A stretch of DNA of 64,000 bases. Origin: Anthocerotibacter panamensis C109 (GTDB taxonomy: Bacteria > Cyanobacteriota > Cyanobacteriia > Gloeobacterales > Anthocerotibacteraceae). Location of the stretch: positions 1,739,501-1,803,500 of the forward strand of contig NZ_CP062698.1 of assembly GCF_018389385.1 (NCBI RefSeq), in the 5' to 3' direction. How positions within the stretch are numbered: the stretch's first letter is position 1; each line of letters opens with the position of its first letter. A model generated the notes under the pieces. That model saw only the letters and a list, made by a program, of their open reading frames with translations, ran no database searches and was not told where the DNA came from. Below, piece after piece: positions 1 to 64,000 of the stretch. Position numbers and translations under genes: made by a program.

Positions 1-1185
1 CTGCGTACCGCCTGCCGGGAATATGTCGAGACCCTAAAGCGGGTCTATCCTGGTGAAGCCCTCGCCATCTATGCCTCCAAAGCCTGGAATATGCTGGCCC
101 TATGTGCCCTAGTCCACCAAGAAGGTCTGGGCATCGATGTCGTCTCTGCTGGAGAATTGGTCACCGCGCTCCAAGCAGGCGTCCCCGCCGACCGGGTCTA
201 TCTGCATGGCAACAACAAATCTGTCGAAGAATTGACCCTAGCCCTCGAAACAGGAGTCACCCTCGTAGCAGACAACTGGTGGGAACTCCACACCCTCACC
301 GAATTGGGTGTCAGTCTCGGGACCAAGCCCCGCATCTTACTCAGGCTTACCCCGGGCATCGAATGCCACACCCACGAATATATTCAGACCGGTCACCTCG
401 ATAGTAAGTTTGGCTTTGACCCGACCAACCTGGGGGACCTTTTCACCTTTCTGGAAGGAAATGAAACGCTCCAAGCAGTGGGCATTCACGCCCATATCGG
501 TTCACAAATTTTTGAGCTACAGCCCCACCAAGACCTTGCTCGCCTGCTGGTTGAGATCTATGCCAAAGGCTTGCATTTTGGGCTACCCTTCCAGGAACTG
601 AACGTAGGGGGGGGCTTGGGTATCTCTTACACCGAGAGCGACGACCCTCCTGCCATCAGCACCTGGGTGGAGACCGTAGCGGCTGGGGTCGCCCGCGCCT
701 GCGAAGCCCTCAACCTGAGCTATCCCAAACTGATCTGTGAGCCGGGGCGCTCCATCGTTGGTCCCGCTGGGGTCACGCTCTACCGGATGGGTTCGCAGAA
801 AGTGGTGCCGGAGGTCCGCTCCTACGTGACGATAGATGGCGGCATGTCCGATAACCCGCGCCCCATCACCTACGGAGCCCGCTACACTGCCCTAGTCGCC
901 AACAAGCCCGAAGCCGCCCCTACCGAGACGGTCACGGTCGCCGGGAAACACTGCGAGTCAGGGGACATTTTGCTCAAGGATATCCAGCTTCCACCCACCG
1001 AAGCAGGAGATATCCTAGCGGTCTTCGCCACCGGAGCCTACAACTACGCGATGGCCTCCAACTACAACCGCCTGCCCCGCCCCGCTGCGGTCCTAGTCCA
1101 CGACCGTGAAGCCACTTTAGTCCTGAAGCGTGAAACCGTTATGGACCTCCTGCGCCAGGATCATTTACCCGAGCGTTTGACCTAA
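1..1185 (+). CDS. lysA: Diaminopimelate decarboxylase, 5'-truncated by window edge
   Basis: PLP-dependent decarboxylase that converts meso-diaminopimelate to L-lysine, the last step of lysine synthesis, in the cytoplasm. The reading frame is open from base 1, so the N-terminus lies outside the window; the ATG at 91 is internal. Visible family signatures are the PLP-lysine segment YASKAWNM (Lys about residue 27 of the visible part), IDVVSAGEL, HGNNKS, the phosphate-binding glycine stretch GGGLGI, CEPGRSIVGPAG, and the C-terminal substrate motifs CESGDIL and GAYNYAMASNYN. The C-terminus is complete. A cupin gene follows in the same direction after 76 bp, with no sign that they share a function. 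The identification is secure; only the start is missing. Confidence 0.96.
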   Translation: MRTACREYVETLKRVYPGEALAIYASKAWNMLALCALVHQEGLGIDVVSAGELVTALQAGVPADRVYLHGNNKSVEELTLALETGVTLVADNWWELHTLTELGVSLGTKPRILLRLTPGIECHTHEYIQTGHLDSKFGFDPTNLGDLFTFLEGNETLQAVGIHAHIGSQIFELQPHQDLARLLVEIYAKGLHFGLPFQELNVGGGLGISYTESDDPPAISTWVETVAAGVARACEALNLSYPKLICEPGRSIVGPAGVTLYRMGSQKVVPEVRSYVTIDGGMSDNPRPITYGARYTALVANKPEAAPTETVTVAGKHCESGDILLKDIQLPPTEAGDILAVFATGAYNYAMASNYNRLPRPAAVLVHDREATLVLKRETVMDLLRQDHLPERLT

Positions 1186-1261
1186 CCGATTTTGAGTGAG
1201 CCTGTCTGGAAAAAGCTACGCTGGGTCATGGTACTTAGTGTCAATCTCAGGTTGAGCCCCT

Positions 1262-1618
1262 ATGGAAAAAGTCAATCTTGCCCAAAAGTTTAGCCTTTTC
1301 CAGGAGCACTGGAGCCCGAAGGTTGTTGCCGGGTTGAATGGGCAGCAGGTCAAACTGGTGAAATTCCAAGGGTCCTTTGTCTGGCATCACCATGACCTAG
1401 AGGACGAGCTGTTTTTGGTGGTCAAGGGCCGGTTTTGTATGGAGTTCCGGGACCGGGTGGTGTGGCTGGAGGAGGGGGAGTTTTTGGTTGTACCACGGGG
1501 GATCGAACATCGTCCGGTAGCTCAAACAGAAGTACAGGTCCTCCTGTTTGAGCCCGCCACAACGCTCAATACTGGCAATGTGCGCAATGAACGGACTACT
1601 GAGGCTGGGGTTATTTAA
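1262..1618 (+). CDS. Small cupin-domain protein
   Basis: A 118-residue single-domain cupin. Cupin motif 1 is seen as WHHHDLEDELFLVVKGRF (about residues 41-58) and motif 2 as GEFLVVPRGIEHRP (about 72-85). Together these give the usual metal-binding set of histidines and a glutamate. Such one-domain cupins bind a divalent metal and may act as isomerases, dioxygenases or sugar-binding proteins; nothing here fixes the substrate. It lies 76 bp downstream of lysA on the same strand and converges with the lipoprotein gene at 1658. There is no signal peptide, so it is probably cytoplasmic. The family is clear, the function unknown. Confidence 0.85.
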   Translation: MEKVNLAQKFSLFQEHWSPKVVAGLNGQQVKLVKFQGSFVWHHHDLEDELFLVVKGRFCMEFRDRVVWLEEGEFLVVPRGIEHRPVAQTEVQVLLFEPATTLNTGNVRNERTTEAGVI

Positions 1619-1657
1619 AGTTGGCCCGCTCCTCCCGCTTTAGCGCCAACACCAACG

Positions 1658-2404
1658 TTAATGCGATCCCCTGCCCACAGGCGCACGCGTAAAATCCAAT
1701 CGATAACGGTAGACCGTCACCGGGTGACCATTGCTCTGAAAATAGCGCTCATCCGTCGGTACCAGAAACACCGCCGTCATTTGCGTTGCTGTGAACTGCT
1801 GAGCCCCGGTTTGGCGATAGAGCGTCGTTGTCTCGATGTCTTTGGTAATGGGAGCCTGTCTGAGACCAGCTAGAATCTGACGGTAAAACTCCAACGTGTC
1901 AAACCCATGGGGGCTCGACTCCTCACTGTGGCGGCGCGTGATATAGAGGTCACCCCGCCGATTGCCGCTCAAAAAGATCGTTTGACGGTTGGGCTGACCG
2001 GGAGCGCTCTGCACATCCACCACCGTTCCGCGTTCTAAATAAGCCTGAGCAATCGCAATCGTATTGAACACCCGGTCAGCGATGACCCGGCCCTGCTCAT
2101 CTCGAAAAAAGCGTACAAAATAAGAAACCGCCTGCCCCTGTTGCTGCTGCGTGCGGGCAAAACTGGCTGGATTGGTGAACTCCACCCCCAAAGGCGCTTC
2201 CACGCGCTCCAAAATCGCGTGCACCTGCCAATCCCCCAAAAACCAATCCGGGTAAAACAGGTCCGCCTGCTCCAACCCGAACGTCGGTTGCGCCGAGACG
2301 TTAGGAAAGCGCGCCACTCGCTTTGCTAAAGAGTCAGGAGGATCAGCGCAGCCCGTAAGCACTAAGGCCAGGAACATGACGACCCACCCGGTCCCCCTCG
2401 ACAC
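1658..2404 (-). CDS. Predicted lipoprotein, DUF6816-like
   Basis: A 248-residue protein with a short hydrophobic leader ending in the lipobox LTGC (Cys about residue 19), so it is likely lipid-anchored after cleavage by signal peptidase II. The core segment FYPDWFLGDWQV and the following beta-rich sequence resemble a family conserved in cyanobacteria and plastids that I believe is DUF6816; this is from memory and not searched. No catalytic motif is visible. It starts 7 bp after the crtB stop codon, so the two are probably cotranscribed. That hints at a role in the photosynthetic membrane or envelope but does not prove one. Confidence 0.75.
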   Translation of the reverse strand: MSRGTGWVVMFLALVLTGCADPPDSLAKRVARFPNVSAQPTFGLEQADLFYPDWFLGDWQVHAILERVEAPLGVEFTNPASFARTQQQQGQAVSYFVRFFRDEQGRVIADRVFNTIAIAQAYLERGTVVDVQSAPGQPNRQTIFLSGNRRGDLYITRRHSEESSPHGFDTLEFYRQILAGLRQAPITKDIETTTLYRQTGAQQFTATQMTAVFLVPTDERYFQSNGHPVTVYRYRLDFTRAPVGRGSH

Positions 2405-2411
2405 CCTGGTC

Positions 2412-3281
2412 CTACTTCTGCGCCTGAAGCCACGCCGTTGGCAGGGTCAAGAGCTTACGCAGGTCCGAGACAAAGGCGCGTTGGTTAAAATTCTGATAGC
2501 CGTTGCGCTCGATCTGGTCGAGGATTCCCCGATAGAAAAGCAAGGAAGCCCACACCGGCCAGCGACTATCCGCCTGGAGTTTGCGGATCCCTGACTCGGC
2601 CTTGGCATAGTAATCGCGGGTGCGCTGGATCTGATAGCGCATCAGATCGCACCAACGCCCGTCCAAGACTTCCTTGAGCAGATCTTCCTCGGTGTAGCCG
2701 AAGCGCTCCATATCCGCCCGTGGGATGTAGATGCGTCCCCGACGAGCATCCTCACCCACATCCCGCAAGATATTGGTCAACTGCATCGCCACCCCCAAAG
2801 CCACCGCCTCCTGAGAGCCCTCCGCACCGTCCACATAGCCCATGATCGCCGAACTCATCAGGCCGACTGTGCCCGCGACCCGATAACAGTAGACATAGAG
2901 GTCTTCAAAGGTTTCATAGCGCGTTTCGGTGAGGTCCATCCGCATCCCCGCGATCAGGTCGCGGAAGGGCTGGATCTCCAGCGGATAAAGGGTGACTGCA
3001 TGGGCCAGCGCTGCGTCCTCCGGGGACTCAGGATGACCCGCAAAGGTCTTCTCCAACTGGTGCTCCCACTGGTCAAGTATCGCAAGCGTTACACGCTGAC
3101 CGCGCTGGCTGTCCACCAGTTCGTCCGTGCGCCGACACCAGCAATAGACCGCCCACATCGCCTGACGCTTGGGCTGGGGAAACAGTTGGGTGCCCCAATA
3201 AAAAGTAGTGGAGTGGTGGGTGATTACCTGACGACAGGATTGGTAGGCTTCCTGCAATGGAAACTGAACGAAGGCCGTCAC
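2412..3281 (-). CDS. crtB: Phytoene synthase
   Basis: Condenses two geranylgeranyl diphosphates head-to-head to 15-cis-phytoene, the committed step of carotenoid synthesis. Both Asp-rich magnesium/diphosphate motifs are present: DELVD at residues 53-57 and DVGED at residues 174-178 within NILRDVGED. The length of 289 residues is near the family's usual 300-310. The gene heads a likely two-gene unit with the lipoprotein at 1658 (7 bp gap). In many cyanobacteria crtB sits directly behind the desaturase crtP (pds); here the upstream neighbour is a metal ABC permease, so that link is absent. Confidence 0.95.
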   Translation of the reverse strand: MTAFVQFPLQEAYQSCRQVITHHSTTFYWGTQLFPQPKRQAMWAVYCWCRRTDELVDSQRGQRVTLAILDQWEHQLEKTFAGHPESPEDAALAHAVTLYPLEIQPFRDLIAGMRMDLTETRYETFEDLYVYCYRVAGTVGLMSSAIMGYVDGAEGSQEAVALGVAMQLTNILRDVGEDARRGRIYIPRADMERFGYTEEDLLKEVLDGRWCDLMRYQIQRTRDYYAKAESGIRKLQADSRWPVWASLLFYRGILDQIERNGYQNFNQRAFVSDLRKLLTLPTAWLQAQK

Positions 3282-3409
3282 CTCAACTCCTGTCTGGGTA
3301 CTTCATCTTTTGTAACACCAATCATCTTACCTGGGGAATGAAGGGGAGGTTTCTTTTTTTTAGCGCATGCCCCTCATCTTCGTAAGAATACCACCCCCAG
3401 GACCCTGCC

Positions 3410-4216
3410 TTATCGATCCGCGACGAGCAGCGACCCCCCAAACAAGACGACTTGGGCCAGGACCATCGTCGGTCCAGCAGGGGTATCGAGGATCGCAGCC
3501 CCCAGCACTCCCAGCACCGCCCCGACCACCCCGACCAAGGGCGCAAAAAGGAGCATCTGGAGAAAACTGCGTGCTTGGTTGCGGGCACAGGCGGCAGGCA
3601 CCACCAAAAAAGCCGTGACCAAAAGGGCTCCGACCAGCTTGAGGGCTGTCGCCACGACCAGCGCCAACAGGACGATAAAAGCGTAGTCGAAGAATTTGAC
3701 CGGGAGCTGATTGACCCGAGCGAGGTCCGGTTGGAAGTTTGCCACTACCTGCGTCTGGAGTGTCAGGAGCATAAACGTCCCCACTAGGATAGACAAAAAC
3801 GCCAGAACCCAGAGGTCTACCCAACGCACCGCCAGAATATCCCCAAACAGTACGTTAAAAACCCGCCCCTGCCCACCTGCCACCGTCCCCATGAGCATCA
3901 CCCCCACCGCCACCGCCCCAGCAGAGAAGACCCCCATCACGGTATCGGTCGGGATCTGAGAATGTTCTTTGACCCACAGGATGGCGAGCGCCGCGAGAAC
4001 GCAAAACACCGTCAAAAAAGTCCCTACGTCCCAGCCCAGCCAGAGGGCGACCACGATAGCAGGCAGTGCGAAATGAGCCACGGCGTCCGAAAAAAAAGCC
4101 ATGCGCCGAATCACCACCAGCGTCCCCAACAGCGAGCAGGCCAACCCCAACAGCACCGCCGCCCCCAAAGCGCGCACCATGAAGGGATAGGTCAACAGGT
4201 CCAAAAAGTCAGCCAT
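3410..4216 (-). CDS. znuB: Metal (Zn/Mn-type) ABC transporter permease
   Basis: An ABC-3 family inner-membrane permease of 268 residues with about seven to eight hydrophobic segments. The N-terminal pattern MVRALGAAVLLGLACSLLG and the coupling segment RMAFFSDAVAHFALP are characteristic of the ZnuB/MntB group that imports zinc or manganese. It overlaps the end of the ATPase gene by 8 bp, so translation is probably coupled. No substrate-binding lipoprotein (ZnuA/MntC type) is in the window; it must be encoded elsewhere. The Fur/Zur-like palindrome upstream of the ATPase favours zinc, but manganese or iron cannot be excluded. Confidence 0.88.
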   Translation of the reverse strand: MADFLDLLTYPFMVRALGAAVLLGLACSLLGTLVVIRRMAFFSDAVAHFALPAIVVALWLGWDVGTFLTVFCVLAALAILWVKEHSQIPTDTVMGVFSAGAVAVGVMLMGTVAGGQGRVFNVLFGDILAVRWVDLWVLAFLSILVGTFMLLTLQTQVVANFQPDLARVNQLPVKFFDYAFIVLLALVVATALKLVGALLVTAFLVVPAACARNQARSFLQMLLFAPLVGVVGAVLGVLGAAILDTPAGPTMVLAQVVLFGGSLLVADR

Positions 4217-4913
4217 GGTTCACAAAAGGACGCTCAAGGGCGCTCAAGACTAAACCGGGTGCGCCCTGAGCGACCACTGTCCGGTTGAGATATATAGCAT
4301 AGTCAGCCCACCGAGCTACCCAGTCTAGGTCATGGGAGACGACTAGGAGCGTTAGGTTCCAGTCCCGACAGAGGCGAACGCACAGATCCAACAAGTCCTC
4401 TACGCCCTGTGGATCCAGACCCGTCGTCGGCTCATCCAACAGCAAAATTTCGCGCTCGCCCATCAGGGCATGGGCGATGAGCACCCGCTGAAATTCGCCC
4501 CCAGACAACTCAGCCACAGACCTACGGGCTAGATGCGCGATACCCAACTGTTCAAGCGCGACCCGTGTGCGGGCCGTGAGCGCTCCCGGCCACCACAAGC
4601 CGCGCCGCTTGGCCCCCGCTGCCGCCAACTCCTGAACCGTCAGGGGGAAAGGCTCCGGTTGGACCACCCGCTGCGGGACATACCCCAGCGCACAACAGGA
4701 CTGACCACGCAGCCGGTCCTCCCCCAAAACCCGCACCACCCCCCGATAGGGCACCAGCCCTAGGATCGCCTGGAGGAGCGTAGACTTCCCAGCCCCATTA
4801 GGGCCGACGAGGGCCGCTAGGGCACCCCGAGGGAGCGCGAGATTCACATCAGTGAGGATGGTCTGCATCCCCCGCTGCACCCACAGGTGCTCAAGGGCCA
4901 AGACAGGAGACAT
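4209..4913 (-). CDS. znuC: Metal ABC transporter ATP-binding protein
   Basis: Cytoplasmic ATPase that powers the metal permease downstream. Walker A (GPNGAGKST), the ABC signature (LSGGEFQRVLIAHAL) and Walker B (ILLLDEPTTGLD) are all intact. The open frame extends to 4949, but I place the start at the ATG at 4913 (alternative 4919). A start there removes a non-conserved N-terminus and puts the palindrome at 4924-4938 in the 5' regulatory region instead of inside the gene. No clear ribosome-binding site precedes either ATG, so the start is uncertain by a few codons. It overlaps the permease gene by 8 bp and lies about 60 bp downstream of terC, transcribed the same way. Confidence 0.88.
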   Translation of the reverse strand: MSPVLALEHLWVQRGMQTILTDVNLALPRGALAALVGPNGAGKSTLLQAILGLVPYRGVVRVLGEDRLRGQSCCALGYVPQRVVQPEPFPLTVQELAAAGAKRRGLWWPGALTARTRVALEQLGIAHLARRSVAELSGGEFQRVLIAHALMGEREILLLDEPTTGLDPQGVEDLLDLCVRLCRDWNLTLLVVSHDLDWVARWADYAIYLNRTVVAQGAPGLVLSALERPFVNHG

Positions 4914-4923
4914 AAGCATAAAA

Positions 4924-4938
4924 TGAGAACTGTTCTCA
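4924..4938. promoter_or_regulatory. Fur/Zur-type 7-1-7 palindrome upstream of znuC
   Basis: TGAGAAC-T-GTTCTCA is a perfect 7-1-7 inverted repeat ending 10 bp before the preferred znuC ATG (4913). It fits the general Fur-superfamily pattern TGAnAAn-n-nTTnTCA described for cyanobacterial Zur/Fur boxes. Because it precedes a zinc/manganese-type ABC transporter, repression by Zur (zinc) is the likeliest reading, with Fur as the alternative. The palindrome is seen; the regulator is inferred. Confidence 0.7.
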
Positions 4939-4975
4939 GTCTTACACAAAATGGGCGTATTGGTATTCGAAATCT

Positions 4976-5710
4976 TTACGCGCGCTTACCCCGGTCCAGG
5001 ATCAGTTTGACCGCGATCGGGATGAGGAAAGCCCCCAAAGTCAGGATAATCGAGACTCCCTTAGGCACCTCCAGCCCCCAAAAGCCCGCCAGGAGCTTGA
5101 GTCCCACCAATCCGACCACGAGATAAGCAATCTCCTCCAAGGCCGGGAACCACTCGATCAAGCGGGTCAGGAGCATCGCCGAGATGCGCAGAGCAAGGAT
5201 GGCGAAGATGGAGGCCACCAGGATCAGCAAATATTTGTCGGTATAAGCGATAGCGACGAGGATCTGATCGATAGCAAAAGCGGCATCCGCCACTTCCACC
5301 GCAATCACCGTACTCCAAAACGTGCTGAGCCCCAGGAAGGTACGCGCCGGACCCTCAAAGTTTTCAGTAGATTCCCCCCCCTGTGTCCGTTTGAGAAAGT
5401 GGGCGGTGCACAGATAAACCAAGTACAGCCCTCCCAAGATCTTAGTTGCGGGGAATAACAGCAGCACCGCGGCAAAGACCACGGCCAAAAAGCGAAAGGC
5501 ATAGGCTCCAAACAAGCCATAAGTAAGAGCTTTGGCCCGCTGCTCGCGAGGAAGTTTGCGGGTCATTACCGCCAAAATAGCCGCGTTATCAAAACTCAAG
5601 ACCCCTTCGAGTAGCACTAGGGTCAGGACTAGGGGAATATCTAGAGGTGAGAAGTGGTAGGTCAGGATCTCATGCAAGACCTCCCATGCACTCTGCCACA
5701 CATAGTCCAT
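4976..5710 (-). CDS. terC: TerC family integral membrane protein
   Basis: A 244-residue polytopic membrane protein. Two acidic membrane motifs typical of TerC are seen: EGVLSFDNAAILAVM near residues 35-49 and EVADAAFAIDQILVAIA near 138-154. TerC/Alx-type proteins are linked to export or handling of manganese or calcium and, in photosynthetic membranes, to thylakoid protein insertion; which applies here is not visible. It is transcribed toward the metal ABC transporter genes, which fits metal homeostasis, but a separate palindromic operator lies between them. About 140 bp without a gene separates it from tRNA-Trp upstream. Confidence 0.9.
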   Translation of the reverse strand: MDYVWQSAWEVLHEILTYHFSPLDIPLVLTLVLLEGVLSFDNAAILAVMTRKLPREQRAKALTYGLFGAYAFRFLAVVFAAVLLLFPATKILGGLYLVYLCTAHFLKRTQGGESTENFEGPARTFLGLSTFWSTVIAVEVADAAFAIDQILVAIAYTDKYLLILVASIFAILALRISAMLLTRLIEWFPALEEIAYLVVGLVGLKLLAGFWGLEVPKGVSIILTLGAFLIPIAVKLILDRGKRA

Positions 5711-5857
5711 TCGCGGGTCTCAAGAGCTTTTTTCTAGTTTACTGAATCCCCTTTAGCGAGCTAGACCGTAGACTCTGCCTGAGGATTTATTTGACCTGAA
5801 AATCACAAAGACCACAGAGTTTAGACCTATGCCTTACCTGCTCCACTTTAAATGGAG

Positions 5858-5933
5858 TGGCGCGCCGTGAAGGACTTGAACCCTCGACATCAGGTTTTGG
5901 AGACCTGCGTTCTACCAACTGAACTAACGGCGC
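5858..5933 (-). tRNA. trnW: tRNA-Trp (anticodon CCA)
   Basis: On the minus strand the sequence starts GCGCCGT and the 3' strand reads ACGGCGC, a 7-bp acceptor stem, followed by discriminator G. A D-arm (GTTCAGTTGGTAGAAC), an anticodon stem CAGGT/ACCTG with loop CTCCAAA (anticodon CCA), and a T-arm containing GGTTCAA are present. The mature 3' CCA is encoded at 5858-5860. It lies just downstream of rplS on the same strand. Confidence 0.96.
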
Positions 5934-5969
5934 AAAGGACAGTACTGTCCATGGTACCAGAGACCAAGC

Positions 5970-6329
5970 TTAGCGTTTGGCTACTTTCTCTTTCACCCGA
6001 GTGGCTTTGCCCACGCGGTCCCGCAGGTAGAAGAGCTTGGCGCGGCGCACGCTGCCGTAGCGAGTGACTTTGATGGCATCGATGCGCGGTGAATGGATGA
6101 GAAAAACCCGCTCTACGCCAATTCCTTGGAAGACCCGCCGGACCGTGATGGTCTTGTTGATCCCGGAGTTGCGGATGCAGATGACTGTCCCTTCAAAGGC
6201 TTGGAGCCGTTCTTTGCCCCCTTCCACAATTTTTACACTGACGCGCACCGTATCCCCGACATTGATCGCAGGTAGGTCCGTCTTGATGAATTCCTGCTCA
6301 ATAGAGCGGATGATTTCCTGAGCGTGCAT
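5970..6329 (-). CDS. rplS: 50S ribosomal protein L19
   Basis: A component of the large ribosomal subunit at the subunit interface. The family signatures [50 protein letters not shown] and [12 protein letters not shown] are all present. The frame is open to 6347. The ATG at 6329 ([14 protein letters not shown]) is preferred because it follows a good ribosome-binding site (AGGAAA, spacer about 5) and matches the usual L19 N-terminus, giving 119 residues. tRNA-Trp follows 36 bp downstream on the same strand. Confidence 0.97.
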
Positions 6330-6487
6330 GGCTTTTCCTAGCTCCAAACACTTTATCGTAGAGCAAAATCACCACTGTTTCCACAAAAGCTTTCGCCCGC
6401 TAGGTACTATGGCTTGTTTTTTCACCGCTATCGAGTGACACTGGTGCGGAGGTCTATGCGCCGATAGTAGCCAATCGAGGTGGGGTT

Positions 6488-7699
6488 GTGGGCATAAAGA
6501 GTTGGATGAGTCTGGCGTTGGGGCTGTCCGTGGGTACGCTTCCAGTCCTGGCTCAGGTCGCCATCCAGGGAGAGACGGTCTATACCATGGCTGGAGCCCC
6601 GATCCAAAACGGCGTTGTCCTCGTCCAAGGAAACAAAATTCAGGCTGTTGGCCCTGCCGCTACAGTCTCGATCCCACCGGGCTATCGGACCTTTAAGGCC
6701 AAAGTCGTCACCCCCGGTCTGGTGGATGCCCACGCCACTGTCGGCCTCTCCGGGATCAATAATATCCCTCAAGACCAGAGCCAGCTTGAGAAATCAAGCC
6801 CCATCCAACCCGAGTTGCGGGCTGTGGACGGCTACAACGCCGGTGAACCCCTCGTGGCTTGGGTGCGTAGTTTTGGGGTGACCACGGTGCATACCGGGCA
6901 TGGGCCGGGGGCTCTGGTCAGCGGTCAGACGATGACCGTCAAGACCACCGGCAACACGGTAGCGCAGGCGCTGATGCAACCGGTGACCATGGTAGCTTTC
7001 ACCCTGGGGCCGCAAGTGAGCGCTAATTTCAAGAGCCCCGGCACCCGTGCCAAGGGCGTAGCGCTCCTGCGCGAAACCTTGCTCAAGGCCCAAGCCTACC
7101 TCCGCAAGCAACAGGGTGACCCAGCAACCCGGCCTCCAGAGGATTTGGGGATGGAAATTTTGGCACAGGTCCTCACCGGTAAACTTCCGGCCCTAATCAC
7201 CGCCCAGAGCGCAACCGAGATCGTGACAGCCCTGCGCTTAGCGGAAGAATTTAAGTTCAAACTGGTCCTCGATGGGGCCGCTGAAGCCTATTTGGTGGTG
7301 GACGAACTAAAAAAAGCCGGGGTGCCTGTAATCGTGCATCCCACGATGGTCCGTCCGGTCGGGGACACCCAAAATGCCAGTTTGGAAACCGCCGCCCTCC
7401 TGCACCAAGCCGGTATCCCCCTCGCCCTCCAAAGTGGCTACGAAGCCTATGTGCCCAAGACGCGGGTCGTCCTTTTTGAGGCTGCTCTGGCTGCCGCCAA
7501 TGGACTCCCCTTTGAAGCTGCCCTCGCTTCGATAACCAGCGATGCTGCCAAGATCTTGGGCATCGACAACCGAGTGGGCTCCCTTGTGGTAGGTAAGGAT
7601 GCTGACCTTGTCCTCTTTGACGGCGATCCCTTCGAGTACACCAGCCATGTCTGTACCGTGCTTATTGACGGAGTCGTCGTGAACGACCACTGCCGCTAA
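6488..7699 (+). CDS. Exported amidohydrolase-family protein with atypical first metal motif
   Basis: A 403-residue protein starting at GTG with an N-terminal signal peptide (hydrophobic stretch ending near VLAQ), so probably periplasmic. The fold is imidazolonepropionase-like: the N-terminal strand TVYTMAGAPIQNGVVLVQGNKI, the PGLVDAH motif, and the C-terminal segment GSLVVGKDADLVLFDGDPFE that completes the small beta domain. The usual first metal motif HxH is here HAT (VDAHATVGLSG), so the second histidine is replaced by Thr. A later His occurs in VPVIVHPTM. It may belong to a subfamily with altered metal binding or be catalytically weak. Substrate unknown. Confidence 0.8.
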   Translation: MGIKSWMSLALGLSVGTLPVLAQVAIQGETVYTMAGAPIQNGVVLVQGNKIQAVGPAATVSIPPGYRTFKAKVVTPGLVDAHATVGLSGINNIPQDQSQLEKSSPIQPELRAVDGYNAGEPLVAWVRSFGVTTVHTGHGPGALVSGQTMTVKTTGNTVAQALMQPVTMVAFTLGPQVSANFKSPGTRAKGVALLRETLLKAQAYLRKQQGDPATRPPEDLGMEILAQVLTGKLPALITAQSATEIVTALRLAEEFKFKLVLDGAAEAYLVVDELKKAGVPVIVHPTMVRPVGDTQNASLETAALLHQAGIPLALQSGYEAYVPKTRVVLFEAALAAANGLPFEAALASITSDAAKILGIDNRVGSLVVGKDADLVLFDGDPFEYTSHVCTVLIDGVVVNDHCR

Positions 7700-7741
7700 A
7701 GTATTTACCCACGACAAACGTGCTTCTAAACGGTTCCCAGA

Positions 7742-8110
7742 ATGAAATCACTACCGCCGAGCTGCCTCATGTCCCTTCAAAAAGTTTTGGCAAGCCTGAC
7801 CTTACCGCTCGTTATTCTACTCTCCTGCGCCCCTGTCCCGGCCCAGAGCACTATACCGGCTCCTGTTCCCGCGACTGCACCCCTTACAAAATCCCCCAAA
7901 AAGTTACCTAAATCTACAACCGTAGTCGTCAACGTCAACACAGCGACGCTTGCCGAACTACAGCAAGTAAAGGGCATTGGTGCTGCTACAGCTAACAAAA
8001 TTGTGGCCGGTCGACCCTACAAGAGCCTGGACGAGTTGACCAGCAAAAACGCACTTTCTGCCAAACAATTTGAAAAATTTAAAGCTCAATTGTCCATAAG
8101 AGCCCTGTGA
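7742..8110 (+). CDS. ComEA-like helix-hairpin-helix protein, exported
   Basis: A 122-residue protein with an N-terminal hydrophobic leader (cleavage likely after PVPAQ), a Pro/Ala/Thr/Lys-rich linker, and a C-terminal helix-hairpin-helix domain. The HhH region runs NVNTATLAELQQVKGIGAATANKIV, the DNA-binding pattern of ComEA. In competent bacteria ComEA binds incoming DNA on the outer face of the inner membrane; the pilus genes at 22-28 kb make competence plausible but do not prove it. The start at 7742 is ATG. The gene stands between the amidohydrolase (42 bp upstream) and lspA (50 bp downstream). Confidence 0.82.
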   Translation: MKSLPPSCLMSLQKVLASLTLPLVILLSCAPVPAQSTIPAPVPATAPLTKSPKKLPKSTTVVVNVNTATLAELQQVKGIGAATANKIVAGRPYKSLDELTSKNALSAKQFEKFKAQLSIRAL

Positions 8111-8160
8111 ATCCTCCTTGAGTTACCGCGACAGACGTTGGAAGGGTTTGGGAAGATACA

Positions 8161-8652
8161 TTGGTAAGAGCAACAACAGGCAACCCCTTGAAGAATCAAG
8201 CGCTGTGGGTCGGGGCCATTCTGGTCTTGGCCCTTGACCGGGCCACGAAATACTGGGTGATGCAAACCCTCCCGCAAGGGGCTACCGTCCCCCTCTGGCC
8301 TGGGGTCTTTCACTTGACCCATGTGACCAATACCGGAGCAGCCTTCAGCTTGCTAGCCGGAACAGGGAGTACCCTTTTATCCTGGGTGTCGGTGGTGGTC
8401 AGCTTGGGCATCCTTGGCTACGGATGGTTAGGCCCTGTCCTGCCTGCTTGGGAGCGTTGGGGCTATGGGCTGATCTTGGGCGGGGCGATGGGCAATGGCC
8501 TGGACCGGGTCCTGCGCGGGGAGGTCATCGACTTTCTGGACTTGCGCTTGATTCAGTTCCCTATCTTTAATGGGGCGGATATTGCTATCAACCTAGGCGT
8601 CGCCTGTCTGTTGTGGGCCAACCTGCGCGCACGTCAGTCCTCCCAAGCTTAG
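8161..8652 (+). CDS. lspA: Lipoprotein signal peptidase (signal peptidase II)
   Basis: Inner-membrane aspartyl protease that cleaves prolipoprotein leaders ahead of the lipidated cysteine. Length 163 residues with four hydrophobic segments. Conserved motifs seen are NTGAAFS, GNGLDRVLRGEVIDFLDL (first catalytic Asp) and FNGADIAIN (second catalytic Asp; the more common form is FNxADxAI). The called start is a TTG; no better ATG lies nearby in frame. The stop codon overlaps the stop of the convergent phosphatase-like gene (8649-8652). At least one likely substrate in this window is the lipoprotein at 1658. Confidence 0.94.
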   Translation: MVRATTGNPLKNQALWVGAILVLALDRATKYWVMQTLPQGATVPLWPGVFHLTHVTNTGAAFSLLAGTGSTLLSWVSVVVSLGILGYGWLGPVLPAWERWGYGLILGGAMGNGLDRVLRGEVIDFLDLRLIQFPIFNGADIAINLGVACLLWANLRARQSSQA

Positions 8653-9356
8653 AGTATCCCCCAGTAGCGCAGACCCTCCAGGACCCCCTGGGCATAGGGA
8701 GCCTGGGCATAGTAGATACCCGCTCCGTTGCGGTGCTCTGCAGCCGGAGTCTCAGGGACAAATACACTCTTGATCGCCAACTGCGTGAAGTGGTCGTCGG
8801 TGACCACCCCGCCACAGGCAATGGTTTTTGCTTCGTCTACGTTCAAGTAGGCACGCAGATAATCGATCAGTTCGGCGCTATTGGTGGGCAGGATGTCCAG
8901 AAACCCGCTTTTGTAGATGAGGTGGGCGTTGATCTGCTCCACCGCCTCGTGGAGTTGGGGAAGGATTTCTTTGGCCCGCTCCTGAGCTAGGTAATAGCTG
9001 CACTTAAAAGGAGATTGGTACTGGGGGGGCTGTTCCTCCAGATAAAAACGGTGGGCAATTGCCTCCACCCGCTCGCGCTTCCAATCACTGTTGAGCAAGT
9101 TCATCCACGCCACCATCGGGACATATTTCTCCCCATCGCGACGATACAGGCTCGTTCCGCTATCACAGGCCAAATAATCCGCCGGGAGGAGTGCGACCTG
9201 TTGCTTTAGGGCGAGGACCGAGGCGAGGGAGCGGCCTGTCAAATAAGCGAGAATTATGTTAGACCGTTGTTTAATGAATTCTTCATTGGCTTGAGCCAAG
9301 GCACGGTCATCTCCCAGCAGGGCTCCATCTAATCCACATACAACCAGCCAGTTCAT
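8649..9356 (-). CDS. Sucrose-phosphatase-like HAD protein with degenerate active site
   Basis: Resembles cyanobacterial sucrose-6-phosphate phosphatase over its length (about 235 residues): the N-terminal strand plus motif I region, TGRS (residues 40-43 from the chosen start), the cap region, and a final segment ending GVLEGLRYWGIL. Catalytic motifs are damaged. Motif I, normally DxD[G/N]T, reads GLDGA, so the nucleophilic Asp is Gly (residue 8). Motif IV, normally GDSGND, reads GGVVTDD. I infer a non-catalytic, perhaps regulatory, homologue. The frame opens at 9389, but the ATG at 9356 follows AAGGA at suitable spacing and begins the conserved MNWLVV strand. Convergent with lspA, with overlapping stops. 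Confidence 0.75.
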   Translation of the reverse strand: MNWLVVCGLDGALLGDDRALAQANEEFIKQRSNIILAYLTGRSLASVLALKQQVALLPADYLACDSGTSLYRRDGEKYVPMVAWMNLLNSDWKRERVEAIAHRFYLEEQPPQYQSPFKCSYYLAQERAKEILPQLHEAVEQINAHLIYKSGFLDILPTNSAELIDYLRAYLNVDEAKTIACGGVVTDDHFTQLAIKSVFVPETPAAEHRNGAGIYYAQAPYAQGVLEGLRYWGIL

Positions 9357-9520
9357 CTCCATTCCTTGTTTGTTGAAGTTACTGCTCAACCTCCACTTAT
9401 CGTAATAGGGGGATCGTTTCCAGCCCCCCCCGCGCTTAAAATCAATACAAATCTTTACAACTTCTCAGAAATGAGTATGCAGCCACCCAGCGCAAGCAAG
9501 GCCAGGGAAAAAGAAACCCG

Positions 9521-9886
9521 TCAATCGGTTTCGACCAGGACCGTTACAGCGGCGGTGGCAATCAGCATCTCGTCGTTGCGGTCCTGGAGCGCAGGGATAG
9601 CTCGACCTTGGACCACCATTCCTCCAGACTCAACCGTCAGGCTTTTGCGACCAAAAGGTAGGACCGCAAGGACTTCTTCGGCGCGGACCTGTTCGGGATA
9701 GGGGACCGCCACTTGCACCTCCACAATCATCTGGTCGGGATCGCTTAGTCCGGCTACTTCCCAGACTCCGAGGAGGGCATTGTGGGCGATGGCGTTGCGC
9801 ACAGCGCGGGCGCAGGCTACAGTCGGTTCCTGCCCATGCTGGTCAATGCCCATCCCCATCTCGATAATCAAACGCTGTCGTGCCAT
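9521..9886 (-). CDS. Lin0512 family protein
   Basis: A 121-residue protein with the hallmark N-terminus RLIIEMGMGIDQHGQEPTVACARAVR, followed by alternating strands and helices. I recognise it as the Lin0512/YNR034W-A family of small conserved proteins, whose biochemical role is unknown. No signal peptide or membrane segment. It is a single gene, with 130 bp of apparently empty sequence on the 3' side and about 170 bp upstream before the divergent rbgA. Confidence 0.82.
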   Translation of the reverse strand: MARQRLIIEMGMGIDQHGQEPTVACARAVRNAIAHNALLGVWEVAGLSDPDQMIVEVQVAVPYPEQVRAEEVLAVLPFGRKSLTVESGGMVVQGRAIPALQDRNDEMLIATAAVTVLVETD

Positions 9887-10061
9887 AACCTGCTCCCGAG
9901 CTTTAAGATTTGCGTGACCCTGCTCATCCTGAAAGGGTGCACAGGAAAACGTAGGTTCCCTTGAGATCCTGCGCCATCATCGCGCCCTTTAGCAACCCCA
10001 GCGGTGGGCAGTGCTGCCCATGTCAACTTAAAATAGAAAGATTGCCTCCGAGCACGAATCC

Positions 10062-10901
10062 ATGACCACCCCGATCCAGTGGTTTCCGGGCCACATTGCC
10101 CGCGCCCGTCGTCAGCTTCAGGAGCAACTGAAGCTGGTGGATCTGGTCTTTAATGTCCTGGATGCCCGCATCCCCCAAAGTTCCCAACACCCCGACTTCG
10201 CCCAACTCATTGGCGAACGAGAGCGCATCCTCGTGCTCAATCGCGCCGATCTCGTGCCGGTGCGAGCACTCAAGGCATGGGAAGCTGCGCTTCTGCACCA
10301 GTACCCAGCAGTCGTGACCACCAACGCCCAGAGTGGAGCGGGGATCCGCGAATTGCTCAAGGCCAGCCAATCCGCCTACCAGCGCGTCAATGAGCGCCGC
10401 CGCAGGCGAGGGATGCTACCAAGGGCGGTCCGAACGGCGGTGATTGGCTTTCCGAACGTGGGCAAGTCAGCTTTGATCAATCGCTTGGTCGGGAAACGGG
10501 CGGTGCGTAGCGCAGCACAGCCGGGGGTGACCCGCCAACTGCAATGGGTGCGTATCGCTGAAGAAATCGAACTGCTCGACAGCCCCGGTATTCTCCCCAT
10601 CAAGTTCGCGGACCAGGAGGCGGCTATCAAGCTTGCTATCTGTGACGACATCGGCTCCTTAGGCTACAACATCGAGCAGGTCGCCGCCCGCGCTTTTGAC
10701 CTGCTCCTGCCCTTGATTCCCGAACGTCTGGAAGAGCGCTATCACTTCGACCCCACTCCCTTCACCGGAGAGGGTTGGCTCGCTCATCAGGCCCAGCACC
10801 GACACCATAGCCTCACCCAAAAAGCTGCGGAGCAACTGCTCCAGGATTTCCGCCGCGGACACCTCGGCCCGGTAGCCCTTGAAGCACCCGCCCCAACTTG
10901 A
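10062..10901 (+). CDS. rbgA: Ribosome biogenesis GTPase RbgA/YlqF
   Basis: A circularly permuted GTPase that assists late assembly of the 50S subunit. The N-terminal signature QWFPGHIARARR is typical of YlqF. The permuted order of G-motifs is visible: G4 NRAD (about residues 60-63) precedes G1 GFPNVGKS (about 129-136) and G3 DSPGI (about 175). The C-terminal helical segment follows. Length 279 matches the family. It starts at ATG; a TTAAAAT element about 30 bp upstream could be part of a -10 region. Confidence 0.94.
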   Translation: MTTPIQWFPGHIARARRQLQEQLKLVDLVFNVLDARIPQSSQHPDFAQLIGERERILVLNRADLVPVRALKAWEAALLHQYPAVVTTNAQSGAGIRELLKASQSAYQRVNERRRRRGMLPRAVRTAVIGFPNVGKSALINRLVGKRAVRSAAQPGVTRQLQWVRIAEEIELLDSPGILPIKFADQEAAIKLAICDDIGSLGYNIEQVAARAFDLLLPLIPERLEERYHFDPTPFTGEGWLAHQAQHRHHSLTQKAAEQLLQDFRRGHLGPVALEAPAPT

Positions 10902-10984
10902 ACGTTGCGCTAGTCTAGGGCTATATTTTGGATAAAGGCCCGCTATCAGGGAACGATAAATACTACGAACTCCCCTGAATCATC

Positions 10985-11971
10985 ATGCAAACCTCAACAT
11001 CCACACCTATCCCCCTTGGCCAGACTCCCCAGGAGTGCGCCATCGCGGCTCAGGGACTCGGGAAGCAGTACCGCACGGGATTTTGGCTCAATAAAGTCAT
11101 TCATTCGCTCAAAGGCTGTTCGCTGGAGGTCTACCGGGGAGAGACTTTTGGTCTACTTGGCCCCAACGGAGCCGGGAAGACGACGCTGCTCAAGGTGTTG
11201 CTGGGCATTGCCCAACCGACTACGGGTACTGCTACCTTACTCGGCCAACCCCTCGGCGACCGCTCCACCAAGGCCCGCATCGGTTATCTGCCTGAAAATC
11301 CTTATTTCTACGATTACCTGACCGGAGTCGAGGTCCTCGCCTTTACTGCCCAACTCTTTGGCCTCGACCGTACGGTGACCCGCAAGCGCATCCCTGAGTT
11401 ATTGGAGCGGGTGGGTCTCTCGCAGGCCGCAGGGGGTAAGCAGTTGCGCAAGTACTCCAAAGGTATGTTGCAGCGCATCGGCTTTGCACAGGCGCTCATC
11501 AATGACCCGGAACTGGTCTTTCTAGACGAACCGATGTCAGGTCTTGACCCCATGGGCCGCTATCAGATCCGCGAACTGATCCTCTCGCTCAAGCACCAGG
11601 GCAAAACTGTCTTTTTCAACAGCCATATCCTCTCCGACGTGGAGAGCATCTGTGACCGGGTCGGCATCCTTGCCCAAGGAGAGTTGATGGCGCTTGGGAG
11701 TCTGGACGAACTGCTCGGGACGAGTCAGACCTACCATGTCCACTTCCGCACCCCCGATCTCTTGCCGCTCAAGCCCTACTTGAGTCATGTGGAAGCTGTT
11801 GCCCCGACAGCAGCGCAACCGAGCTGGCAGGGCGTGCTCCAAGGGGATAGCAACGTCTTTGCCGCAGAACTGGTACGCATAGGAGGCGTGCTCCTAGAAC
11901 TGAAGCTGCAACGCCCGAGTCTGGAGCGCTTTTTTGTAGAGCGGGTGGGGAGTAAAGCAGTCTCGTCCTAG
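10985..11971 (+). CDS. ABC transporter ATP-binding protein (ABC-2 export type)
   Basis: A 328-residue ATPase of the CcmA/NodI-like export group. Walker A (GPNGAGKTT), an ABC signature variant (YSKGMLQRIGFAQAL) and Walker B (LVFLDEPMSGLDP) are intact. A C-terminal extension after about residue 235 (FRTPDLLPLKPYL onward) is typical of exporters of lipids, polysaccharides or drugs. No permease gene is adjacent on either side, so the partner must be encoded elsewhere. The substrate cannot be told. Confidence 0.88.
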   Translation: MQTSTSTPIPLGQTPQECAIAAQGLGKQYRTGFWLNKVIHSLKGCSLEVYRGETFGLLGPNGAGKTTLLKVLLGIAQPTTGTATLLGQPLGDRSTKARIGYLPENPYFYDYLTGVEVLAFTAQLFGLDRTVTRKRIPELLERVGLSQAAGGKQLRKYSKGMLQRIGFAQALINDPELVFLDEPMSGLDPMGRYQIRELILSLKHQGKTVFFNSHILSDVESICDRVGILAQGELMALGSLDELLGTSQTYHVHFRTPDLLPLKPYLSHVEAVAPTAAQPSWQGVLQGDSNVFAAELVRIGGVLLELKLQRPSLERFFVERVGSKAVSS

Positions 11972-12097
11972 GATCGGTTACTCGGGCTGTCCTCTAGAGC
12001 ATTTCTCTGGCAAAGAAGGATTCGCTGCTGGACTGCTGCTTGCGTTTCGCGCCGAGAGAATGGCACGATCCTGGAGTGGACTACGGGGATAGAGACG

Positions 12098-13600
12098 GTG
12101 AAAGTAATTACCCATCCCGCTGATCTGGGGGCCCTCCGGGATTCTCCGGGTCCAATTGGCTTGGTCCCGACTATGGGTGCCCTGCACCGTGGGCACTACA
12201 GTCTACTAGCTCGTGCCCGCCGCGAATGTGCCACTGTAGTGGCGAGTATCTATGTCAATCCGCTCCAATTTGGCCCGCAGGAGGACTTCAACCGCTACCC
12301 ACGAACCCTCAGCGAGGATGTGCAGCTATGCGAAGAGGCGGGTGTGGACTATGTCTTTGCTCCGCGCCAACTGACCGAACAGGGCTGTACTCTGGTGGTC
12401 CCGCCGCCCGCCTTGACCAATACCCTATGCGGACTCCATCGCCCCGGTCACTTCGTTGGGGTCGCCACGGTGGTCCTACAACTGCTCCATCTAGTCCAGC
12501 CACAGCGGACCTATTTGGGCGAAAAGGACGCGCAACAATTGGCAGTGATCCAAAAGCTGACCCGAGACCTCTACCTCCCGGTGGGTATCATCCCCTGTAG
12601 AACCATCCGGGAATTGGACGGATTGGCGCTCAGTTCGCGCAACCGCTATCTAAGTGCTGAGGAACGCCAGGAAGCACCCCGGATCTACAAGGCGCTCCTA
12701 GAAGCTCAAGCTGCTTTTCTGGCAGGACAGACAGACGCTCAAGCCCTCCAAGCGCTCATCACACAACAACTAGGGTCCCTGCTCACCCTGGACTACGTCG
12801 CGCTGGTCCACCCCCTCACCCTCCAGCCGGTGCATGCGGTCATAGACCCGACCCTCCTGGCTGTGGCGGTACGCCTGGGGAGCACGCGCCTCATCGACAA
12901 TATCCGGCTGACCCACCAAAAAGCACCCATCATCGCCATCGATGGTCCGGCGGGCTCAGGCAAGTCCACCGTAGCCGTACAGGTAGCCCGGAAGCTGGGT
13001 TTTGTGCACCTGGACACCGGGGCGATGTATCGCGCAGTGACCTGGGCTGCGCTCAGTCGTCGTATTGCCCTCACGCCCCTTGAACTGACCCGTCTTGCCC
13101 ACCAACTCGACCTGCGCCTCCAGACTGTGCCTGATGCGCTAGCTGGCCGCCCTGCCACCCGCATTTGGGTCGAGGACACCGAGGTGACGGATTTGATCCG
13201 CACGCCGCTAGTCAACGCTCAGGTCTCGACTGTGGCGGCGGTCGAAGGAGTTCGTCAGGTTCTGGTTCAAAAACAACAGATGCTCGGGCGCAAAGGTGGG
13301 GTGGTCATGGAGGGCCGGGATATCGGCACCCAGGTTTTCCCGCAGGCGGATCTGAAAATTTTCCTCACGGCGAGTCCCGAAGTGCGGGCGCAGCGCCGCC
13401 AAAAAGACCTTACCCGCCCCGGAACTCCGCCTCCTGCCTTGGCGAGCCTCACCCTCCAAATCCAACAGCGCGATCTGCAAGACTCTACCCGCAGCGCCAG
13501 TCCCCTCATCCAAGCTCCCGACGCCCTGCTGCTCAACACGGATGCGCTCAGTGTGGAGGAGGTGACGGAATGTATCTGTACCTGGGCGCGGTATCTCTAA
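12098..13600 (+). CDS. panC-cmk: Bifunctional pantoate-beta-alanine ligase / cytidylate kinase
   Basis: A 500-residue fusion typical of cyanobacteria. The N-terminal PanC half (about 1-260) joins pantoate and beta-alanine with ATP to make pantothenate for coenzyme A; seen are VPTMGALHRGH, YVNPLQFGPQEDF, YLGEKDAQQ and LSSRNRYLS. The C-terminal Cmk half (about 280-500) phosphorylates CMP/dCMP; seen are the P-loop IDGPAGSGKSTVA, DTGAMYRAVTW and GRDIGTQVFP. The stop overlaps the stop of the convergent histidine kinase by 2 bp. The upstream 126 bp hold no recognisable gene. Confidence 0.96.
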   Translation: MKVITHPADLGALRDSPGPIGLVPTMGALHRGHYSLLARARRECATVVASIYVNPLQFGPQEDFNRYPRTLSEDVQLCEEAGVDYVFAPRQLTEQGCTLVVPPPALTNTLCGLHRPGHFVGVATVVLQLLHLVQPQRTYLGEKDAQQLAVIQKLTRDLYLPVGIIPCRTIRELDGLALSSRNRYLSAEERQEAPRIYKALLEAQAAFLAGQTDAQALQALITQQLGSLLTLDYVALVHPLTLQPVHAVIDPTLLAVAVRLGSTRLIDNIRLTHQKAPIIAIDGPAGSGKSTVAVQVARKLGFVHLDTGAMYRAVTWAALSRRIALTPLELTRLAHQLDLRLQTVPDALAGRPATRIWVEDTEVTDLIRTPLVNAQVSTVAAVEGVRQVLVQKQQMLGRKGGVVMEGRDIGTQVFPQADLKIFLTASPEVRAQRRQKDLTRPGTPPPALASLTLQIQQRDLQDSTRSASPLIQAPDALLLNTDALSVEEVTECICTWARYL

Positions 13601-16362
13601 CTGGGTTGTAGGGGTAGCTGCACCGTGAAAGAGGAGCCCCGGCCCACAGTACTGGTCACAGAGAGGGTGCCACCCAATTTTTCGACCGTTTCGCGGGCAA
13701 TGGCGAGGCCAAGACCCGCACCGCCTTTGGAGTGGTTCATCACGTCCTCGACTCGGATAAAGGGCTGGAAAAGCGTGGGTAGCTTCTCGGCAGGGATACC
13801 CTGACCGTTGTCGCTGACCATAAACCAGATCTCCTGGTCCTGAATTCGCGCCTGGAGACCGACGTGGACCCCGGCTTGGGTGTGTTTACAGGCATTCTCC
13901 AAAAGGCTGTAGAGGACTGCTTCGAGCCGGGGTTCGTCCATGGTGATACTCGTCCCCCCGGTCTGGTCATCAAGCGTGATTTGGGCCTGATACTCCTGGG
14001 CTAGCGGTGCGATTCGGTGGTGTAAATGCTCCAGCAATTGGGCCGGGACCATGGTGCAGTAGTTGAAAGAAGTGGTGTTGGCCTCCAGATTGACCAGGGT
14101 GGTGAGGTTGTTGAGTAGGTCGGTCATGCGGGTGCACTCGGCCTGCATTTGCTCCAGGTCCTGGTCACTGACTAATTCCCGGTCCAGTTGGAGCGTCTCG
14201 ACAAACAGCGCTATTGAAGTGAGCGGGGTGCGCATCTCGTGGCTGGCAATGGAGACCATCGTATTGCGGTATTGGTTGAGTTCCTTGAGCTGCCGACTCA
14301 ACTGCTGGAGCTTGAGGAAAGCCGTAGTCTGGGCGTAGGTCAGGAGGGCTTCTTGGATCAGGCGCTGGAGCAGTTGTTTCTCGACATGGCGCCATTTGCG
14401 CTCAGCTCGGTCTAGGACGAGGACTACGCCTTGGAGTTGGGTGGTGCTGGGGCTGCTCATCCTCCCCCCCAAACTGCTGTAGGTGTGGGCTCCGATGCCT
14501 TCCAGGGGGCCGATCAGGGCTAGGGCTTCTTCAGTTTTGAGCAGGTGTTCTAGAAGCGGCGTGTGGGGGGCCAAATCAATACAGTTGTACAGGGCTGTCG
14601 TTCCGTGGGTCTGGTGGTGGTCCAGGACCTCCCATCGCTCGCCTCCAAACTGGGCCAACAGGACCTGGGGAGCCTCCAACATCTGGGCCAACTCCTGCAA
14701 CAAAAGCTGGAGGACTTGCTCGCCAGACCCGGCAGAACGGATACGTCGGGCGCTCAGATTGAGTTTGGTCTCCAGCTCTACCTGCTCGCGGGCCTGCTGA
14801 AAGAGCGTGGCCTGCCCGAGGGCGATGCCTACTTGGTCAGCCACCGCTTGGAAGATCTCCCGCTCTTCGTAGGTCCAGGGTTGGGGTACAAAGCAGCGAT
14901 GCAGACAGAGGATTCCATTGGGCTGTCCCTGGTGCGCGAGGCCACAGATCATCAAGGAGCGGGTGGAGCCCTGCCGCAGGGCTTCGCGCCAGACAAGGAA
15001 GCGAAAGTCTTTGTCCGTATCCTCAATGGGGACAGGGGTGGGGGCTGTGAGCATACTCATGTCCGCCTTCCCTTGCGGCCAAGGCAAAAGATCGGCAATG
15101 GCTGGGATGCCCGGTTTGCAGAACTGGTGCAGGACTTTGAGCCCAGGACCGTGGGGATCGTAGTTGAGCAGGACACAGCGGTCCACATTGAGTCCTTGAC
15201 CCAAGCGGTCCACCGCCGAGCCCATCACCTCATTGGGGTCCAAGGAGTTGCGGATGTCCTGGATGATGCGGTTGATGAGCATCTGCTCCAAGAAGCGGCG
15301 GCGCTCCATCTCATAGAGCTTGGCCTGGGTCGCTGTGACCCCGACCAGATTCGCCATGCCCTGGATCAGCCGCTGTTCCTGGTCCGTCCAAATGCGGGGG
15401 CCATCGCACTGTTCGAGGGCGAGGTAGCCCAAGAGTTTGTTTTGGAAAATGATTGGGTGGGCCAGCAGCGCCTGTAGGTGCAGTCGCTGGACCAAGGCTT
15501 TACTGAGGTAGCCACGCTGGTCGTGGGCGGTGTCGGCAATCGAGACAAGCCGGTCCTGGCACAGTTGTTGATAGAGTCCGTGGAGGTCGCGGACAGCCAC
15601 CCGCATCCCCAAGGGCAGCACGTAGTAGATCGAGGATTCCTGGGTAAAAGCACGGACTTCAAATTCTCGGGAGTTGGTCAGCCAGTAGATGACGGTGCGC
15701 GTCGGCTTCAGGCGTTCGTGCAGTTCGTCCACCACAGTCTGGAGGATGGTCTCAGTGTCGCTAGCTTGCCGTAGGCGGGCAGCCAAGGTCAACAGGGGTG
15801 AGGTCAATTCCTCCTGACGACGAGCCAGCCCCTCGTCTCCAGCAATGGCCCCGCCCAACAGGCCCCCCACCAGATACAGTCCTTCTTCCTCTTCGGCGCT
15901 GACCATCAGGCCCCAGCGGCATTGACCGAGGACCCCTAACCCGAGGACTTCCCCCCGGTGGACGATGGGGAAGGCCACGGTCCCACAGATGCCCCATTCC
16001 TGAGCGGCTTTCCACCAAGCGCGGCAGCGGATATCGCGCTGAATATCCGGGATCTGGAGTAATTTTTGATGGCCGGTCACCACATCCTCTAGGTCTCCCG
16101 GCTGTAGGAGGCGGTGGGTCAGCAGGAGGGGGTTATGGGACGGGAAGAGACCGCTCTGACAGACTACTGCCCGCCCCTTGTCTTCAAGGAGTCCCAGCCA
16201 GACTAATTCACACCCTAGCGCCTCTTGAAGCGCGACGCTGGTCTCTTTGAGCTTGACTTCCAGGAGCCCTGGGGTTTGTAGAAGCCCACCAATGCGGGTG
16301 ACCGCAGCCATAAAGTTGCGCGGACCGGTAGCGGGTGGGAATGAAGCGGGGGATTGGGACAT
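13597..16362 (-). CDS. Sensor histidine kinase with about four GAF domains
   Basis: A 921-residue soluble-looking kinase with no obvious membrane segment. GAF-like regions lie near residues 25-170, 205-345, 375-520 and 545-680. A dimerisation/phosphoacceptor domain follows with SHEMRTPL (His708), then a HATPase domain with N-box LLENACKH, G1 box SDNGQGIP (Asp about 851) and GGAGLGLAIA. GAF domains bind small ligands, haem or bilins. I did not find a clear Cys for covalent bilin attachment in a phytochrome-like context, so the signal is unknown. No response regulator gene is adjacent. Confidence 0.9.
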   Translation of the reverse strand: MSQSPASFPPATGPRNFMAAVTRIGGLLQTPGLLEVKLKETSVALQEALGCELVWLGLLEDKGRAVVCQSGLFPSHNPLLLTHRLLQPGDLEDVVTGHQKLLQIPDIQRDIRCRAWWKAAQEWGICGTVAFPIVHRGEVLGLGVLGQCRWGLMVSAEEEEGLYLVGGLLGGAIAGDEGLARRQEELTSPLLTLAARLRQASDTETILQTVVDELHERLKPTRTVIYWLTNSREFEVRAFTQESSIYYVLPLGMRVAVRDLHGLYQQLCQDRLVSIADTAHDQRGYLSKALVQRLHLQALLAHPIIFQNKLLGYLALEQCDGPRIWTDQEQRLIQGMANLVGVTATQAKLYEMERRRFLEQMLINRIIQDIRNSLDPNEVMGSAVDRLGQGLNVDRCVLLNYDPHGPGLKVLHQFCKPGIPAIADLLPWPQGKADMSMLTAPTPVPIEDTDKDFRFLVWREALRQGSTRSLMICGLAHQGQPNGILCLHRCFVPQPWTYEEREIFQAVADQVGIALGQATLFQQAREQVELETKLNLSARRIRSAGSGEQVLQLLLQELAQMLEAPQVLLAQFGGERWEVLDHHQTHGTTALYNCIDLAPHTPLLEHLLKTEEALALIGPLEGIGAHTYSSLGGRMSSPSTTQLQGVVLVLDRAERKWRHVEKQLLQRLIQEALLTYAQTTAFLKLQQLSRQLKELNQYRNTMVSIASHEMRTPLTSIALFVETLQLDRELVSDQDLEQMQAECTRMTDLLNNLTTLVNLEANTTSFNYCTMVPAQLLEHLHHRIAPLAQEYQAQITLDDQTGGTSITMDEPRLEAVLYSLLENACKHTQAGVHVGLQARIQDQEIWFMVSDNGQGIPAEKLPTLFQPFIRVEDVMNHSKGGAGLGLAIARETVEKLGGTLSVTSTVGRGSSFTVQLPLQPS

Positions 16363-16439
16363 GGGGGCTACATTGGGTTCTGGAGCAAGCGCACTTGACC
16401 CATACTGTTCACCCTACCAAATCCTCCTAGCTGGAGTAT

Positions 16440-17696
16440 TTAGCTCCTGTGAAGATTCGATGTCTGACGCTTCCAAGGCGCAAACAGCGGCAGCAGCAGT
16501 AAACCAGGTAGCGCTGCTCCCAACGTGATGAGAAAGAACATCGGCCAGCCGGTCAGCTCCGCCAACTTCCCGGACGGAGAGGCGATAATATCACGGCTCA
16601 CCGCCATCAGACTCGACAACAGGGCGTACTGCGTAGCCGAAAAGCGAGGGTTGCACAGACTCATCAAAAAAGCCACAAAAGCGGCTGTCCCCAACCCCGC
16701 CGAGAAATTCTCGATCCCAATTGTCCCGACCATCAAAGCGTAATTTTTGCCCGTCAGGGCCAGCGCGACGTAGGCCAAATTGCTCACCGCCTGGAGCCCG
16801 CCAAACACCCACAGGGAGCGGTTCACCCCAATCCGGCTGAGGATGGCTCCCCCGGTCAAGGTTCCCAGGATCGTAACCACCAGACCGAACCCGCCTTTGA
16901 GCGTGCCGATGTCGGTTTGACTAAACCCCGTCTGCAACAAAAAAGATGTGGCAACCGCCGCAGCCAGGGAATCCCCCAGCTTATAGAGCAGAATAAAAAC
17001 CAGGACAAACCCAGCCTTCTGTGCACCCAAGCGCTGCCAGAATTCCAGGAAGGGCAGACGCACAGCATCGGCGAGTCGGGCAGGGGGTGCAGCAGGGCGC
17101 GCTGGCTCAACAGCCCAGGCAGTGGCAAACAGACTCAGCCCCATCACCGCCGCCATCAGCAGGTAGACCGCAGGCCAAGGAATGTGGTCGGCTAGGACCA
17201 GCGCCAACGAGCCCGCCACCAACAGGGCGATACGATAGCCCAAAACCCCAACCGCCGCTCCCGCCCCCAATTCCCGCTCGGTCAGGACATCGGTGCGGTA
17301 GGCATCAAAAGCAATGTCTTGGCTCGCGCTCAAAAAGGCGATCCCCAAGGCGACTAAGACGACCCCTGACAGCGAGGTGCGGGGGTTTTGGAGGGCCATC
17401 AGACCTATGGCCCCAACCAAACCTATCTGGGTGACCACCAGCCAGCCGCGCCTGCGGCCCAACCAAGGCGGCACGAAGCGGTCTATCAAGGGCGACCACA
17501 AAAACTTCAAGGAGTAGGGCAGACTCACTAAAGTCGCAAAACCGATGGTCCCCAAGTCCACCTTCGAGACAGTGAGCCATGCCTGGAGTGCATCTCGGAC
17601 GAGCAGATAAGGCAGTCCCGAGGCGAAGCCCAGCAGCAGTAGGCTCGCCATGGTCCGGCTCCCGAAAACCCCCAGCCAGGATTGTGGTGCTTTCAC
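16440..17696 (-). CDS. ampG: AmpG-like MFS permease
   Basis: A 418-residue major facilitator with about 12 hydrophobic segments. The N-terminal pattern LLLGFASGLPYLLVRDALQAW, LVSLPYSLKFLWSPLIDRF and SASQDIAFDAYRTDVL are signatures of AmpG, which imports anhydro-muropeptides for cell-wall recycling. In cyanobacteria such proteins may have another role. It is transcribed in the same direction as the GAF histidine kinase, 77 bp upstream of it. No other wall-recycling gene is adjacent. Confidence 0.88.
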   Translation of the reverse strand: MKAPQSWLGVFGSRTMASLLLLGFASGLPYLLVRDALQAWLTVSKVDLGTIGFATLVSLPYSLKFLWSPLIDRFVPPWLGRRRGWLVVTQIGLVGAIGLMALQNPRTSLSGVVLVALGIAFLSASQDIAFDAYRTDVLTERELGAGAAVGVLGYRIALLVAGSLALVLADHIPWPAVYLLMAAVMGLSLFATAWAVEPARPAAPPARLADAVRLPFLEFWQRLGAQKAGFVLVFILLYKLGDSLAAAVATSFLLQTGFSQTDIGTLKGGFGLVVTILGTLTGGAILSRIGVNRSLWVFGGLQAVSNLAYVALALTGKNYALMVGTIGIENFSAGLGTAAFVAFLMSLCNPRFSATQYALLSSLMAVSRDIIASPSGKLAELTGWPMFFLITLGAALPGLLLLPLFAPWKRQTSNLHRS

Positions 17697-17745
17697 AGGG
17701 TCAGGTGTAGGTGTGCCCCATCATAGTACGAACGTCGAACGCGGA

Positions 17746-18915
17746 TTAGGTGGTTAAAGCCCCTTGGCTACTCCGACCCAGAAAGGTCTGCAACCACTCC
17801 GTTTCAGCCTGAGAAATCCCAGGAGACGTTCCGCGATCCACCAAAGCTAGCCCCCTTAGCGCTTGGGACATTGCCTCCTCGGTCTTCCCTTCAGCTAGGA
17901 GCACCGCTGCCTGCGCCCGCAAGCGTGTGTGCTGATCGACCATCCCCCCTTTAGCAGCATCGAACCACTGGCGCGCCAATCCTGGATTCTGGTCGTACAT
18001 AGCGATAAAGTAAGCCGTCTCCAGAAGGAGCAGGGGCCGAAAGGAAGCAGGATAACCCTCGCGGTTAGCCATGGCTCGCTCCAGGAACTGCGCTGCTTGG
18101 CTTATCTCCTTGCGGTCCAAGGCCCAATAGTAGGCACTGAGGTTAGCTCCGATATCATCCAGGCAGCCGTCAGGTAGAGAAACTGACCGCGCAACCCAGG
18201 CCGGGTTCCAATCGCGGGGACGCTGTCCCAGAGCGATTGAGCTACTCAAGGCCGCCAGCCCGCACCAGCGCTCCGCTTTGGCTTTATCCGCCAAGAGCAT
18301 CCCCAGCCGTGCCCCATCGGTGAAAAAGCCCGCATTAGGTAAAGGGATGACGGTCAATCCAAAGATGATGCCCGAAAGCACAGCAGTGGTCCCCAGCGTG
18401 AAGATCAGGAGTCCCCCAGACTGAGCTACGTGTAGCGCGTACCAGAGCCCACCGGCTAAGAGCGCCAGGGCTAGACTTGCCAAAGGCCCACCAGCCACCA
18501 GCAGGCTCATTCGTCGGGGGAGGTCCCGGTCATCCAGAGGCACCGAAGCCGCCACCCCTCCCCATAACACGGGGTCTGTATTCCAACCCACGCGGATGCT
18601 CTGGCCCTCCCGGATAATTTTCACAGGACCAACGATAAAGACCCAGAAGCGAAATCCTGACAGATACCCCCCCAACAGATGTCCGCCCTCATGGACCGCT
18701 AGGACCAAATGGAATAGGACGACGACCCCGAGGATCTCCAGCACCAATTCCCCGATGCTCGACTGCGCTTTGGGGAGGAAATAGGCGGACCCAAAACCTA
18801 ATGCACCCCCGAGAACTGCCCCCACCAGCGACATGAGGGCCACCTTCCAAAACTGGGACCTGGATTTGGAGCGTGTAGCTGTAGGGCCACCGTTGAGGAC
18901 AGGCGTGCTATCCAT
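17746..18915 (-). CDS. M50 (site-2 protease-like) membrane metallopeptidase
   Basis: An intramembrane zinc protease family member of about 389 residues. The catalytic motif HEGGH lies in a hydrophobic helix (LVLAVHEGGHLLGGYL), and the second conserved Asp is in NAGFFTDGARLG. Several membrane segments are present, and a helical TPR-like tail occupies the last third. The frame opens at 18972; I choose ATG 18915 because AGGAG lies upstream at good spacing. That start overlaps the end of the upstream HTH regulator gene by 8 bp (ATGGATAG), a layout that indicates translational coupling. The substrate is unknown; the coupled regulator is a possible functional partner. Confidence 0.85.
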   Translation of the reverse strand: MDSTPVLNGGPTATRSKSRSQFWKVALMSLVGAVLGGALGFGSAYFLPKAQSSIGELVLEILGVVVLFHLVLAVHEGGHLLGGYLSGFRFWVFIVGPVKIIREGQSIRVGWNTDPVLWGGVAASVPLDDRDLPRRMSLLVAGGPLASLALALLAGGLWYALHVAQSGGLLIFTLGTTAVLSGIIFGLTVIPLPNAGFFTDGARLGMLLADKAKAERWCGLAALSSSIALGQRPRDWNPAWVARSVSLPDGCLDDIGANLSAYYWALDRKEISQAAQFLERAMANREGYPASFRPLLLLETAYFIAMYDQNPGLARQWFDAAKGGMVDQHTRLRAQAAVLLAEGKTEEAMSQALRGLALVDRGTSPGISQAETEWLQTFLGRSSQGALTT

Positions 18916-19543
18916 AGCTGTTATCTCCTGTAGATGTAGGTTGGGTTGGATAAAAGGCCAAGGCCAAGGCATAGGGCATAGGGTGGTCTTCGGGGCCGGG
19001 GTTCTCGCTCAACAACTCCGTGAGCAACTCAGTCAGACGACAGTAAACGGACTGCGCCTTCTCGGGAGAGATATGGACTACCCGGCGGCGGGCAAGTAGA
19101 GCCTGGAGGTCTGGAGCCGTCTGGCTAAGGTCTACACTCCCACTCTGGACACTGGCCTGAATATCTGTGGCAGTCTGGCGCAAAACGTAGTCCAGGACTG
19201 CCTCTAGACCTTCATTGCGCTGAGCGACCTTAAGCGTGAGTAAAGTCCGGTCCACAAGGAAACTGTAGGCAGTGGCCTGGTAGTGCTTTTCGAGGATACC
19301 GGAGACCAGACGGGTATGGGTAACCCGGATCAGGTGGTGTTCTTCCAGGAGGTTGATGTGGTAGTAGAGGCGGGTATAGCTGAGGCCGACCTCAGCCGCG
19401 AGTTCCTTTACCGTCCGGGGGATCCCCCCCAGCTTGCTCAGTAGCTGCTGCCGAAAAGGGTCGGAGATAACTTTTAGCGCCTCTAAAGAGGTAATGGTCG
19501 ATTCAGGCAAGGGTAGGGGCGGGCTAGAGACAGGTTCTTCCAT
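18908..19543 (-). CDS. Winged-helix (ArsR/HTH_20-type) transcriptional regulator
   Basis: A 211-residue protein. The winged-helix DNA-binding domain occupies about residues 18-95: ALKVISDPFRQQLLSKL, then TVKELAAEVGLSYTRLYYHINLLEEHHLI, the recognition helix and wing. The C-terminal half is helical with no cysteine-rich metal site visible. It overlaps the M50 protease gene by 8 bp. AT-rich palindromes immediately upstream (19566-19588) are likely operator or promoter elements, possibly for self-control. The effector is unknown. Confidence 0.85.
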   Translation of the reverse strand: MEEPVSSPPLPLPESTITSLEALKVISDPFRQQLLSKLGGIPRTVKELAAEVGLSYTRLYYHINLLEEHHLIRVTHTRLVSGILEKHYQATAYSFLVDRTLLTLKVAQRNEGLEAVLDYVLRQTATDIQASVQSGSVDLSQTAPDLQALLARRRVVHISPEKAQSVYCRLTELLTELLSENPGPEDHPMPYALALAFYPTQPTSTGDNSYG

Positions 19544-19565
19544 TGGTTTTTACCATTCATATTAA

Positions 19566-19588
19566 TTTTACCGTAAAAATATATTTTT
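19566..19588. promoter_or_regulatory. AT-rich overlapping palindromes upstream of HTH regulator
   Basis: Two inverted repeats overlap here: TTTTAC-C-GTAAAA (19566-19578, perfect 6-1-6) and AAAAATATATTTTT (19575-19588, perfect 7-7). A further TTTTTACC lies at 19547-19554, next to the start codon. The stretch is much more AT-rich than its surroundings. It is a plausible promoter with an autoregulatory operator for the HTH-M50 pair; the regulator binding it is inferred only from position. Confidence 0.5.
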
Positions 19589-19723
19589 CTGATGATGAGA
19601 TAGCATGGGCAACAGGCCGTTTTTGCGACAACGGTCTTGTGATAAGTAGGCAGGTCGTAAGCCAGCCTACTTTGTTTATGAAGGGATTCCAGAAAGCACA
19701 CTCATGGTGGACCGGGGTGGGTT

Positions 19724-20056
19724 TCACACAGACCCCGGTTCCTCAGCGCTCAAGACCCCTGGATTACAGATAAGAGCCTCTTTTTGGCGTTTGGACAGCT
19801 TTTTTAGACGAGCTTCCAACCGGAGCGCTTCTGAGTAGCTTGCCAAAGACCAGCAGGCTGCTAGACCCACAAAGCCCCGTGCCCGTACATATCGTGACCC
19901 GCACCCCCGCTGGTGGGCAGCCATCCGGCGCTTGAGGTCCACAGTAGCCCCGCAGTAGAGGCTGTCGTCCCGGCACCGGACAAAGTAGACCCAGGCGAGC
20001 GCTTCAGGGGGCGCGCCGGCGGCGCAGGAATTCGGGGATGTCGAGCAGATCGTCAC
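19724..20056 (-). CDS. GIY-YIG nuclease-domain protein, start overlapping ftsZ
   Basis: A small GIY-YIG/UPF0213-type protein. The domain is clear: [40 protein letters not shown], then helix [18 protein letters not shown]. Such stand-alone domains resemble the catalytic part of UvrC and SLX1 and may cut DNA. Conserved sequence begins right after the ftsZ stop, but no ATG, GTG or TTG lies there in frame. The nearest in-frame candidate I see is a GTG at 20056, inside the ftsZ 3' end in another frame. Either the start is that GTG (about 50 bp overlap) or a rarer codon is used by coupling. The region 19544-19723 beyond it has no gene. Confidence 0.72.
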
Positions 20057-21230
20057 GGCTGGCTGTGGGGGGGACTTGAGAGGGTTTGAGCGGCGGGGAG
20101 CCACCGATCGCAGGACGGGAGACTTTACTGCTACCACTGCCATTGCTGCTGTTATTTTGAGCGTTGCTAAAGCCGGTGGCGATGACCGTGATGCGTAGTT
20201 CCCCTTGCAAGCGTTCGTCGATGACCGCGCCAAAAATAATATTGGCGTTGGGGTCTACCACCTCATGGACGGCTACAGCAGCCTCGTTCACCTCCAGCAG
20301 GGTCAGGTCGTGACCGCCGGTGATATTGATAACAACACCACTGGCTCCCTCAATCGAAGATTCTAGGAGGGGCGAAGAAATCGCCGTCATTGCCGCTTCA
20401 CGGGCGCGGGACTTGCCGGAGCCCATGCCGATGCCCATCAGCGCTGAACCCGCATCAGCCATGACTGTGCGTACATCGGCAAAGTCCACATTGATGAGGC
20501 CCGGAACCGTAATAATATCGCTAATGCCTTGGACCCCTTGGCGCAGGACATCGTCTGCCAACCGGAAAGCCTCTTGGACGGGCGTCTGGTCGGAGACGAC
20601 TTTGAGAATGCGGTCATTGGGGATGATGATAAGCGTATCTACCCGCTCCTGGAGGGCTTCGATACCCATCTCCGCCTGATGTCGGCGACGGTTGCCCTCA
20701 AAGGTGAAAGGCCGGGTCACCACCCCAACGCTCAAAGCACCTACTTCTTTAGCACACTCAGCCACGATAGCTGCCGCCCCTGTGCCCGTACCACCGCCCA
20801 TACCCGCTGTGATAAAGACCATGTCCGCGCCATCCAAAATCCCCAGAATCTCATCGCGGGACTCTTCCGCCGCCTTCTGCCCAATCGAGGGATTTCCCCC
20901 TGCCCCTAAGCCGCGGGTCAATTTTTGTCCAATTTGCAAGCGGTTACTCGCCGCTGAATGCAACAGAGCCTGAGCATCGGTGTTGATAGCCCAAAACTCG
21001 ATACCGGTGACGGAACTGGCGATCATCCGGTTGACCGCGTTGCCCCCGCCCCCGCCGACCCCGATGACTTTGATACAGGCCATCGAGCTGGGGACAATAT
21101 CATCAAAAGAACCGGGGGACGGTTGTGGTGGCATAGGACGGTGGGACGCTGGAGTGGATTGGTCTAATCTTAGCCGAGCTTGACTTGGTTCACCCTGGTC
21201 ATCAGGCAAGTATTTGGTCCAGTTGGGCAT
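20004..21230 (-). CDS. ftsZ: Cell division protein FtsZ
   Basis: Tubulin-like GTPase that polymerises into the division ring. An N-terminal extension of about 48 residues precedes the core [21 protein letters not shown]. The GTP signature GGGTGTG is in [15 protein letters not shown], and the synergy region contains [12 protein letters not shown] flexible Ser/Asn/Pro-rich linker ends in the conserved C-terminal peptide DIPEFLRRR, which binds membrane tethers. It lies 29 bp downstream of ftsQ in the same direction and precedes the GIY-YIG gene. Confidence 0.97.
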
Positions 21231-21259
21231 GGCAGGGGCTTCCTGTAGGCAACATAAGG

Positions 21260-22069
21260 TTATTGAGCAGAGATCACGGTCTTGACTGCGGGCAGCGGGG
21301 GTAACTGGCGCAGTTGCACAGCGGTGGGACTGGTGAGGTCGATAAAAGCAATCTGAGAGGGAGGGATGCGGGTAGGAAGATTGCGCAACCGGTCCAGAGC
21401 GGTCAGTTGCGCCTTGAGGAACTCGGGGTCGGGATGGCCCAAGTGAACTAGACCCAAGTCGGTAAGGACTCGAATATTGTTGGGCTGAGTGAGGTTGATC
21501 TTACGAATAGCCACTGGAGATTGGGAGAACAAGGGATAGAGAGCCTGCCAACGTTGCTGGTCGCGGGGGGTATAGCCAACCACGGTGAGCTGCGGACGGG
21601 GTAGACGAGGATAGCGCTTGAGGCTCATCCAGACTCCATTCCGGTCCAAGACTCCCGGCTCAGCCCCATCGAGGACCAGAGCTACAGGAGTGCGCTCCTG
21701 GACGGTGACCTCTAGCGTGGGAGGCCACAACCGACGGCGCACCTGGACCGCCTCAACCACCGGCTCGCGATAGAGGACGCGGGCTAGATGGTCGGGCTCG
21801 ACTTCATAGATACGCAGGGGCAGTGCTAAAGCCATTAACCCGCGCAGGTGTTCCGGGGGAAGGACATGACCACCTATAACAACAATATGCTCTGGATGAC
21901 GCAACTCCCACAATGACTCGCGCCCCAGCCAAAAACTCAGACCCACCAAAATAATCAAAAGGCTGTAGCGCCACAGATTTTTAAGCTGTTGGTACAACTG
22001 TTGCTTGCGTACCTCCTTGCGACGGGCAACGAGGTCTTCTTTGGAGAGTTGTGGGGCAGTAAGGGTCAT
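21260..22069 (-). CDS. ftsQ: Cell division protein FtsQ
   Basis: A bitopic inner-membrane division protein of about 269 residues. Layout: cytoplasmic basic N-terminus, one membrane helix ([15 protein letters not shown]), a POTRA domain ([19 protein letters not shown] onward), then a beta domain with [18 protein letters not shown]. The frame opens at 22102; ATG 22069 ([12 protein letters not shown]) is preferred as it removes a hydrophobic stretch unlike the family. No strong ribosome-binding site was seen. Directly upstream of ftsZ, the usual order. Confidence 0.9.
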
Positions 22070-22102
22070 GAACGAGCTTATTTTTAAAGGTATTGTTAAC
22101 AT

Positions 22103-22375
22103 CTTTTTGAGCCGGGGTCAAGAAATATTAATATTCATCCTAAGATTTCGATTCGATAACAAGAAATCAGCGCTCTTCCCCCGACCCGCTCTTACCAAGA
22201 CCAGTTTCTTTAGTGGGAAGAAAGACGCTAGACACTTCCGGGATGTTGGCTTTAGCGGGCTGATAAGCGGCTGGTTCAGGCTGTTCCTGGATAAGATAAC
22301 TGATGGATGAAACGGGGCGGGTGTTTCTGGACCTAAAGCTGACAAGGGTACACTAAACCTGAACTGGGCGAAAAA
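22103..22375. other. Divergent intergenic region between ftsQ and pilD
   Basis: No convincing gene is seen between the ftsQ and prepilin peptidase starts (about 300 bp if the later starts are used). The first part is AT-rich and contains the perfect palindrome AATATTAATATT (22124-22135), a likely promoter area for ftsQZ. Short open frames here lack ribosome-binding sites and recognisable sequence. Confidence 0.5.
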
Positions 22376-23395
22376 TTGTCAATGGATGTTCTATCCCTCT
22401 ATTTTCTGGGGCTGGCTGGGGTGATTGGGGCCTGTGTGGGTAGTTTCCTCAATGTAGTGGCGTACCGTCTGCCCTTGGGGCTCTCACTAATTAGCCCTGG
22501 TTCGCGTTGCCCACACTGCTTGACCCCCCTTGGGATCACGGAAAATCTCCCGGTTTTGGGTTGGGCTGTGCTGGGGGGGCGTTGTAAGCACTGTCGGGAG
22601 CCCATCTCCTGGCGCTATCCCCTGGTGGAGTTGAGTACAGCCTTGCTCTTTTTGGTGCTCTATGCCCGCTTCGGGATGAGCCTGACCACCCTTGCCTATG
22701 CGGTGCTCGTCAGCCTGCTGACTGCGCTGGCGCTCATCGACCTGGATACTTTGGAGCTACCCCATGAACTGACCTTACCCGGAATCTATTTGGGTCTGGG
22801 CTGGCAGGTGGTACAGTTGGCGGGGCAAGTCCCAGTCGTGGGACTCCTGGAAGGGTTGCTCGGGTATGGCGTGGCGGTTTTCTTTCTGGACGCGATAGCG
22901 TGGCTGGGGCGGGCTTATCTGTGGTTCAAAACCCCTGTCGGGCGGTTTTGGAATTGGGAACCCTTCGCAGTCGTTGGGCTGTTGGGCCTAGGCTGGCTTG
23001 TGGGTGGACGGGTAGGGGTACCGTTGGCGGGGAGTCTGACCTGCTACGGCGGCGCGGTGCTGCTCTGGGATAGTTTCTTCATCCTGCGTAGCTTTAGCGC
23101 TAAAGAGCCTGCCCTGGCGCAAGCCGACGAGCAACTGGTGGCGCTGGGAGGCGGAGATGTCCTTCTGGGCGGCCTAATGGGGGCCTGGTTGGGCTGGGAG
23201 GGCCTGGTGGTAGCCGTGGCGATTGGGTTTGGGGTGGGGGCCTTCTGGGGCATCCTAGCTCGTGTGACCGGCAGATTAGAAGCCATGGAGCGTTTTGCTC
23301 TGGGGCCTTTTCTGGCTGTAGGCGGGGTGATCAGTGCTTTGGGCGGCGGGAATGTTTGGTTTGATAATTATCTGCGACTTTTGGGTATTACTTGA
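22376..23395 (+). CDS. pilD: Type IV prepilin peptidase / N-methyltransferase
   Basis: Polytopic inner-membrane aspartyl protease that cleaves prepilin leaders and methylates the new N-terminus. Two CxxC pairs of the cytoplasmic methylase loop are seen (RCPHCLTPLG and RCKHCREPISW). The first catalytic Asp region is ALIDLDTLELPHEL and the second the GxGD-type GGGDVLLGGLMGAWLGW. At 339 residues it is longer than the usual 250-290 because of extra hydrophobic sequence between the two active-site regions (about residues 150-240). The start is TTG 22376 or ATG 22382, two codons later. The pilus operon begins 180 bp downstream. Confidence 0.92.
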   Translation: MSMDVLSLYFLGLAGVIGACVGSFLNVVAYRLPLGLSLISPGSRCPHCLTPLGITENLPVLGWAVLGGRCKHCREPISWRYPLVELSTALLFLVLYARFGMSLTTLAYAVLVSLLTALALIDLDTLELPHELTLPGIYLGLGWQVVQLAGQVPVVGLLEGLLGYGVAVFFLDAIAWLGRAYLWFKTPVGRFWNWEPFAVVGLLGLGWLVGGRVGVPLAGSLTCYGGAVLLWDSFFILRSFSAKEPALAQADEQLVALGGGDVLLGGLMGAWLGWEGLVVAVAIGFGVGAFWGILARVTGRLEAMERFALGPFLAVGGVISALGGGNVWFDNYLRLLGIT

Positions 23396-23573
23396 CAAGT
23401 GTTGACGGTTTATGGCCTGCGGCCCGGCAGGCTATTGGTAATGCTCTCCCCCTAAGCCACGATTCATTTGACAAATGGTCTGTTATCGCCTTTAAAGAGA
23501 CTTGAACGGGCTGGTAGGGCACCTGCCGCAGTCAGACTGTTGGTAGATCCCTGAAAAGTCTGGGGCGGTTAGC

Positions 23574-24737
23574 TTGACTGCGGGCCTTCTTATGAGGAGC
23601 GGGAGTACGGTGGTAAAAACAAGAGGGAGCTTCCTGCAAGGTTTCTTGGGGCAGGGTGGTTCGGCTGGGATCGGGGTTGATATCACCCCCGAACAAATCA
23701 TGGTCGCCCAACTATCCAAGCGGGGCGGGCGCAATCTGTCTTTGAATAATCTGGTCTGGGCTCCGACTCCGCCTGGAGCAGTCATTGATGGCCGGGTCGA
23801 GAATACAACCGCCGTAGCCCGAGTAATTCAGGATCTTATGGAGTCTCGGCGCATCAAGCCTGGAATGGCTGCGACAGCCATTCCCTCGCGGGAGGCTGTG
23901 ATCCGGCTGATCCGGCTCCCGGCGGAGCTACAGTCAGCGGAACTGCGCGAGGTGGTCCTCAACCAGGAAGCAGAGCTCTACCTGCCTTTTCCGCGCGATG
24001 AAGCCTATGTGGATTATCAGTCCTTAGACACTGCTGAAGACTCCGACGGCATCCGACGGCAGGAAGTTCTCCTGGTCGCAGCTCCTCGCAGCATTGTCGA
24101 TAGCTACCTCAATACCATTCAACAGGCGGGACTGAGCACGCGGATTGTCGATGTGTCGAGCTTTTCCTTGATCCGGGTTCTACGCAACAAGCTCCTCCAA
24201 TACGCCCCAGAAGAAGCCGTGGCACTCTTGGTCATCCAGGCAGACGGTACGGAGATCAGCATTCTCATCAAGGGCGTCCCCCAATTCTCGCGCACTGTAG
24301 CCATCGGTACCTGGGAATTTAGAGAGGCTCTCTGCCGTGCCCTTGACCTGCCTCCAGGTCAGGCGACCAGCCTACTGCAAAGCCTCACGCCGCCCTTGAG
24401 CGGCACCTCTGGAATGGAGGTGGAGGACCAGTCCTTCTCTGGGCGGGGGCTCGCGGCGCTCAGGCGGATCTTGACCGAACTGGCTGAGGAGATCCAGCGC
24501 TCTTTAGATTTTTATCTCTCCCAAGGGGATGTCGCGCCGATTGCCCAGGTGATCCTGACGGGCACCGGAGCGACGATGAACCAGCTCGACCAGTACCTGT
24601 CCCAGCGCCTGAGCCTGCCTGTAGAGCGGATTGACCCATTGCAGGTTCTATCCTTAACTGAAGATGAAGCGATCCCCTCTGAAGTACGCTCTGGGGTCGG
24701 AACAGCCCTGGGCCTCGGCCTCAGGACTCTGGGTTAA
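23574..24737 (+). CDS. pilM: Type IV pilus assembly protein PilM
   Basis: Cytoplasmic actin-like ATPase that binds the PilN N-terminus and links the pilus motor to the alignment complex. Seen: GIGVDITPEQIMVAQLSKRGG (actin-like phosphate 1 region), TAIPSREAVIRLIRLP, LNQEAELYLPFP and the C-terminal ILTGTGATMNQLDQYLSQRL. The called start is TTG 23574; an ATG at 23592 or a GTG a few codons later is also possible. First gene of the pilM-N-O-P-Q operon; pilN starts 15 bp after its stop. Confidence 0.93.
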   Translation: MTAGLLMRSGSTVVKTRGSFLQGFLGQGGSAGIGVDITPEQIMVAQLSKRGGRNLSLNNLVWAPTPPGAVIDGRVENTTAVARVIQDLMESRRIKPGMAATAIPSREAVIRLIRLPAELQSAELREVVLNQEAELYLPFPRDEAYVDYQSLDTAEDSDGIRRQEVLLVAAPRSIVDSYLNTIQQAGLSTRIVDVSSFSLIRVLRNKLLQYAPEEAVALLVIQADGTEISILIKGVPQFSRTVAIGTWEFREALCRALDLPPGQATSLLQSLTPPLSGTSGMEVEDQSFSGRGLAALRRILTELAEEIQRSLDFYLSQGDVAPIAQVILTGTGATMNQLDQYLSQRLSLPVERIDPLQVLSLTEDEAIPSEVRSGVGTALGLGLRTLG

Positions 24738-24752
24738 ATAGGAGAAGCAGCC

Positions 24753-25436
24753 ATGTACGTGCCAGAGATTAACTTTCTCAAAGACCGCAACACCGAGGCC
24801 AACGTCGATGTGGATACCCCGGATACTTTTAGTAACGCTGAGGGGGGGCTTGACCCGCTCGTTATCGCCGTCATGATCCCGGTAGTGGCGCTTGGTCTGG
24901 TAGCAGCGGTGACCCTCTTCTACAACAGCCAGATTGCTGCGAAGACCAACGAAAAGGCAGACCTTGATAATCAGGTGGCTCAGATCCAGGGCGAATTGAA
25001 CCGGCTACAGGCCCAACAAAAAGAACTCCAGGAGATCCAAGGGCGCTCCCAGGCCGTCATCAACCTCTTTGATCTGTCCAAGCCCTGGTCTGCGGTCATG
25101 GAAGACCTGCGCCGCCGCGTCCCGGCCAATGTCTGGATCGAAAACTTCACAGCCAAGGACAAGACCGTCCAGGTCTCGGGTCGGGCACTGGACTATACCC
25201 AGGTGGCTGCCTTCCAGTTAACCTTGGGAGCTTCGCCCTTTGTCGAATCCGTAGAGATCCAGGACACCAGCCAGCAGGCTGCTAAGGATGACACCCCCGC
25301 CACCGTGAGTTACCGCCTCAACGTAGTGCTCAAACAACAGGGTATCGGTCAGTTCGCCAGTGTCCTGGAAGAAACCGGCTCTGTCGGCTTACTTGAAAAA
25401 CTCCGCCGTCTTCAAAAGGAGAATCTGGTCCAATGA
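24753..25436 (+). CDS. pilN: Type IV pilus assembly protein PilN
   Basis: Bitopic inner-membrane protein of the pilus alignment complex, 227 residues. The N-terminus MYVPEINFLKDRN is the PilM-binding motif (INxL/F type). One membrane helix (about residues 45-65, PLVIAVMIPVVALGLVAAVTL) is followed by a coiled coil rich in Gln/Glu/Lys, then a ferredoxin-like periplasmic domain (VPANVWIENFTAKDKTVQVSG). GGAG before the ATG is a good ribosome-binding site. Overlaps pilO by 4 bp. Confidence 0.92.
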   Translation: MYVPEINFLKDRNTEANVDVDTPDTFSNAEGGLDPLVIAVMIPVVALGLVAAVTLFYNSQIAAKTNEKADLDNQVAQIQGELNRLQAQQKELQEIQGRSQAVINLFDLSKPWSAVMEDLRRRVPANVWIENFTAKDKTVQVSGRALDYTQVAAFQLTLGASPFVESVEIQDTSQQAAKDDTPATVSYRLNVVLKQQGIGQFASVLEETGSVGLLEKLRRLQKENLVQ

Positions 25437-26065
25437 CTACACAGGTATTTGGCATTGAGTTAGACCGTCGGAGTATAGCGATCCTCATCGGCGTGGCCGG
25501 ACTTGCCATCGTCGGAGTCGTCGCCTTTAACGTCACAGTCCCCAAGATTGCTGAGGTGCAGAGCCTGGATGAACAAATTACCACAGTCCGCCAATCTCTG
25601 GACTCCCAGACCCAACTGCGCAACCGGCTGGCGGACGTGCCCACCAAGCTCGCTCGTGCCCAACAGACTTTTGAAAATTTGACCGACCTCCTTCCTAAAG
25701 AAGAGAGCCCATCCATCCTACTCATCGATATTGCGCGCATTGTCAAAGGCTCTAAAGCTGAGCTGGTCCAGTACACGCCTGGTAAGCCTACCCCCACCAC
25801 GGAGGTTGCGGGCCTCAGCAACTTGAGTAAGTCCACCAGCAAGGTATCCCTGACCGGGACTTTTGCCCAATCGCTCAATGTCCTGAAAGACCTAGAACGA
25901 CTGGAACAACTGCTCAAAGTAGAAGACCTGACGGTCACCCCCGCCACCGGCAATGATAAGGCCGGTTTACTCACCGTAGGCTTTAGCCTGTCCTCCTACG
26001 CGCTCCCCTCCGGTCAGGCGGCCCCAGCCCCAGCCCCGGCGGCAAGCGCGACCCCAGCCAAATAG
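25433..26065 (+). CDS. pilO: Type IV pilus assembly protein PilO
   Basis: Inner-membrane partner of PilN, 210 residues. One membrane helix (about residues 13-32, RSIAILIGVAGLAIVGVVAF), a coiled coil (EVQSLDEQITTVRQSLDSQ) and a periplasmic domain with VSLTGTFAQSLNVLKDLERL are typical. The C-terminus is a Pro/Ala-rich tail. Start ATG overlaps the pilN stop by 4 bp, indicating coupled translation. A PilP-like gene follows after about 30 bp. Confidence 0.9.
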   Translation: MTTQVFGIELDRRSIAILIGVAGLAIVGVVAFNVTVPKIAEVQSLDEQITTVRQSLDSQTQLRNRLADVPTKLARAQQTFENLTDLLPKEESPSILLIDIARIVKGSKAELVQYTPGKPTPTTEVAGLSNLSKSTSKVSLTGTFAQSLNVLKDLERLEQLLKVEDLTVTPATGNDKAGLLTVGFSLSSYALPSGQAAPAPAPAASATPAK

Positions 26066-26097
26066 TAGACCCGCAATATCTGTGTGTGAGGAGTACC

Positions 26098-26559
26098 GTG
26101 AAGCAAAAACAATACAGGAACGGATGGGTCCGACTGGTGCTAACTGCCAGTCTGGGACTGTCGGCACTCCCGGCACCAGCCCAGGTGCTGATCCCATCCA
26201 CGCCCAAAGACGACTTTACCCGAGAAGCCTTAGAAAGCTCCGGTCAGCGCCCAGACCCCTTTAGTAAAATCCAGGTCGCAAAACCAGCCCCTATTGTTCT
26301 ACCGCCTGCCCCACCGGTCGTGGGGAATTTGGTCAAGGGGCCAACCACCCCAGTAGCCCTATCCGTCATCGTCAAGGGTTTTATCGCCTCGGCGACGGAA
26401 ACTGTGGCGCTGGTCAATCGAGAAGGCGTCGATGATATCGCCCGCGTGGGCGATACTATCCTCTCGGCCCAGGTGGTTGCTATCTCACCTGTGGCTAAAA
26501 CTGTAACCCTGAAAGAAAACGGCCAATATGTCGTGCGTAGTTTGGAGGCTACCCCATGA
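26098..26559 (+). CDS. pilP: PilP-like periplasmic pilus protein
   Basis: About 153 residues with an N-terminal hydrophobic leader ending near PAPAQ, a Pro-rich linker (about 50-90), and a C-terminal small beta domain: LSVIVKGFIASATETVALV, then DDIARVGDTILSAQVVAISP and TVTLKENGQYVVRSL. That pattern matches the PilP/GspC-HR fold, which joins PilNO to the secretin, and the position between pilO and pilQ is that of pilP. I choose GTG 26098, 4 bp after GAGGAG, over the GTG at 26086. PilP is generally reported as missing or unrecognised in cyanobacteria, so the name rests on position and pattern. Overlaps pilQ by 4 bp. Confidence 0.68.
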   Translation: MKQKQYRNGWVRLVLTASLGLSALPAPAQVLIPSTPKDDFTREALESSGQRPDPFSKIQVAKPAPIVLPPAPPVVGNLVKGPTTPVALSVIVKGFIASATETVALVNREGVDDIARVGDTILSAQVVAISPVAKTVTLKENGQYVVRSLEATP

Positions 26560-28520
26560 AGCGCTCAACCCACCGTGTCAAGACTTTACTCTGTGCCTTT
26601 TTGGGGTTGAGCCTGCTCATCCCAGCTACGCCCCTACCAGCTCAGACCCTGCCCGATGTGACGGGGTTTCGGGTGGAAGACAATGCCTCTAAGTTAGTCC
26701 TGGATCTCAAGGGCACCACCCGCCCGGAGATTCAGACCACCCAGGAAGGAAACACCACGTTTATCACGCTCCAGGAAGCGCTGTTGAGCGTGAAAGATGC
26801 CAATAACGGGGTTTATGTCCTCAGCAATCTACCCCGAGGCATCAGCCGAGCTGAAGCCCGCCAAGTGGATCTGCGTACGGTGCGCATCGCCCTAACAGGC
26901 ACTGGCAGTACACCGCCCTCGGTCGCTGTAGACGTGGCGACTCCCCTCAAGGTCAGTCTGGTCATTGGCGGTGGCCTCACCGCAGGCATCATCTCCAATA
27001 AAGTGACGGAGACGCAAGTCGGGGACCTCAAGAGTCCAGACCATCCTGAGCCCAGCCAGAACCGTCAGTTTAGTGCCCGCGCTGTCGCCCCACCCGTTGG
27101 CGATGTGGCTATCGCTACGCTCAATGTGGACCCCCCAGTCCGTCTCGGGCGCAATGACCCCATCACCTTAGTCCTCAAAGATGCCCCTGTGCGCGAAGTA
27201 TTGACCCTCATGGCCCGTCGCGCGGGGCTCAATGCGATTTTTAGCAGCGATGTCACCGGCAAGCAGGTCTCTGTCGATGTTCAAGGCGAATCCTTGGAAC
27301 AGACCTTCAACCTCATCCTCCGGCTGGCTGGCCTCAAGGCTCAAAAAGTAGACCGCACGGTCGTAGTCGGTCAGACACTTCCCCAGGATATCCTCCAGAC
27401 CCAGGTGCGCACCTTCCGCCTCAACCAGGCCAACGTCGCCCAGGTGGTCCCCCAGATCCAGTCCCTAGCGGCCCAGTTGCAGGAGAATATCTTTACTAGC
27501 ACCGATGCCCGGACCAATTCCGTGACCCTAGTCGGCTCCGCCCGTGCCCTCAAGGTGGCTTCCGCCCAGATTGCTCAGCTCGACGTGCGCAAACGACAGG
27601 TGCTGATCTCGCTAAAACTGGTGGATATCGACCTGCTCGATACTGAAAACCTAGGGGTAGGCTTCGGGTATCAGTTGGGTAAGTTCACCTTTGGTAGCCT
27701 TGATGTCGGCAACGTGGGCACACCCACCAACTTCATCACCTTCCCCTCTACCACAGGAGCAACCGGCACTACGATCAACTCCCAAACCGGAGCCACTTTC
27801 GCAGGTGGAGCGCCAACAATCACCCGGCTCAACCTCGGCACCCCCATTGGTCCTCTGGGCGTCAACAACAACTTTGTTTCGACCTTTGACAGCACCGTAA
27901 GCGATCTGATTTCTCAACTCCAGCTTCGTCTACAGGCATCGATTGTTTCAGGTAACTCCAAGATCCTGGCTGACCCCAAGATTGTGGTTGAGTCGGGCAA
28001 TGGCGTGTCAGAGGCCAACACCGGGCGGGTTGACGTTTCCGATGATGTTATTGTAGGTACCCAGATCACCGTGGACCCGGCTACCGGACTAACTACCACC
28101 ACGGTCCAGAAAGACCGGGCGGGGGTGATCATGGATGTCTCCGTCTTTAACATTGATGACAACGGCTACGTGAACTTGGGGCTCAGACCGCAGATCTCTT
28201 CGATCATCTCTACCCAGCGTGACGCCTCCAACAACCTCATCACCCTGCTGAGCCGCCGGAATATCGATATCCGTAGGTTACGCTTGCGCGACGGTCAGAC
28301 TTTGGTGCTGGCGGGACTGGTCCAAGACCAAGACCTAGCCACAGTCAATAAAGTTCCCATCCTCGGGGATCTACCGATCCTGGGTTCGCTGTTCCGTTTT
28401 GAATCCGTACAAAACCGCAAGCGGGAGTTGGCGCTCATGGTCACCCCCTATATCCTCAAAGACCCTGTCGAATCAGGGGTTCCACCTTCGAGTATCAAGC
28501 CCGAAGCAGGTTCTCCTTAA
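26556..28520 (+). CDS. pilQ: Type IV pilus secretin PilQ
   Basis: Outer-membrane channel for the pilus fibre, 654 residues. Order: signal peptide (cleaved near LPAQ), one AMIN domain (about 33-135) that binds peptidoglycan, an N0/STN domain (about 205-275, DPITLVLKDAPVREVLTLMARRAGLN), an N1 domain (about 280-350, VRTFRLNQANVAQVVPQI), and the secretin barrel domain to the end with VPILGDLPILGSLFRF and KRELALMVTPYIL. Last gene of the pilM-Q operon. A hairpin at 28537-28572 follows the stop. Confidence 0.95.
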   Translation: MKRSTHRVKTLLCAFLGLSLLIPATPLPAQTLPDVTGFRVEDNASKLVLDLKGTTRPEIQTTQEGNTTFITLQEALLSVKDANNGVYVLSNLPRGISRAEARQVDLRTVRIALTGTGSTPPSVAVDVATPLKVSLVIGGGLTAGIISNKVTETQVGDLKSPDHPEPSQNRQFSARAVAPPVGDVAIATLNVDPPVRLGRNDPITLVLKDAPVREVLTLMARRAGLNAIFSSDVTGKQVSVDVQGESLEQTFNLILRLAGLKAQKVDRTVVVGQTLPQDILQTQVRTFRLNQANVAQVVPQIQSLAAQLQENIFTSTDARTNSVTLVGSARALKVASAQIAQLDVRKRQVLISLKLVDIDLLDTENLGVGFGYQLGKFTFGSLDVGNVGTPTNFITFPSTTGATGTTINSQTGATFAGGAPTITRLNLGTPIGPLGVNNNFVSTFDSTVSDLISQLQLRLQASIVSGNSKILADPKIVVESGNGVSEANTGRVDVSDDVIVGTQITVDPATGLTTTTVQKDRAGVIMDVSVFNIDDNGYVNLGLRPQISSIISTQRDASNNLITLLSRRNIDIRRLRLRDGQTLVLAGLVQDQDLATVNKVPILGDLPILGSLFRFESVQNRKRELALMVTPYILKDPVESGVPPSSIKPEAGSP

Positions 28521-28536
28521 CCTCAAATCCTCTAGT

Positions 28537-28572
28537 CCCCTCTTCCGCCTTTACTCAGGGATGGAAGGGGGG
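28537..28572 (+). terminator. Hairpin downstream of pilQ
   Basis: CCCCTCTTCC (28537-28546) can pair with GGAAGGGGGG (28563-28572), ten pairs with one G-T wobble around a 16-nt loop. It lies 17 bp after the pilQ stop and 85 bp before chlG. The following sequence (ATCACTTTTG) is only weakly T-rich, so this may be an attenuator or RNA-stabilising hairpin and not a classical intrinsic terminator. Confidence 0.45.
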
Positions 28573-28657
28573 ATCACTTTTGCAGGCAGGATAACGGCCT
28601 AGCTGCTCGGCTGGGGTAGATATTCGTTATCATGGGAGCCGAGTCAACGGTAGCGCT

Positions 28658-29617
28658 ATGGCCACTTCACCGGGAGAAAATCGAAAAGCCCGCCAGATCC
28701 TGGGGATGCGTGGGGCCGAGTCCGGGGAGCGCTCCTTGTGGAAGTTGCGCCTCCAACTGATGAAACCTGTGACCTGGATCCCGCTGATTTGGGGGGTGGT
28801 CTGTGGAACAGCCTCCAGTGGAGGCTTTACCTGGACGGTGGGCCATGTCCTGCTGGTCGTGCTTGCCATGATTCTGGCCGGACCTTTGCTCACAGGCTAT
28901 ACCCAGACGATCAACGACTATTATGACCGTGATCTCGATGCCATCAACGAACCCTACCGCCCCATCCCTTCCGGTGCGATCACCCTGAACCAAGTGCGGG
29001 CACAGATCGCTATTTTGCTGGGGTTGGGCCTTGCGACGGCTTTTGGCCTGGACTGGCTGGTGGGGCATCCGTTCCCAACCGTTGGGGTGCTCGCTATCGG
29101 CGGGTCTCTTTTGGCCTATATCTATTCTGCTCCGCCCCTCAAGCTCAAGCAGTTTGGCTGGATCGGCAACTATGCGCTGGGGGCTTCTTACATTGCGCTG
29201 CCTTGGTGGTGCGGTCATGCCCTTTTTGGGACCCTCACCCCGACAATTGTGATTCTCACGCTCTTTTATAGTTTTGCGGGTCTGGGGATCGCAGTGGTGA
29301 ACGACTTCAAGAGCGTTGAAGGGGACCGGGCTTTGGGACTCCAGTCGCTGCCGGTAGTTTTTGGGATCAAACAGGCGGCTTGGATCTCGGTGCTGACCAT
29401 CGATGTCTTCCAGTTGGGGGTATTCGGTTATCTGGTAGCGACCGGAAAGTTTGCATGGTACGGGGCGGTCCTCCTAGGGTTGATTCTGCCGCAGATATTT
29501 TTGCAGCGGCAGCTTCTGGCGGACCCGGTAGCCAATGATGTGCGTTATCAGGCCAGTGCTCAGCCCTTCCTCGTCTTGGGCATGCTTGTGACCGGTCTTG
29601 CGCTGGGGGCAGGTTGA
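28658..29617 (+). CDS. chlG: Chlorophyll synthase (chlorophyllide a prenyltransferase)
   Basis: Membrane prenyltransferase that esterifies chlorophyllide a with geranylgeranyl or phytyl diphosphate, the last step of chlorophyll synthesis. Seen: LMKPVTWIPLIWGVVCG, the first Asp-rich motif INDYYDRDLDAINEPYRPIPSG and the second DFKSVEGDRALGLQSLPV, with about eight or nine membrane helices. Length 319 fits. The ATG is preceded by an inverted GC-rich stretch but no clear promoter. The next gene overlaps its stop by 4 bp. Confidence 0.95.
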   Translation: MATSPGENRKARQILGMRGAESGERSLWKLRLQLMKPVTWIPLIWGVVCGTASSGGFTWTVGHVLLVVLAMILAGPLLTGYTQTINDYYDRDLDAINEPYRPIPSGAITLNQVRAQIAILLGLGLATAFGLDWLVGHPFPTVGVLAIGGSLLAYIYSAPPLKLKQFGWIGNYALGASYIALPWWCGHALFGTLTPTIVILTLFYSFAGLGIAVVNDFKSVEGDRALGLQSLPVVFGIKQAAWISVLTIDVFQLGVFGYLVATGKFAWYGAVLLGLILPQIFLQRQLLADPVANDVRYQASAQPFLVLGMLVTGLALGAG

Positions 29618-30018
29618 TGGGAGGATGGCTGCTTTTGGTGTGTCTCTTGGGCAGTGCTCTGCTGCCTGTCCGGGCTGAGACGATTCCCATTGCTTTGATC
29701 CGGGTGCGCGATGTGGGCAGTACAGACCTCGCGCGACAAATTCACTACGTGCGGATACCGGACCGGGCGACGGACCAGCAGATTCAAGCCGCCGTAAGCG
29801 CCTATGCCGGACGCGAAGCCAAGGACCGCCGCATCGACGAATTGACCGTCTGGATCGATCTAGAAGCCGCCCGCGACTGCGAAAAATTGGCAGGCAAGCC
29901 CTACTTCACCTATGCCTACCCGACCAAGACCCTCAAACCGGGTTTCCGCTCCCGTGCGGAGTACCTCAAGACGGTGGCGGGGCTCAGGGCTAAGGGTAGC
30001 TGCAAGCCGCTCTACTAA
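29614..30018 (+). CDS. Small exported protein of unknown function
   Basis: A 134-residue protein with a signal peptide (WLLLVCLLGSALLPVRAE, cleavage after VRA). The mature part is about 112 residues and mixed alpha/beta, with two cysteines (in ARDCEKL and KGSCKPL) that could form a disulphide. I do not recognise the family. It overlaps chlG by 4 bp (ATGA) and ends 2 bp before the nadC GTG, so the three genes are likely one transcript with coupled translation. Confidence 0.72.
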   Translation: MMGGWLLLVCLLGSALLPVRAETIPIALIRVRDVGSTDLARQIHYVRIPDRATDQQIQAAVSAYAGREAKDRRIDELTVWIDLEAARDCEKLAGKPYFTYAYPTKTLKPGFRSRAEYLKTVAGLRAKGSCKPLY

Positions 30019-30020
30019 TC

Positions 30021-30863
30021 GTGGCTGTGCTCCCCCCCTGGCTGGTGATCGAGCCGCTGTTACGGCAGTGGCTCACCGAAGATTGGGGCCGAGGCGACTG
30101 GACGACAGCAAGCATTTTCCCGCAAGAGAGCCCCCCGACGCAGGCCCAACTGCTCCTTAAACAGCCTGGAGTAGTCTGTGGGCTGCCGATTGTAGCGCGG
30201 ATTTTCACTTTGGTAGACCCGCAAATTCACACCCAAGCCCTGATCGTAGAAGGGAAATCCTGTCTGGCGGGGACGGTCCTTGCTCGCCTGGAAGGTCCAG
30301 CCAGCGCGATCTTGATGGCAGAGCGGGTCGCCCTCAATATTCTCCAACGGCTGAGCGGCATCGCCACCCTCACGCGCCGCTATGTCGAAGCTCTGGCAGG
30401 AACGGGAGTCTTCCTCACCGATACCCGCAAGACGACCCCTGGGCTCCGCCTGTTGGAGAAATATGCCTCCCGCGTCGGCGGGGCGACCAATCACCGCTTG
30501 GGGCTTGATGATGCTGTCTTGATCAAGGACAACCATCTGCTCGCCTGCGGGGGTGTCACCCCGGCGCTCCGCAAGGCCCGCGCGCAGATCCCGCACCTGA
30601 TGCGCATTGAGGTGGAGTGCGAAACCTTGGCTCAGGTCGAAGAAGCCTTAGCAGCAGGAGCAGACATGATCTTGCTCGACAATATGACTATCCCCGGACT
30701 CGAAAAAGCCGTGGCGCTCGTCGCCCGTCGCGTCCCCTTGGAGGCTTCGGGGAATGTCACTTTGGAAAACCTCCAAGCCATCGCTCAGACTGGGGTGGAC
30801 TTCATCGCCACCAGTGCCCCGATCACCCGCGCCCCGTGGTTAGATATCAGTCTAGATTTCTGA
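30021..30863 (+). CDS. nadC: Nicotinate-nucleotide diphosphorylase (carboxylating)
   Basis: Quinolinate phosphoribosyltransferase, which makes nicotinate mononucleotide for NAD synthesis. Seen: EDWGRGDWTT, AERVALNILQRLSGIAT, DTRKTTPGLRLLEKYA, GGATNHRLGLDDAVLIKDNH, VECETLAQ, DMILLDN and the glycine-rich VPLEASGNVTLENL. 280 residues, complete. The start is GTG 30021, 2 bp after the preceding stop; a second GTG two codons later is possible. Confidence 0.96.
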   Translation: MAVLPPWLVIEPLLRQWLTEDWGRGDWTTASIFPQESPPTQAQLLLKQPGVVCGLPIVARIFTLVDPQIHTQALIVEGKSCLAGTVLARLEGPASAILMAERVALNILQRLSGIATLTRRYVEALAGTGVFLTDTRKTTPGLRLLEKYASRVGGATNHRLGLDDAVLIKDNHLLACGGVTPALRKARAQIPHLMRIEVECETLAQVEEALAAGADMILLDNMTIPGLEKAVALVARRVPLEASGNVTLENLQAIAQTGVDFIATSAPITRAPWLDISLDF

Positions 30864-30919
30864 GGGATAAATTTAAGGAAGCCCCGCGCTGAACCTGGTC
30901 GTTGGTCCTGGATCGACCT

Positions 30920-31975
30920 TCAAGGCTTGGCCCGCTGGTATTGGGGGGGCCAGGGACTAGCTTGCCCGAGGGCGTAGGAGGCGTGGAGGGGCCAGTAGGG
31001 GTCGCGCAGGAGTTCCCGGCCTAGGAGCACAAGGTCTGCCTGCCCGGTGCGCAGAATATGGTCCGCCTGTTGGGGGGCTGTGATAGCTCCTACGGCCCCC
31101 GTCAGTATCCCCGTCTCCTGGCGGATCTTTTCGGCAAAACCAGTCTGGTAACCCGGACCTACCGGAATCGATACGCGGGGTGACGTCCCGCCTGAGGAAC
31201 AGTCCACCAGATCTACTCCCAGGGGCATCAACTGCTCTGTCAGCGCTACCGACTGGGCAAGGTCCCAGCCCCCCGCGACCCAGTCCGTGGCTGAAATACG
31301 AATCCACAAAGGCAGGCTTTCAGGCCATACGTTGCGGACAGCCATCACCACTTCGCGCACGAGGCGCGTCCGGTTTTCAAAAGACCCTCCATAGGCGTCT
31401 GTCCGCTGGTTGCTCAAAGGGGAGAGGAACTGATGGAGCAGATAGCCGTGGGCGGCGTGGATCTCCAGAACCTTGAAACCCGCCTGGAGTGACCGTTCAC
31501 TCCCCCGCACAAAAGCCTGAACCACCCCGGCGATCCCCCGCTCATCCAGCGCATGGGGCTCCCGGTAGCCGTCGTCAAAGGGAAGAGCACTGGGGCCAAC
31601 CGGGGACCATCCTCCTTCTGCGAGCGGCCCGCCCCCTTGCCAAGGTCTTCCAGTTCCCGCTTTGCGTCCGGCATGGGCAAGTTGGACGGCTGGAGCTGCC
31701 CCCTGATCTGCAATAAAGTGGGCAATCCGGGTCAGAGGCTCGATGTGCCCGTCCTCCCAAATGCCTAGGTCCTGGGGGCTGATCCGGCCTTCCGGGACTA
31801 CCGCTGTGGCCTCGGCCATGACCAGACCCGCCCCACCCACAGCCCGACTCCCCAAGTGCACCAGGTGCCATTCATTGGCGTAGCCCTCCTCAGCGGAATA
31901 CTGGCACATCGGAGAGACCGCAATTCGGTTACGCAGGGTAATTCCGCGGATCGTGAGTGGAGAAAATAAGTGCAT
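30920..31975 (-). CDS. namA: Old Yellow Enzyme family NADPH oxidoreductase (YqjM/NamA-like)
   Basis: FMN-containing ene-reductase of 351 residues that reduces alpha,beta-unsaturated carbonyls and other electrophiles. Class III OYE features are seen: [17 protein letters not shown] with the redox-tuning Cys, [26 protein letters not shown], the substrate-site pair within [35 protein letters not shown], and the FMN phosphate site [10 protein letters not shown]. It is the last gene of an apparent unit with yqhD (20 bp gap), preceded by a NemR-like repressor, which suggests a role against reactive electrophiles. Confidence 0.92.
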
Positions 31976-31995
31976 GGCTGCCTCGCTAGGTAGGA

Positions 31996-33150
31996 TTAAA
32001 GGCTGAGTGCTAGAGCCTGACGGACGCCCTCCGGGCCGAGGTCGCGGTTCTCCCCCAAGGCGACCATGCCCCGGCTGACCAAGCGCTCCACGACAACCGG
32101 GATCGTGTCGCTGCTCACCCCGTAAGCCGATAGGCGCGTCGGCACCCCGACCGCTTCAAAAAACTGCCGCGTCCGGGTGATAGCCTGCTCCATGCGCTCC
32201 TCTGCGGTGCCTGAGGTGATGCCCCAGACCCGTTCGGCATATTGCAGGAGCTTGGCCTGTTTCCCCCCGCGCTGAACCGCAAGTACTCCAGGCAGGACAA
32301 CCGCTAAAGTCCGGGCGTGGTCAAGCTCATGCAGCGCGGTCAGTTCATGGCCGATCATGTGCGTCGCCCAATCCTGGGGCACCCCCGCTCCGATGAGACC
32401 ATTGAGCGCCAGAGTCGCGCACCACATGACATTGGCCCGAGCCGCGTAATCAGTGGGGTCCGCGAGCGTCTTTGGCCCCTCTTCGATCAAAGTCAGGAGG
32501 ATGGATTCCGCCAACCGGTCTTGGAGGGGAGCATCCGCCGGATAGGTCAGGTATTGCTCCATCGTGTGTGTGAAGGCATCGACAATACCATTGCCGATCT
32601 GACACGCAGGTAAGGAGAATGTTGCTTCCGGGTCCAGTACCGAGAAGCGGGGGAAGACCAGCGGATGGCTGAAGAAAAGCTTTTCTTGGGTCGCTTCTTT
32701 GGTTACGACCGAGACCGAATTCATCTCTGAGCCAGTGGCGGGCAGGGTCAGCACCGTACCTAAGGGCAAAGCTGCGCTGATGGGGCTCTGTTTCGCCAGG
32801 ATATCCCAGGGGTCGCCCTCAAAAGGCACCGCCGCTGCTATAAATTTGGTCCCGTCCAGGACCGAGCCCCCGCCTACAGCCAGCAGGAAGTCGATCTTTT
32901 CGCGGCGAATCAGGTCTACGGCCTTGAGCAAGGTTTCGAGGCGGGGGTTGGGCTCAATGCCTCCAAATTCCAGAACGGTGTGCTGGCTGAGGGCAGCCAT
33001 TACTTGGTCATATACCCCATTGGTCTTGATACTGCCGCCGCCATAGGTCATCAGCACACGGGCAGTGCGCGGGATCTCCACGGCAAGCTGGGCGATTTGT
33101 CCTTTACCGAACAGCAGTTTTACCGGATTGAAAAACGTAAAGTTCAACAT
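31996..33150 (-). CDS. yqhD: NADPH-dependent aldehyde reductase, YqhD-type iron/zinc alcohol dehydrogenase
   Basis: A 384-residue group III metal-dependent alcohol dehydrogenase, very similar from memory to E. coli YqhD along its whole length. Seen: [64 protein letters not shown], and the metal ligands in [12 protein letters not shown] and [12 protein letters not shown]. YqhD reduces short-chain and lipid-derived aldehydes (glyoxal, methylglyoxal, acrolein types) with NADPH. An 18-bp perfect palindrome lies 21 bp upstream of its start (33172-33189), so repression by the adjacent TetR protein is likely. Close similarity to a proteobacterial enzyme raises the chance of horizontal gain. Confidence 0.93.
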
Positions 33151-33171
33151 GATCGGCTCCGTGATGGTTTT

Positions 33172-33189
33172 AAGTAGACCGGTCTACTT
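33172..33189. promoter_or_regulatory. 18-bp perfect palindrome, predicted NemR-like operator
   Basis: AAGTAGACCGGTCTACTT is its own reverse complement and sits between the TetR-type gene and yqhD, 21 bp upstream of the yqhD ATG. Its core TAGACCGGTCTA resembles the operator reported for NemR-type repressors as I recall it. A second, imperfect copy precedes the repressor gene (33833-33850). Confidence 0.75.
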
Positions 33190-33224
33190 GAATCGAACCC
33201 ATGATTTGAAGGACTACACAAAAC

Positions 33225-33824
33225 CTAGCGCTGTAGGAGGGTGCCAAACATAACGTCCATGAAGGCATGGAGCGGGGCAGGGCTTTTGGTGATCTTCATT
33301 TGTAGGAGCGCCCCCTCCCAACTGTTGATCCAAAACCCGGCTAGTTGCTCAGTATCCAGGTGAGCAGGGATTTCCCCAGCCTGTTGCGCCTCCTTGAGAC
33401 ATTGGGCCAGTCGAGCCTGCCAATCCCGAAAGAACTGCTCAATGCGCACCCGGAAGGTCTCGTTCTGATCCGCTAGTTCCTGCCCCAGATTGCCCAACAG
33501 ACAGCCCTCCCGGCAGTGCAGGGTAGCGAAGTCCGTGCACTTGTCCGCAAAGTAGCGGTACAGGCGTTGCACAGGGCTTAGGGTTGGGTCTTTCAAGTAG
33601 CGCTCCAGCAGGAGGTGATGTTCTTGAATATCGTGGTCAATGATAGCCAAGCCAAACGCCTCTTTGCTGTCAAAGAAGTGATAGAAGGAACCCTTCGGCA
33701 CTCCACTCGCCTGGAGAATTTCCTGCAACCCCGTGTGGTTGTAGCCTTTCTCCCGCAAGATGCGCAACCCCACCCGGATCAAGGCGACCCGTGTCCCGTC
33801 TTTGGTGGGCTGAGCTTTGTGCAT
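33225..33824 (-). CDS. nemR: TetR family repressor, NemR-like
   Basis: A 199-residue TetR/AcrR-type regulator. The N-terminal helix-turn-helix ends with the hallmark GLQEILQASGVPKGSFYHFFDSK (about 32-54), close to E. coli NemR. The ligand domain contains Cys104 and Cys108; Cys108 (in REGCLLGNLGQELAD) aligns by eye with the redox-sensing Cys106 of NemR. NemR senses quinones, methylglyoxal and hypochlorous acid and controls an OYE reductase. Here the downstream genes are yqhD and an OYE. Operator-like palindromes lie before this gene and before yqhD. Confidence 0.85.
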   Translation of the reverse strand: MHKAQPTKDGTRVALIRVGLRILREKGYNHTGLQEILQASGVPKGSFYHFFDSKEAFGLAIIDHDIQEHHLLLERYLKDPTLSPVQRLYRYFADKCTDFATLHCREGCLLGNLGQELADQNETFRVRIEQFFRDWQARLAQCLKEAQQAGEIPAHLDTEQLAGFWINSWEGALLQMKITKSPAPLHAFMDVMFGTLLQR

Positions 33825-33832
33825 ATTATCTA

Positions 33833-33850
33833 AAGTAGACCGGTCGTCTC
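33833..33850. promoter_or_regulatory. Second, imperfect copy of the NemR-like operator
   Basis: AAGTAGACCGGTC followed by GTCTC matches the left 13 bases of the perfect palindrome at 33172-33189, with a diverged right arm. It ends 8 bp before the repressor start codon, a position suited to autorepression. Confidence 0.65.
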
Positions 33851-34066
33851 AAGATGTCAAGGGTGCAGGACGAGGTGTTTAAGTTTCATAACTCTTTTGC
33901 TTTTTCCTCGTCCCTTACGCCTAAGATGAGCTGTCCCCGATTGTCACTGTATCAGCGGTCCTGAGGCAGAATGTAAGTAGTTGTCGTCATGGCGCGTGTT
34001 GCTGTGGGAATTGCTGTATCGCCGTAGCCAGCGCCATGACATGGTTCCATCGCAACCTTTCGTGTC
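33851..34066. other. Intergenic region upstream of the LOV kinase
   Basis: No gene seen. An 8-bp inverted repeat GGACGAGG (33868-33875) / CCTCGTCC (33906-33913) spans a 30-bp AT-rich stretch that may hold the divergent promoters. Nothing else recognised. Confidence 0.4.
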
Positions 34067-36082
34067 GTGCAGGCGGAGTTCTGCACCCAGCCTATGAATA
34101 ACCTGCGCACCAGTGAACAAATCCGAGCCGAAATCGAGGCGCGGTTTGGGTTCTTCCCGCCTTTTTTTCGTCCGGCCTTGACTAACCCTCAGGTATTGGA
34201 GAGTTTGTGGCTACAGACTCAGTTCGCCTATCTCTACAATCCCCTGCCGCCCCTTTATAAAGAAAAGCTCTTGGCTTACCTCGCGCGCTACTGTGCGGTG
34301 CCCTATTGTCTGGTCTGCCACAGTTGTACCCTACAGTCTTTAGGGCTCGGTGGACAGGCGGTGCTGCAACTCTTAGCGGCGGTTCCTCCACCAGAGCGAG
34401 AAGTCGAACAGTATCTCCAGGACTGCTACCTCCAGACCCCGTTCAATTGGAGCGATAGGCTAGACCCTGTACTGGAGAAGGGTTTGTTTTACGGTGCGGT
34501 CTTTGTCTTTTTGGACTATGGAGGGCACTATGGAGACTATCTGCGTGAGCTACTAGGACCTATTATTTATCAGCACCTCGTCCTCTTACTCACCTACACC
34601 AAGCTCTGCCATGGCTGGGTCGAAGCCCACCCTGAGATCGTCTACACCGAGGACCGCAGGTTTCAGAACTACTTCGGAAGTCTTCTAGCGGAAGAACCCC
34701 AGTTGGCTGAGTTTGTGGTCAGTTATCAAGAGCAAGTGCGCGCTGAGCGCTGTAGTCGTGCCGAGCGGTTGGCTACTTTGGTAGAGCGCAAGCGCAACGC
34801 AGAAGCCCTCCAGCAGATGACGGCGCGGAATCATCTGCTCGCTCAAGCGGTCGATGCCGTCTCAGAAGGAGTCGTCATCACGGACCCGCATCTGCCGGAC
34901 AATCCCGTCATCTACGTCAACCCCGCCTTTGAGCGCGTCACGGGCTACAGTTCCCAGGAGGTATTGGGGCGCAATTGTCGCTTTCTCCAAGGGGTGAGGA
35001 CCGATCCTCAGACCAAGCAAACACTCCACAACGCCATTGCCCGCAACCAAAAAGTTCAAGTCACGATCCTCAATTACCACAAAGACGGCACCCCATTTTG
35101 GAATGAACTCAAGATCAGCCCGATCTTCACAGACGAAGGGGAACTGCTCTATATGGTCGGAATTCAATCGGACGTCACAGGGCGAAAACTCAACCAAGAA
35201 GCCCTCCAGCAAGCCCGAGATGACCTCGAAATCAAGGTACAGGAGCGGACCCTGGAGCTAGAGCGAGCTAACATCCAGCTCCATCAGGAGATCGCCGAGC
35301 GCGAACGTGCCCAGCAAATACTCAAGCACCAAGCCGCAGAACTGCTCCACGCCGGTCGGGTCAAGGACGAGTTTCTCGCCATGCTCTCCCACGAACTCAA
35401 GACCCCCCTCAATGCCATCATCGGCTTCAGTCAGTTGTTGCGCACCGGTAAACTAGACGCCCAAGCCAGCCAGCGAGCCCTGGAGACGATTGAGCGCAAT
35501 GGCAAACTCCAAGCCCAACTCATTGAAGACCTCCTGGATGTCTCGCGTATTGTCAGTGGCAAGCTACGCCTGGAGCTACGCCCAGTCCATCTGTCCTCGG
35601 TCATCGAAGCAGCCTTGGATACCGTCCACCCGAGTGCTCAAGCCAAGGACATCCATCTGGAATTGGTCTTCCAACCCGGTAGCGGTCTGGTTTGGGGAGA
35701 CCCCAGCCGCCTCCAGCAGGTGGTCTGGAATCTCCTGCTCAATGCCATCAAGTTCACTCCTTCCGGGGGGCGCGTCACCGTGCGGCTGGAGCAGTCCGCT
35801 GAGCAAGTCATCCTCACCGTAGCTGACACGGGTCGGGGCATTGCACCCGAGTTTTTACCCTATATTTTTGAGCGCTTCCGTCAGGCCAACTGTTTAGCGA
35901 CCCGTGCCGAGGGTGGCCTAGGGTTGGGACTGGCTATCGTCCAGCATGTCGTGGCACTGCATTCGGGTACTATCACCGCACACAGCGCGGGTGAGGGCCA
36001 AGGTACAACTTTCATCGTCTCGCTCCCGCATAGGCACGCCTGCGCTCCTCTCGAACCCCCGATTTTATCCAATACGCCGTAA
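34067..36082 (+). CDS. Hybrid AhpD-like / LOV-domain sensor histidine kinase
   Basis: A 671-residue protein of unusual layout. Residues 25-225 resemble the carboxymuconolactone decarboxylase/AhpD fold (FGFFPPFFRPALTNPQVLES), with the redox motif CLVCH (Cys81, Cys84, His85). Residues 256-375 are a LOV domain: GRNCRFLQG with the flavin-adduct Cys304, YVNPAFERVTGYS, ILNYHKDGTPFWNEL, and the Gln of GIQSDVTGRK. A coiled coil (375-425) leads to HisKA with SHELKTPL (His442), then HATPase with LLLNAIKFTPSG, ADTGRGI and GGLGLGLAIV. The start is GTG 34067 or ATG 34094. No membrane segment or adjacent response regulator was seen. Probably a cytoplasmic blue-light sensor with a possible redox input. Confidence 0.9.
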   Translation: MQAEFCTQPMNNLRTSEQIRAEIEARFGFFPPFFRPALTNPQVLESLWLQTQFAYLYNPLPPLYKEKLLAYLARYCAVPYCLVCHSCTLQSLGLGGQAVLQLLAAVPPPEREVEQYLQDCYLQTPFNWSDRLDPVLEKGLFYGAVFVFLDYGGHYGDYLRELLGPIIYQHLVLLLTYTKLCHGWVEAHPEIVYTEDRRFQNYFGSLLAEEPQLAEFVVSYQEQVRAERCSRAERLATLVERKRNAEALQQMTARNHLLAQAVDAVSEGVVITDPHLPDNPVIYVNPAFERVTGYSSQEVLGRNCRFLQGVRTDPQTKQTLHNAIARNQKVQVTILNYHKDGTPFWNELKISPIFTDEGELLYMVGIQSDVTGRKLNQEALQQARDDLEIKVQERTLELERANIQLHQEIAERERAQQILKHQAAELLHAGRVKDEFLAMLSHELKTPLNAIIGFSQLLRTGKLDAQASQRALETIERNGKLQAQLIEDLLDVSRIVSGKLRLELRPVHLSSVIEAALDTVHPSAQAKDIHLELVFQPGSGLVWGDPSRLQQVVWNLLLNAIKFTPSGGRVTVRLEQSAEQVILTVADTGRGIAPEFLPYIFERFRQANCLATRAEGGLGLGLAIVQHVVALHSGTITAHSAGEGQGTTFIVSLPHRHACAPLEPPILSNTP

Positions 36083-36307
36083 CCCCTTTTGTTAAACCCG
36101 TCAGAGTAATTGCTTGTGCCCGTTAGGGGGGCGTTTTGTAAACCAATTAGGCTTGCTATCAAAGTCCCACACCGCTCGTTTCCCATTTTGAGGAAGTCCT
36201 TCCCGGAGTGGGTTGACACCAGCATAAATTTTGCAACAAAACCTGGGGATCGCACACACAGCATGGGGGATTAAGGTAAACTTTGACCATTGTTTGACCA
36301 TTGAAAG
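36083..36307. other. Intergenic region with 11-bp tandem repeat
   Basis: No gene seen in the first 200 bp. Next to the small gene downstream, TTTGACCATTG is repeated exactly twice in tandem (36282-36292 and 36293-36303), ending 13 bp before the ATG at 36317. It could be a regulator-binding direct repeat or a doubled -35-like element. Confidence 0.55.
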
Positions 36308-36316
36308 GTGCATACC

Positions 36317-36490
36317 ATGAATGAAATCGAACGGTTCTTTAGTACTATCCTGAATACCCTCCTCAACCGAGCCCGGTACAGTGCCATGGATGCCGCCGAG
36401 AACAAGGCGACGGAACTGATCCAGAAGCAGGGCGAAAAAATGCTCAACAAGAAGCAACAAAACCAGCAGGATGAGGCGTCAGGGCGCTGA
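36317..36490 (+). CDS. Small basic/acidic helical protein, 57 residues
   Basis: A 57-residue open frame beginning ATG with AAGG about 9 bp upstream (an in-frame GTG lies at 36308). The N-terminal half, MNEIERFFSTILNTLLNRARYS, could form an amphipathic helix; the rest is charged and helical (ENKATELIQKQGEKMLNKKQ). I do not recognise a family. Support comes from the ribosome-binding site, plausible codon use, and the tandem repeat just upstream. It precedes the CHASE2 kinase by 135 bp in the same direction. It may be a small membrane-associated or regulatory peptide, or not a gene. Confidence 0.5.
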   Translation: MNEIERFFSTILNTLLNRARYSAMDAAENKATELIQKQGEKMLNKKQQNQQDEASGR

Positions 36491-36579
36491 GGAACTGTCC
36501 GGCGATAATCCTGTACTATTACCTTCTGTCAAAATCAGGAGGAAAAGTTTTTGCTACTGATCCGCATAGACAAGCTCAA

Positions 36580-36599
36580 AGAAGTACGTCTAGACTTCT
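36580..36599. promoter_or_regulatory. Inverted repeat upstream of CHASE2 kinase
   Basis: AGAAGT (36580-36585) and ACTTCT (36594-36599) form a 6-8-6 inverted repeat that ends 26 bp before the kinase ATG. The spacer TCTAGA-like centre is itself near-palindromic. A possible operator; no regulator can be named. Confidence 0.35.
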
Positions 36600-36625
36600 A
36601 GTGAATATAGGACCTGTCTAAATCC

Positions 36626-38929
36626 ATGACCCCCACCCCCTCGTCTTCACTCCGCCAGTTTCGTGGTCTCCCAGTCATGATTGGTGCGGGCATCCTGGCT
36701 ACCCTATTGGTTCTAGCCGTGCGCTATGGGGGAGGACTTCAGGGGATGGAGTTGTGGGTCTACGACAAATTTGTTCAACTGCGCCCCGATGAGGGACCCG
36801 ACAAACGGATTGGCATTGTCACGATCACCGATGAGGACCTGAACGCCCTGAAAGAGCCCCTGCTGCCGGATCGGGTGCTCGAACAAGTACTAGCAAAGCT
36901 GGAAGCTGCCGGAGCGCGGACCATCGGGTTAGATATTTATCGAGATGTGCCGGTGGGTCAGGGGCGAGCCACCCTGCTCAAGCGACTCCAAGCAAGCGAC
37001 CGCATCCTGGCTATCTGTAAGCTTCCTTCGAGCACAGCCCCTCAAGGACTAGCCTCCCCGCCTGGAGTGGAGGAGGGTCGGGTCGGCTTCAGTGATATCC
37101 CCAAGGATGCAGACGACACCGTGCGCCGGGTTCTGTTGACGGCACCACTCCAGAAGCAGAGCCTGTGCCAGACGAAGTTTGCCATGAGCTTCCTGTTGGC
37201 CCTGAACTACCTCTTTGCAGACGGGAGCACCCAACTCCAACTCACCCCGAAGGACCAGTTCCTGCAAATCGGCACTCAGGTTTTGCGCCCCTTGGAGTCA
37301 AACGCTGGAGGGTATCGCAACCTCGAATCAGGAAACCAGATTTTCCTCAACTTCCGCTCTCCCGAACATGCCGTAGACCTAGCCACGCTGACGGAAGTTC
37401 TCTATGGAGGAGCGGCTGAGCGCTTCAAAGACCGAATTGTCCTGATTGGTTATTTGACAGAGAGCCTCGGCGAGGACACTTTTTATACTCCCTATGGCAG
37501 ACGGATGCCTGGGGTCATGCTCCAAGCCCAGGCTACAAGCCAGATCCTCAGTGCGGTCCAGAACCAACGTCCCCTCCTCTGGTACTGGTCTGATGCAGTA
37601 GAGTCGCTCTGGGTGGGTCTGTGGGGTCTGATGGGTATTCTACTGGCCTGGAGTGTCCGCCCGCCCCTACTGCTGAGATTAGGGGTAGCGGGTGCTCTGT
37701 TGGTGCTCGCAGGGGTCTGTTTGCTCCTATTCACCCAGCAGTCCGGCTGGATCCCTTTCATTCCTGCCGCCCTTGCCCTGGGGCTCAGTACGACAGCGTC
37801 GGCGCTACTGCGTCCAGTGCAGTCTGCTCCGTCGCTGCAAACCACTCTTCCCAACCCACCTATGACCAGCGCACAAGAAGCCCTTGGACGGGCCAATACA
37901 GTAATTGCTCCGGGTTTCGGGGATGATATGACAGCGGTGGCAGGAACGCCCGTCTCGGCAGGGAGTAGCCCCAGTGACGCAGATATAGTCCGCGCGAATG
38001 GGGATTTCCAGGGCAATCGGGTCTGGATCGGTCGTACTATCGGTCAGCGCTATCGGCTCCAAAAACTTCTAGGGCGTGGAGGGATGGGGGAAGTTTATTT
38101 GGCGACTGACATTGGGATGAAAGACCGGCAAGTCGCGGTCAAACTCCTGCGTGCCAATCTCGCCAGCGCTTATCCTCCCCTTTGGAAGCGCTTTGAGCGG
38201 GAGATCGTCATCTGTGGAGCGCTCAACAATCCCAATATCGTCCAGGTGAGCGATCACGGCCAGATCGAGGGCTATCCCTTCTACATCATGGAATACCTCA
38301 ACGGCCAGAGCCTGCGCACCCTGCTCAACCAAGAAGGTCGGCTAGAACTGCGTCGGGCCTTGCGCATCATTGCTCAGATCTGCAATGGCCTGCGCTTTGC
38401 CCACCAAGGGATTGTCCTCAATGTCGAAGGGCAAACCGAGACCGTCAAAGTCGTCCATCGCGACCTCAAGCCGGACAATATTTTTCTGCTACCAATGGGC
38501 GCGATGGGTGAACTGGTAAAGATCCTCGATTTTGGGATCGCTAAGGCGGTCAATGACGAAACCAAAGAAGATCTGACTCAGGCCAGTTTTATTGGCACTA
38601 CGCGCTACGCTGCCCCCGAACAGCTCCAAGGCCGTCAGGACCTCGACCAGCGGGCAGACATCTATAGCCTAGGAGTCATCTTCTACGAGATGTTGAGCGG
38701 CTCAAACCCTTTTGCCTTAGATTCCTCAGATACTACAGACTACGAGTGGGCCTATCGGCACATTGGCACCGAACCGGTCCCCCTGCACAGTCAGCCGGGC
38801 TGCGAAGACCTCCCGCTCCCGCTCGAAGCCGTAGTGATGCGCTGCTTGCGTAAATCCCCTGCGGAGCGTTTTGCTAGCGTAGATGAGCTAGAAGCCAGCA
38901 TCAAAGAAAAAATCCCAGGCCTTTTGTAA
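36626..38929 (+). CDS. CHASE2-domain Ser/Thr protein kinase
   Basis: A 767-residue membrane receptor kinase. Order: N-terminal membrane helix (about 17-35), extracytoplasmic CHASE2 sensor (about 45-310, with IGIVTITDEDL and GARTIGLDIYRD), three membrane helices (about 320-400), a linker, then a PknB-type kinase (about 472-760). Kinase motifs are complete: GRGGMGEVY, the VAIK-equivalent VAVKLL, HRDLKPDN (near 610), DFGIAKA (near 636) and APEQ. Unlike PknB, sensor and kinase are in reverse order (sensor N-terminal). It opens the cluster that includes the giant secreted CHAT protein, a PP2C phosphatase and an FHA protein, so it may supply the phosphorylation signal. Confidence 0.92.
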   Translation: MTPTPSSSLRQFRGLPVMIGAGILATLLVLAVRYGGGLQGMELWVYDKFVQLRPDEGPDKRIGIVTITDEDLNALKEPLLPDRVLEQVLAKLEAAGARTIGLDIYRDVPVGQGRATLLKRLQASDRILAICKLPSSTAPQGLASPPGVEEGRVGFSDIPKDADDTVRRVLLTAPLQKQSLCQTKFAMSFLLALNYLFADGSTQLQLTPKDQFLQIGTQVLRPLESNAGGYRNLESGNQIFLNFRSPEHAVDLATLTEVLYGGAAERFKDRIVLIGYLTESLGEDTFYTPYGRRMPGVMLQAQATSQILSAVQNQRPLLWYWSDAVESLWVGLWGLMGILLAWSVRPPLLLRLGVAGALLVLAGVCLLLFTQQSGWIPFIPAALALGLSTTASALLRPVQSAPSLQTTLPNPPMTSAQEALGRANTVIAPGFGDDMTAVAGTPVSAGSSPSDADIVRANGDFQGNRVWIGRTIGQRYRLQKLLGRGGMGEVYLATDIGMKDRQVAVKLLRANLASAYPPLWKRFEREIVICGALNNPNIVQVSDHGQIEGYPFYIMEYLNGQSLRTLLNQEGRLELRRALRIIAQICNGLRFAHQGIVLNVEGQTETVKVVHRDLKPDNIFLLPMGAMGELVKILDFGIAKAVNDETKEDLTQASFIGTTRYAAPEQLQGRQDLDQRADIYSLGVIFYEMLSGSNPFALDSSDTTDYEWAYRHIGTEPVPLHSQPGCEDLPLPLEAVVMRCLRKSPAERFASVDELEASIKEKIPGLL

Positions 38930-38947
38930 AAATTTTTGAAATACGGT

Positions 38948-38976
38948 TTTACACTTAGGGTAGAAAACGGTATAAT
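38948..38976 (+). promoter_or_regulatory. Near-consensus sigma-70 promoter for the DUF928-tpsA unit
   Basis: TTTACA (38948-38953), a 17-bp spacer and a perfect TATAAT (38971-38976). Transcription would start near 38983, giving a leader of about 26 nt to the ATG at 39009. It lies in an AT-rich gap after the kinase stop and would drive the LysM-DUF928 gene and, 14 bp beyond that, the giant exoprotein gene. Confidence 0.75.
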
Positions 38977-39008
38977 TCGGCATCAGGCCTGTGTTCAGGG
39001 TTGTACTT

Positions 39009-40253
39009 ATGTCCATCAAAGCCTACAGTTCAGCGTTTTGTAAGATTTACCTCGGCTTTTTGGTGCTGTCTTGCTTGCCCGCGCAAGCCTACACGCCGCC
39101 TGCGCCACCTACTGTTACCCAAGGTGTTTCATTATACACCATCCAGTTGGGAGACAATCTCTGGAGCGTTGCCCGCCGCTACGCCACATCTCTGCGCGAT
39201 TTACTCAAGACCAACCCGCAAATCGAAGACCCAGATCTAATCTTTGTGGGGCAAAAGCTCCTGGTTCCTGGAACAACCCTTGTAGCGGTCAGCAGTACTA
39301 ACACCACTAGCACTACTAAAGTAGTTTCCCCCAGCCATGGGGCAAAACCGCTCCAAATCAAGAAGGTGAAAACCCATAAAAGGGTAGCTCAGAAACCGCC
39401 GGTCCCGGTAGCAATCAAACCGGTCCAGCCCTCCAGCAAAACAATAGCTGTAATCGCCCAAGACGCGCCGAGTCCCGCTCCAGTGCGGCTCAGTGCCCAG
39501 CCTAAATTAGAACGGCGGCGCTCCCAAAACTACCTCGCGCTCAACCTGCCAGACCGGGGGCTTCCGGGCAACCGCGAAGGGGCAGCTAAGCGGGGTGGAG
39601 GCTGTGCCAAGCCAGGGAATTCTACCAAGCTGACCGCTCTTCTCCCTGCCACCAATCTGGGTCAGACGACCAACAGCTATCCCACCTTCTTCTGGTACAC
39701 CCCGGAGCTTGAGTCGAAGTATGAACCGGTGAATCAGGTGAAGTTCAAGTTTAAGCTCAGCGAGGTGGATGCGCAGGACCCAGAGCAGGATGCGAGCGTA
39801 GTCTATCGGACTGAGTTCACCAATCCGGGCTATGGGATCACCGGCTTCACGCTCCCCAGTAATGCCCAGCCCCTAGCGGTAGGCAAGGACTACCGTTGGA
39901 TCCTAACCGTGGTGTGTAATGCCGAGGACCGCAGCGAGGACATGTATGTGCAGGGCTGGGTCCGCCGGGTTGCTCCAGAGGGCGTAGAATTGGCGACTAA
40001 GCTCCAACAAGCAGACCCAGCCGACTATCCGGCAGTCATGGCTGAAGCGGGCATGTGGTACGACGCGCTCAAGTATCTGGTTGCGCTACGCAGGGTACGT
40101 CCAGCCGACGAGACTTTGAAGACAGACTGGGACAACCTGTTGGGCAAAATTTCCCTAGAGAAAATTGCTAACCAGCCGCTGAGTTGTGTAGCTCCAAACA
40201 TTGATGACAACGGCTCCATAAACTGTGCGGCGACCCCTCCCACCGCTAAGTAG
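39009..40253 (+). CDS. LysM and DUF928 envelope protein
   Basis: About 414 residues. A signal peptide (FLVLSCLPAQA) is followed by a LysM peptidoglycan-binding domain: LYTIQLGDNLWSVARRYATS to FVGQKLLVPGTT. Then comes a Ser/Thr/Lys/Pro-rich linker, and a C-terminal DUF928 domain with LTALLPATN, PTFFWYTPE and the tail TDWDNLL. DUF928 genes are common in cyanobacteria next to haemagglutinin-like or CHAT proteins. ATG 39009 is chosen over GTG 38991 because it gives a clean signal peptide and a leader consistent with the promoter. The gene ends 14 bp before the giant exoprotein gene, so they are probably cotranscribed. Confidence 0.85.
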   Translation: MSIKAYSSAFCKIYLGFLVLSCLPAQAYTPPAPPTVTQGVSLYTIQLGDNLWSVARRYATSLRDLLKTNPQIEDPDLIFVGQKLLVPGTTLVAVSSTNTTSTTKVVSPSHGAKPLQIKKVKTHKRVAQKPPVPVAIKPVQPSSKTIAVIAQDAPSPAPVRLSAQPKLERRRSQNYLALNLPDRGLPGNREGAAKRGGGCAKPGNSTKLTALLPATNLGQTTNSYPTFFWYTPELESKYEPVNQVKFKFKLSEVDAQDPEQDASVVYRTEFTNPGYGITGFTLPSNAQPLAVGKDYRWILTVVCNAEDRSEDMYVQGWVRRVAPEGVELATKLQQADPADYPAVMAEAGMWYDALKYLVALRRVRPADETLKTDWDNLLGKISLEKIANQPLSCVAPNIDDNGSINCAATPPTAK

Positions 40254-40267
40254 TAAGAGAGTAGCGA

Positions 40268-43200
40268 GTGAGTAATAAAAAACAGACTCCCCGACCCCTG
40301 GTGAGGCTCCTTTCGCGCGTTTCTAGAGTTCTAGCTTTGGCCGCAACGTTTAGCCTCAGTACCGCTGTCCGTGCCCAGACCTCCATAACAGCAGCACCCG
40401 ATGGAACAGGTACTCTGGTCAATGCCAGTGGTAACACCTTCACCATTACTGGGGGAACAACCTCCAGTAGCGGGACCAATCTGTTCCACAGCTTCGCGGA
40501 CTTTGGGCTGAACTCCAACCAGATTGCCAATTTTCAGGCTCTCAGCACCATTAGCAACATCCTGACTCGCGTGACTGGAGGCAATCCCTCGCTCATTGAC
40601 GGTCAAATCCGGGTAACAGGCAGCACCGCTAACCTGTTCTTCCTCAATCCGGCAGGCATCATCTTTGGGGCCAATGCCAATCTAGATGTAGCAGGTTCAT
40701 TTACCGTAAGCACAGCCAACGGTATTACTTTTGGGCAAAATTGGTTTAGTGCCATTGGTCCCAACGACTACGCTGCACTCAACGGTGCACCCCAGGCATT
40801 AGGATTTACAACCGCTCAACCTGGAGCGATTGTCAATGCAGGAAACTTAGCTGTTGGGCCGGGGAAGACCTTAGCCCTAATTGGTGGAACCGTAGTCAAT
40901 ACCGGACAACTCTTGACTCCCGGAGGGACGGTCACTGTGGCGGCGGTACCAGGGGAGAACTATGTCCGTCTAAGTACTGCGGGAAGCGTACTGAGCTATG
41001 ATCTCCCGCTAGCTGATGCCACCCAACCCAACCCCACGACACAGACTGCACTGTCTTTGTCAGAATTGCTGACCAGCCCTCTCGAAACGGGTTTGACCGT
41101 CCAGGGGAATGGCGCAGTAGCGCTGACGGGGACCACTATCCCGACGGATACCGGAACGACTATTGCTAGCGGTCACATCGACGTAACGAGCACAGCCGCC
41201 GAGGGTTTAGGCGGGACAGTCCAGGTTTTTGGTGAGAAGGTTGGTTTGGTCGGTGCCCAGATTGATGCCTCGGGCACAGCAGGCGGCGGGACAGTCCTGA
41301 TTGGCGGGGATTTCCAGGGTAGAGGGACCGTACCCAATGCAGCGCAGACCTATGTCAGTAGCGATTCTTTGATCCAGGCTAATGCTCTTACGCAGGGAGA
41401 TGGTGGAAGGGTAATCGTTTGGGCTGACAACACAACCCAGTTTTACGGCACTATTAATGCCAATGGTGGACGCCTATTCGGGGATGGCGGCTTTGTTGAG
41501 ACTTCTGGGAAAGAGTATTTGGAGGTTTTGGGAGGAGCGGTCAACGCTATTGCCTTTTCTGGAAGAGCTGGAAGTTGGCTGTTAGACCCGCGTGACGTCA
41601 CTATTCAAGATGCAGCAAGCGCTCGCGGTACTTTCACTGGTAGTAATCCTAGTATTTTCACCCCAACAGGAAACAATGCTATTGCTGATCGTAATACTAT
41701 TCAGACTTCTCTTAACAATGGTACGGATGTCACCGTAACTACAGGAACTACAGGCAGTCAACCGGGCAATATCACAGTCCAAAATACCATTACGAAGAGT
41801 TCAGGATCTAATGCTTTACTTACGTTAAATGCGGCTAACGATATCAATGTCAACGCCGATATAACTTCAACCAGCGGACAACTCAATGTAAACCTAGCTG
41901 CTGGCGGAAATATAAACTTTGCTGCCAATGCTGATATTATTACAAATGGGGGGGATCTCAGCACTAGCGGAGTTAATTTTGATAGCTCTAGCGGAACCAT
42001 TAACGCAGGATCTGGGACAGTTAGTTTAGGCCATACTGGAACCGTTAATCTAGGAAATTTGACCGTCGACAGTTTATCTATAACGGCTGGGGATAACATT
42101 ACTGATAGTGGTATCTTGAATGTAGCAGGCGTCACCACACTCAATACAGCAACGAACCGTGATATTACTCTGGATAGCACTACGAATAACTTGAATATTG
42201 TTAGTGTTGTAAATGCCAGGAATGTGAGCTTGGTAGACACCAATGCTATCAATTTAAGTGCTTCCAATATCTCAGGTAATCTGACAGTCACCGCAACAGG
42301 CATCACACAAAATGGCAGTTTAGTAGTAGGGAATGCCACGACCCTCAATGCAGGGATAGGTGATATCCTACTAAATACGAGCACCAACAATTTCAATGTT
42401 GTCAGCGTGACTAATGCTGGGAATGTGACGCTAGTGGATACCAATGCTATCAATCTAGGTACTTCTAACATCTCGGGTAATCTGACAGTCACGGCAACAG
42501 GCATCACACAAAGCGGCAGTTTAGTAGTAGGGAATGCCACGACCCTCAATGCAGGGGTGGGTAACATCACTTTGGGCACGAGCACCAACAATTTCAATAC
42601 CATCAGCGTGACTAATGCTGGGAATGTGACTCTAGTAGACACCAATGCTATCAATTTAAGTGCTTCCAATATCTCGGGTAATCTGAGTGTCAATGCGGCG
42701 GGAGGAAATATTACCGAAAGTGGAGCGTTACGTGTGACAGGCGATAGCTCCTTCACGGTAGCGAATGGAAATTCAATTATTCTTGATGCGAACAACAGCT
42801 TCAATGGGACGGTTGGCTTCAATAGTACAGGCACGATTCGGGATATTACGGTTAGGGATAGTGATGGGCTCAATCTGGCTGGTCTGAATATCTCGGGTAA
42901 TCTGACGGTTACCGCAACAGACATCACACAAAGTGGCAATTTAGTAGTAGGGAATGCCACGACCCTCAATGCAGGGGTGGGTAACATCACTCTGGGCACG
43001 AGCACCAACAACTTCAACACTGTCAGCGTGACTAATGCTGGGAATGTGACTCTAGTAGACACCAATGCTATCAATCTAGGCACTTCCAACATCTCGGGTA
43101 ATCTGAGTGTAAATGCGGCGGGGGGTATTACTGAGAGTGGACCCCTGAATATAACTGGCAACAGTACGTTCACGGTGGCGAATGGAAACTCAATTATTCT

Positions 43201-46200
43201 TGATGCGAATAACAACTTCAATGGGACGGTTGGCTTCAATAGTACAGGCACGATTCGGGATATTACGGTTAGGGATAGTGATGGGCTCAATCTGGCTGGT
43301 CTGAATATCTCGGGTAATCTGACGGTTACCGCAACAGACATCACACAAAGTGGCAGTTTAGTAGTAGGGAATGCCACGACTCTTAATGCAGGGACAGGGG
43401 ACATCACTCTGGGCACGAGCACCAACAATTTCAACACTGTCAGCGTGACTAATGCTGGGAATGTGAGCTTAGTAGACACCAATGCTATCAATCTAGGAAT
43501 TTCTAACATCTCGGGTGCTTTGAACGTTTCTGCGGGAGGAAATATCACCGAAAGTGGATCGGTGCAGGTGACAGGCGATAGCTCCTTCACGGTAGCGGAT
43601 AGAAACTCAATTATTCTTGATGCGAATAATAGTTTCAATGGTGCGGTCAGCTTTACTGCTAGTACTGGCAATATCAATAACTTGACGATAGTCGATAGTG
43701 ACGCACTTGACCTCGCCGTACTCAGAAACATCACAGGCAATCTGACAGTCACGGCAACAGGCATCACACAAAGTGGCAGTTTAGTAGTAGGGAATGCCAC
43801 GACCCTCAATGCAGGGGTGGGTAACATTACTCTGGGCACGAGCACCAACAATTTCAACACTGTCAGCGTGACTAATGCTGGGAATGTGACTCTAGTAGAC
43901 ACCAATGCTATCAATTTAAGTGCTTCCAATATCTCGGGTAATCTGACGGTTACCGCAACAGGCATCACACAAAGTGGCAGTTTAGTAGTAGGGAATGCCA
44001 CGACTCTTAATGCAGGAACGGGTGATATCCTACTGAACGCGAGCACCAACAATTTCAACACTGTCAGCGTGACTAATGCTGGGAATGTGAGCTTAGTAGA
44101 CACCAATGCTATCAATCTAGGAATTTCTAACATCTCGGGTGCTTTGAACGTTTCTGCGGGAGGAAATATCACCGAAAGTGGATCGGTGCAGGTGACAGGC
44201 GATAGCTCCTTCACGGTAGCGGATAGAAACTCAATTATTCTTGATGCGAATAATAGTTTCAATGGTGCGGTCAGCTTTACTGCTAGTACTGGCAATATCA
44301 ATAACTTGACGATAGTCGATAGTGACGCACTTGACCTCGCCGTACTCAGAAACATCACAGGCAATCTGACAGTCACGGCAACGGGCATCACACAAAGTGG
44401 CAGTTTAGTAGTAGGGAATGCCACGACTCTTAATGCAGGAACGGGTGATATCCTACTAAACACAAGCACCAACAATTTCAATGTTGTCAGCGTGACTAAT
44501 GCTGGGAATGTGACTCTAGTAGACACCAATGCTATCAATTTAAGTGCTTCCAATATCTCGGGTAATCTGAGTGTAAATGCGGCGGGGGGCATTACTGAGA
44601 GTGGAGCGTTACGTGTGACAGGCGATAGCTCCTTCATTGTAGCGAATGGAAATTCAATTATTCTTGATGCGAATAACAACTTCAATGGGACGGTTGGCTT
44701 CAATAGTACAGGCACGATTCGGGATATTACGGTTAGGGATAGTGATGGGCTCAATCTGGCTGGTCTGAATATCTCGGGTAATCTGACGGTTACCGCAACG
44801 GACATCACACAAAGTGGCAATTTAGTAGTAGGGAATGCCACGACCCTCAATGCAGGGGTGGGTAATATCCTACTGAACACAAGCACCAACAATTTCAACA
44901 CTGTCAGCGTGACTAATGCTGGGAATGTGACTCTAGTAGACACCAATGCTATCAATTTAAGTGCTTCCAATATCTCGGGTGCTTTGAACGTTTCTGCGGG
45001 AGGAAATATCACCGAAAGTGAATCGGTGCAGGTGACAGGCGATAGCTCCTTCACGGTAGCGGATAGAAACTCAATTATTCTTGATGCGAATAACAGCTTC
45101 AATGGGACGGTTGGCTTCAATAGTACAGGCACGATTCGGGATATTACGGTTAGGGATAGTGATGGGCTCAATCTGGCTGGTCTGAATATCTCGGGTAATC
45201 TGACAGTCACGGCAACGGACATCACACAAAGCGGCAGTTTAGTAGTAGGGAATGCCACGACCCTCAATGCAGGGATAGGTGATATCCTACTAAATACGAG
45301 CACCAACAATTTCAACACTGTCAGCGTGACTAATGCTGGGAATGTGACGCTGGTGGATACCAATGCTATCAATCTAGGAATTTCTAACGTCTCGGGTGCT
45401 TTGAACGTTTCTGCGGGAGGAAATATCACCGAAAGTGGATCGGTGCAGGTGACAGGCGATAGCTCCTTCACGGTGGGGGATGGAAATTCAATTATTCTTG
45501 ATGCGAATAACAACTTCAATGGGACGGTTGGCTTCAATAGTACAGGCACGATTCGGGATATTACGGTTAGGGATAGTGATGGGCTCAATCTGGCTGGTCT
45601 GAATATCTCGGGTAATCTGACAGTCACGGCAACAGACGTCACACAAAGCGGCAGTTTAGTAGTAGGAAATGCCACGACCCTCAATGCAGGGACAGGGGAC
45701 ATCACTCTGGGCACGAGCACCAACAATTTCAATGTTGTCAGCGTGACTAATGCTGGGAATGTGACTCTAGTAGACACCAATGCTATCAATTTAAGTGCTT
45801 CCAATATCTCGGGTAATCTGACAGTCACGGCAACAGACGTCACACAAAATGGCAGTTTAGTAGTAGGGAATGCCACGACCCTCAATGCAGGGGTGGGTAA
45901 CATCACTCTGGGCACGAGCACCAACAATTTCAATGTTGTCAGCGTGACTAATGCTGGGAATGTGAGCTTAGTAGACACCAATGCTATCAATCTAGGAATT
46001 TCTAACGTCTCGGGTAATCTGAGTGTAAATGCGGCGGGGGGTATTACTGAGAGTGGATCGGTGCAGGTGACAGGCGATAGCTCCTTCACGGTGGGGGATG
46101 GAAACTCAATTATTCTTGATGCGAATAACAGCTTCAACGGAACGGTTGGCTTCAATAGTACAGGCACGATTCGGGATATTACGGTTAGGGATAGTGATGG

Positions 46201-49200
46201 GCTCAATCTGGCTGGTCTGAATATCTCGGGTAATCTGACAGTCACGGCAACAGACATCACACAAAGCGGCAATTTAGTAGTAGGGAATGCCACGACCCTC
46301 AATGCAGGGGTGGGTAACATCACTCTGGGCACGAGCACCAACAATTTCAACACTGTCAGCGTGACTAATGCTGGGAATGTGAGCTTAGTAGACACCAATG
46401 CTATCAATCTAGGAATTTCTAACGTCTCGGGTGCTTTGAACGTTTCTGCGGGAGGAAATATCACCGAAAGTGGATCGGTGCAGGTGACAGGCGATAGCTC
46501 CTTCACGGTGGGGGATGGAAACTCAATTATTCTTGATGTGAATAACAGCTTCAATGGGACGGTTGGCTTCAATAGTATAGGCACGATTCGGGATATTACG
46601 GTTAGGGATAGTGATGGGCTCAATCTGGCTGGTCTGAATATCTCGGGTAATCTGACAGTCACGGCAACAGGCATCACACAAAATGGCAGTTTAGTAGTAG
46701 GGAATGCCACGACCCTCAATGCAGGGACAGGGGACATCACTCTGGGCACGAGCACCAACAATTTCAACGTTGTCAGCGTGACTAATGCTGGGAATGTGAC
46801 GCTGGTGGATACCAATGCTATCAATTTAAGTGCTTCCAATATCTCGGGTAATCTGACAGTCACGGCAACAGACGTCACACAAAGCGGCAGTTTAGTAGTA
46901 GGGAATGCCACGACCCTCAATACAGGGGTGGGTAACATCACTCTGGGCACGAGCACCAACAATTTCAATGTTGTCAGCGTGACTAATGCTGGGAATGTGA
47001 CTCTAGTAGACACCAATGCTATCAATCTAGGAATTTCTAACATCTCGGGTAATCTGACAGTCACGGCAACAGGCATCACACAAAGCGGCAGTTTAGTAGT
47101 AGGGAATGCCACGACTCTTAATGCAGGGACAGGGGACATCACTCTGGGCACGAGCACCAACAATTTCAACGCTGTCAGCGTGACTAATGCTGGGAATGTG
47201 ACTCTAGTAGACACCAATACTATCAATCTAGGCACTTCCAATATCTCGGGTAATCTGGGTGTAAATGCGGCGGGGGGTATTACTGAGAGTGGAGCGTTAC
47301 GTGTGACAGGCGATAGCTCCTTCACGGTGGGGGATGGAAACTCGATTATTCTTGATGCGAATAACAGCTTCAATGGGACGGTTGGCTTCAATAGTACAGG
47401 CACGATTCGGGATATTACGGTTAGGGATAGTGATGGGCTCAATCTGGCTGGTCTGAATATCTCGGGTAATCTGACGGTTACCGCAACAGGCATCACACAA
47501 AGCGGCAGTTTAGTAGTAGGGAATGCCACGACCCTCAATGCAGGGGTGGGTAACATCACTCTGGGCACGAGCACCAACAATTTCAACACTGTCAGCGTGA
47601 CTAATGCTGGGAATGTGACGCTGGTGGATACCAATGCTATCAATTTAAGTGCTTCCAATATCTCGGGTAATCTGACAGTCACGGCAACAGGCATCACACA
47701 AAGTGGCAGTTTAGTAGTAGGGAATGCCACGACCCTCAATGCAGGAACGGGTGATATCCTACTAAACACAAGCACCAACAATTTCAACGCTGTCAGTGTC
47801 GTGAATGCTGGGAATGTTACTCTAGTAGATACCAATACTATCAATTTAAGTGCTTCCAATATTTCGGGTAATCTGGGTGTAAATGCGGCGGGGGGCATTA
47901 CTGAGAGTGGACCCCTGAATATAACTGGCAACAGTACGTTCACGGTGGGGGATGGAGCCTCGATTATTCTTGATGCGAATAACAGCTTCAATGGTGCGGT
48001 CAGCTTCGGCAGTGCGGGGAGGATTCAGGACATCACGATAGTCGATAGCAATGCGCTTGACCTCACTCCCCTCAACATCACAGGCGACCTAAATGCTACA
48101 GCAGCAGGTATCACCGATAGTGGTTTGTTGCGTGTGGGCAATAATGCCAGGTTCAACACCGGCACTTCGGGAGGGGACATCACGCTCGATACCCTCTCTG
48201 TCAATGGCACTATTGCGCTGAATACAGGCAGCAATGCGACAATCGTCAATGCCAATGGGGTGAACCTCGCTGCTTCCAATGTTGGTGGAACCCTCTCAGC
48301 CACGGCAACTAATGGCAATATTCAGGATAGTGGGAATGTAGTAGTTGGAGGAAGCGCTAACTTCACTACTGTTGCTAGTGATGCTTCTATTGCACTGGAT
48401 TCCCTGAACATTGCTGGTCCCATTGCACTTAGCACAGGTAGCAATGCGACAATCGTCAATGCCAATGGGGTGAACCTCGCTGCTTCCAATGTTGGTGGCG
48501 TGCTCTCAGCCACAGCGACTAGTGGCAACATTACCGAAAGTGGAGCGTTACGTGTGACAGGCGATAGCTCCTTCACGGTGGGGGATGGAGCCTCGATTAT
48601 TCTTGATGCGAATAACAACTTCAATGGTGCGGTCAGCTTCGGCAGTGCGGGGAGGATTCAGGACATCACGATAGTCGATAGCAATGCGCTTGACCTCACT
48701 CCTCTCAACATCACAGGCGATCTAAATGCTACAGCAGCAGGTATCACCGATAGTGGTTTGTTGCGTGTGGGCAATAATGCCAGGTTCAACACCGGCATTT
48801 CGGGAGGGGACATCACGCTCGATACCCTCTCTGTCAATGGCACTATTGCGCTGAATACAGGCAGCAATGCGACAATTGTCAATGCCAATGGGGTGAACCT
48901 CGCTGCTTCCAATATCAGTGGAACCCTCTCAGCCACAGCAACTAATGGAAATATTACGCAAAGTGGTAATGTGACCGTAGGAAGTTCCAGCACATTCACA
49001 GCAGCGGGTGAAGCCTCGATTCTGTTAGGTAATGTCAATAATGCTTTTGGCGGCAGCATCAGCTTTGGTAGTACAGGCACGATTCAGGATATTACGATTG
49101 TCGATAGTGACGCACTCGACCTTGCGGGGTTAAATATCTCGGGCAACTTGAGTGCTACAGCAGCAGGTATCACCGATAGTGGTTTGTTGCGTGTGGGCAA

Positions 49201-52200
49201 TAATGCTAGGTTCAACGTCGGCATTTCGGGAGGGGACATCACGCTCGATACCCTCTCTGTCAATGGCACTATTGCGCTGAATACAGGCAGCAATGCGACA
49301 ATCGTCAATGCCAATGGGGTGAACCTCGCTGCTTCCAATATCGGTGGAGTGCTCTCAGCCACGGCAACTAATGGCAATATTCAGGATAGTGGGAATGTAG
49401 TAGTTGGAGGAAGCGCTAACTTCACTACTGTTGCTAATAACGCCTTCATTAACCTTGATTCCCTGAACATTGCTGGTCCCATTGCGCTTAACACAGGCAG
49501 CAATGCGACAATCGTCAATGCCAATGGGGTGAACCTCGCTGCTTCCAATGTTGGTGGCGTGCTCTCAGCCACGGCAACTAATGGCAATATTCAGGATAGT
49601 GGGAATGTAGTAGTTGGAGGGAGTGCTAACTTCACTACTGTTGCTAATAACGCCTTCATTAACCTTGACTCCCTGAACATTACTGGTCCTATTGCCTTAA
49701 GCACTGCAAATGGCGGAAATGCCACGGTTGTTAATACTAATATCAATGGCGTGAATCTCGCCACCTCTACTATTGGCGGGGCCCTAGATATCACGGCAAC
49801 CAATGGTAGCATTACGCAGAGTGGGTCAGCATGGGTGGCAGGTAATAGCTCCTTCACTGTGGCAGATAGAGCCTCAGTTCTACTCGGGGCGAACAATACT
49901 TTCGGTGGTAATGTCAGCTTCGGTAGTCTCGGAACACTCCTAGATCTTACTATCATTGATATTTCAGACCTGACCCTCACCACAGTGAATATTGCAGGCA
50001 ACCTTAGTGTTTTGACAACAGGAGGTAGTATTCAAGATGGCGGGATCGTTACGGTTGGGGGCAGTGCTAACTTTACTACTACAGCCAGCAACGCATCTAT
50101 CACGCTTGATACCCTGAATGTAGCAGGTGCTATCTCCTTAAATACAGTAGGTGCAGGCGGAAACGTCACTATTCTCAACTCTAATGCCAATGGGGTGAAC
50201 CTCGCTGCTTCCAATGTTGGTGGCGTGCTCTCAGCCACGGCGACTAGTGGTGATATTCAGGATAGTGGGAATGTAGTAGTTGGAGGAAGTGCTAACTTCA
50301 CTACTGTTGCTAGTGATGCTTCCATTGAACTAGATTCCCTGAACATTGCTGGTCCCATTGCACTTAACACAGGCAACAATGGGAATGCGACAATTGTCAA
50401 TGCCAATGGGGTGAACCTCGCTGCTTCTAATATCGGTGGAACCCTCTCAGCCACGGCAACTAATGGTGATATTCAGGATAGTGGGGATGTAGTAGTTGGA
50501 GGAAGTGCTAACTTCACTACTGTTGCTAGTGATGCTTCTATTACACTGGATTCATTAAACATTGCTGGTCCCATTGCGCTCAGCACAGGCAGTAATGCGA
50601 CAATCGTCAATGCCAATGGGGTGAACCTCGCTGCTTCCAATATCGGTGGAACCCTCTCAGCCACGGCAACTAGTGGCAACATTACCGAAAGTGGAGCGGT
50701 GCAGGTGACAGGCGATAGCTCCTTCACGGTGGGGGATGGAAACTCGATTATTCTTGATGCGAATAACAACTTCAATGGTGCGGTCAGCTTCGGCAGTGCG
50801 GGGAGGATTCAGGACATCACGATAGTCGATAGCAATGCGCTTGACCTCACTCCTCTCAACATCACAGGCGACCTAAATGCTACAGCAGCAGGTATCACCG
50901 ATAGTGGTTTGTTGCGTGTGGGCAATAATGCTAGGTTCAACGTCGGCATTTCGGGAGGGGACATCACGCTCGATACCCTCTCTGTCAATGGCACTATTGC
51001 GCTGAATACAGGCAGCAATGCGACAATCGTCAATGCCAATGGGGTGAACCTCGCTGCTTCCAATATCAGTGGAACCCTCTCAGCCACAGCAACTAATGGC
51101 AATATTCAGGATAGTGGGAATGTAGTAGTTGGAGGAAGCGCTAACTTCACTACTGTTGCTAGTGATGCTTCTATTGCACTGGATTCCCTGAACATTGCTG
51201 GTCCCATTGCACTTAGCACGAGCAGTAATGCGACAATTGTCAATGCCAATGGGGTGAACCTCGCTGCTTCCAATATCGGTGGAACCCTCTCAGCCACAGC
51301 GACTAGTGGCAACATTACCGAAAGTGGAGCGTTACGTGTGACAGGCGATAGCTCCTTCACGGTGGGGGATGGAAACTCGATTATTCTTGATGCGAATAAC
51401 AACTTCAATGGTGCGGTCAGCTTCGGCAGTGCGGGGAGGATTCAGGACATCACGATAGTCGATAGCAATGCGCTTGACCTCACTCCTCTCAACATCACAG
51501 GCGACCTAAATGCTACAGCAGCAGGTATCACCGATAGTGGTTTGTTGCGTGTGGGCAATAATGCCAGGTTCAACACCGGCACTTCGGGAGGGGGCATCAC
51601 GCTCGATACCCTCTCTGTCAATGGCACTATTGCGCTGAATACAGGCAGCAATGCGACAATCGTCAATGCCAATGGAGTGAACCTCGCTGCTTCCAATATC
51701 AGTGGAACCCTCTCAGCCACAGCAACTAATGGCAATATTCAGGATAGTGGGAATGTAGTAGTTGGAGGAAGTGCTAACTTCACTACTGTTGCTAGTGATG
51801 CTTCTATTGCACTGGATTCCCTGAACATTGCTGGTCCCATTGCACTTAGCACAGGCAGTAATGCGACAATCGTCAATGCCAATGGGGTGAACCTCGCTGC
51901 TTCCAATATCGGTGGAACCCTCTCAGCCACAGCGACTAGTGGCAACATTACCGAAAGTGGAGCGTTACGTGTGACAGGCGATAGCTCCTTCACGGTGGGG
52001 GATGGAAACTCGATTATTCTTGATGCGAATAACAACTTCAATGGTGCGGTCAGCTTCGGCAGTGCGGGGAGGATTCAGGACATCACGATAGTCGATAGCA
52101 ATGCGCTTGACCTCACTCCTCTCAACATCACAGGCGACCTAAATGCTACAGCAGCAGGTATCACCGATAGTGGTTTGTTGCGTGTGGGCAATAATGCCAG

Positions 52201-55200
52201 GTTCAACACCGGCACTTCGGGAGGGGACATCACGCTCGATACCCTCTCTGTCAATGGCACTATTGCGCTGAATACAGGCAGCAATGCGACAATCGTCAAT
52301 GCCAATGGGGTGAACCTCGCTGCTTCCAATATCGGTGGAGTGCTCTCAGCCACGGCAACTAATGGCAATATTCAGGATAGTGGGAATGTAGTAGTTGGAG
52401 GAAGCGCTAACTTCACTACTGTTGCTAATAACGCCTTCATTAACCTTGATTCCCTGAACATTGCTGGTCCCATTGCACTTAGCACAGGCAGTAATGCGAC
52501 AATCGTCAATGCCAATGGGGTGAACCTCGCTGCTTCCAATATCGGTGGAACCCTCTCAGCCACAGCGACTAGTGGCAACATTACCGAAAGTGGAGCGTTA
52601 CGTGTGACAGGCGATAGCTCCTTCACGGTGGGGGATGGAAACTCGATTATTCTTGATGCGAATAACAACTTCAATGGTGCGGTCAGCTTCGGCAGTGCGG
52701 GGAGGATTCAGGACATCACGATAGTCGATAGCAATGCGCTTGACCTCACTCCTCTCAACATCACAGGCGACCTAAATGCTACAGCAGCAGGTATCACCGA
52801 TAGTGGTTTGTTGCGTGTGGGCAATAATGCCAGGTTCAACACCGGCACTTCGGGAGGGGGCATCACGCTCGATACCCTCTCTGTCAATGGCACTATTACG
52901 CTGAATACAGACAGCAATGCGACAATCGTCAATGCCAATGGGGTGAACCTCGCTGCTTCCAATATCAGTGGAACCCTCTCAGCCACGGCAACTAATGGCA
53001 ATATTCAGGATAGTGGGAATGTAGTAGTTGGAGGAAGTGCTAACTTCACTACTGTTGCTAGTGATGCTTCTATTGCACTGGATTCCCTGAACATTACTGG
53101 TCCCATTGCACTTAACACAGGCAGTAATGCGACAATCGTCAATGTCAATGGGGTGAACCTCGCTGCTTCCAATATCGGTGGAACCCTCTCAGCCACAGCG
53201 ACTAGTGGCAACATTACCGAAAGTGGAGCGGTGCAGGTGACAGGCGATAGCTCCTTCACGGTGGGGGATGGAAACTCGATTATTCTTGATGCGAATAACA
53301 ACTTCAATGGTGCGGTCAGCTTCGGCAGTGCGGGGAGGATTCAGGACATCACGATTATTGACACATTAGCACTGAATCTCACCGCTTTGGACATCACAGG
53401 CGATCTAAATGCTACAGCAGCAGGTATCACCGATAGTGGTTTGTTGCGTGTGGGCAATAATGCCAGGTTCAACACCGGCACTTCGGGAGGGGACATCACG
53501 CTCGATACCCTCTCTGTCAATGGCACTATTACGCTGAATACAGACAGCAATGCGACAATCGTCAATGCCAATGGGGTGAACCTCGCTGCTTCCAATATCA
53601 GTGGAACCCTCTCAGCCACGGCAACTAATGGTGATATTCAGGATAGTGGGGATGTAGTAGTTGGAGGAAGTGCTAACTTCACTACTGTTGCTAATAACAC
53701 CTTCATTAACCTTGATTCTCTGAATGTTACTGGTCCCATTGCACTTAGCACAGGTAGTAATGGGAATGCGACAATCGTCAATGCCAATGGGGTGAACCTC
53801 GCTGCTTCTAATATCGGTGGCGTGCTCTCAGCCACAGCAACTAATGGCAATATTCAGGACAGTGGGAATGTAGTAGTTGGAGGAAGTGCTAACTTCACTA
53901 CTGCTGCTAGCGATGCTTCCATTGAACTGGATTCCCTGAACATTGCTGGTCCCATTGCACTTAACACAGGCAACAATGGGAATGCGACAATTGTCAATGC
54001 CAATGGGGTGAACCTTACTGCTTCCAATGTTGGTGGGGTGCTCTCAGCCACAGCAACTAATGGTGATATTCAGGATAGTGGGAATGTAGTAGTTGGAGGA
54101 AGTGCTAACTTCACTACTGTTGCTAGTGATGCTTCTATTGCACTGAATTCCCTGAATGTTGCTGGTCCCATTACGCTTAACACAGGCAGCAATGCGACAA
54201 TCGTCAATGTCAATGGGGTGAACCTCGCTGCTTCCAATGTTGGTGGCGTGCTCTCAGCCACGGCGACTAGTGGTGATATTCAGGATAGTGGGAATGTAGT
54301 AGTTGGAGGAAGTGCTAACTTCACTACTGTTGCTAGTGATGCTTCCATTGAACTAGATTCCCTGAACATTGCTGGTCCCATTGCACTTAACACAGGCAAC
54401 AATGGGAATGCGACAATTGTCAATGCCAATGGGGTGAACCTTGCTGCTTCTAATATCGGTGGGGTGCTCTCAGCCACAGCGACTAGTGGCAACATCACCG
54501 AAAGTGGAGCGGTGCAGGTGACGGGCGATAGCTCCTTCACCGTAGCGAATGGGGCCTCGATTCTGTTGGATAATGCCAACAATACGTTTGGCGGTACTGT
54601 CAACTTTGCCAGTACAGGCACCCTTCGGGACATCACAATTGCTGACACCACTGCACTGAACCTTCAGGCACTCCGGCTGACGGGTGACCTTGACGTAGCT
54701 GCCGCGGGGATTACCAGCAGTGGAGCACTCGTTGTTGGTGGAACAACGACTCTGGCGGCGGGGGGTAACAATATCACCTTGAGCAACAGTAACAACAACT
54801 TCAGCACCGTGAGCGTAACCAGTGGTCGAGATGTGACGCTGGCAGACCTTGATTCCCTTGACCTTGGAGCCTCTAATCTCACAGGGAATCTGAGCCTGAC
54901 TGCTGCCGGGATTACAGATAGTGGGGCGCTCGTTGTCGGTGGAACAGCGACCCTGGCGGCGGGGAATAACGACATCACCTTAGACCAGGGAGAAAACAAC
55001 TTTAATACGGTGAGTGTGGTCAGTGGTCGAAACGTGACTCTAGTCGATGCTGATGCCCTCAACCTCGGAACCTTCAATGTCGCGAATAACCTGACCCTCC
55101 AGGCTGGAGGAGCCGTGACCCAGACCGGAGGAATCACTGCCACTGGACTAGCGTTGTTAGGAGATGGATCCTACACTTTGACGCGCAGCGATAACGATGT

Positions 55201-57115
55201 GAATACCCTCGTAGCTCAGACCGTAGGCGGCATTAGTTTTCGGGATGTAGACGATCTTTTGGTTGACACTATCAATGGGACTGCTGGTATCCAAACTGAG
55301 GGCGGTACTGTCAACCTACAGGCTGGGACCAGACTCGTGCTCAATAGTTTGGTACGTACCAGCGGTGGCGACCTGACGCTGACAGCGGGAGGCACCATTA
55401 CAAGGGGGACCGCCAGCACAGCAGGGAACCTGCTCACCTTTGCAGACGGCAATGGCGGCAACGTCACCCTGAATGCGCCCAATAGTATTGACCTCAACTT
55501 CATAAACGCCCAGAGTGCCAATGGTTTGGGGGGTAACGTAGACATTACCACCACAGGTTTCTTCCAGGCTCTGGGGACGTTCAGTAACCGCAACAATATC
55601 CAAACCAGCATTTCCACCCTCGGCTTGAGCGGAGGGGGGGCTGTAATCATCCGCTATGGTAGCGGACTTGAACGGGGTCTACCCTTCTCTGTGGGGGATG
55701 CCACCGTTAATGGGACCGCAGGAGCTATCACCGCCGACGAGATCAGTTCAGTTATCAACCCACAGGGGGTAGCCCTGGTTTTTGAGGGGAGCTATACACT
55801 CGGCAGAATCCAGTTCATCACGCCAAATATTTGCTTGACCAACTGTGTCAGGACCGTGACGGTATCCACCCAAGTCCCCGAAGCCGCGCCGGTGAGCTCG
55901 GTCCTGACCCCGACCGCCGAGTCCATCGATACCGATTTCACGGAAGACTTCCAGCGCTACTTGGGCCGTTCTCTGCCCACTCAGGAACCTCTCTCGCAGA
56001 CGCTCCTAGGCCAGCTTGCTCGTGTTACGGGCAAAAAGCCCGCTGTCTTGCGCGTGCGGTCCCTGAGCAACGAAGTGCGCCTAGTACTGGTCACCGCCGA
56101 GGGCACTGAGATTTCCCAAACGGTGCCTGAGGCCAACCGCCGCGACTTGCTGCGCGTAGTCAAGGAATTCCGCGACGCGATCACTGCCCCCGATGAACGC
56201 AATTCCACCGCTTATCTCAAACCCGCTCAGCAGATTTACGACTGGCTGATCCGTCCTGTGGAGTCCGTCCTCAAAGACCGGAGTGTGGATACCCTGCTCC
56301 TCAGTCTGGATACGGGGTTGCGCCAGTTGCCTATCGCGGCGCTACACGATGGCAAACAGTTCCTAGTGGAGAAATACAGTCTAGCGCTCATCCCCAGTGC
56401 CAACCTCGTGGACAGCGCCTATGGAGATGTGCGCAAGTCGCAGATCCTAGCTATGGGCGCGTCCCGCTTCAATGACCCAGACTTCGCGAATGACCCACTC
56501 CCCGGCGCTGCACTAGAGCTGAAAAAAGCCCAGCAAAGCCTTCCGGGTGGAGCGGAATTCCTCAACCAGGATTTCACCAGCACGAACCTGCGCGTCCAAC
56601 GCGAGCAAAAATCCTTTGGCGTTATTCACCTAGCGACCCATGCAGACTTCCAGCCTGGAGAACCCAATGCCTCCTATGTACTCTTCTCTGATGGTCGCTT
56701 GGGCTTGGATGACCTACGCAAACTCCGCCTCGACGACCCGCCTGTGGAGTTGTTGGTTCTCAGTGCCTGTCGGACCGCATTAGGCGATGAGCAGGCTGAA
56801 CTAGGCTTTGCAGGCGTGGCGGTGGCGACGGGGGTCAAGACCGCGCTTGCCAGCCTCTGGTACGCCAGTGATAAGGGGACGCTGGGGATGATGACGGCTT
56901 TCTACGACCAACTCACAACCGCTCCCATCAAGGCAGAAGCCCTCCGTCAAGCCCAAATTTCCATGCTCAAACGCCAAGTCCGTCTGGAGAAAGGGGTCCT
57001 GCGCTACGGCGAAAAATCTATCGCCCTGCCATCAGAATTGCAGGGCGCGGGCGTGTTGACCCTCGCACATCCTTATTACTGGTCGGGCTTTACGATGGTG
57101 GGCAGCCCTTGGTAA
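40268..57115 (+). CDS. Giant two-partner-secretion exoprotein with C-terminal CHAT protease
   Basis: A single uninterrupted 5615-residue reading frame starting at GTG. Order: signal peptide (cleavage after AVRA, about residue 36); TPS/haemagglutinin export domain (about 37-300, with FLNPAGIIFGANANLDVAGSF); a linker with SWLLDPRDVTI (about 437); beta-helix repeats from residue 668 to about 4940; a unique segment; and a CHAT domain (about 5300-5615). The CHAT catalytic pair is intact: HLATHADF (His5458) and LSACRTALGD (Cys5501). TpsB-type transporters export such proteins through the outer membrane. CHAT domains are caspase-like proteases. No membrane anchor and no CdiA-type VENN motif was seen. 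The repeat region is lower in GC than its flanks. The fibre with a protease at its end is inferred from the layout. Confidence 0.93.
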   Translation: MSNKKQTPRPLVRLLSRVSRVLALAATFSLSTAVRAQTSITAAPDGTGTLVNASGNTFTITGGTTSSSGTNLFHSFADFGLNSNQIANFQALSTISNILTRVTGGNPSLIDGQIRVTGSTANLFFLNPAGIIFGANANLDVAGSFTVSTANGITFGQNWFSAIGPNDYAALNGAPQALGFTTAQPGAIVNAGNLAVGPGKTLALIGGTVVNTGQLLTPGGTVTVAAVPGENYVRLSTAGSVLSYDLPLADATQPNPTTQTALSLSELLTSPLETGLTVQGNGAVALTGTTIPTDTGTTIASGHIDVTSTAAEGLGGTVQVFGEKVGLVGAQIDASGTAGGGTVLIGGDFQGRGTVPNAAQTYVSSDSLIQANALTQGDGGRVIVWADNTTQFYGTINANGGRLFGDGGFVETSGKEYLEVLGGAVNAIAFSGRAGSWLLDPRDVTIQDAASARGTFTGSNPSIFTPTGNNAIADRNTIQTSLNNGTDVTVTTGTTGSQPGNITVQNTITKSSGSNALLTLNAANDINVNADITSTSGQLNVNLAAGGNINFAANADIITNGGDLSTSGVNFDSSSGTINAGSGTVSLGHTGTVNLGNLTVDSLSITAGDNITDSGILNVAGVTTLNTATNRDITLDSTTNNLNIVSVVNARNVSLVDTNAINLSASNISGNLTVTATGITQNGSLVVGNATTLNAGIGDILLNTSTNNFNVVSVTNAGNVTLVDTNAINLGTSNISGNLTVTATGITQSGSLVVGNATTLNAGVGNITLGTSTNNFNTISVTNAGNVTLVDTNAINLSASNISGNLSVNAAGGNITESGALRVTGDSSFTVANGNSIILDANNSFNGTVGFNSTGTIRDITVRDSDGLNLAGLNISGNLTVTATDITQSGNLVVGNATTLNAGVGNITLGTSTNNFNTVSVTNAGNVTLVDTNAINLGTSNISGNLSVNAAGGITESGPLNITGNSTFTVANGNSIILDANNNFNGTVGFNSTGTIRDITVRDSDGLNLAGLNISGNLTVTATDITQSGSLVVGNATTLNAGTGDITLGTSTNNFNTVSVTNAGNVSLVDTNAINLGISNISGALNVSAGGNITESGSVQVTGDSSFTVADRNSIILDANNSFNGAVSFTASTGNINNLTIVDSDALDLAVLRNITGNLTVTATGITQSGSLVVGNATTLNAGVGNITLGTSTNNFNTVSVTNAGNVTLVDTNAINLSASNISGNLTVTATGITQSGSLVVGNATTLNAGTGDILLNASTNNFNTVSVTNAGNVSLVDTNAINLGISNISGALNVSAGGNITESGSVQVTGDSSFTVADRNSIILDANNSFNGAVSFTASTGNINNLTIVDSDALDLAVLRNITGNLTVTATGITQSGSLVVGNATTLNAGTGDILLNTSTNNFNVVSVTNAGNVTLVDTNAINLSASNISGNLSVNAAGGITESGALRVTGDSSFIVANGNSIILDANNNFNGTVGFNSTGTIRDITVRDSDGLNLAGLNISGNLTVTATDITQSGNLVVGNATTLNAGVGNILLNTSTNNFNTVSVTNAGNVTLVDTNAINLSASNISGALNVSAGGNITESESVQVTGDSSFTVADRNSIILDANNSFNGTVGFNSTGTIRDITVRDSDGLNLAGLNISGNLTVTATDITQSGSLVVGNATTLNAGIGDILLNTSTNNFNTVSVTNAGNVTLVDTNAINLGISNVSGALNVSAGGNITESGSVQVTGDSSFTVGDGNSIILDANNNFNGTVGFNSTGTIRDITVRDSDGLNLAGLNISGNLTVTATDVTQSGSLVVGNATTLNAGTGDITLGTSTNNFNVVSVTNAGNVTLVDTNAINLSASNISGNLTVTATDVTQNGSLVVGNATTLNAGVGNITLGTSTNNFNVVSVTNAGNVSLVDTNAINLGISNVSGNLSVNAAGGITESGSVQVTGDSSFTVGDGNSIILDANNSFNGTVGFNSTGTIRDITVRDSDGLNLAGLNISGNLTVTATDITQSGNLVVGNATTLNAGVGNITLGTSTNNFNTVSVTNAGNVSLVDTNAINLGISNVSGALNVSAGGNITESGSVQVTGDSSFTVGDGNSIILDVNNSFNGTVGFNSIGTIRDITVRDSDGLNLAGLNISGNLTVTATGITQNGSLVVGNATTLNAGTGDITLGTSTNNFNVVSVTNAGNVTLVDTNAINLSASNISGNLTVTATDVTQSGSLVVGNATTLNTGVGNITLGTSTNNFNVVSVTNAGNVTLVDTNAINLGISNISGNLTVTATGITQSGSLVVGNATTLNAGTGDITLGTSTNNFNAVSVTNAGNVTLVDTNTINLGTSNISGNLGVNAAGGITESGALRVTGDSSFTVGDGNSIILDANNSFNGTVGFNSTGTIRDITVRDSDGLNLAGLNISGNLTVTATGITQSGSLVVGNATTLNAGVGNITLGTSTNNFNTVSVTNAGNVTLVDTNAINLSASNISGNLTVTATGITQSGSLVVGNATTLNAGTGDILLNTSTNNFNAVSVVNAGNVTLVDTNTINLSASNISGNLGVNAAGGITESGPLNITGNSTFTVGDGASIILDANNSFNGAVSFGSAGRIQDITIVDSNALDLTPLNITGDLNATAAGITDSGLLRVGNNARFNTGTSGGDITLDTLSVNGTIALNTGSNATIVNANGVNLAASNVGGTLSATATNGNIQDSGNVVVGGSANFTTVASDASIALDSLNIAGPIALSTGSNATIVNANGVNLAASNVGGVLSATATSGNITESGALRVTGDSSFTVGDGASIILDANNNFNGAVSFGSAGRIQDITIVDSNALDLTPLNITGDLNATAAGITDSGLLRVGNNARFNTGISGGDITLDTLSVNGTIALNTGSNATIVNANGVNLAASNISGTLSATATNGNITQSGNVTVGSSSTFTAAGEASILLGNVNNAFGGSISFGSTGTIQDITIVDSDALDLAGLNISGNLSATAAGITDSGLLRVGNNARFNVGISGGDITLDTLSVNGTIALNTGSNATIVNANGVNLAASNIGGVLSATATNGNIQDSGNVVVGGSANFTTVANNAFINLDSLNIAGPIALNTGSNATIVNANGVNLAASNVGGVLSATATNGNIQDSGNVVVGGSANFTTVANNAFINLDSLNITGPIALSTANGGNATVVNTNINGVNLATSTIGGALDITATNGSITQSGSAWVAGNSSFTVADRASVLLGANNTFGGNVSFGSLGTLLDLTIIDISDLTLTTVNIAGNLSVLTTGGSIQDGGIVTVGGSANFTTTASNASITLDTLNVAGAISLNTVGAGGNVTILNSNANGVNLAASNVGGVLSATATSGDIQDSGNVVVGGSANFTTVASDASIELDSLNIAGPIALNTGNNGNATIVNANGVNLAASNIGGTLSATATNGDIQDSGDVVVGGSANFTTVASDASITLDSLNIAGPIALSTGSNATIVNANGVNLAASNIGGTLSATATSGNITESGAVQVTGDSSFTVGDGNSIILDANNNFNGAVSFGSAGRIQDITIVDSNALDLTPLNITGDLNATAAGITDSGLLRVGNNARFNVGISGGDITLDTLSVNGTIALNTGSNATIVNANGVNLAASNISGTLSATATNGNIQDSGNVVVGGSANFTTVASDASIALDSLNIAGPIALSTSSNATIVNANGVNLAASNIGGTLSATATSGNITESGALRVTGDSSFTVGDGNSIILDANNNFNGAVSFGSAGRIQDITIVDSNALDLTPLNITGDLNATAAGITDSGLLRVGNNARFNTGTSGGGITLDTLSVNGTIALNTGSNATIVNANGVNLAASNISGTLSATATNGNIQDSGNVVVGGSANFTTVASDASIALDSLNIAGPIALSTGSNATIVNANGVNLAASNIGGTLSATATSGNITESGALRVTGDSSFTVGDGNSIILDANNNFNGAVSFGSAGRIQDITIVDSNALDLTPLNITGDLNATAAGITDSGLLRVGNNARFNTGTSGGDITLDTLSVNGTIALNTGSNATIVNANGVNLAASNIGGVLSATATNGNIQDSGNVVVGGSANFTTVANNAFINLDSLNIAGPIALSTGSNATIVNANGVNLAASNIGGTLSATATSGNITESGALRVTGDSSFTVGDGNSIILDANNNFNGAVSFGSAGRIQDITIVDSNALDLTPLNITGDLNATAAGITDSGLLRVGNNARFNTGTSGGGITLDTLSVNGTITLNTDSNATIVNANGVNLAASNISGTLSATATNGNIQDSGNVVVGGSANFTTVASDASIALDSLNITGPIALNTGSNATIVNVNGVNLAASNIGGTLSATATSGNITESGAVQVTGDSSFTVGDGNSIILDANNNFNGAVSFGSAGRIQDITIIDTLALNLTALDITGDLNATAAGITDSGLLRVGNNARFNTGTSGGDITLDTLSVNGTITLNTDSNATIVNANGVNLAASNISGTLSATATNGDIQDSGDVVVGGSANFTTVANNTFINLDSLNVTGPIALSTGSNGNATIVNANGVNLAASNIGGVLSATATNGNIQDSGNVVVGGSANFTTAASDASIELDSLNIAGPIALNTGNNGNATIVNANGVNLTASNVGGVLSATATNGDIQDSGNVVVGGSANFTTVASDASIALNSLNVAGPITLNTGSNATIVNVNGVNLAASNVGGVLSATATSGDIQDSGNVVVGGSANFTTVASDASIELDSLNIAGPIALNTGNNGNATIVNANGVNLAASNIGGVLSATATSGNITESGAVQVTGDSSFTVANGASILLDNANNTFGGTVNFASTGTLRDITIADTTALNLQALRLTGDLDVAAAGITSSGALVVGGTTTLAAGGNNITLSNSNNNFSTVSVTSGRDVTLADLDSLDLGASNLTGNLSLTAAGITDSGALVVGGTATLAAGNNDITLDQGENNFNTVSVVSGRNVTLVDADALNLGTFNVANNLTLQAGGAVTQTGGITATGLALLGDGSYTLTRSDNDVNTLVAQTVGGISFRDVDDLLVDTINGTAGIQTEGGTVNLQAGTRLVLNSLVRTSGGDLTLTAGGTITRGTASTAGNLLTFADGNGGNVTLNAPNSIDLNFINAQSANGLGGNVDITTTGFFQALGTFSNRNNIQTSISTLGLSGGGAVIIRYGSGLERGLPFSVGDATVNGTAGAITADEISSVINPQGVALVFEGSYTLGRIQFITPNICLTNCVRTVTVSTQVPEAAPVSSVLTPTAESIDTDFTEDFQRYLGRSLPTQEPLSQTLLGQLARVTGKKPAVLRVRSLSNEVRLVLVTAEGTEISQTVPEANRRDLLRVVKEFRDAITAPDERNSTAYLKPAQQIYDWLIRPVESVLKDRSVDTLLLSLDTGLRQLPIAALHDGKQFLVEKYSLALIPSANLVDSAYGDVRKSQILAMGASRFNDPDFANDPLPGAALELKKAQQSLPGGAEFLNQDFTSTNLRVQREQKSFGVIHLATHADFQPGEPNASYVLFSDGRLGLDDLRKLRLDDPPVELLVLSACRTALGDEQAELGFAGVAVATGVKTALASLWYASDKGTLGMMTAFYDQLTTAPIKAEALRQAQISMLKRQVRLEKGVLRYGEKSIALPSELQGAGVLTLAHPYYWSGFTMVGSPW
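42269..48076 (+). repeat. First repeat block of the exoprotein (A/B units)
   Basis: About 28 in-frame tandem units of two kinds. A units are 67 residues (201 bp), running from ISGNLTVTATGITQSG to VDTNAINLGTSN; I count 17. B units are 72-74 residues (about 217 bp), containing GGITESG, VTGDSSF, SIILDANN and DSDGLNLAGLN; I count 11. Order mixes as AAB, AB and AAAB. DNA identity between copies is very high, with long exact matches, so recent amplification or gene conversion is likely. A diverged A-like unit (about 42070-42268) borders the block. Confidence 0.9.
48077..55090 (+). repeat. Second repeat block of the exoprotein (C/D/E units)
   Basis: Tandem units of about 68 residues (ITGDLNATAAGITDSG to GVNLAAS), about 70 residues (GGTLSATATNGNIQDSG to GVNLAAS) and about 73 residues (SGNITESG to DSNALDLTPLN). 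The three combine into a 211-residue higher-order unit. Diverged units occur near 49,800-50,150 and at the 3' border (54,660-55,090), where A-like units of higher GC appear, suggesting older edge copies around a homogenised interior. Confidence 0.88.
50473..53637 (+). repeat. 633-bp higher-order tandem repeat, about five copies
   Basis: The same three-unit block recurs with starts at 50473, 51106, 51739, 52372 and 53005, each exactly 633 bp (211 codons) apart, and a further unit start at 53638. A related 633-bp step is seen at 48025 to 48658. Copies differ by a few substitutions only. The multiple of three keeps the reading frame, so copy-number change would alter fibre length without breaking the protein. 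Confidence 0.9.
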
Positions 57116-57287
57116 AAACTGCAACACGGCTCCTCTGGGGTTCAAAAGATAAACTTCTTGCCCTAAAATCACTACGGGCTAACCGCTTACAATCTGTCAG
57201 CAAAAATCACTGTCACTTCTTGTTTTCTATGGATAAATTCTAATAGCTACAACACTTAAACCCTGTGGTTTAATAGGGTGTGGAGTG
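57116..57287. other. Gap between tpsA-CHAT and tpsB
   Basis: 172 bp without a gene. AT-rich, with a short hairpin AAACC-CTGT-GGTTT close to the tpsB start and AT-rich stretches that could act as a promoter. No immunity-like small gene is visible after the exoprotein. Confidence 0.5.
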
Positions 57288-59135
57288 ATGACCTGGAAAC
57301 ACCTTATGCTAAAAATAAAGCAGTCCCAGCAACTACAAAACGTTAAAAACCTGAGCTTAAAAAGTACACGTTGGCTCCAGCAATTGCTGCTGTCGAGCAC
57401 TATTTTCCCGACCATGATGTCCCCTTGCTTCGCCAGTGACGATTTTACGCTCCCCGCTACCCAGGCTTCCTTTTTACTGGCGCAGCAGCCCCCCTTACCC
57501 CCAGCCAATCCCCAGGCTGACCCCAACCGCGACCGTCTCCTGCCCGCGCCATCTCCTGCTCCCCTGCCGCCCACTAGTGACCAACTCCAACCTTCCGCCC
57601 CCCCCGCCCCGGTTACCCCCGCCCCGGTCAATGTCCAGATAGCAGTGCGGCGTATCGATGTGGTAGGGAGTACGCTCTTCGGCCCCGAAATCCTTGACCC
57701 GCTCACCAAACCCTTGGAGGGCAAGACAGTATCGGGCCTTGAATTGAGGAAGGTAGCTGATGCTATCACTAGACTCTATGGGGAGCGCGGCTATGTCACG
57801 TCTCGAGCCCTAGCTCCGGCACCTCAGGAGATCCAGGACGGCTTAGTACAGATTCGGGTCCTGGAAGGCCGCCTCAAGGACACCATCGTCAAGGGCACCG
57901 AGCGGTTGGCAGGCTATGTCCGTGAGCGCGTGCAGGGGGACCCAGGCCGTCCCCTCAACACCATTGCCCTGGAAGAACGACTGCGGCTCCTGCGTAGCGA
58001 TCCACTCTTCTCAAATGTAGAGGCCAGTCTGCGGCGGGAGGAAACTCCCTCAGGAGTGCCCTTGAGCGTCCTCACCGTCCAGGTCAACGAAGCCGCACCT
58101 CTGGGAATTACCCTTGGCTTTGATAACTACACCCCTCCGGCAGTAGGTACGGAGCGGGCGCGGACCAACCTACGCTATCGCAATCTGCTCGGATTGGGAG
58201 ATGAACTTACAGCCTCCTACTACGTCGCCACCGGTTCTCTCAACATCTATGACTTCAGCTACCGCCTGCCTGTCAATCCCGAAAATGGAGCCTTCCAATT
58301 CCGGGTCACCACGACCAATAACCGGATCACCCAAGCCCCCTTCGATACCTTTAATATTCGGGGTAACTCAGACCTGTATGAGGTGAGCTTCCGCCAGCCC
58401 TTCGTGCGCAACTCCAACGAAGAATTGGCGCTGTCTGCGGGTTTTACCTATCAGAGTGGTCAGACCTTTATCTTCAATGACACGCCTGCTGCCTTTGGTG
58501 TCGGCCCTGATGCTGATGGACGCAGTACCACCAGTGTATTCAAATTGGGGCAGGATTATTCGTTGCGCGACGCGACGGGTATCTGGAACTTCCAATCCCA
58601 GTTCAGCATCGGGGTGGGCCTCTTTGGAGCTACGATCAACTCCAGCCCCATTCCAGACGGGCGCTTTGTAAGCTGGCTGGTGCAGGCCCAACGCCTCCAG
58701 TCTTTAGGCAATGGCAATCTGCTCACCCTCCAAGCGAGCACCCAACTGACTACGGCCTCACTCCTACCTTCCCAGCAGTTCATCATCGGCGGTGGTCAGT
58801 CGATCCGGGGCTATCGTCAAAACACGCGCAGCGGCGACTTTGGGTTTCGGGTGTCGGCGGAGGCTCGGTTCCCGGTCATCCGCTCTGAGACAGGGGCTCC
58901 TATCTTCTCACTCACCCCTTTTGTGGAGGCTGGGGGGGTCACCAATAATGGCAGCAACCCCAACTCCCTACCTGACCGCAACTTCCTCGCTAGTGTCGGC
59001 GTGGGCTTCTTGTGGCAGGTCTTGCCGCATCTGGACCTCAAAGTAGACTACGGGATTCCCTTAGTTCCTCTAGACACGCGGGGTAACACGCTCCAGGACG
59101 ATGGAATTCACTTCAGCCTCAATTACGGTCTATAG
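57288..59135 (+). CDS. TpsB/ShlB-FhaC-type outer-membrane transporter
   Basis: About 615 residues. An N-terminal leader (hydrophobic near SSTIFPTMMSPCFAS) and a Pro-rich linker (about 65-115) precede two POTRA-like domains (about 118-195, IAVRRIDVVGSTLFGPEIL, and about 196-270) and a 16-strand type barrel to the C-terminus, which ends in an aromatic-rich strand (GIHFSLNYGL). The loop motif GGGQSIRGYRQN matches the conserved VRGY-type tip of this family. It exports TPS-domain proteins through the outer membrane; the giant protein just upstream is the obvious client. ATG 57288 follows GGAG; a GTG lies one codon earlier. Confidence 0.93.
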   Translation: MTWKHLMLKIKQSQQLQNVKNLSLKSTRWLQQLLLSSTIFPTMMSPCFASDDFTLPATQASFLLAQQPPLPPANPQADPNRDRLLPAPSPAPLPPTSDQLQPSAPPAPVTPAPVNVQIAVRRIDVVGSTLFGPEILDPLTKPLEGKTVSGLELRKVADAITRLYGERGYVTSRALAPAPQEIQDGLVQIRVLEGRLKDTIVKGTERLAGYVRERVQGDPGRPLNTIALEERLRLLRSDPLFSNVEASLRREETPSGVPLSVLTVQVNEAAPLGITLGFDNYTPPAVGTERARTNLRYRNLLGLGDELTASYYVATGSLNIYDFSYRLPVNPENGAFQFRVTTTNNRITQAPFDTFNIRGNSDLYEVSFRQPFVRNSNEELALSAGFTYQSGQTFIFNDTPAAFGVGPDADGRSTTSVFKLGQDYSLRDATGIWNFQSQFSIGVGLFGATINSSPIPDGRFVSWLVQAQRLQSLGNGNLLTLQASTQLTTASLLPSQQFIIGGGQSIRGYRQNTRSGDFGFRVSAEARFPVIRSETGAPIFSLTPFVEAGGVTNNGSNPNSLPDRNFLASVGVGFLWQVLPHLDLKVDYGIPLVPLDTRGNTLQDDGIHFSLNYGL

Positions 59136-60527
59136 CTACAGGTCCAGGTCAGTAATGCTGCGCTTTCTCACCCGTGCGACGTACTTGATGAGGATAAACG
59201 TTATGTTGTCGCCGCCCAATTCTCTAAGCGCCAAGTCAATCAGGGCCTGATCGTGGGCGCGGGGGTCCTGAGTGAGCAGTGGGAGGAGAGCCTGCTCCCA
59301 AAAGCGCTCGACCAAGGCCCCATCGCAGAAGCCGTCCGTACAGAGCAAGACCAGACAATCCTCGGGGAGCACAAAAGTCTGTACCGTGGGATGTAGGGCG
59401 TTGGGGGCCATGATTCCTAACGCCTGGGTGAGCGCTCCACTGTTGGGCATCCCCGCCACCGTGTTACTGGTGGTACGGGCCATACTGACTTCTAGATTAG
59501 CCACATCGTCATCCACCGTGAGTTGCTGGCAGTGCTGCCGGTCAATCAGGTAGACACGGCTGTCCCCGACATGGGCAACATGGAGCAAGGGGCCAATCAG
59601 ACAGCAGGCCACCAGGGTGGTCCCCATACGGCGGTAGTGCTGGCGACCCTGCTGGCGGTTCAGGTCGTAGATCGCTTGGTTAGCTTGGTACACGCTATCC
59701 GTCAGACTCCAGCGCATCTGACGAGCAGAGGGTGTCCCCTCGACGTAAAACAGTTGACTCAGCCGTTGTTCTAGGCTCTGAAGCGCAAGTTGACTGCCAA
59801 TTTCACCCCCATCGTGCCCGCCCATACCGTCGCAGACCAGAGCATAGCGCCCCTGAGGGTCATAGGTGAAGGTGTCCTCGTTGTTGGACCGCTTGCCGGG
59901 GTGGGTCGCGCCGACCACGACTTCGACCTTGCCTGGACCGTCTACTAGTGCTTCCAGGGCATCGAGTAAGTCTAGCGCTTGGGCAAGACGACCCTTTGCC
60001 AGATCCTCGACCACGGGCAGCAGGTTGGGAGGTAAAGCCCCAAGCCTGAGCCAGCACTGGCCTAACTGTTGGAGCGTGGGGCGGGCGGCATCTGGTTTTA
60101 GGTAAAAAAGACGGACCTGCCAGCCCAACACCCCGAGGTTGTCCAGATCCAGTAAGGAAGTAGCGACACTCTCCTGGATACAGGCATCCCAGAGTCGCCC
60201 AATTTGGATCAGCCAGCCCAAGCGCATCAGGGAGTCAGCCTTGGACCATGCGTGGGATAGGCGAGGCCAGGGCTCACCCGTTGGGGTCAGTGGCGCATCC
60301 TCCAATAAGAACCAGGTGCTATTGAGACAGGCATGGACCTGAGGGACCGCCCAGCGAAAGGCATTCAAACGTTGGTAGGGCCGACTCAGGGGCGGCATCT
60401 GAGCGTAGGGCGCCAATGCGGTACCGGGCTGCGTGTCCCGGACGACCAAGGGCATAGAACTCTGTACCTGGTAGCGTCCGTTGGGGAAGGGGGTTCTGGA
60501 GTCCGCCGTGGTTGCCAGATAGTACAT
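59136..60527 (-). CDS. PP2C-type Ser/Thr protein phosphatase
   Basis: A 463-residue protein. The C-terminal half (about 205-455) is a PPM/PP2C metal-dependent phosphatase with all main motifs: KRSNNEDTF, LVCDGMGGHDGGE, MGTTLVAC, VGDSRVYLI, TQALG, LLCTDGF and GGDNITFIL. The N-terminal 200 residues resemble the helical, kinase-remnant-like region found in cyanobacterial PP2C proteins (NGRYQVQSSMPLVVRDTQPG and LLEDAP). The usual N-terminal zinc ribbon was not seen. Its stop abuts the tpsB stop (convergent); the FHA gene is divergent. It could reverse phosphorylation by the CHASE2 kinase 20 kb away. Confidence 0.92.
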   Translation of the reverse strand: MYYLATTADSRTPFPNGRYQVQSSMPLVVRDTQPGTALAPYAQMPPLSRPYQRLNAFRWAVPQVHACLNSTWFLLEDAPLTPTGEPWPRLSHAWSKADSLMRLGWLIQIGRLWDACIQESVATSLLDLDNLGVLGWQVRLFYLKPDAARPTLQQLGQCWLRLGALPPNLLPVVEDLAKGRLAQALDLLDALEALVDGPGKVEVVVGATHPGKRSNNEDTFTYDPQGRYALVCDGMGGHDGGEIGSQLALQSLEQRLSQLFYVEGTPSARQMRWSLTDSVYQANQAIYDLNRQQGRQHYRRMGTTLVACCLIGPLLHVAHVGDSRVYLIDRQHCQQLTVDDDVANLEVSMARTTSNTVAGMPNSGALTQALGIMAPNALHPTVQTFVLPEDCLVLLCTDGFCDGALVERFWEQALLPLLTQDPRAHDQALIDLALRELGGDNITFILIKYVARVRKRSITDLDL

Positions 60528-60766
60528 GACCTACTCGAGAAGTGGACTACAAATCCCCGTCCTTAAGGTGCAGACTCAGGTACTCCGCAGACCGCTCCGA
60601 AAAAACTGCCCCAGGCCGTGCACGACCACGCTTAGGCTGAAGACAGTTCGAGAACTTCCTGGGAGCGTTTACAGAATAGCTGTAGCCGCATAGGTTCAGC
60701 CACAGTATAGCCCGTTCAGTTCCCGTATTATTAGAGTGTGAGCGCGTGCTGTACCTGGGGTAAACG
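60528..60766. other. Divergent intergenic region between PP2C and FHA genes
   Basis: 239 bp without a convincing gene. It must hold both promoters. TATTATTAG near 60728-60737 is a possible -10 area for the FHA gene. No other signal recognised. Confidence 0.45.
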
Positions 60767-61651
60767 ATGCACCTTACGATTGAGTGTCTATCGGGTTCGC
60801 TAGCGGGAAAACAATTTAGGTTTGACCAGCCGCAGATCACCCTGGGGCGGGGCGAACAGCAAAAAAAAGATATTGATTTCGCCGATACGGACACAACAGT
60901 TTCCCGTGAACATGGCTTGTTTTTGATCCGAGAAGAGCAGGTCTTCTTCACCGACCAGAGCCGGGGTGGCACCTTTACACCCCGCGGCAAGCTCCAAGGC
61001 ACGACGATGGAACTCCAATCCGGCGATGAACTACGTCTGGGGGGCAAGAATGGCCCCATCCTGCGCGTCCTCTTCCACGCACCCACGCCCGCACAACCGC
61101 CCCGCGTTCCCCTGCCCACGCCACCGGCAGCACGCGCTCAGGATGCCACCGTGCTCCAGATGCCAGATTTTCAGCCCCCCGCAGCCATGGCTGGAGGATC
61201 AGCTGCGCCAGAAGCCACTGTGTTTCAATCGGGTGTGCCCACTTATTCCTCGCAGAACCCTCCTTCAGACGCCACCTATTTCCAGAGTGGTCCCCCGCCT
61301 GATGCGACCTATTTCCAGAGCGGGGCGCAGCCTCCGGCGGATGCGACTTATTTTCAGGGTGGGCCACTTTCGGGTGGACCATCGCCTACGGATGCCACAT
61401 ATTTTCAAGGCGGACCGCCCCCCGCTCCGGCGGATGCAACCTACTTCCAGCCTTCCAATTCCGCCCAGCCCGCTTGGAATCCTGCGTCCTCAGACCAGAC
61501 CTATGTGCAGCCGCAAACCTTAGATTCCGACCGCAGCCCTGCCCCTGTCAATCCTCCAAAGACCGCCTCTATCCCCTCCAAGCGCTGGCTCTTGCTCATC
61601 CCGGCGCTGTTGATCGTGGGTGGGGGCGTCTGGTTCTTCTTCTTGCGCTAG
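60767..61651 (+). CDS. Tail-anchored FHA-domain protein with tandem Thr motifs
   Basis: A 294-residue protein. An N-terminal FHA domain (about 1-105: TLGRGEQQKKDIDF, TVSREHGLFL, TMELQSGDELRLGG) binds phosphothreonine. A Pro-rich linker (about 106-255) carries repeated [D/E]-[A/Q]-T-[V/Y]-x-Q motifs. A single C-terminal membrane helix (RWLLLIPALLIVGGGVWFFF) ends the protein, so it should sit on the cytoplasmic face of the inner membrane. It is divergent from the PP2C gene, and convergent with prfC, which ends 9 bp away. Confidence 0.9.
   Translation: MHLTIECLSGSLAGKQFRFDQPQITLGRGEQQKKDIDFADTDTTVSREHGLFLIREEQVFFTDQSRGGTFTPRGKLQGTTMELQSGDELRLGGKNGPILRVLFHAPTPAQPPRVPLPTPPAARAQDATVLQMPDFQPPAAMAGGSAAPEATVFQSGVPTYSSQNPPSDATYFQSGPPPDATYFQSGAQPPADATYFQGGPLSGGPSPTDATYFQGGPPPAPADATYFQPSNSAQPAWNPASSDQTYVQPQTLDSDRSPAPVNPPKTASIPSKRWLLLIPALLIVGGGVWFFFLR
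61142..61513 (+). repeat. Tandem DATYFQ-type motifs in FHA protein linker
   Basis: Eight copies: DATVLQ (first at codon 126), EATVFQ, DATYFQ five times, and a diverged DQTYVQ, separated by Pro/Gly-rich spacers of about 6-15 residues. Thr at position 3 with an acidic residue two before and an aromatic or hydrophobic residue after recalls phosphothreonine sites read by FHA domains. Confidence 0.85.
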
Positions 61652-61659
61652 CCAAAAAA

Positions 61660-63267
61660 TTACAACGGGGCAATCTTTAAAAACTCCAGCTTCGGGTTGC
61701 GCGTTTTCATCTGATCCACTGCCCACTCATTCTTGAAAAGAACTACCCGGCGTCCGAAGCGGTCCTTCACGGTGAGCACGTCAGGATAGCGGTTCACTTG
61801 GGCGATAGCTTCGGGGTCGCCCTCGATCCAGCGGGCTAACTTATAAGGTAGCGGTTCTAAGAGCGTCTCCACGCCATATTCCGACTCCATCCGCGACTGA
61901 ATCACCTCGAACTGCAAATTCCCCACCGCCGCCAATACCGGGTCACGACGACTCTCATCCAGGTCATACATCACCTGCACCGCCCCCTCCTGACTCAACT
62001 GCTCAATGCCCTTGAGAAAGTTCTTGTATTTCGAGGGGTTGGGGTTGCGCAGTAAAGCAAAAAGTTCTGGTGGGAATTGGGGGATGCCCGCGAAGTGGAC
62101 TGGTTTGCCTACACAGACAGTGTCCCCGATGGCAAAAACCCCCGGATTGGTCAAGCCGATGATATCCCCGGCGTAGGCTTCCTCGATGACCTCGCGCTCC
62201 TGCCCAAAAAGCTTTTGCGGGCGGGTGAGGCGGATACGCTTGCCGGTGCGGACATGGTTTACGGTCATGTCCTTCTCAAAACGACCCGAACAGACCCGCA
62301 CAAAAGCGATACAGTCGCGGTGTTTGGCGTCCATATTCGCCTGGATCTTGAAAACAAACCCCGAGAATTCCTCCGCCCCCGGATCCACAGCACCCCCCTC
62401 GACCGCCCGCGCAGTGGGTCTAAGGGCCATTTGTGTGAACGTGTCGAGGAAAAGCTGCACCCCAAAGTTGGTCATCGCTGACCCAAAAAAGACCGGTGTG
62501 ATCTTCCCTGCCTGAACTCCCTGCAAGTCAAACGCGTCTCCGGCAATATCGAGGATCTCAAGCTCTTCGCGGAACTGCCGGTAGGTGTCCGGGTCGGTCG
62601 CAGCTTGAATCCGGGGGTCCTCGATCCCCGTCAATTCCACCGGAGCACGGCGACGCCCATGCTCACTGCCGTCGAAGAGGTGCATCTGCCGGGTCAGCCG
62701 GTCATAGACGCCCCTGAAGGTCGGTCCCATGCCGATCGGCCAATTGATGGGGAAGACCCCGATACCCAGGATCTTCTCCAACTCGTCTAAAAGTTGTAAG
62801 GGCTCGCGCCCCGGACGGTCCAACTTGTTGATAAACGTAAAAATCGGGATACCCCGTCGGCGGCAGACCTCAAAGAGTTTGCGCGTCTGCGGCTCGATAC
62901 CCTTGGCGGCGTCGATGAGCATGACGGCATTGTCCGCTGCGGTGAGCGTGCGGTAGGTGTCCTCAGAAAAATCCTGGTGACCGGGCGTATCGAGCAGATT
63001 TATTTGCTGCCCCGCATACGGAAATTGGAGGACTGTGGACGTAATCGAAATGCCCCGCTGTTGCTCTAGCGCCATCCAGTCTGAGGTAGCTGCTCGATGG
63101 TTGCGCTTAGCCCGCACCGAGCCTGCCAGCTCAATCGCCCCGCCATAGAGGAGCAATTTCTCGGTGAGGGTCGTCTTGCCTGCGTCCGGGTGGGAGATAA
63201 TAGCGAACGTACAGCGCCGCTGCACTTGTTCTTTGATACTTTCGTTTCCCGCTGTCGTCGCCAGCAT
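61660..63267 (-). CDS. prfC: Peptide chain release factor 3
   Basis: Translational GTPase that recycles RF1/RF2 from the ribosome after termination. 535 residues. Seen: G1 [51 protein letters not shown] (G2), [16 protein letters not shown] (G3), and [16 protein letters not shown] (G4). C-terminal domains with [20 protein letters not shown] and [15 protein letters not shown] match RF-3 and not EF-G. Divergent from fhs. Confidence 0.97.
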
Positions 63268-63422
63268 GTGCCTTTTCCTGGAACGTCCTAAGCCTATTTA
63301 ATTTTGGCACCCATTTCAAGGTATTGGGCCGAGTCAACCAGACGATCCCGCATACCCTCTAGATTCATTCTGCCGAAAGATGCGTACTCAGCCCTTTTTG
63401 CAGGAAGCTGGCCTGCATCGCC

Positions 63423-64000
63423 ATGAATCGCCCACTCCTTCCGATCCAATCGATTGCACACAGACTCGGGCTTGCCGATAGGTATCTAGAGCCCATCGGG
63501 ACTTATGGCGCGAAGCTCAAGCTGGAGCTGCTGACTGACCCAGATTACCCACAGCGGGGCAAGCTGGTCTTGGTGACAGCGACCACGCCCACCAAGACTG
63601 GAGAAGGAAAGACCGTAGTTGCCATCGGCTTGGCGCAGGGACTGGACCGCTTGGGCAAAAGAGCTTTGGTTACCTCGCGCGAGCCGTCTCTGGGACCAGT
63701 TTTTGGGGTGAAAGGGGGCGGCGTCGGGGGGGGATGCGCTCAAGTTGAGCCGAGTCAAAAGATCAATTTGCACTTCCACGGCGATTTTCACGCCATCACC
63801 TGCGCCCATAATCTCCTGGCGGCGATGCTTGACGCACAGGTCTTCCATGGCAATGACCTGGGTCTTGACTGCGCTCAGATCACCTGGCCCCGCACGCTCG
63901 ATATGAATGACCGACCGCTGCGTCAGGTCACGATTGGGCTGGGAGGAAAAAGGAATGGACCGCTCCGAGAAACCAATTTTGTCATTACGGCTGCTTCCGA
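63423..64000 (+). CDS. fhs: Formate-tetrahydrofolate ligase, 3'-truncated by window edge
   Basis: An open frame from ATG 63423 runs off the window end (192 codons visible). It makes 10-formyl-tetrahydrofolate from formate and ATP. Seen: VTATTPTKTGEGKTVVAIGLAQGL (P-loop-like ATP site), SREPSLGPVFGVKGGGVGGG, INLHFHGDFHAITCAHNLLAA, and RTLDMNDRPLRQVTIGLGG. The usual Tyr/Ser after GGG is Cys-Ala here (GGGCAQVEP). No strong ribosome-binding site is visible. About 155 bp separate it from the divergent prfC. Confidence 0.93.
   Translation, partial: MNRPLLPIQSIAHRLGLADRYLEPIGTYGAKLKLELLTDPDYPQRGKLVLVTATTPTKTGEGKTVVAIGLAQGLDRLGKRALVTSREPSLGPVFGVKGGGVGGGCAQVEPSQKINLHFHGDFHAITCAHNLLAAMLDAQVFHGNDLGLDCAQITWPRTLDMNDRPLRQVTIGLGGKRNGPLRETNFVITAAS

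Follow-up and report, generated by a model that had tools for sequence, protein, structure and literature searches.

Several described photoreceptors place a LOV domain with an adduct cysteine ahead of a histidine kinase, among them Brucella LOV-HK, Caulobacter LovK, and the engineered YtvA-FixL chimera (PDB ID: 4gcz). LOV-HK is an HWE kinase, and LovK reads flavin redox as well as light. The protein analyzed here has the same domain order; it differs from these kinases in carrying an additional N-terminal module, and its kinase core is of the HisKA/HATPase_c type, unlike that of LOV-HK. The module itself appears to share a helix-pair region with AhpD and the peroxidase-related proteins (TIGR01926; PF02627, CMD), represented by M. 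tuberculosis AhpD (PDB ID: 1knc, 1gu9), PA0269 (2o4d), and the entries 6k40 and 2ouw. The pattern of the AhpD relay is given in PMC3141380 as E-x11-C-x2-C-x3-H, with Glu118, Cys130, His132, Cys133, and His137 in M. tuberculosis AhpD and Glu36, Cys48, Tyr50, Cys51, and His55 in PA0269; in the same paper TTHA0727, in which the equivalent of Cys130 is replaced, was taken to be without peroxidase activity.

The gene lies in a 64,000-nucleotide stretch of the Anthocerotibacter panamensis C109 genome, which is called the window here. An open reading frame (ORF) of 671 codons was confirmed at 34067-36082 on the forward strand, to which all coordinates within the gene given below refer; it encodes an N-terminal module (residues ~10-234), a LOV domain with Cys304, a linker between the two, and then HisKA and HATPase_c. 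Because related proteins begin with MRTSEQ, the likely start is the ATG at 34094 (Met10) rather than the GTG at 34067, from which residues are numbered throughout.

The LOV signature that the initial annotation had read as complete, within a histidine kinase, was borne out. Pfam places PAS_9 at residues 257-371 (34835-35179; E 6.8e-25), the motif GRNCRFLQG occupies residues 301-309 with the adduct cysteine at Cys304 (codon 34976-34978), and Asn303, Gln308, Asn336, Asn346, and Gln367, which we take to be the usual flavin-pocket positions, are all present. When this part was compared with the PDB, its closest solved relatives were LOV photoreceptors and LOV kinases (9vf7_A, E 2.3e-40; 4gcz, E 4.5e-36). 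HisKA, the dimerization and phosphoacceptor domain, follows at residues 433-497 (35363-35557; E 4.1e-19), with the H box SHELKTPL at 441 and His442, and the HATPase_c catalytic domain at residues 544-656 (35696-36034; E 7.1e-30), with DTGRGI at 587 and GLGLGLAI at 617. These are the sequence features of a LOV photoreceptor (PAS fold, GxNCRFLQ motif, adduct cysteine, flavin-contacting Asn and Gln) and of a sensor histidine kinase of the HisKA type (an H box, followed by a complete HATPase_c); a Pfam scan of the 671-residue protein found no receiver domain. In the genome, searched as one contig of 4,187,797 bases, the N-terminal module occurs in a single copy and the coding pattern for G-x-N-C-R-F-L-Q has one match, inside this gene.

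The module family and its partner domains

With residues 1-234 as query, 292 genomes of the phylum yielded matches in 13, and in four of these the sole hit was weak (L011-L014; 80-90 residues, 24-29% identity). Searches with a profile, A1, found matches in 10 of 386 phylum genomes and in 28 of 388 class genomes. We took as the module set all A1 profile matches but for the weak G397:C1:153103 (E 1.3e-5) and dropped L011-L014 before counting. The set comprises 50 modules, that of the window among them (residues 10-234; 34094-34768, bounded at its start by the MRTSEQ of the relatives), and is drawn from 30 genomes of the same phylum as the window. Further afield, a plasmid of Pseudomonas sp. HR96 encodes a relative with 25% identity across 98% of the module, and counts given out of 51 modules include it. 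In a sample of 198 genomes around one of Nocardia, two match weakly over ~90 residues each, and the Nocardia locus L002 was dropped as a 23-residue chance match. None of 30 pattern matches in viral contigs was a relative, and phages gave no match.

Pfam has no name for the module: at a threshold as lax as E 10, no match lay wholly within residues 1-255. It belongs to long proteins, with ORFs of 607-1663 residues in 49 of 50 cases (the exception, L129, has 213), and is mostly N-terminal, starting beyond residue 140 in L047, L097, L106, L108, L109, and L127. Of 12 relatives scanned with Pfam, ten have a PAS or GAF domain together with HisKA/HATPase_c, and L045 has a GGDEF/EAL output. Two kinases of the same phylum, L040 and L052, share the module, and their kinase core shows 54% identity to that of the window protein; they differ in that an ordinary PAS domain replaces LOV and a C-terminal receiver is added. 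The Pseudomonas relative is an ORF of 260 residues followed by an HWE kinase ORF and then a response regulator. Since 11 of the 12 scanned relatives pair PAS/GAF with HisKA/HATPase_c or GGDEF/EAL, 49 of 50 ORFs span 607-1663 residues, and the Pseudomonas ORF precedes a kinase and a response regulator, a sensor role for the module is suggested.

In the Pseudomonas plasmid (L037:4962-6353) the module ORF and the HWE kinase ORF are in-frame and 24 bases apart, and could be a split fusion. L048:4167-8189 encodes a 1340-residue protein in which the module is joined to a LOV-like PAS domain without the cysteine and then to acyltransferase-3 and glycosyltransferase-2 domains, which are unusual as the output of a sensor.

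Relation of the module to AhpD

Of the N-terminal 225 residues that had first been annotated as AhpD-like, similarity to AhpD is detectable over residues ~17-102 (34115-34372) only. Against a profile of seven AhpD/peroxidase-related proteins of the window's phylum, hhalign scored an alignment of 13 modules at 95.1% (E 3e-8, 86 columns) and one of 50 module rows, of which the program kept 46 and from which L041 was left out, at 96.1% (E 3.6e-9, 83 columns), both E values being those of a single comparison and not of a database search. The controls (10 and 30 column-shuffled, 2 reversed) were all at or below 1.62%. Because the match lies far above these controls, remote AhpD homology of the first half of the module, at the level of the catalytic helix pair, is well supported. 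Residues 110 onward (110-225) had no match to the same profile (hhalign 0.2%), and on this score we rejected the idea that the second half repeats the AhpD part.

The window module alone matches no NCBIfam model at E 0.1 and no Pfam model, so that neither of the curated family models, CMD and TIGR01926, is passed. Among the 49 other members, 11 match the TIGR01926 "peroxidase-related enzyme" model weakly (best E 4.3e-4), and apart from it no NCBIfam model was matched by more than one; for Pfam CMD, a laxer scan gave a match in 1 of 13 members (E 0.11), and a scan at E 0.1 gave none in 49. When PDB sequences were searched, designed helical proteins ranked first and second (0.0022 and 0.0039, over the module's C-terminal part) ahead of AhpD 6k40 in third place (0.045); we take the former for helical chance matches, yet they count against a strong AhpD claim. 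Two single-sequence structure models of the module are of low confidence (mean pLDDT 42 and 61), and Foldseek searches with them returned no significant match; CMD/AhpD entries stood at ranks 5 and 7 (E 3.4 and 4.0) and were not counted.

The relay and cysteine stretch Glu66-Cys76-Val78-Tyr80-Cys81-Cys84-His85-Cys87 (34262-34327) lies within the AhpD-like part. It is gapless in both hhalign alignments, and MAFFT opened one column beside it to fit a residue that a single AhpD-type row has. In this register Glu66, Tyr80, Cys81, and His85 match Glu36, Tyr50, Cys51, and His55 of PA0269, four of AhpD's five relay residues, and Val78 stands at the position of Cys48. The motif CLVCH (residues 81-85) had initially been taken for AhpD's redox pair, Cys81 and Cys84, an identification that alignment register and conservation reject: the first cysteine of AhpD corresponds to position 78, which is Val in 40 of the 51 modules, Ile in 9, Arg and Thr in 1 each, and Cys in none, and Cys84 lies one helical turn beyond Cys81 and is not equivalent to AhpD's other cysteine. 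The CxxC in register with relay Glu and His that marks an AhpD peroxidase is thus lacking, with Val78 for the first Cys. Since that cysteine is replaced, AhpD-type peroxidase chemistry would not be expected here, by the logic applied to TTHA0727 in PMC3141380.

The relay residues and the cysteines are highly conserved in the 51 modules: Glu66 is kept in 49, Cys76 in 49, Tyr80 in 50, Cys81 in 47, Cys84 in 47, His85 in 48, and Cys87 in 48. A second motif, Cys181-His182-x-Trp184 (34607-34618), is similarly kept (47, 49, and 51, respectively), and Gly28, Pro59, Lys65, and Leu72 are, like Trp184, invariant. The family has a conserved set of its own, Cys76, Cys81, Cys84, His85, Cys87, and Cys181-His182-x-Trp184, and the window module departs from AhpD in lacking the first CxxC cysteine, in its extra conserved cysteines, in a second half that is unrecognizable, in passing no curated AhpD/CMD model, and in its fusion to signaling domains. 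The conservation has exceptions. Cys81 is absent in 4 of 51 modules, one of them being L050, where LOV is attached and Glu66 and His85 are absent as well; from L041 the stretch is missing altogether. In the Pseudomonas relative the residues retained are Glu66, Cys76, Tyr80, Cys81, His85, His182, and Trp184, and those lacking are Cys84 (Arg there), Cys87, and Cys181; since it retains Cys76 and Cys81, these may be the oldest cysteine pair in the sample, on the thin support of one distant sequence.

Two alternatives bear on how these residues would work. The module could be a true AhpD-type peroxidase or thiol-disulfide adaptor acting through Cys81 and Cys84, as its AhpD kinship, the retention of Glu66, Tyr80, Cys81, and His85, and the presence of Cys84 in 47 of 51 modules might indicate; given a first cysteine replaced in every module, a Cys84 on the other side of Cys81, and an Arg at 84 in the Pseudomonas relative, we consider this highly improbable. 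Alternatively, Cys76, Cys81, Cys84, His85, Cys87, Cys181, and His182 could bind metal as an iron-sulfur cluster, zinc, or haem, making the module a gas, redox, or metal sensor. Five cysteines and two histidines so highly conserved, the spacing C-x4-C-x2-C-x2-C, and a CLVCH that also reads as CxxCH would suit such a site, but a ligand set would be expected to be kept or lost as a whole, whereas the losses are single (Cys84 in 4/51, Cys87 in 3/51, Cys181 in 4/51) and only Cys76 and Cys81, of the five cysteines, are retained in the Pseudomonas relative. A c-type haem, which the CxxCH would suggest, is considered only as one form of this alternative; its covalent attachment requires export, and neither a signal peptide nor a membrane segment was seen by eye. 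On balance we regard metal binding as unlikely.

Pairing with LOV and a possible second input

A LOV motif with its adduct cysteine follows 19 of the 50 modules, in 15 of the 30 genomes. The initial annotation knew of no described protein with this order. The order is not singular among sequenced relatives. A search of the open-access literature for an AhpD-type protein with a histidine kinase, PAS, GAF, or LOV domain found no paper; subscription papers lay mostly outside that search, so a description elsewhere is possible. The position of Glu210 and the LOV motif are 91 residues apart in 12 of the 19 proteins, the window's included, and 81-90 apart in the remainder, across a linker that is helical by appearance (residues ~218-255; 34718-34831). 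Simple patterns for the second Asn pair and for the Gln failed in 2 and 6 of the 19, respectively, so not all of them need be photoactive; the window protein passes both. On a module tree of 49 rows (L129 left out) the LOV label changes five times if L048 is counted as LOV and six times if not, which argues for more than one gain or loss of the pairing; the window module sits on a long branch whose placement is unsupported. Recurrence in related bacteria makes the pairing look like a genuine signaling design. Glu66, Cys81, and His85 are jointly kept in 16 of 19 LOV-linked modules vs 29 of 31 others.

The module is best read as a recurrent sensory input whose first half probably derives from an AhpD/peroxidase-related scaffold. 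We tentatively propose that the window protein is a two-input histidine kinase that senses blue light, in which the module is probably a thiol-based sensor and not an AhpD peroxidase, a reading we would place a little short of evenly balanced. Cys81, activated by Glu66 and His85, would undergo a reversible reaction with an oxidant, electrophile, or thiol partner, and Cys76 or Cys84 might serve as its partner; the resulting change could reach the LOV dimer by way of the helical linker and bias or gate the light-controlled kinase, which would phosphorylate a response regulator encoded elsewhere. The cue sensed is probably a redox one, with reversible thiol chemistry as the first candidate and metal binding as the second. 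That light and thiol redox state are joined in one kinase, as initially suggested, is a reasonable inference from sequence. The proposal is favored by the recurrence of the LOV pairing, with 91-residue spacing in 12 of 19, by the AhpD-like first half with its TIGR01926 matches, by the sensor proteins in which the module occurs, and by the relay residues and cysteines conserved in 51 modules; it is weakened by the absence of Cys81 in 4 of 51 and of the relay stretch in L041, by a second half of the module that matches nothing assigned, by the low-confidence models and insignificant fold searches, and by the designed proteins that outrank AhpD in the PDB sequence search.

The module might instead be a structural dimerization or small-molecule-binding domain, its cysteines structural and LOV the sole sensor. 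The five invariant positions (Gly28, Pro59, Lys65, Leu72, and Trp184 in 51/51) and a fixed linker length that fits a rigid dimer are consistent with this, as are L050 and L125, in which the LOV motif is intact although Cys81 has been lost. Against it, several cysteines and the residues of the relay rank among the most conserved positions, and we find the structural role rather doubtful.

Were the two-input proposal correct, an antioxidant-enzyme scaffold would have been turned into a signal input. Phototrophs need to tell useful from damaging light, for which redox state is a natural second cue, and a recurrent module at fixed spacing before LOV offers a direct test of a second input gating a photoreceptor kinase. 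Whatever it senses, the module is a domain of sensor proteins that Pfam and NCBIfam miss. It is possible, if far from assured, that it represents a sensory family outside both collections, in which an AhpD scaffold with a rewired Cys/His center (thiol switch or metal site) was used repeatedly in the signaling proteins of the phylum and, when joined to LOV, lets blue light be read only in a redox context.

Gene neighborhood

Partner genes were surveyed at 14 loci with long flanks, and ten co-directional downstream genes were scanned at 8 of them. Response regulators lie downstream at L041, L042, L043, and L047, and other downstream genes are CheR-TPR at L050, starch synthase at L044, and DUF6929 at L045; a shared operon partner was rejected. 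No common theme emerged from seven genes, upstream or adjacent, that were scanned at 7 loci. At one locus, 20 bases past a module-PAS-HisKA-REC gene, L052:7280-8944 encodes a response regulator fused to a pyridine nucleotide-disulfide oxidoreductase (thioredoxin-reductase-like), which favors the two-input proposal. A tblastn search of 49 loci and the window, many with flanks of 1-2 kb, found such a fusion at none of the other 48 loci nor in the window; that the redox-enzyme neighbor was found at no more than 1 of 50 loci weakens the same proposal.

The window kinase is divergent from a TetR-family regulator (33225-33824, reverse strand; Pfam), which heads an Fe-alcohol dehydrogenase gene (31996-33150; Pfam) and an old-yellow-enzyme gene (30920-31975; Pfam). 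We take this cluster (30920-33824) to resemble electrophile-response clusters such as nemRA. Because tblastn found these genes at none of the 49 other module loci, the neighborhood is not evidence for the function of the kinase. The next long gene downstream encodes a CHASE2 Ser/Thr kinase (Pfam).

A bacteriorhodopsin-like gene (L039:6920-7648) adjoins a module-PAS-GGDEF gene, and the window itself contains, at 40268-57115, an ORF of 5615 residues in which units of the type NISGNLTVTATGITQSGSLVVGNATTLNAG recur very many times.

Follow-up and report, generated by a model that had tools for sequence, protein, structure and literature searches.

The genome of Anthocerotibacter panamensis C109 contains a very long open reading frame that joins a two-partner secretion (TPS) exoprotein to a CHAT domain, a putative protease of the caspase family. 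It lies in a stretch of 64,000 nucleotides that we call the window, and all positions given here are counted from the first letter of that stretch. The best-characterised CHAT-fold proteases, Csx29 and separase, act inside cells. The locus raises the question of where a CHAT domain on a predicted exported fibre is located and what it does there. A preliminary description, made from the DNA letters, had proposed that the cell uses a fibre of order 100 nm to display or deliver the protease at its end.

The reading frame is uninterrupted, as had been described, and runs from 40268 to 57115. It begins with a GTG codon, has 5615 codons and a single stop with no internal stops; the two other forward frames have 406 and 408 stops over the same stretch. 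The source genome was assembled as one contig of 4.19 Mb. The single frame, the single contig, and a high-confidence structural model on both sides of the junction between helix, linker, and CHAT rule out a frameshift or separate genes as the source of this protein. The longest exact repeat within the gene is 412 bp, and the repeat copy number as assembled could be wrong. Antisense to the repeats is a TTG-started ORF of 2077 aa (41758-47991, minus strand) that is probably an artefact or echo of the repeats that gene callers may list. This reverse frame is open because the codons of the repeats are repetitive.

Pfam searches matched a TPS export domain, beta-helix repeats, and a CHAT domain in one protein (PF05860, PF18886, and PF12770; E 1e-43 for TPS and 7e-64 for CHAT), in agreement with the preliminary description, which had put forward such searches as a check. 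The N-terminus ahead of the TPS domain reads VLALAATFSLSTAVRAQ, which by inspection only we recognised as a signal peptide. With a TPS domain after this signal peptide and a cognate TpsB gene nearby, the protein is predicted to be exported as a TpsA protein. The DUF5649 repeat unit is about 67-70 aa and is in part doubled to 139 aa. No clear coil length for this protein emerged from autocorrelation of the repeat period. Strand spacing in the predicted structure gave about 22 residues per coil of beta-helix, at which some 5,000-5,100 solenoid residues would form a fibre of roughly 110 nm, and the length proposed earlier is reasonable on this basis.

Table 1. Features of the TPS-CHAT locus, with positions in the window
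Feature	Residues	Position	Strand	Basis or remark
CHASE2 receptor with C-terminal Ser/Thr protein kinase, 767 aa		36626..38929	+	Pfam CHASE2 E 4e-56, Pkinase E 1e-44
Exported LysM + DUF928 protein, 420 aa		38991..40253	+	Pfam DUF928 E 5e-55, LysM E 2e-12
TPS-CHAT giant exoprotein gene		40268..57115	+	Open frame, 5615 aa, predicted mass 554 kDa
TPS secretion domain	46-245	40403..41002	+	Pfam PF05860, E 1e-43
DUF5649 repeat region		42212..55216	+	Pfam PF18886 and tandem repeats; ~60 copies
Disordered linker, beta-helix to CHAT	5189-5211	55832..55900	+	pLDDT < 50 for exactly that stretch
CHAT protease domain (putative), as folded	5216-5615	55913..57112	+	AlphaFold2 model, pLDDT 91.3
CHAT Pfam core	5318-5613		+	PF12770, E 7e-64
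Catalytic His5458 codon (predicted)		56639..56641	+	Invariant in 127/127 relatives
Catalytic Cys5501 codon (predicted)		56768..56770	+	Invariant in 126/126 aligned sequences, one gap
TpsB exporter, POTRA + ShlB/FhaC barrel, 616 aa		57285..59135	+	PF03865 E 5e-32, PF08479 E 5e-19
PP2C-type Ser/Thr phosphatase		59136..60527	-	PF13672 E 5e-17; convergent with operon

We modelled the C-terminal part of the protein with AlphaFold2 using 38 relatives. The model (mean pLDDT 91.3) contains the final beta-helix coils followed by a disordered stretch and then a compact domain that extends to the last residue. The best match of this domain among solved folds is the TPR-CHAT protein of Craspase (7y85; Z 28.1, 324 residues, 3.1 Å), with further matches to separase (5fby; Z 24.2), the anti-sigma factor DdvA (Z 19.4), and gingipains (Z 17-18). 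Single-sequence phmmer and profile searches of the PDB sequences with CHAT found no relative, so the link to Craspase and separase is by fold comparison only. The two catalytic residues that had been named, His5458 and Cys5501, are where the preliminary description placed them and are invariant in the aligned relatives. They are 43 residues apart, the same spacing as in the proven catalytic dyad of Csx29, H615/C658 (PMC10028731). The fold and the His-Cys dyad support the assignment of CHAT as a putative caspase-family protease. The confident model, nearest to Craspase TPR-CHAT and separase, is of the kind that the preliminary description had called for, and its claim of a TPS exoprotein joined to an intact protease domain is supported by the domains, the dyad, and the predicted fold. 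The C-terminal residue is Trp in 125 of 127 CHAT ORFs, with the terminal motif G-x-P-W.

The genes for the CHASE2-kinase, the LysM-DUF928 protein, the TPS-CHAT protein, and TpsB are arranged head to tail in one cluster, with the TpsB gene (ShlB + POTRA_2) starting 169 bases 3' of TPS-CHAT. The three partners of TPS-CHAT in this operon were absent from the preliminary description. The genome contains exactly one each of TPS, CHAT, TpsB, DUF928, and CHASE2, all within 22.5 kb at this locus, and with single-copy partners in one operon its function can be tested by clean deletions. The convergent PP2C phosphatase could possibly oppose the CHASE2 kinase. PP2C genes also adjoin TPS-CHAT genes at three loci from another cyanobacterial family (L047, L061, L062). 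On the 5' side of the operon (34067-36082, plus strand) is a gene for a PAS histidine kinase, the N-terminal 250 residues of which have no Pfam match.

The preliminary description had also suggested a survey of genomes for TPS plus CHAT fusions. At E 1e-20, 239 of 291 cyanobacterial genomes contain a match to the window's CHAT. Among 127 CHAT ORFs at 121 loci, which were picked by similarity to the window and do not give an unbiased share of all CHAT proteins, 95 also contain a TPS domain. These fusion counts are lower bounds, as our own TPS profile missed the TPS domains of the window and of locus L042, both of which Pfam detects; the window is counted and L042 is left out. Fusions occur in at least 17 cyanobacterial families. 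The idea that the fusion is unique to the window is ruled out: it is common in cyanobacteria, a point absent from the preliminary description. None of the 93 complete fusions is longer than the window's protein (5615 aa). The length of the solenoid is free to vary while both ends of the protein are constant, since the other complete fusions range from 803 to 3590 aa and the shortest has only about 180 residues between its TPS and CHAT domains. Identity of CHAT among the relatives is about 40-54% over the C-terminal 549 aa, and many relatives have proline-rich, variable linkers. Three loci (L049, L130, L134) have tandem pairs of TPS-CHAT genes, suggesting local duplication. The only same-family genome sampled (L174, G094:C43) has an in-frame TAG within the open frame of the CHAT gene. 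The best plasmid match, from Nostoc, is a stand-alone CHAT protein of 450 aa. The component families are all known. We found no description of a TPS plus CHAT fusion in the literature searched, which covers a minority of the subscription papers, and the combined module seems undescribed there.

The window's gene order recurs in one other genome (G047, locus L038). Genome G083 probably has one such locus that was split by assembly: on one contig (L181), genes for a CHASE2-kinase and DUF928 precede a TPS domain that is cut off by the contig end, and on a second contig (L053), a CHAT ORF with TpsB behind it starts at the very end. CHASE2, DUF928, and TPS-CHAT follow one another in that order at L033, L037, L039, L123, and L125. 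Among the 121 loci we found CHASE2 nearby at 18, DUF928 at 16, and TpsB at 10. DUF928 and CHASE2 form a strong gene pair: CHASE2 is no more than 3 kb from DUF928 in 27 of 48 listed DUF928 genes, versus 0.5 expected under uniform placement. The CHASE2 protein beside DUF928 or TPS-CHAT carries a kinase in the window and at L038, L052, and L181, a TIR domain at L033, L123, and L187, and a CHAT domain at L037, L039, L125, L147, L184, and L192. Other CHASE2 outputs are a guanylate cyclase (L085), an AAA domain (L179), and GGDEF-EAL (L066). At L192 (7223-15958) genes for CHASE2-CHAT, DUF928, TPS, and a signal-peptide TPR-CHAT protein follow in that order as separate genes, and L184 (9579-19000) contains the same four separate genes. 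In three genomes of the window's taxonomic order, DUF928 adjoins a signal-peptide TPR-CHAT gene, and a search of these genomes for the TPS domain found none. Because split modules (L184, L192) and TPR-CHAT modules that lack TPS both exist, DUF928 appears to have an exported CHAT as its partner, whether this is on a TPS or a TPR scaffold.

We propose a fold and a partner for DUF928, a cyanobacterial family of unknown function that 94 of 116 sampled cyanobacterial genomes encode. The model (pLDDT 88) consists of an Ig/Fn3-like sandwich and a helical repeat, with the C-terminal domain of MtxA (4z29) as its best fold match (Z 9.2, 151 of 169 residues, 12% identity). A profile search of the PDB sequences with DUF928 returned chance matches only, so the link to MtxA is one of fold, by which homology is suggested. 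In Magnetospirillum the MtxA gene is followed by the gene for a CHASE2 cyclase (PMC4439547), and in Burkholderia a LysM-FecR protein and a CHASE2 kinase are part of a biofilm-regulating operon (PMC5192318). Because the MtxA and LysM-FecR genes both go with CHASE2 genes, the comparison supports DUF928 as a putative envelope-side accessory of the CHASE2 receptor, plausibly with a role in adhesion or biofilm control.

The whole 5615-residue protein has only three cysteines: Cys5501 and a CxxxC pair (Cys5189/Cys5193) with which the linker begins where the beta-helix ends, about 420 residues before the C-terminus. The linkers of the 95 fusions fall into two classes, 76 that lack Cys and 19 that contain exactly two; none has one or three. 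A Poisson distribution with the same mean expects 25 of 95 linkers with one Cys, although this comparison overstates the independence of relatives that share ancestry. The catalytic Cys is the only one in the CHAT domain of 88 of the 95 fusions, and six cytoplasmic CHASE2-fused CHAT domains have 3-7. Because the linker has zero or two Cys and CHAT mostly has the catalytic one only, the pattern suggests an oxidising compartment. Judged from these sequences, a large cyanobacterial family would set CHAT, with an invariant dyad and almost no other Cys, on an exported adhesin-type protein. The TpsA proteins HMW1 and HxuA are locked in the TpsB pore by a disulfide loop at their C-terminus, which leaves the tail in the periplasm; the adhesin CdrA is released when the protease LapG cuts its periplasmic tail (PMC5422565).

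We tentatively favour, at somewhat less than an even chance, the reading that the operon is an envelope adhesion-and-sensing module in which a surface fibre is governed in its release, or in the signalling that it starts, by a periplasmic CHAT. TpsB would thread the TPS domain and about 5,000 solenoid residues through to the cell surface, where they would form a fibre of about 110 nm, and a disulfide-closed linker together with the compact CHAT domain would keep the C-terminus in the periplasm. There CHAT, as a cysteine protease, would cut a periplasmic target. This target may be the linker itself, resulting in release of the fibre, or an operon partner, resulting in a signal. The LysM-DUF928 protein, presumably bound to peptidoglycan, and the CHASE2 receptor would sense the state of the envelope or surface, control or read the cleavage by CHAT, and relay it via the cytoplasmic kinase with PP2C opposing. 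The tools used here provided the domains, the invariant dyad, the fold, the operon, the conservation, the Cys pattern, and the interchange with exported TPR-CHAT; to these we add, by inference, proteolysis, the periplasmic location, the substrate, and the direction of signalling. Against a mechanism that involves the whole operon, most of the 121 loci have neither CHASE2 nor DUF928 as a neighbour, and against the CHASE2 link, CHASE2 in cyanobacteria is fused to many outputs anyway. A CHAT that governs fibre release would make the protein a self-contained counterpart to the switch formed by LapG and CdrA, and one that signals inwards would connect surface contact to TIR, CHAT, or kinase effectors.

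The display of the protease at the fibre end, as proposed in the preliminary description, would require that the whole protein is exported and that CHAT is accessible at the distal end or close to it, where it would cut proteins of the matrix, prey, or neighbours. The catalytic dyad and fold are intact, the proline-rich and variable linkers of many relatives suit a tethered domain, and the zero-or-two pattern of linker Cys fits the cell surface equally well as the periplasm. TPS systems can handle such cargo: Pseudomonas aeruginosa exports the protease LepA by this route, and the globular C-terminal domain of CdiA toxins can be exported. Gingipains, which are among the fold matches of CHAT, are secreted caspase-fold proteases that act outside cells. 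Nevertheless, we judge a position of CHAT immediately beneath the outer membrane to be more likely than one at the fibre tip, because the linker Cys pair recalls the disulfide plug of HMW1 and HxuA and because in sister modules CHAT is on a TPR protein of its own, which has a signal peptide but lacks a TPS domain and would not be expected to be exported by TpsB. The operon partners are also periplasmic or inner-membrane sensors. The plug itself cannot be general, given that the Cys pair is missing in 76 of 95 relatives, and the loop that CxxxC can form is small for such a role. Overall, we consider display at the tip unlikely, but worth keeping in view. A related idea, that CHAT is a folded plug for retention or assembly with its protease activity incidental or lost, would explain the strict conservation of the C-terminal fold and of the last Trp, found in 125 of 127 proteins. 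We think this improbable, as the His-Cys dyad does not vary among the aligned relatives, which is hard to explain if CHAT does not catalyse.

CHAT in the periplasm could also be part of an outside-in switch for conflict or cell death, in which an invader that engages the fibre would activate CHAT, and the signal would pass from CHAT through the CHASE2 receptor to a cytoplasmic effector. The CHASE2 outputs in these neighbourhoods are kinase, TIR, CHAT, cyclase, or AAA domains, and conflict systems typically use TIR and caspase-like domains as effectors (PMC8195603). By contrast, kinase and second-messenger outputs are those of ordinary signalling, and CHASE2 is promiscuous in general. We regard such a switch as doubtful, and are marginally more doubtful of its extended form, a widespread cyanobacterial switch for immunity or cell death in which the fibre's periplasmic CHAT is wired via DUF928 to CHASE2 with swappable effectors. 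Delivery of the C-terminal CHAT into neighbouring cells as a CdiA-like contact-dependent toxin seems very improbable. CHAT does occupy the C-terminal position that such a toxin would have in a TpsA protein, but the protein has none of the VENN, ELYN, or QEKN motifs and we found no immunity-like gene between CHAT and TpsB, which is the next gene. The preliminary description had already noted the lack of a VENN motif and an immunity gene, and both absences were confirmed. CHAT is also present in one copy and is conserved across families rather than polymorphic, which disfavours the neighbour attack that had been left open.

Like CdiA and CdiB, the module consists of a TpsA protein with a putatively functional C-terminal domain and a TpsB protein, but it has no VENN motif or immunity protein and its C-terminal domain is not polymorphic. 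MtxA with the CHASE2 cyclase and LysM-FecR with the CHASE2 kinase of the BiofilmReg operon have, as here, an exported accessory beside CHASE2; a TPS protein and CHAT are not reported from these Magnetospirillum and Burkholderia systems. The exported TPR-CHAT proteins beside DUF928 (L176-L179, L184, L192) share the signal peptide, C-terminal CHAT, and DUF928 neighbour but have a TPR scaffold instead of a TPS solenoid, and at L184 and L192 their gene is separate from that of the TPS protein. Craspase TPR-CHAT (Csx29) and separase have the same CHAT fold (Z 28 and 24), with a His-Cys spacing in Csx29 identical to that in the window. These two proteins act intracellularly on helical-repeat scaffolds under the control of gRAMP-bound RNA or securin, whereas the window's CHAT is on a TPS beta-solenoid that is predicted to be exported. 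Pfam found no TPR match in the TPS-CHAT protein, and the genes beside it encode the CHASE2-kinase, DUF928, TpsB, and PP2C, with no gRAMP/Cas7-11 gene among them. HMW1, HxuA, and CdrA resemble the window's protein in the TPS domain, the beta-helix, and the adjacent TpsB, and HMW1 and HxuA also in the Cys pair near the end of the helix. Their tail is only an anchor or a cleavable tail, whereas that of the window is a 400-residue domain with the predicted fold of a caspase-family protease. CdrA is cut by a separate periplasmic protease, LapG, while in the window the putative protease domain is carried on the exoprotein itself.
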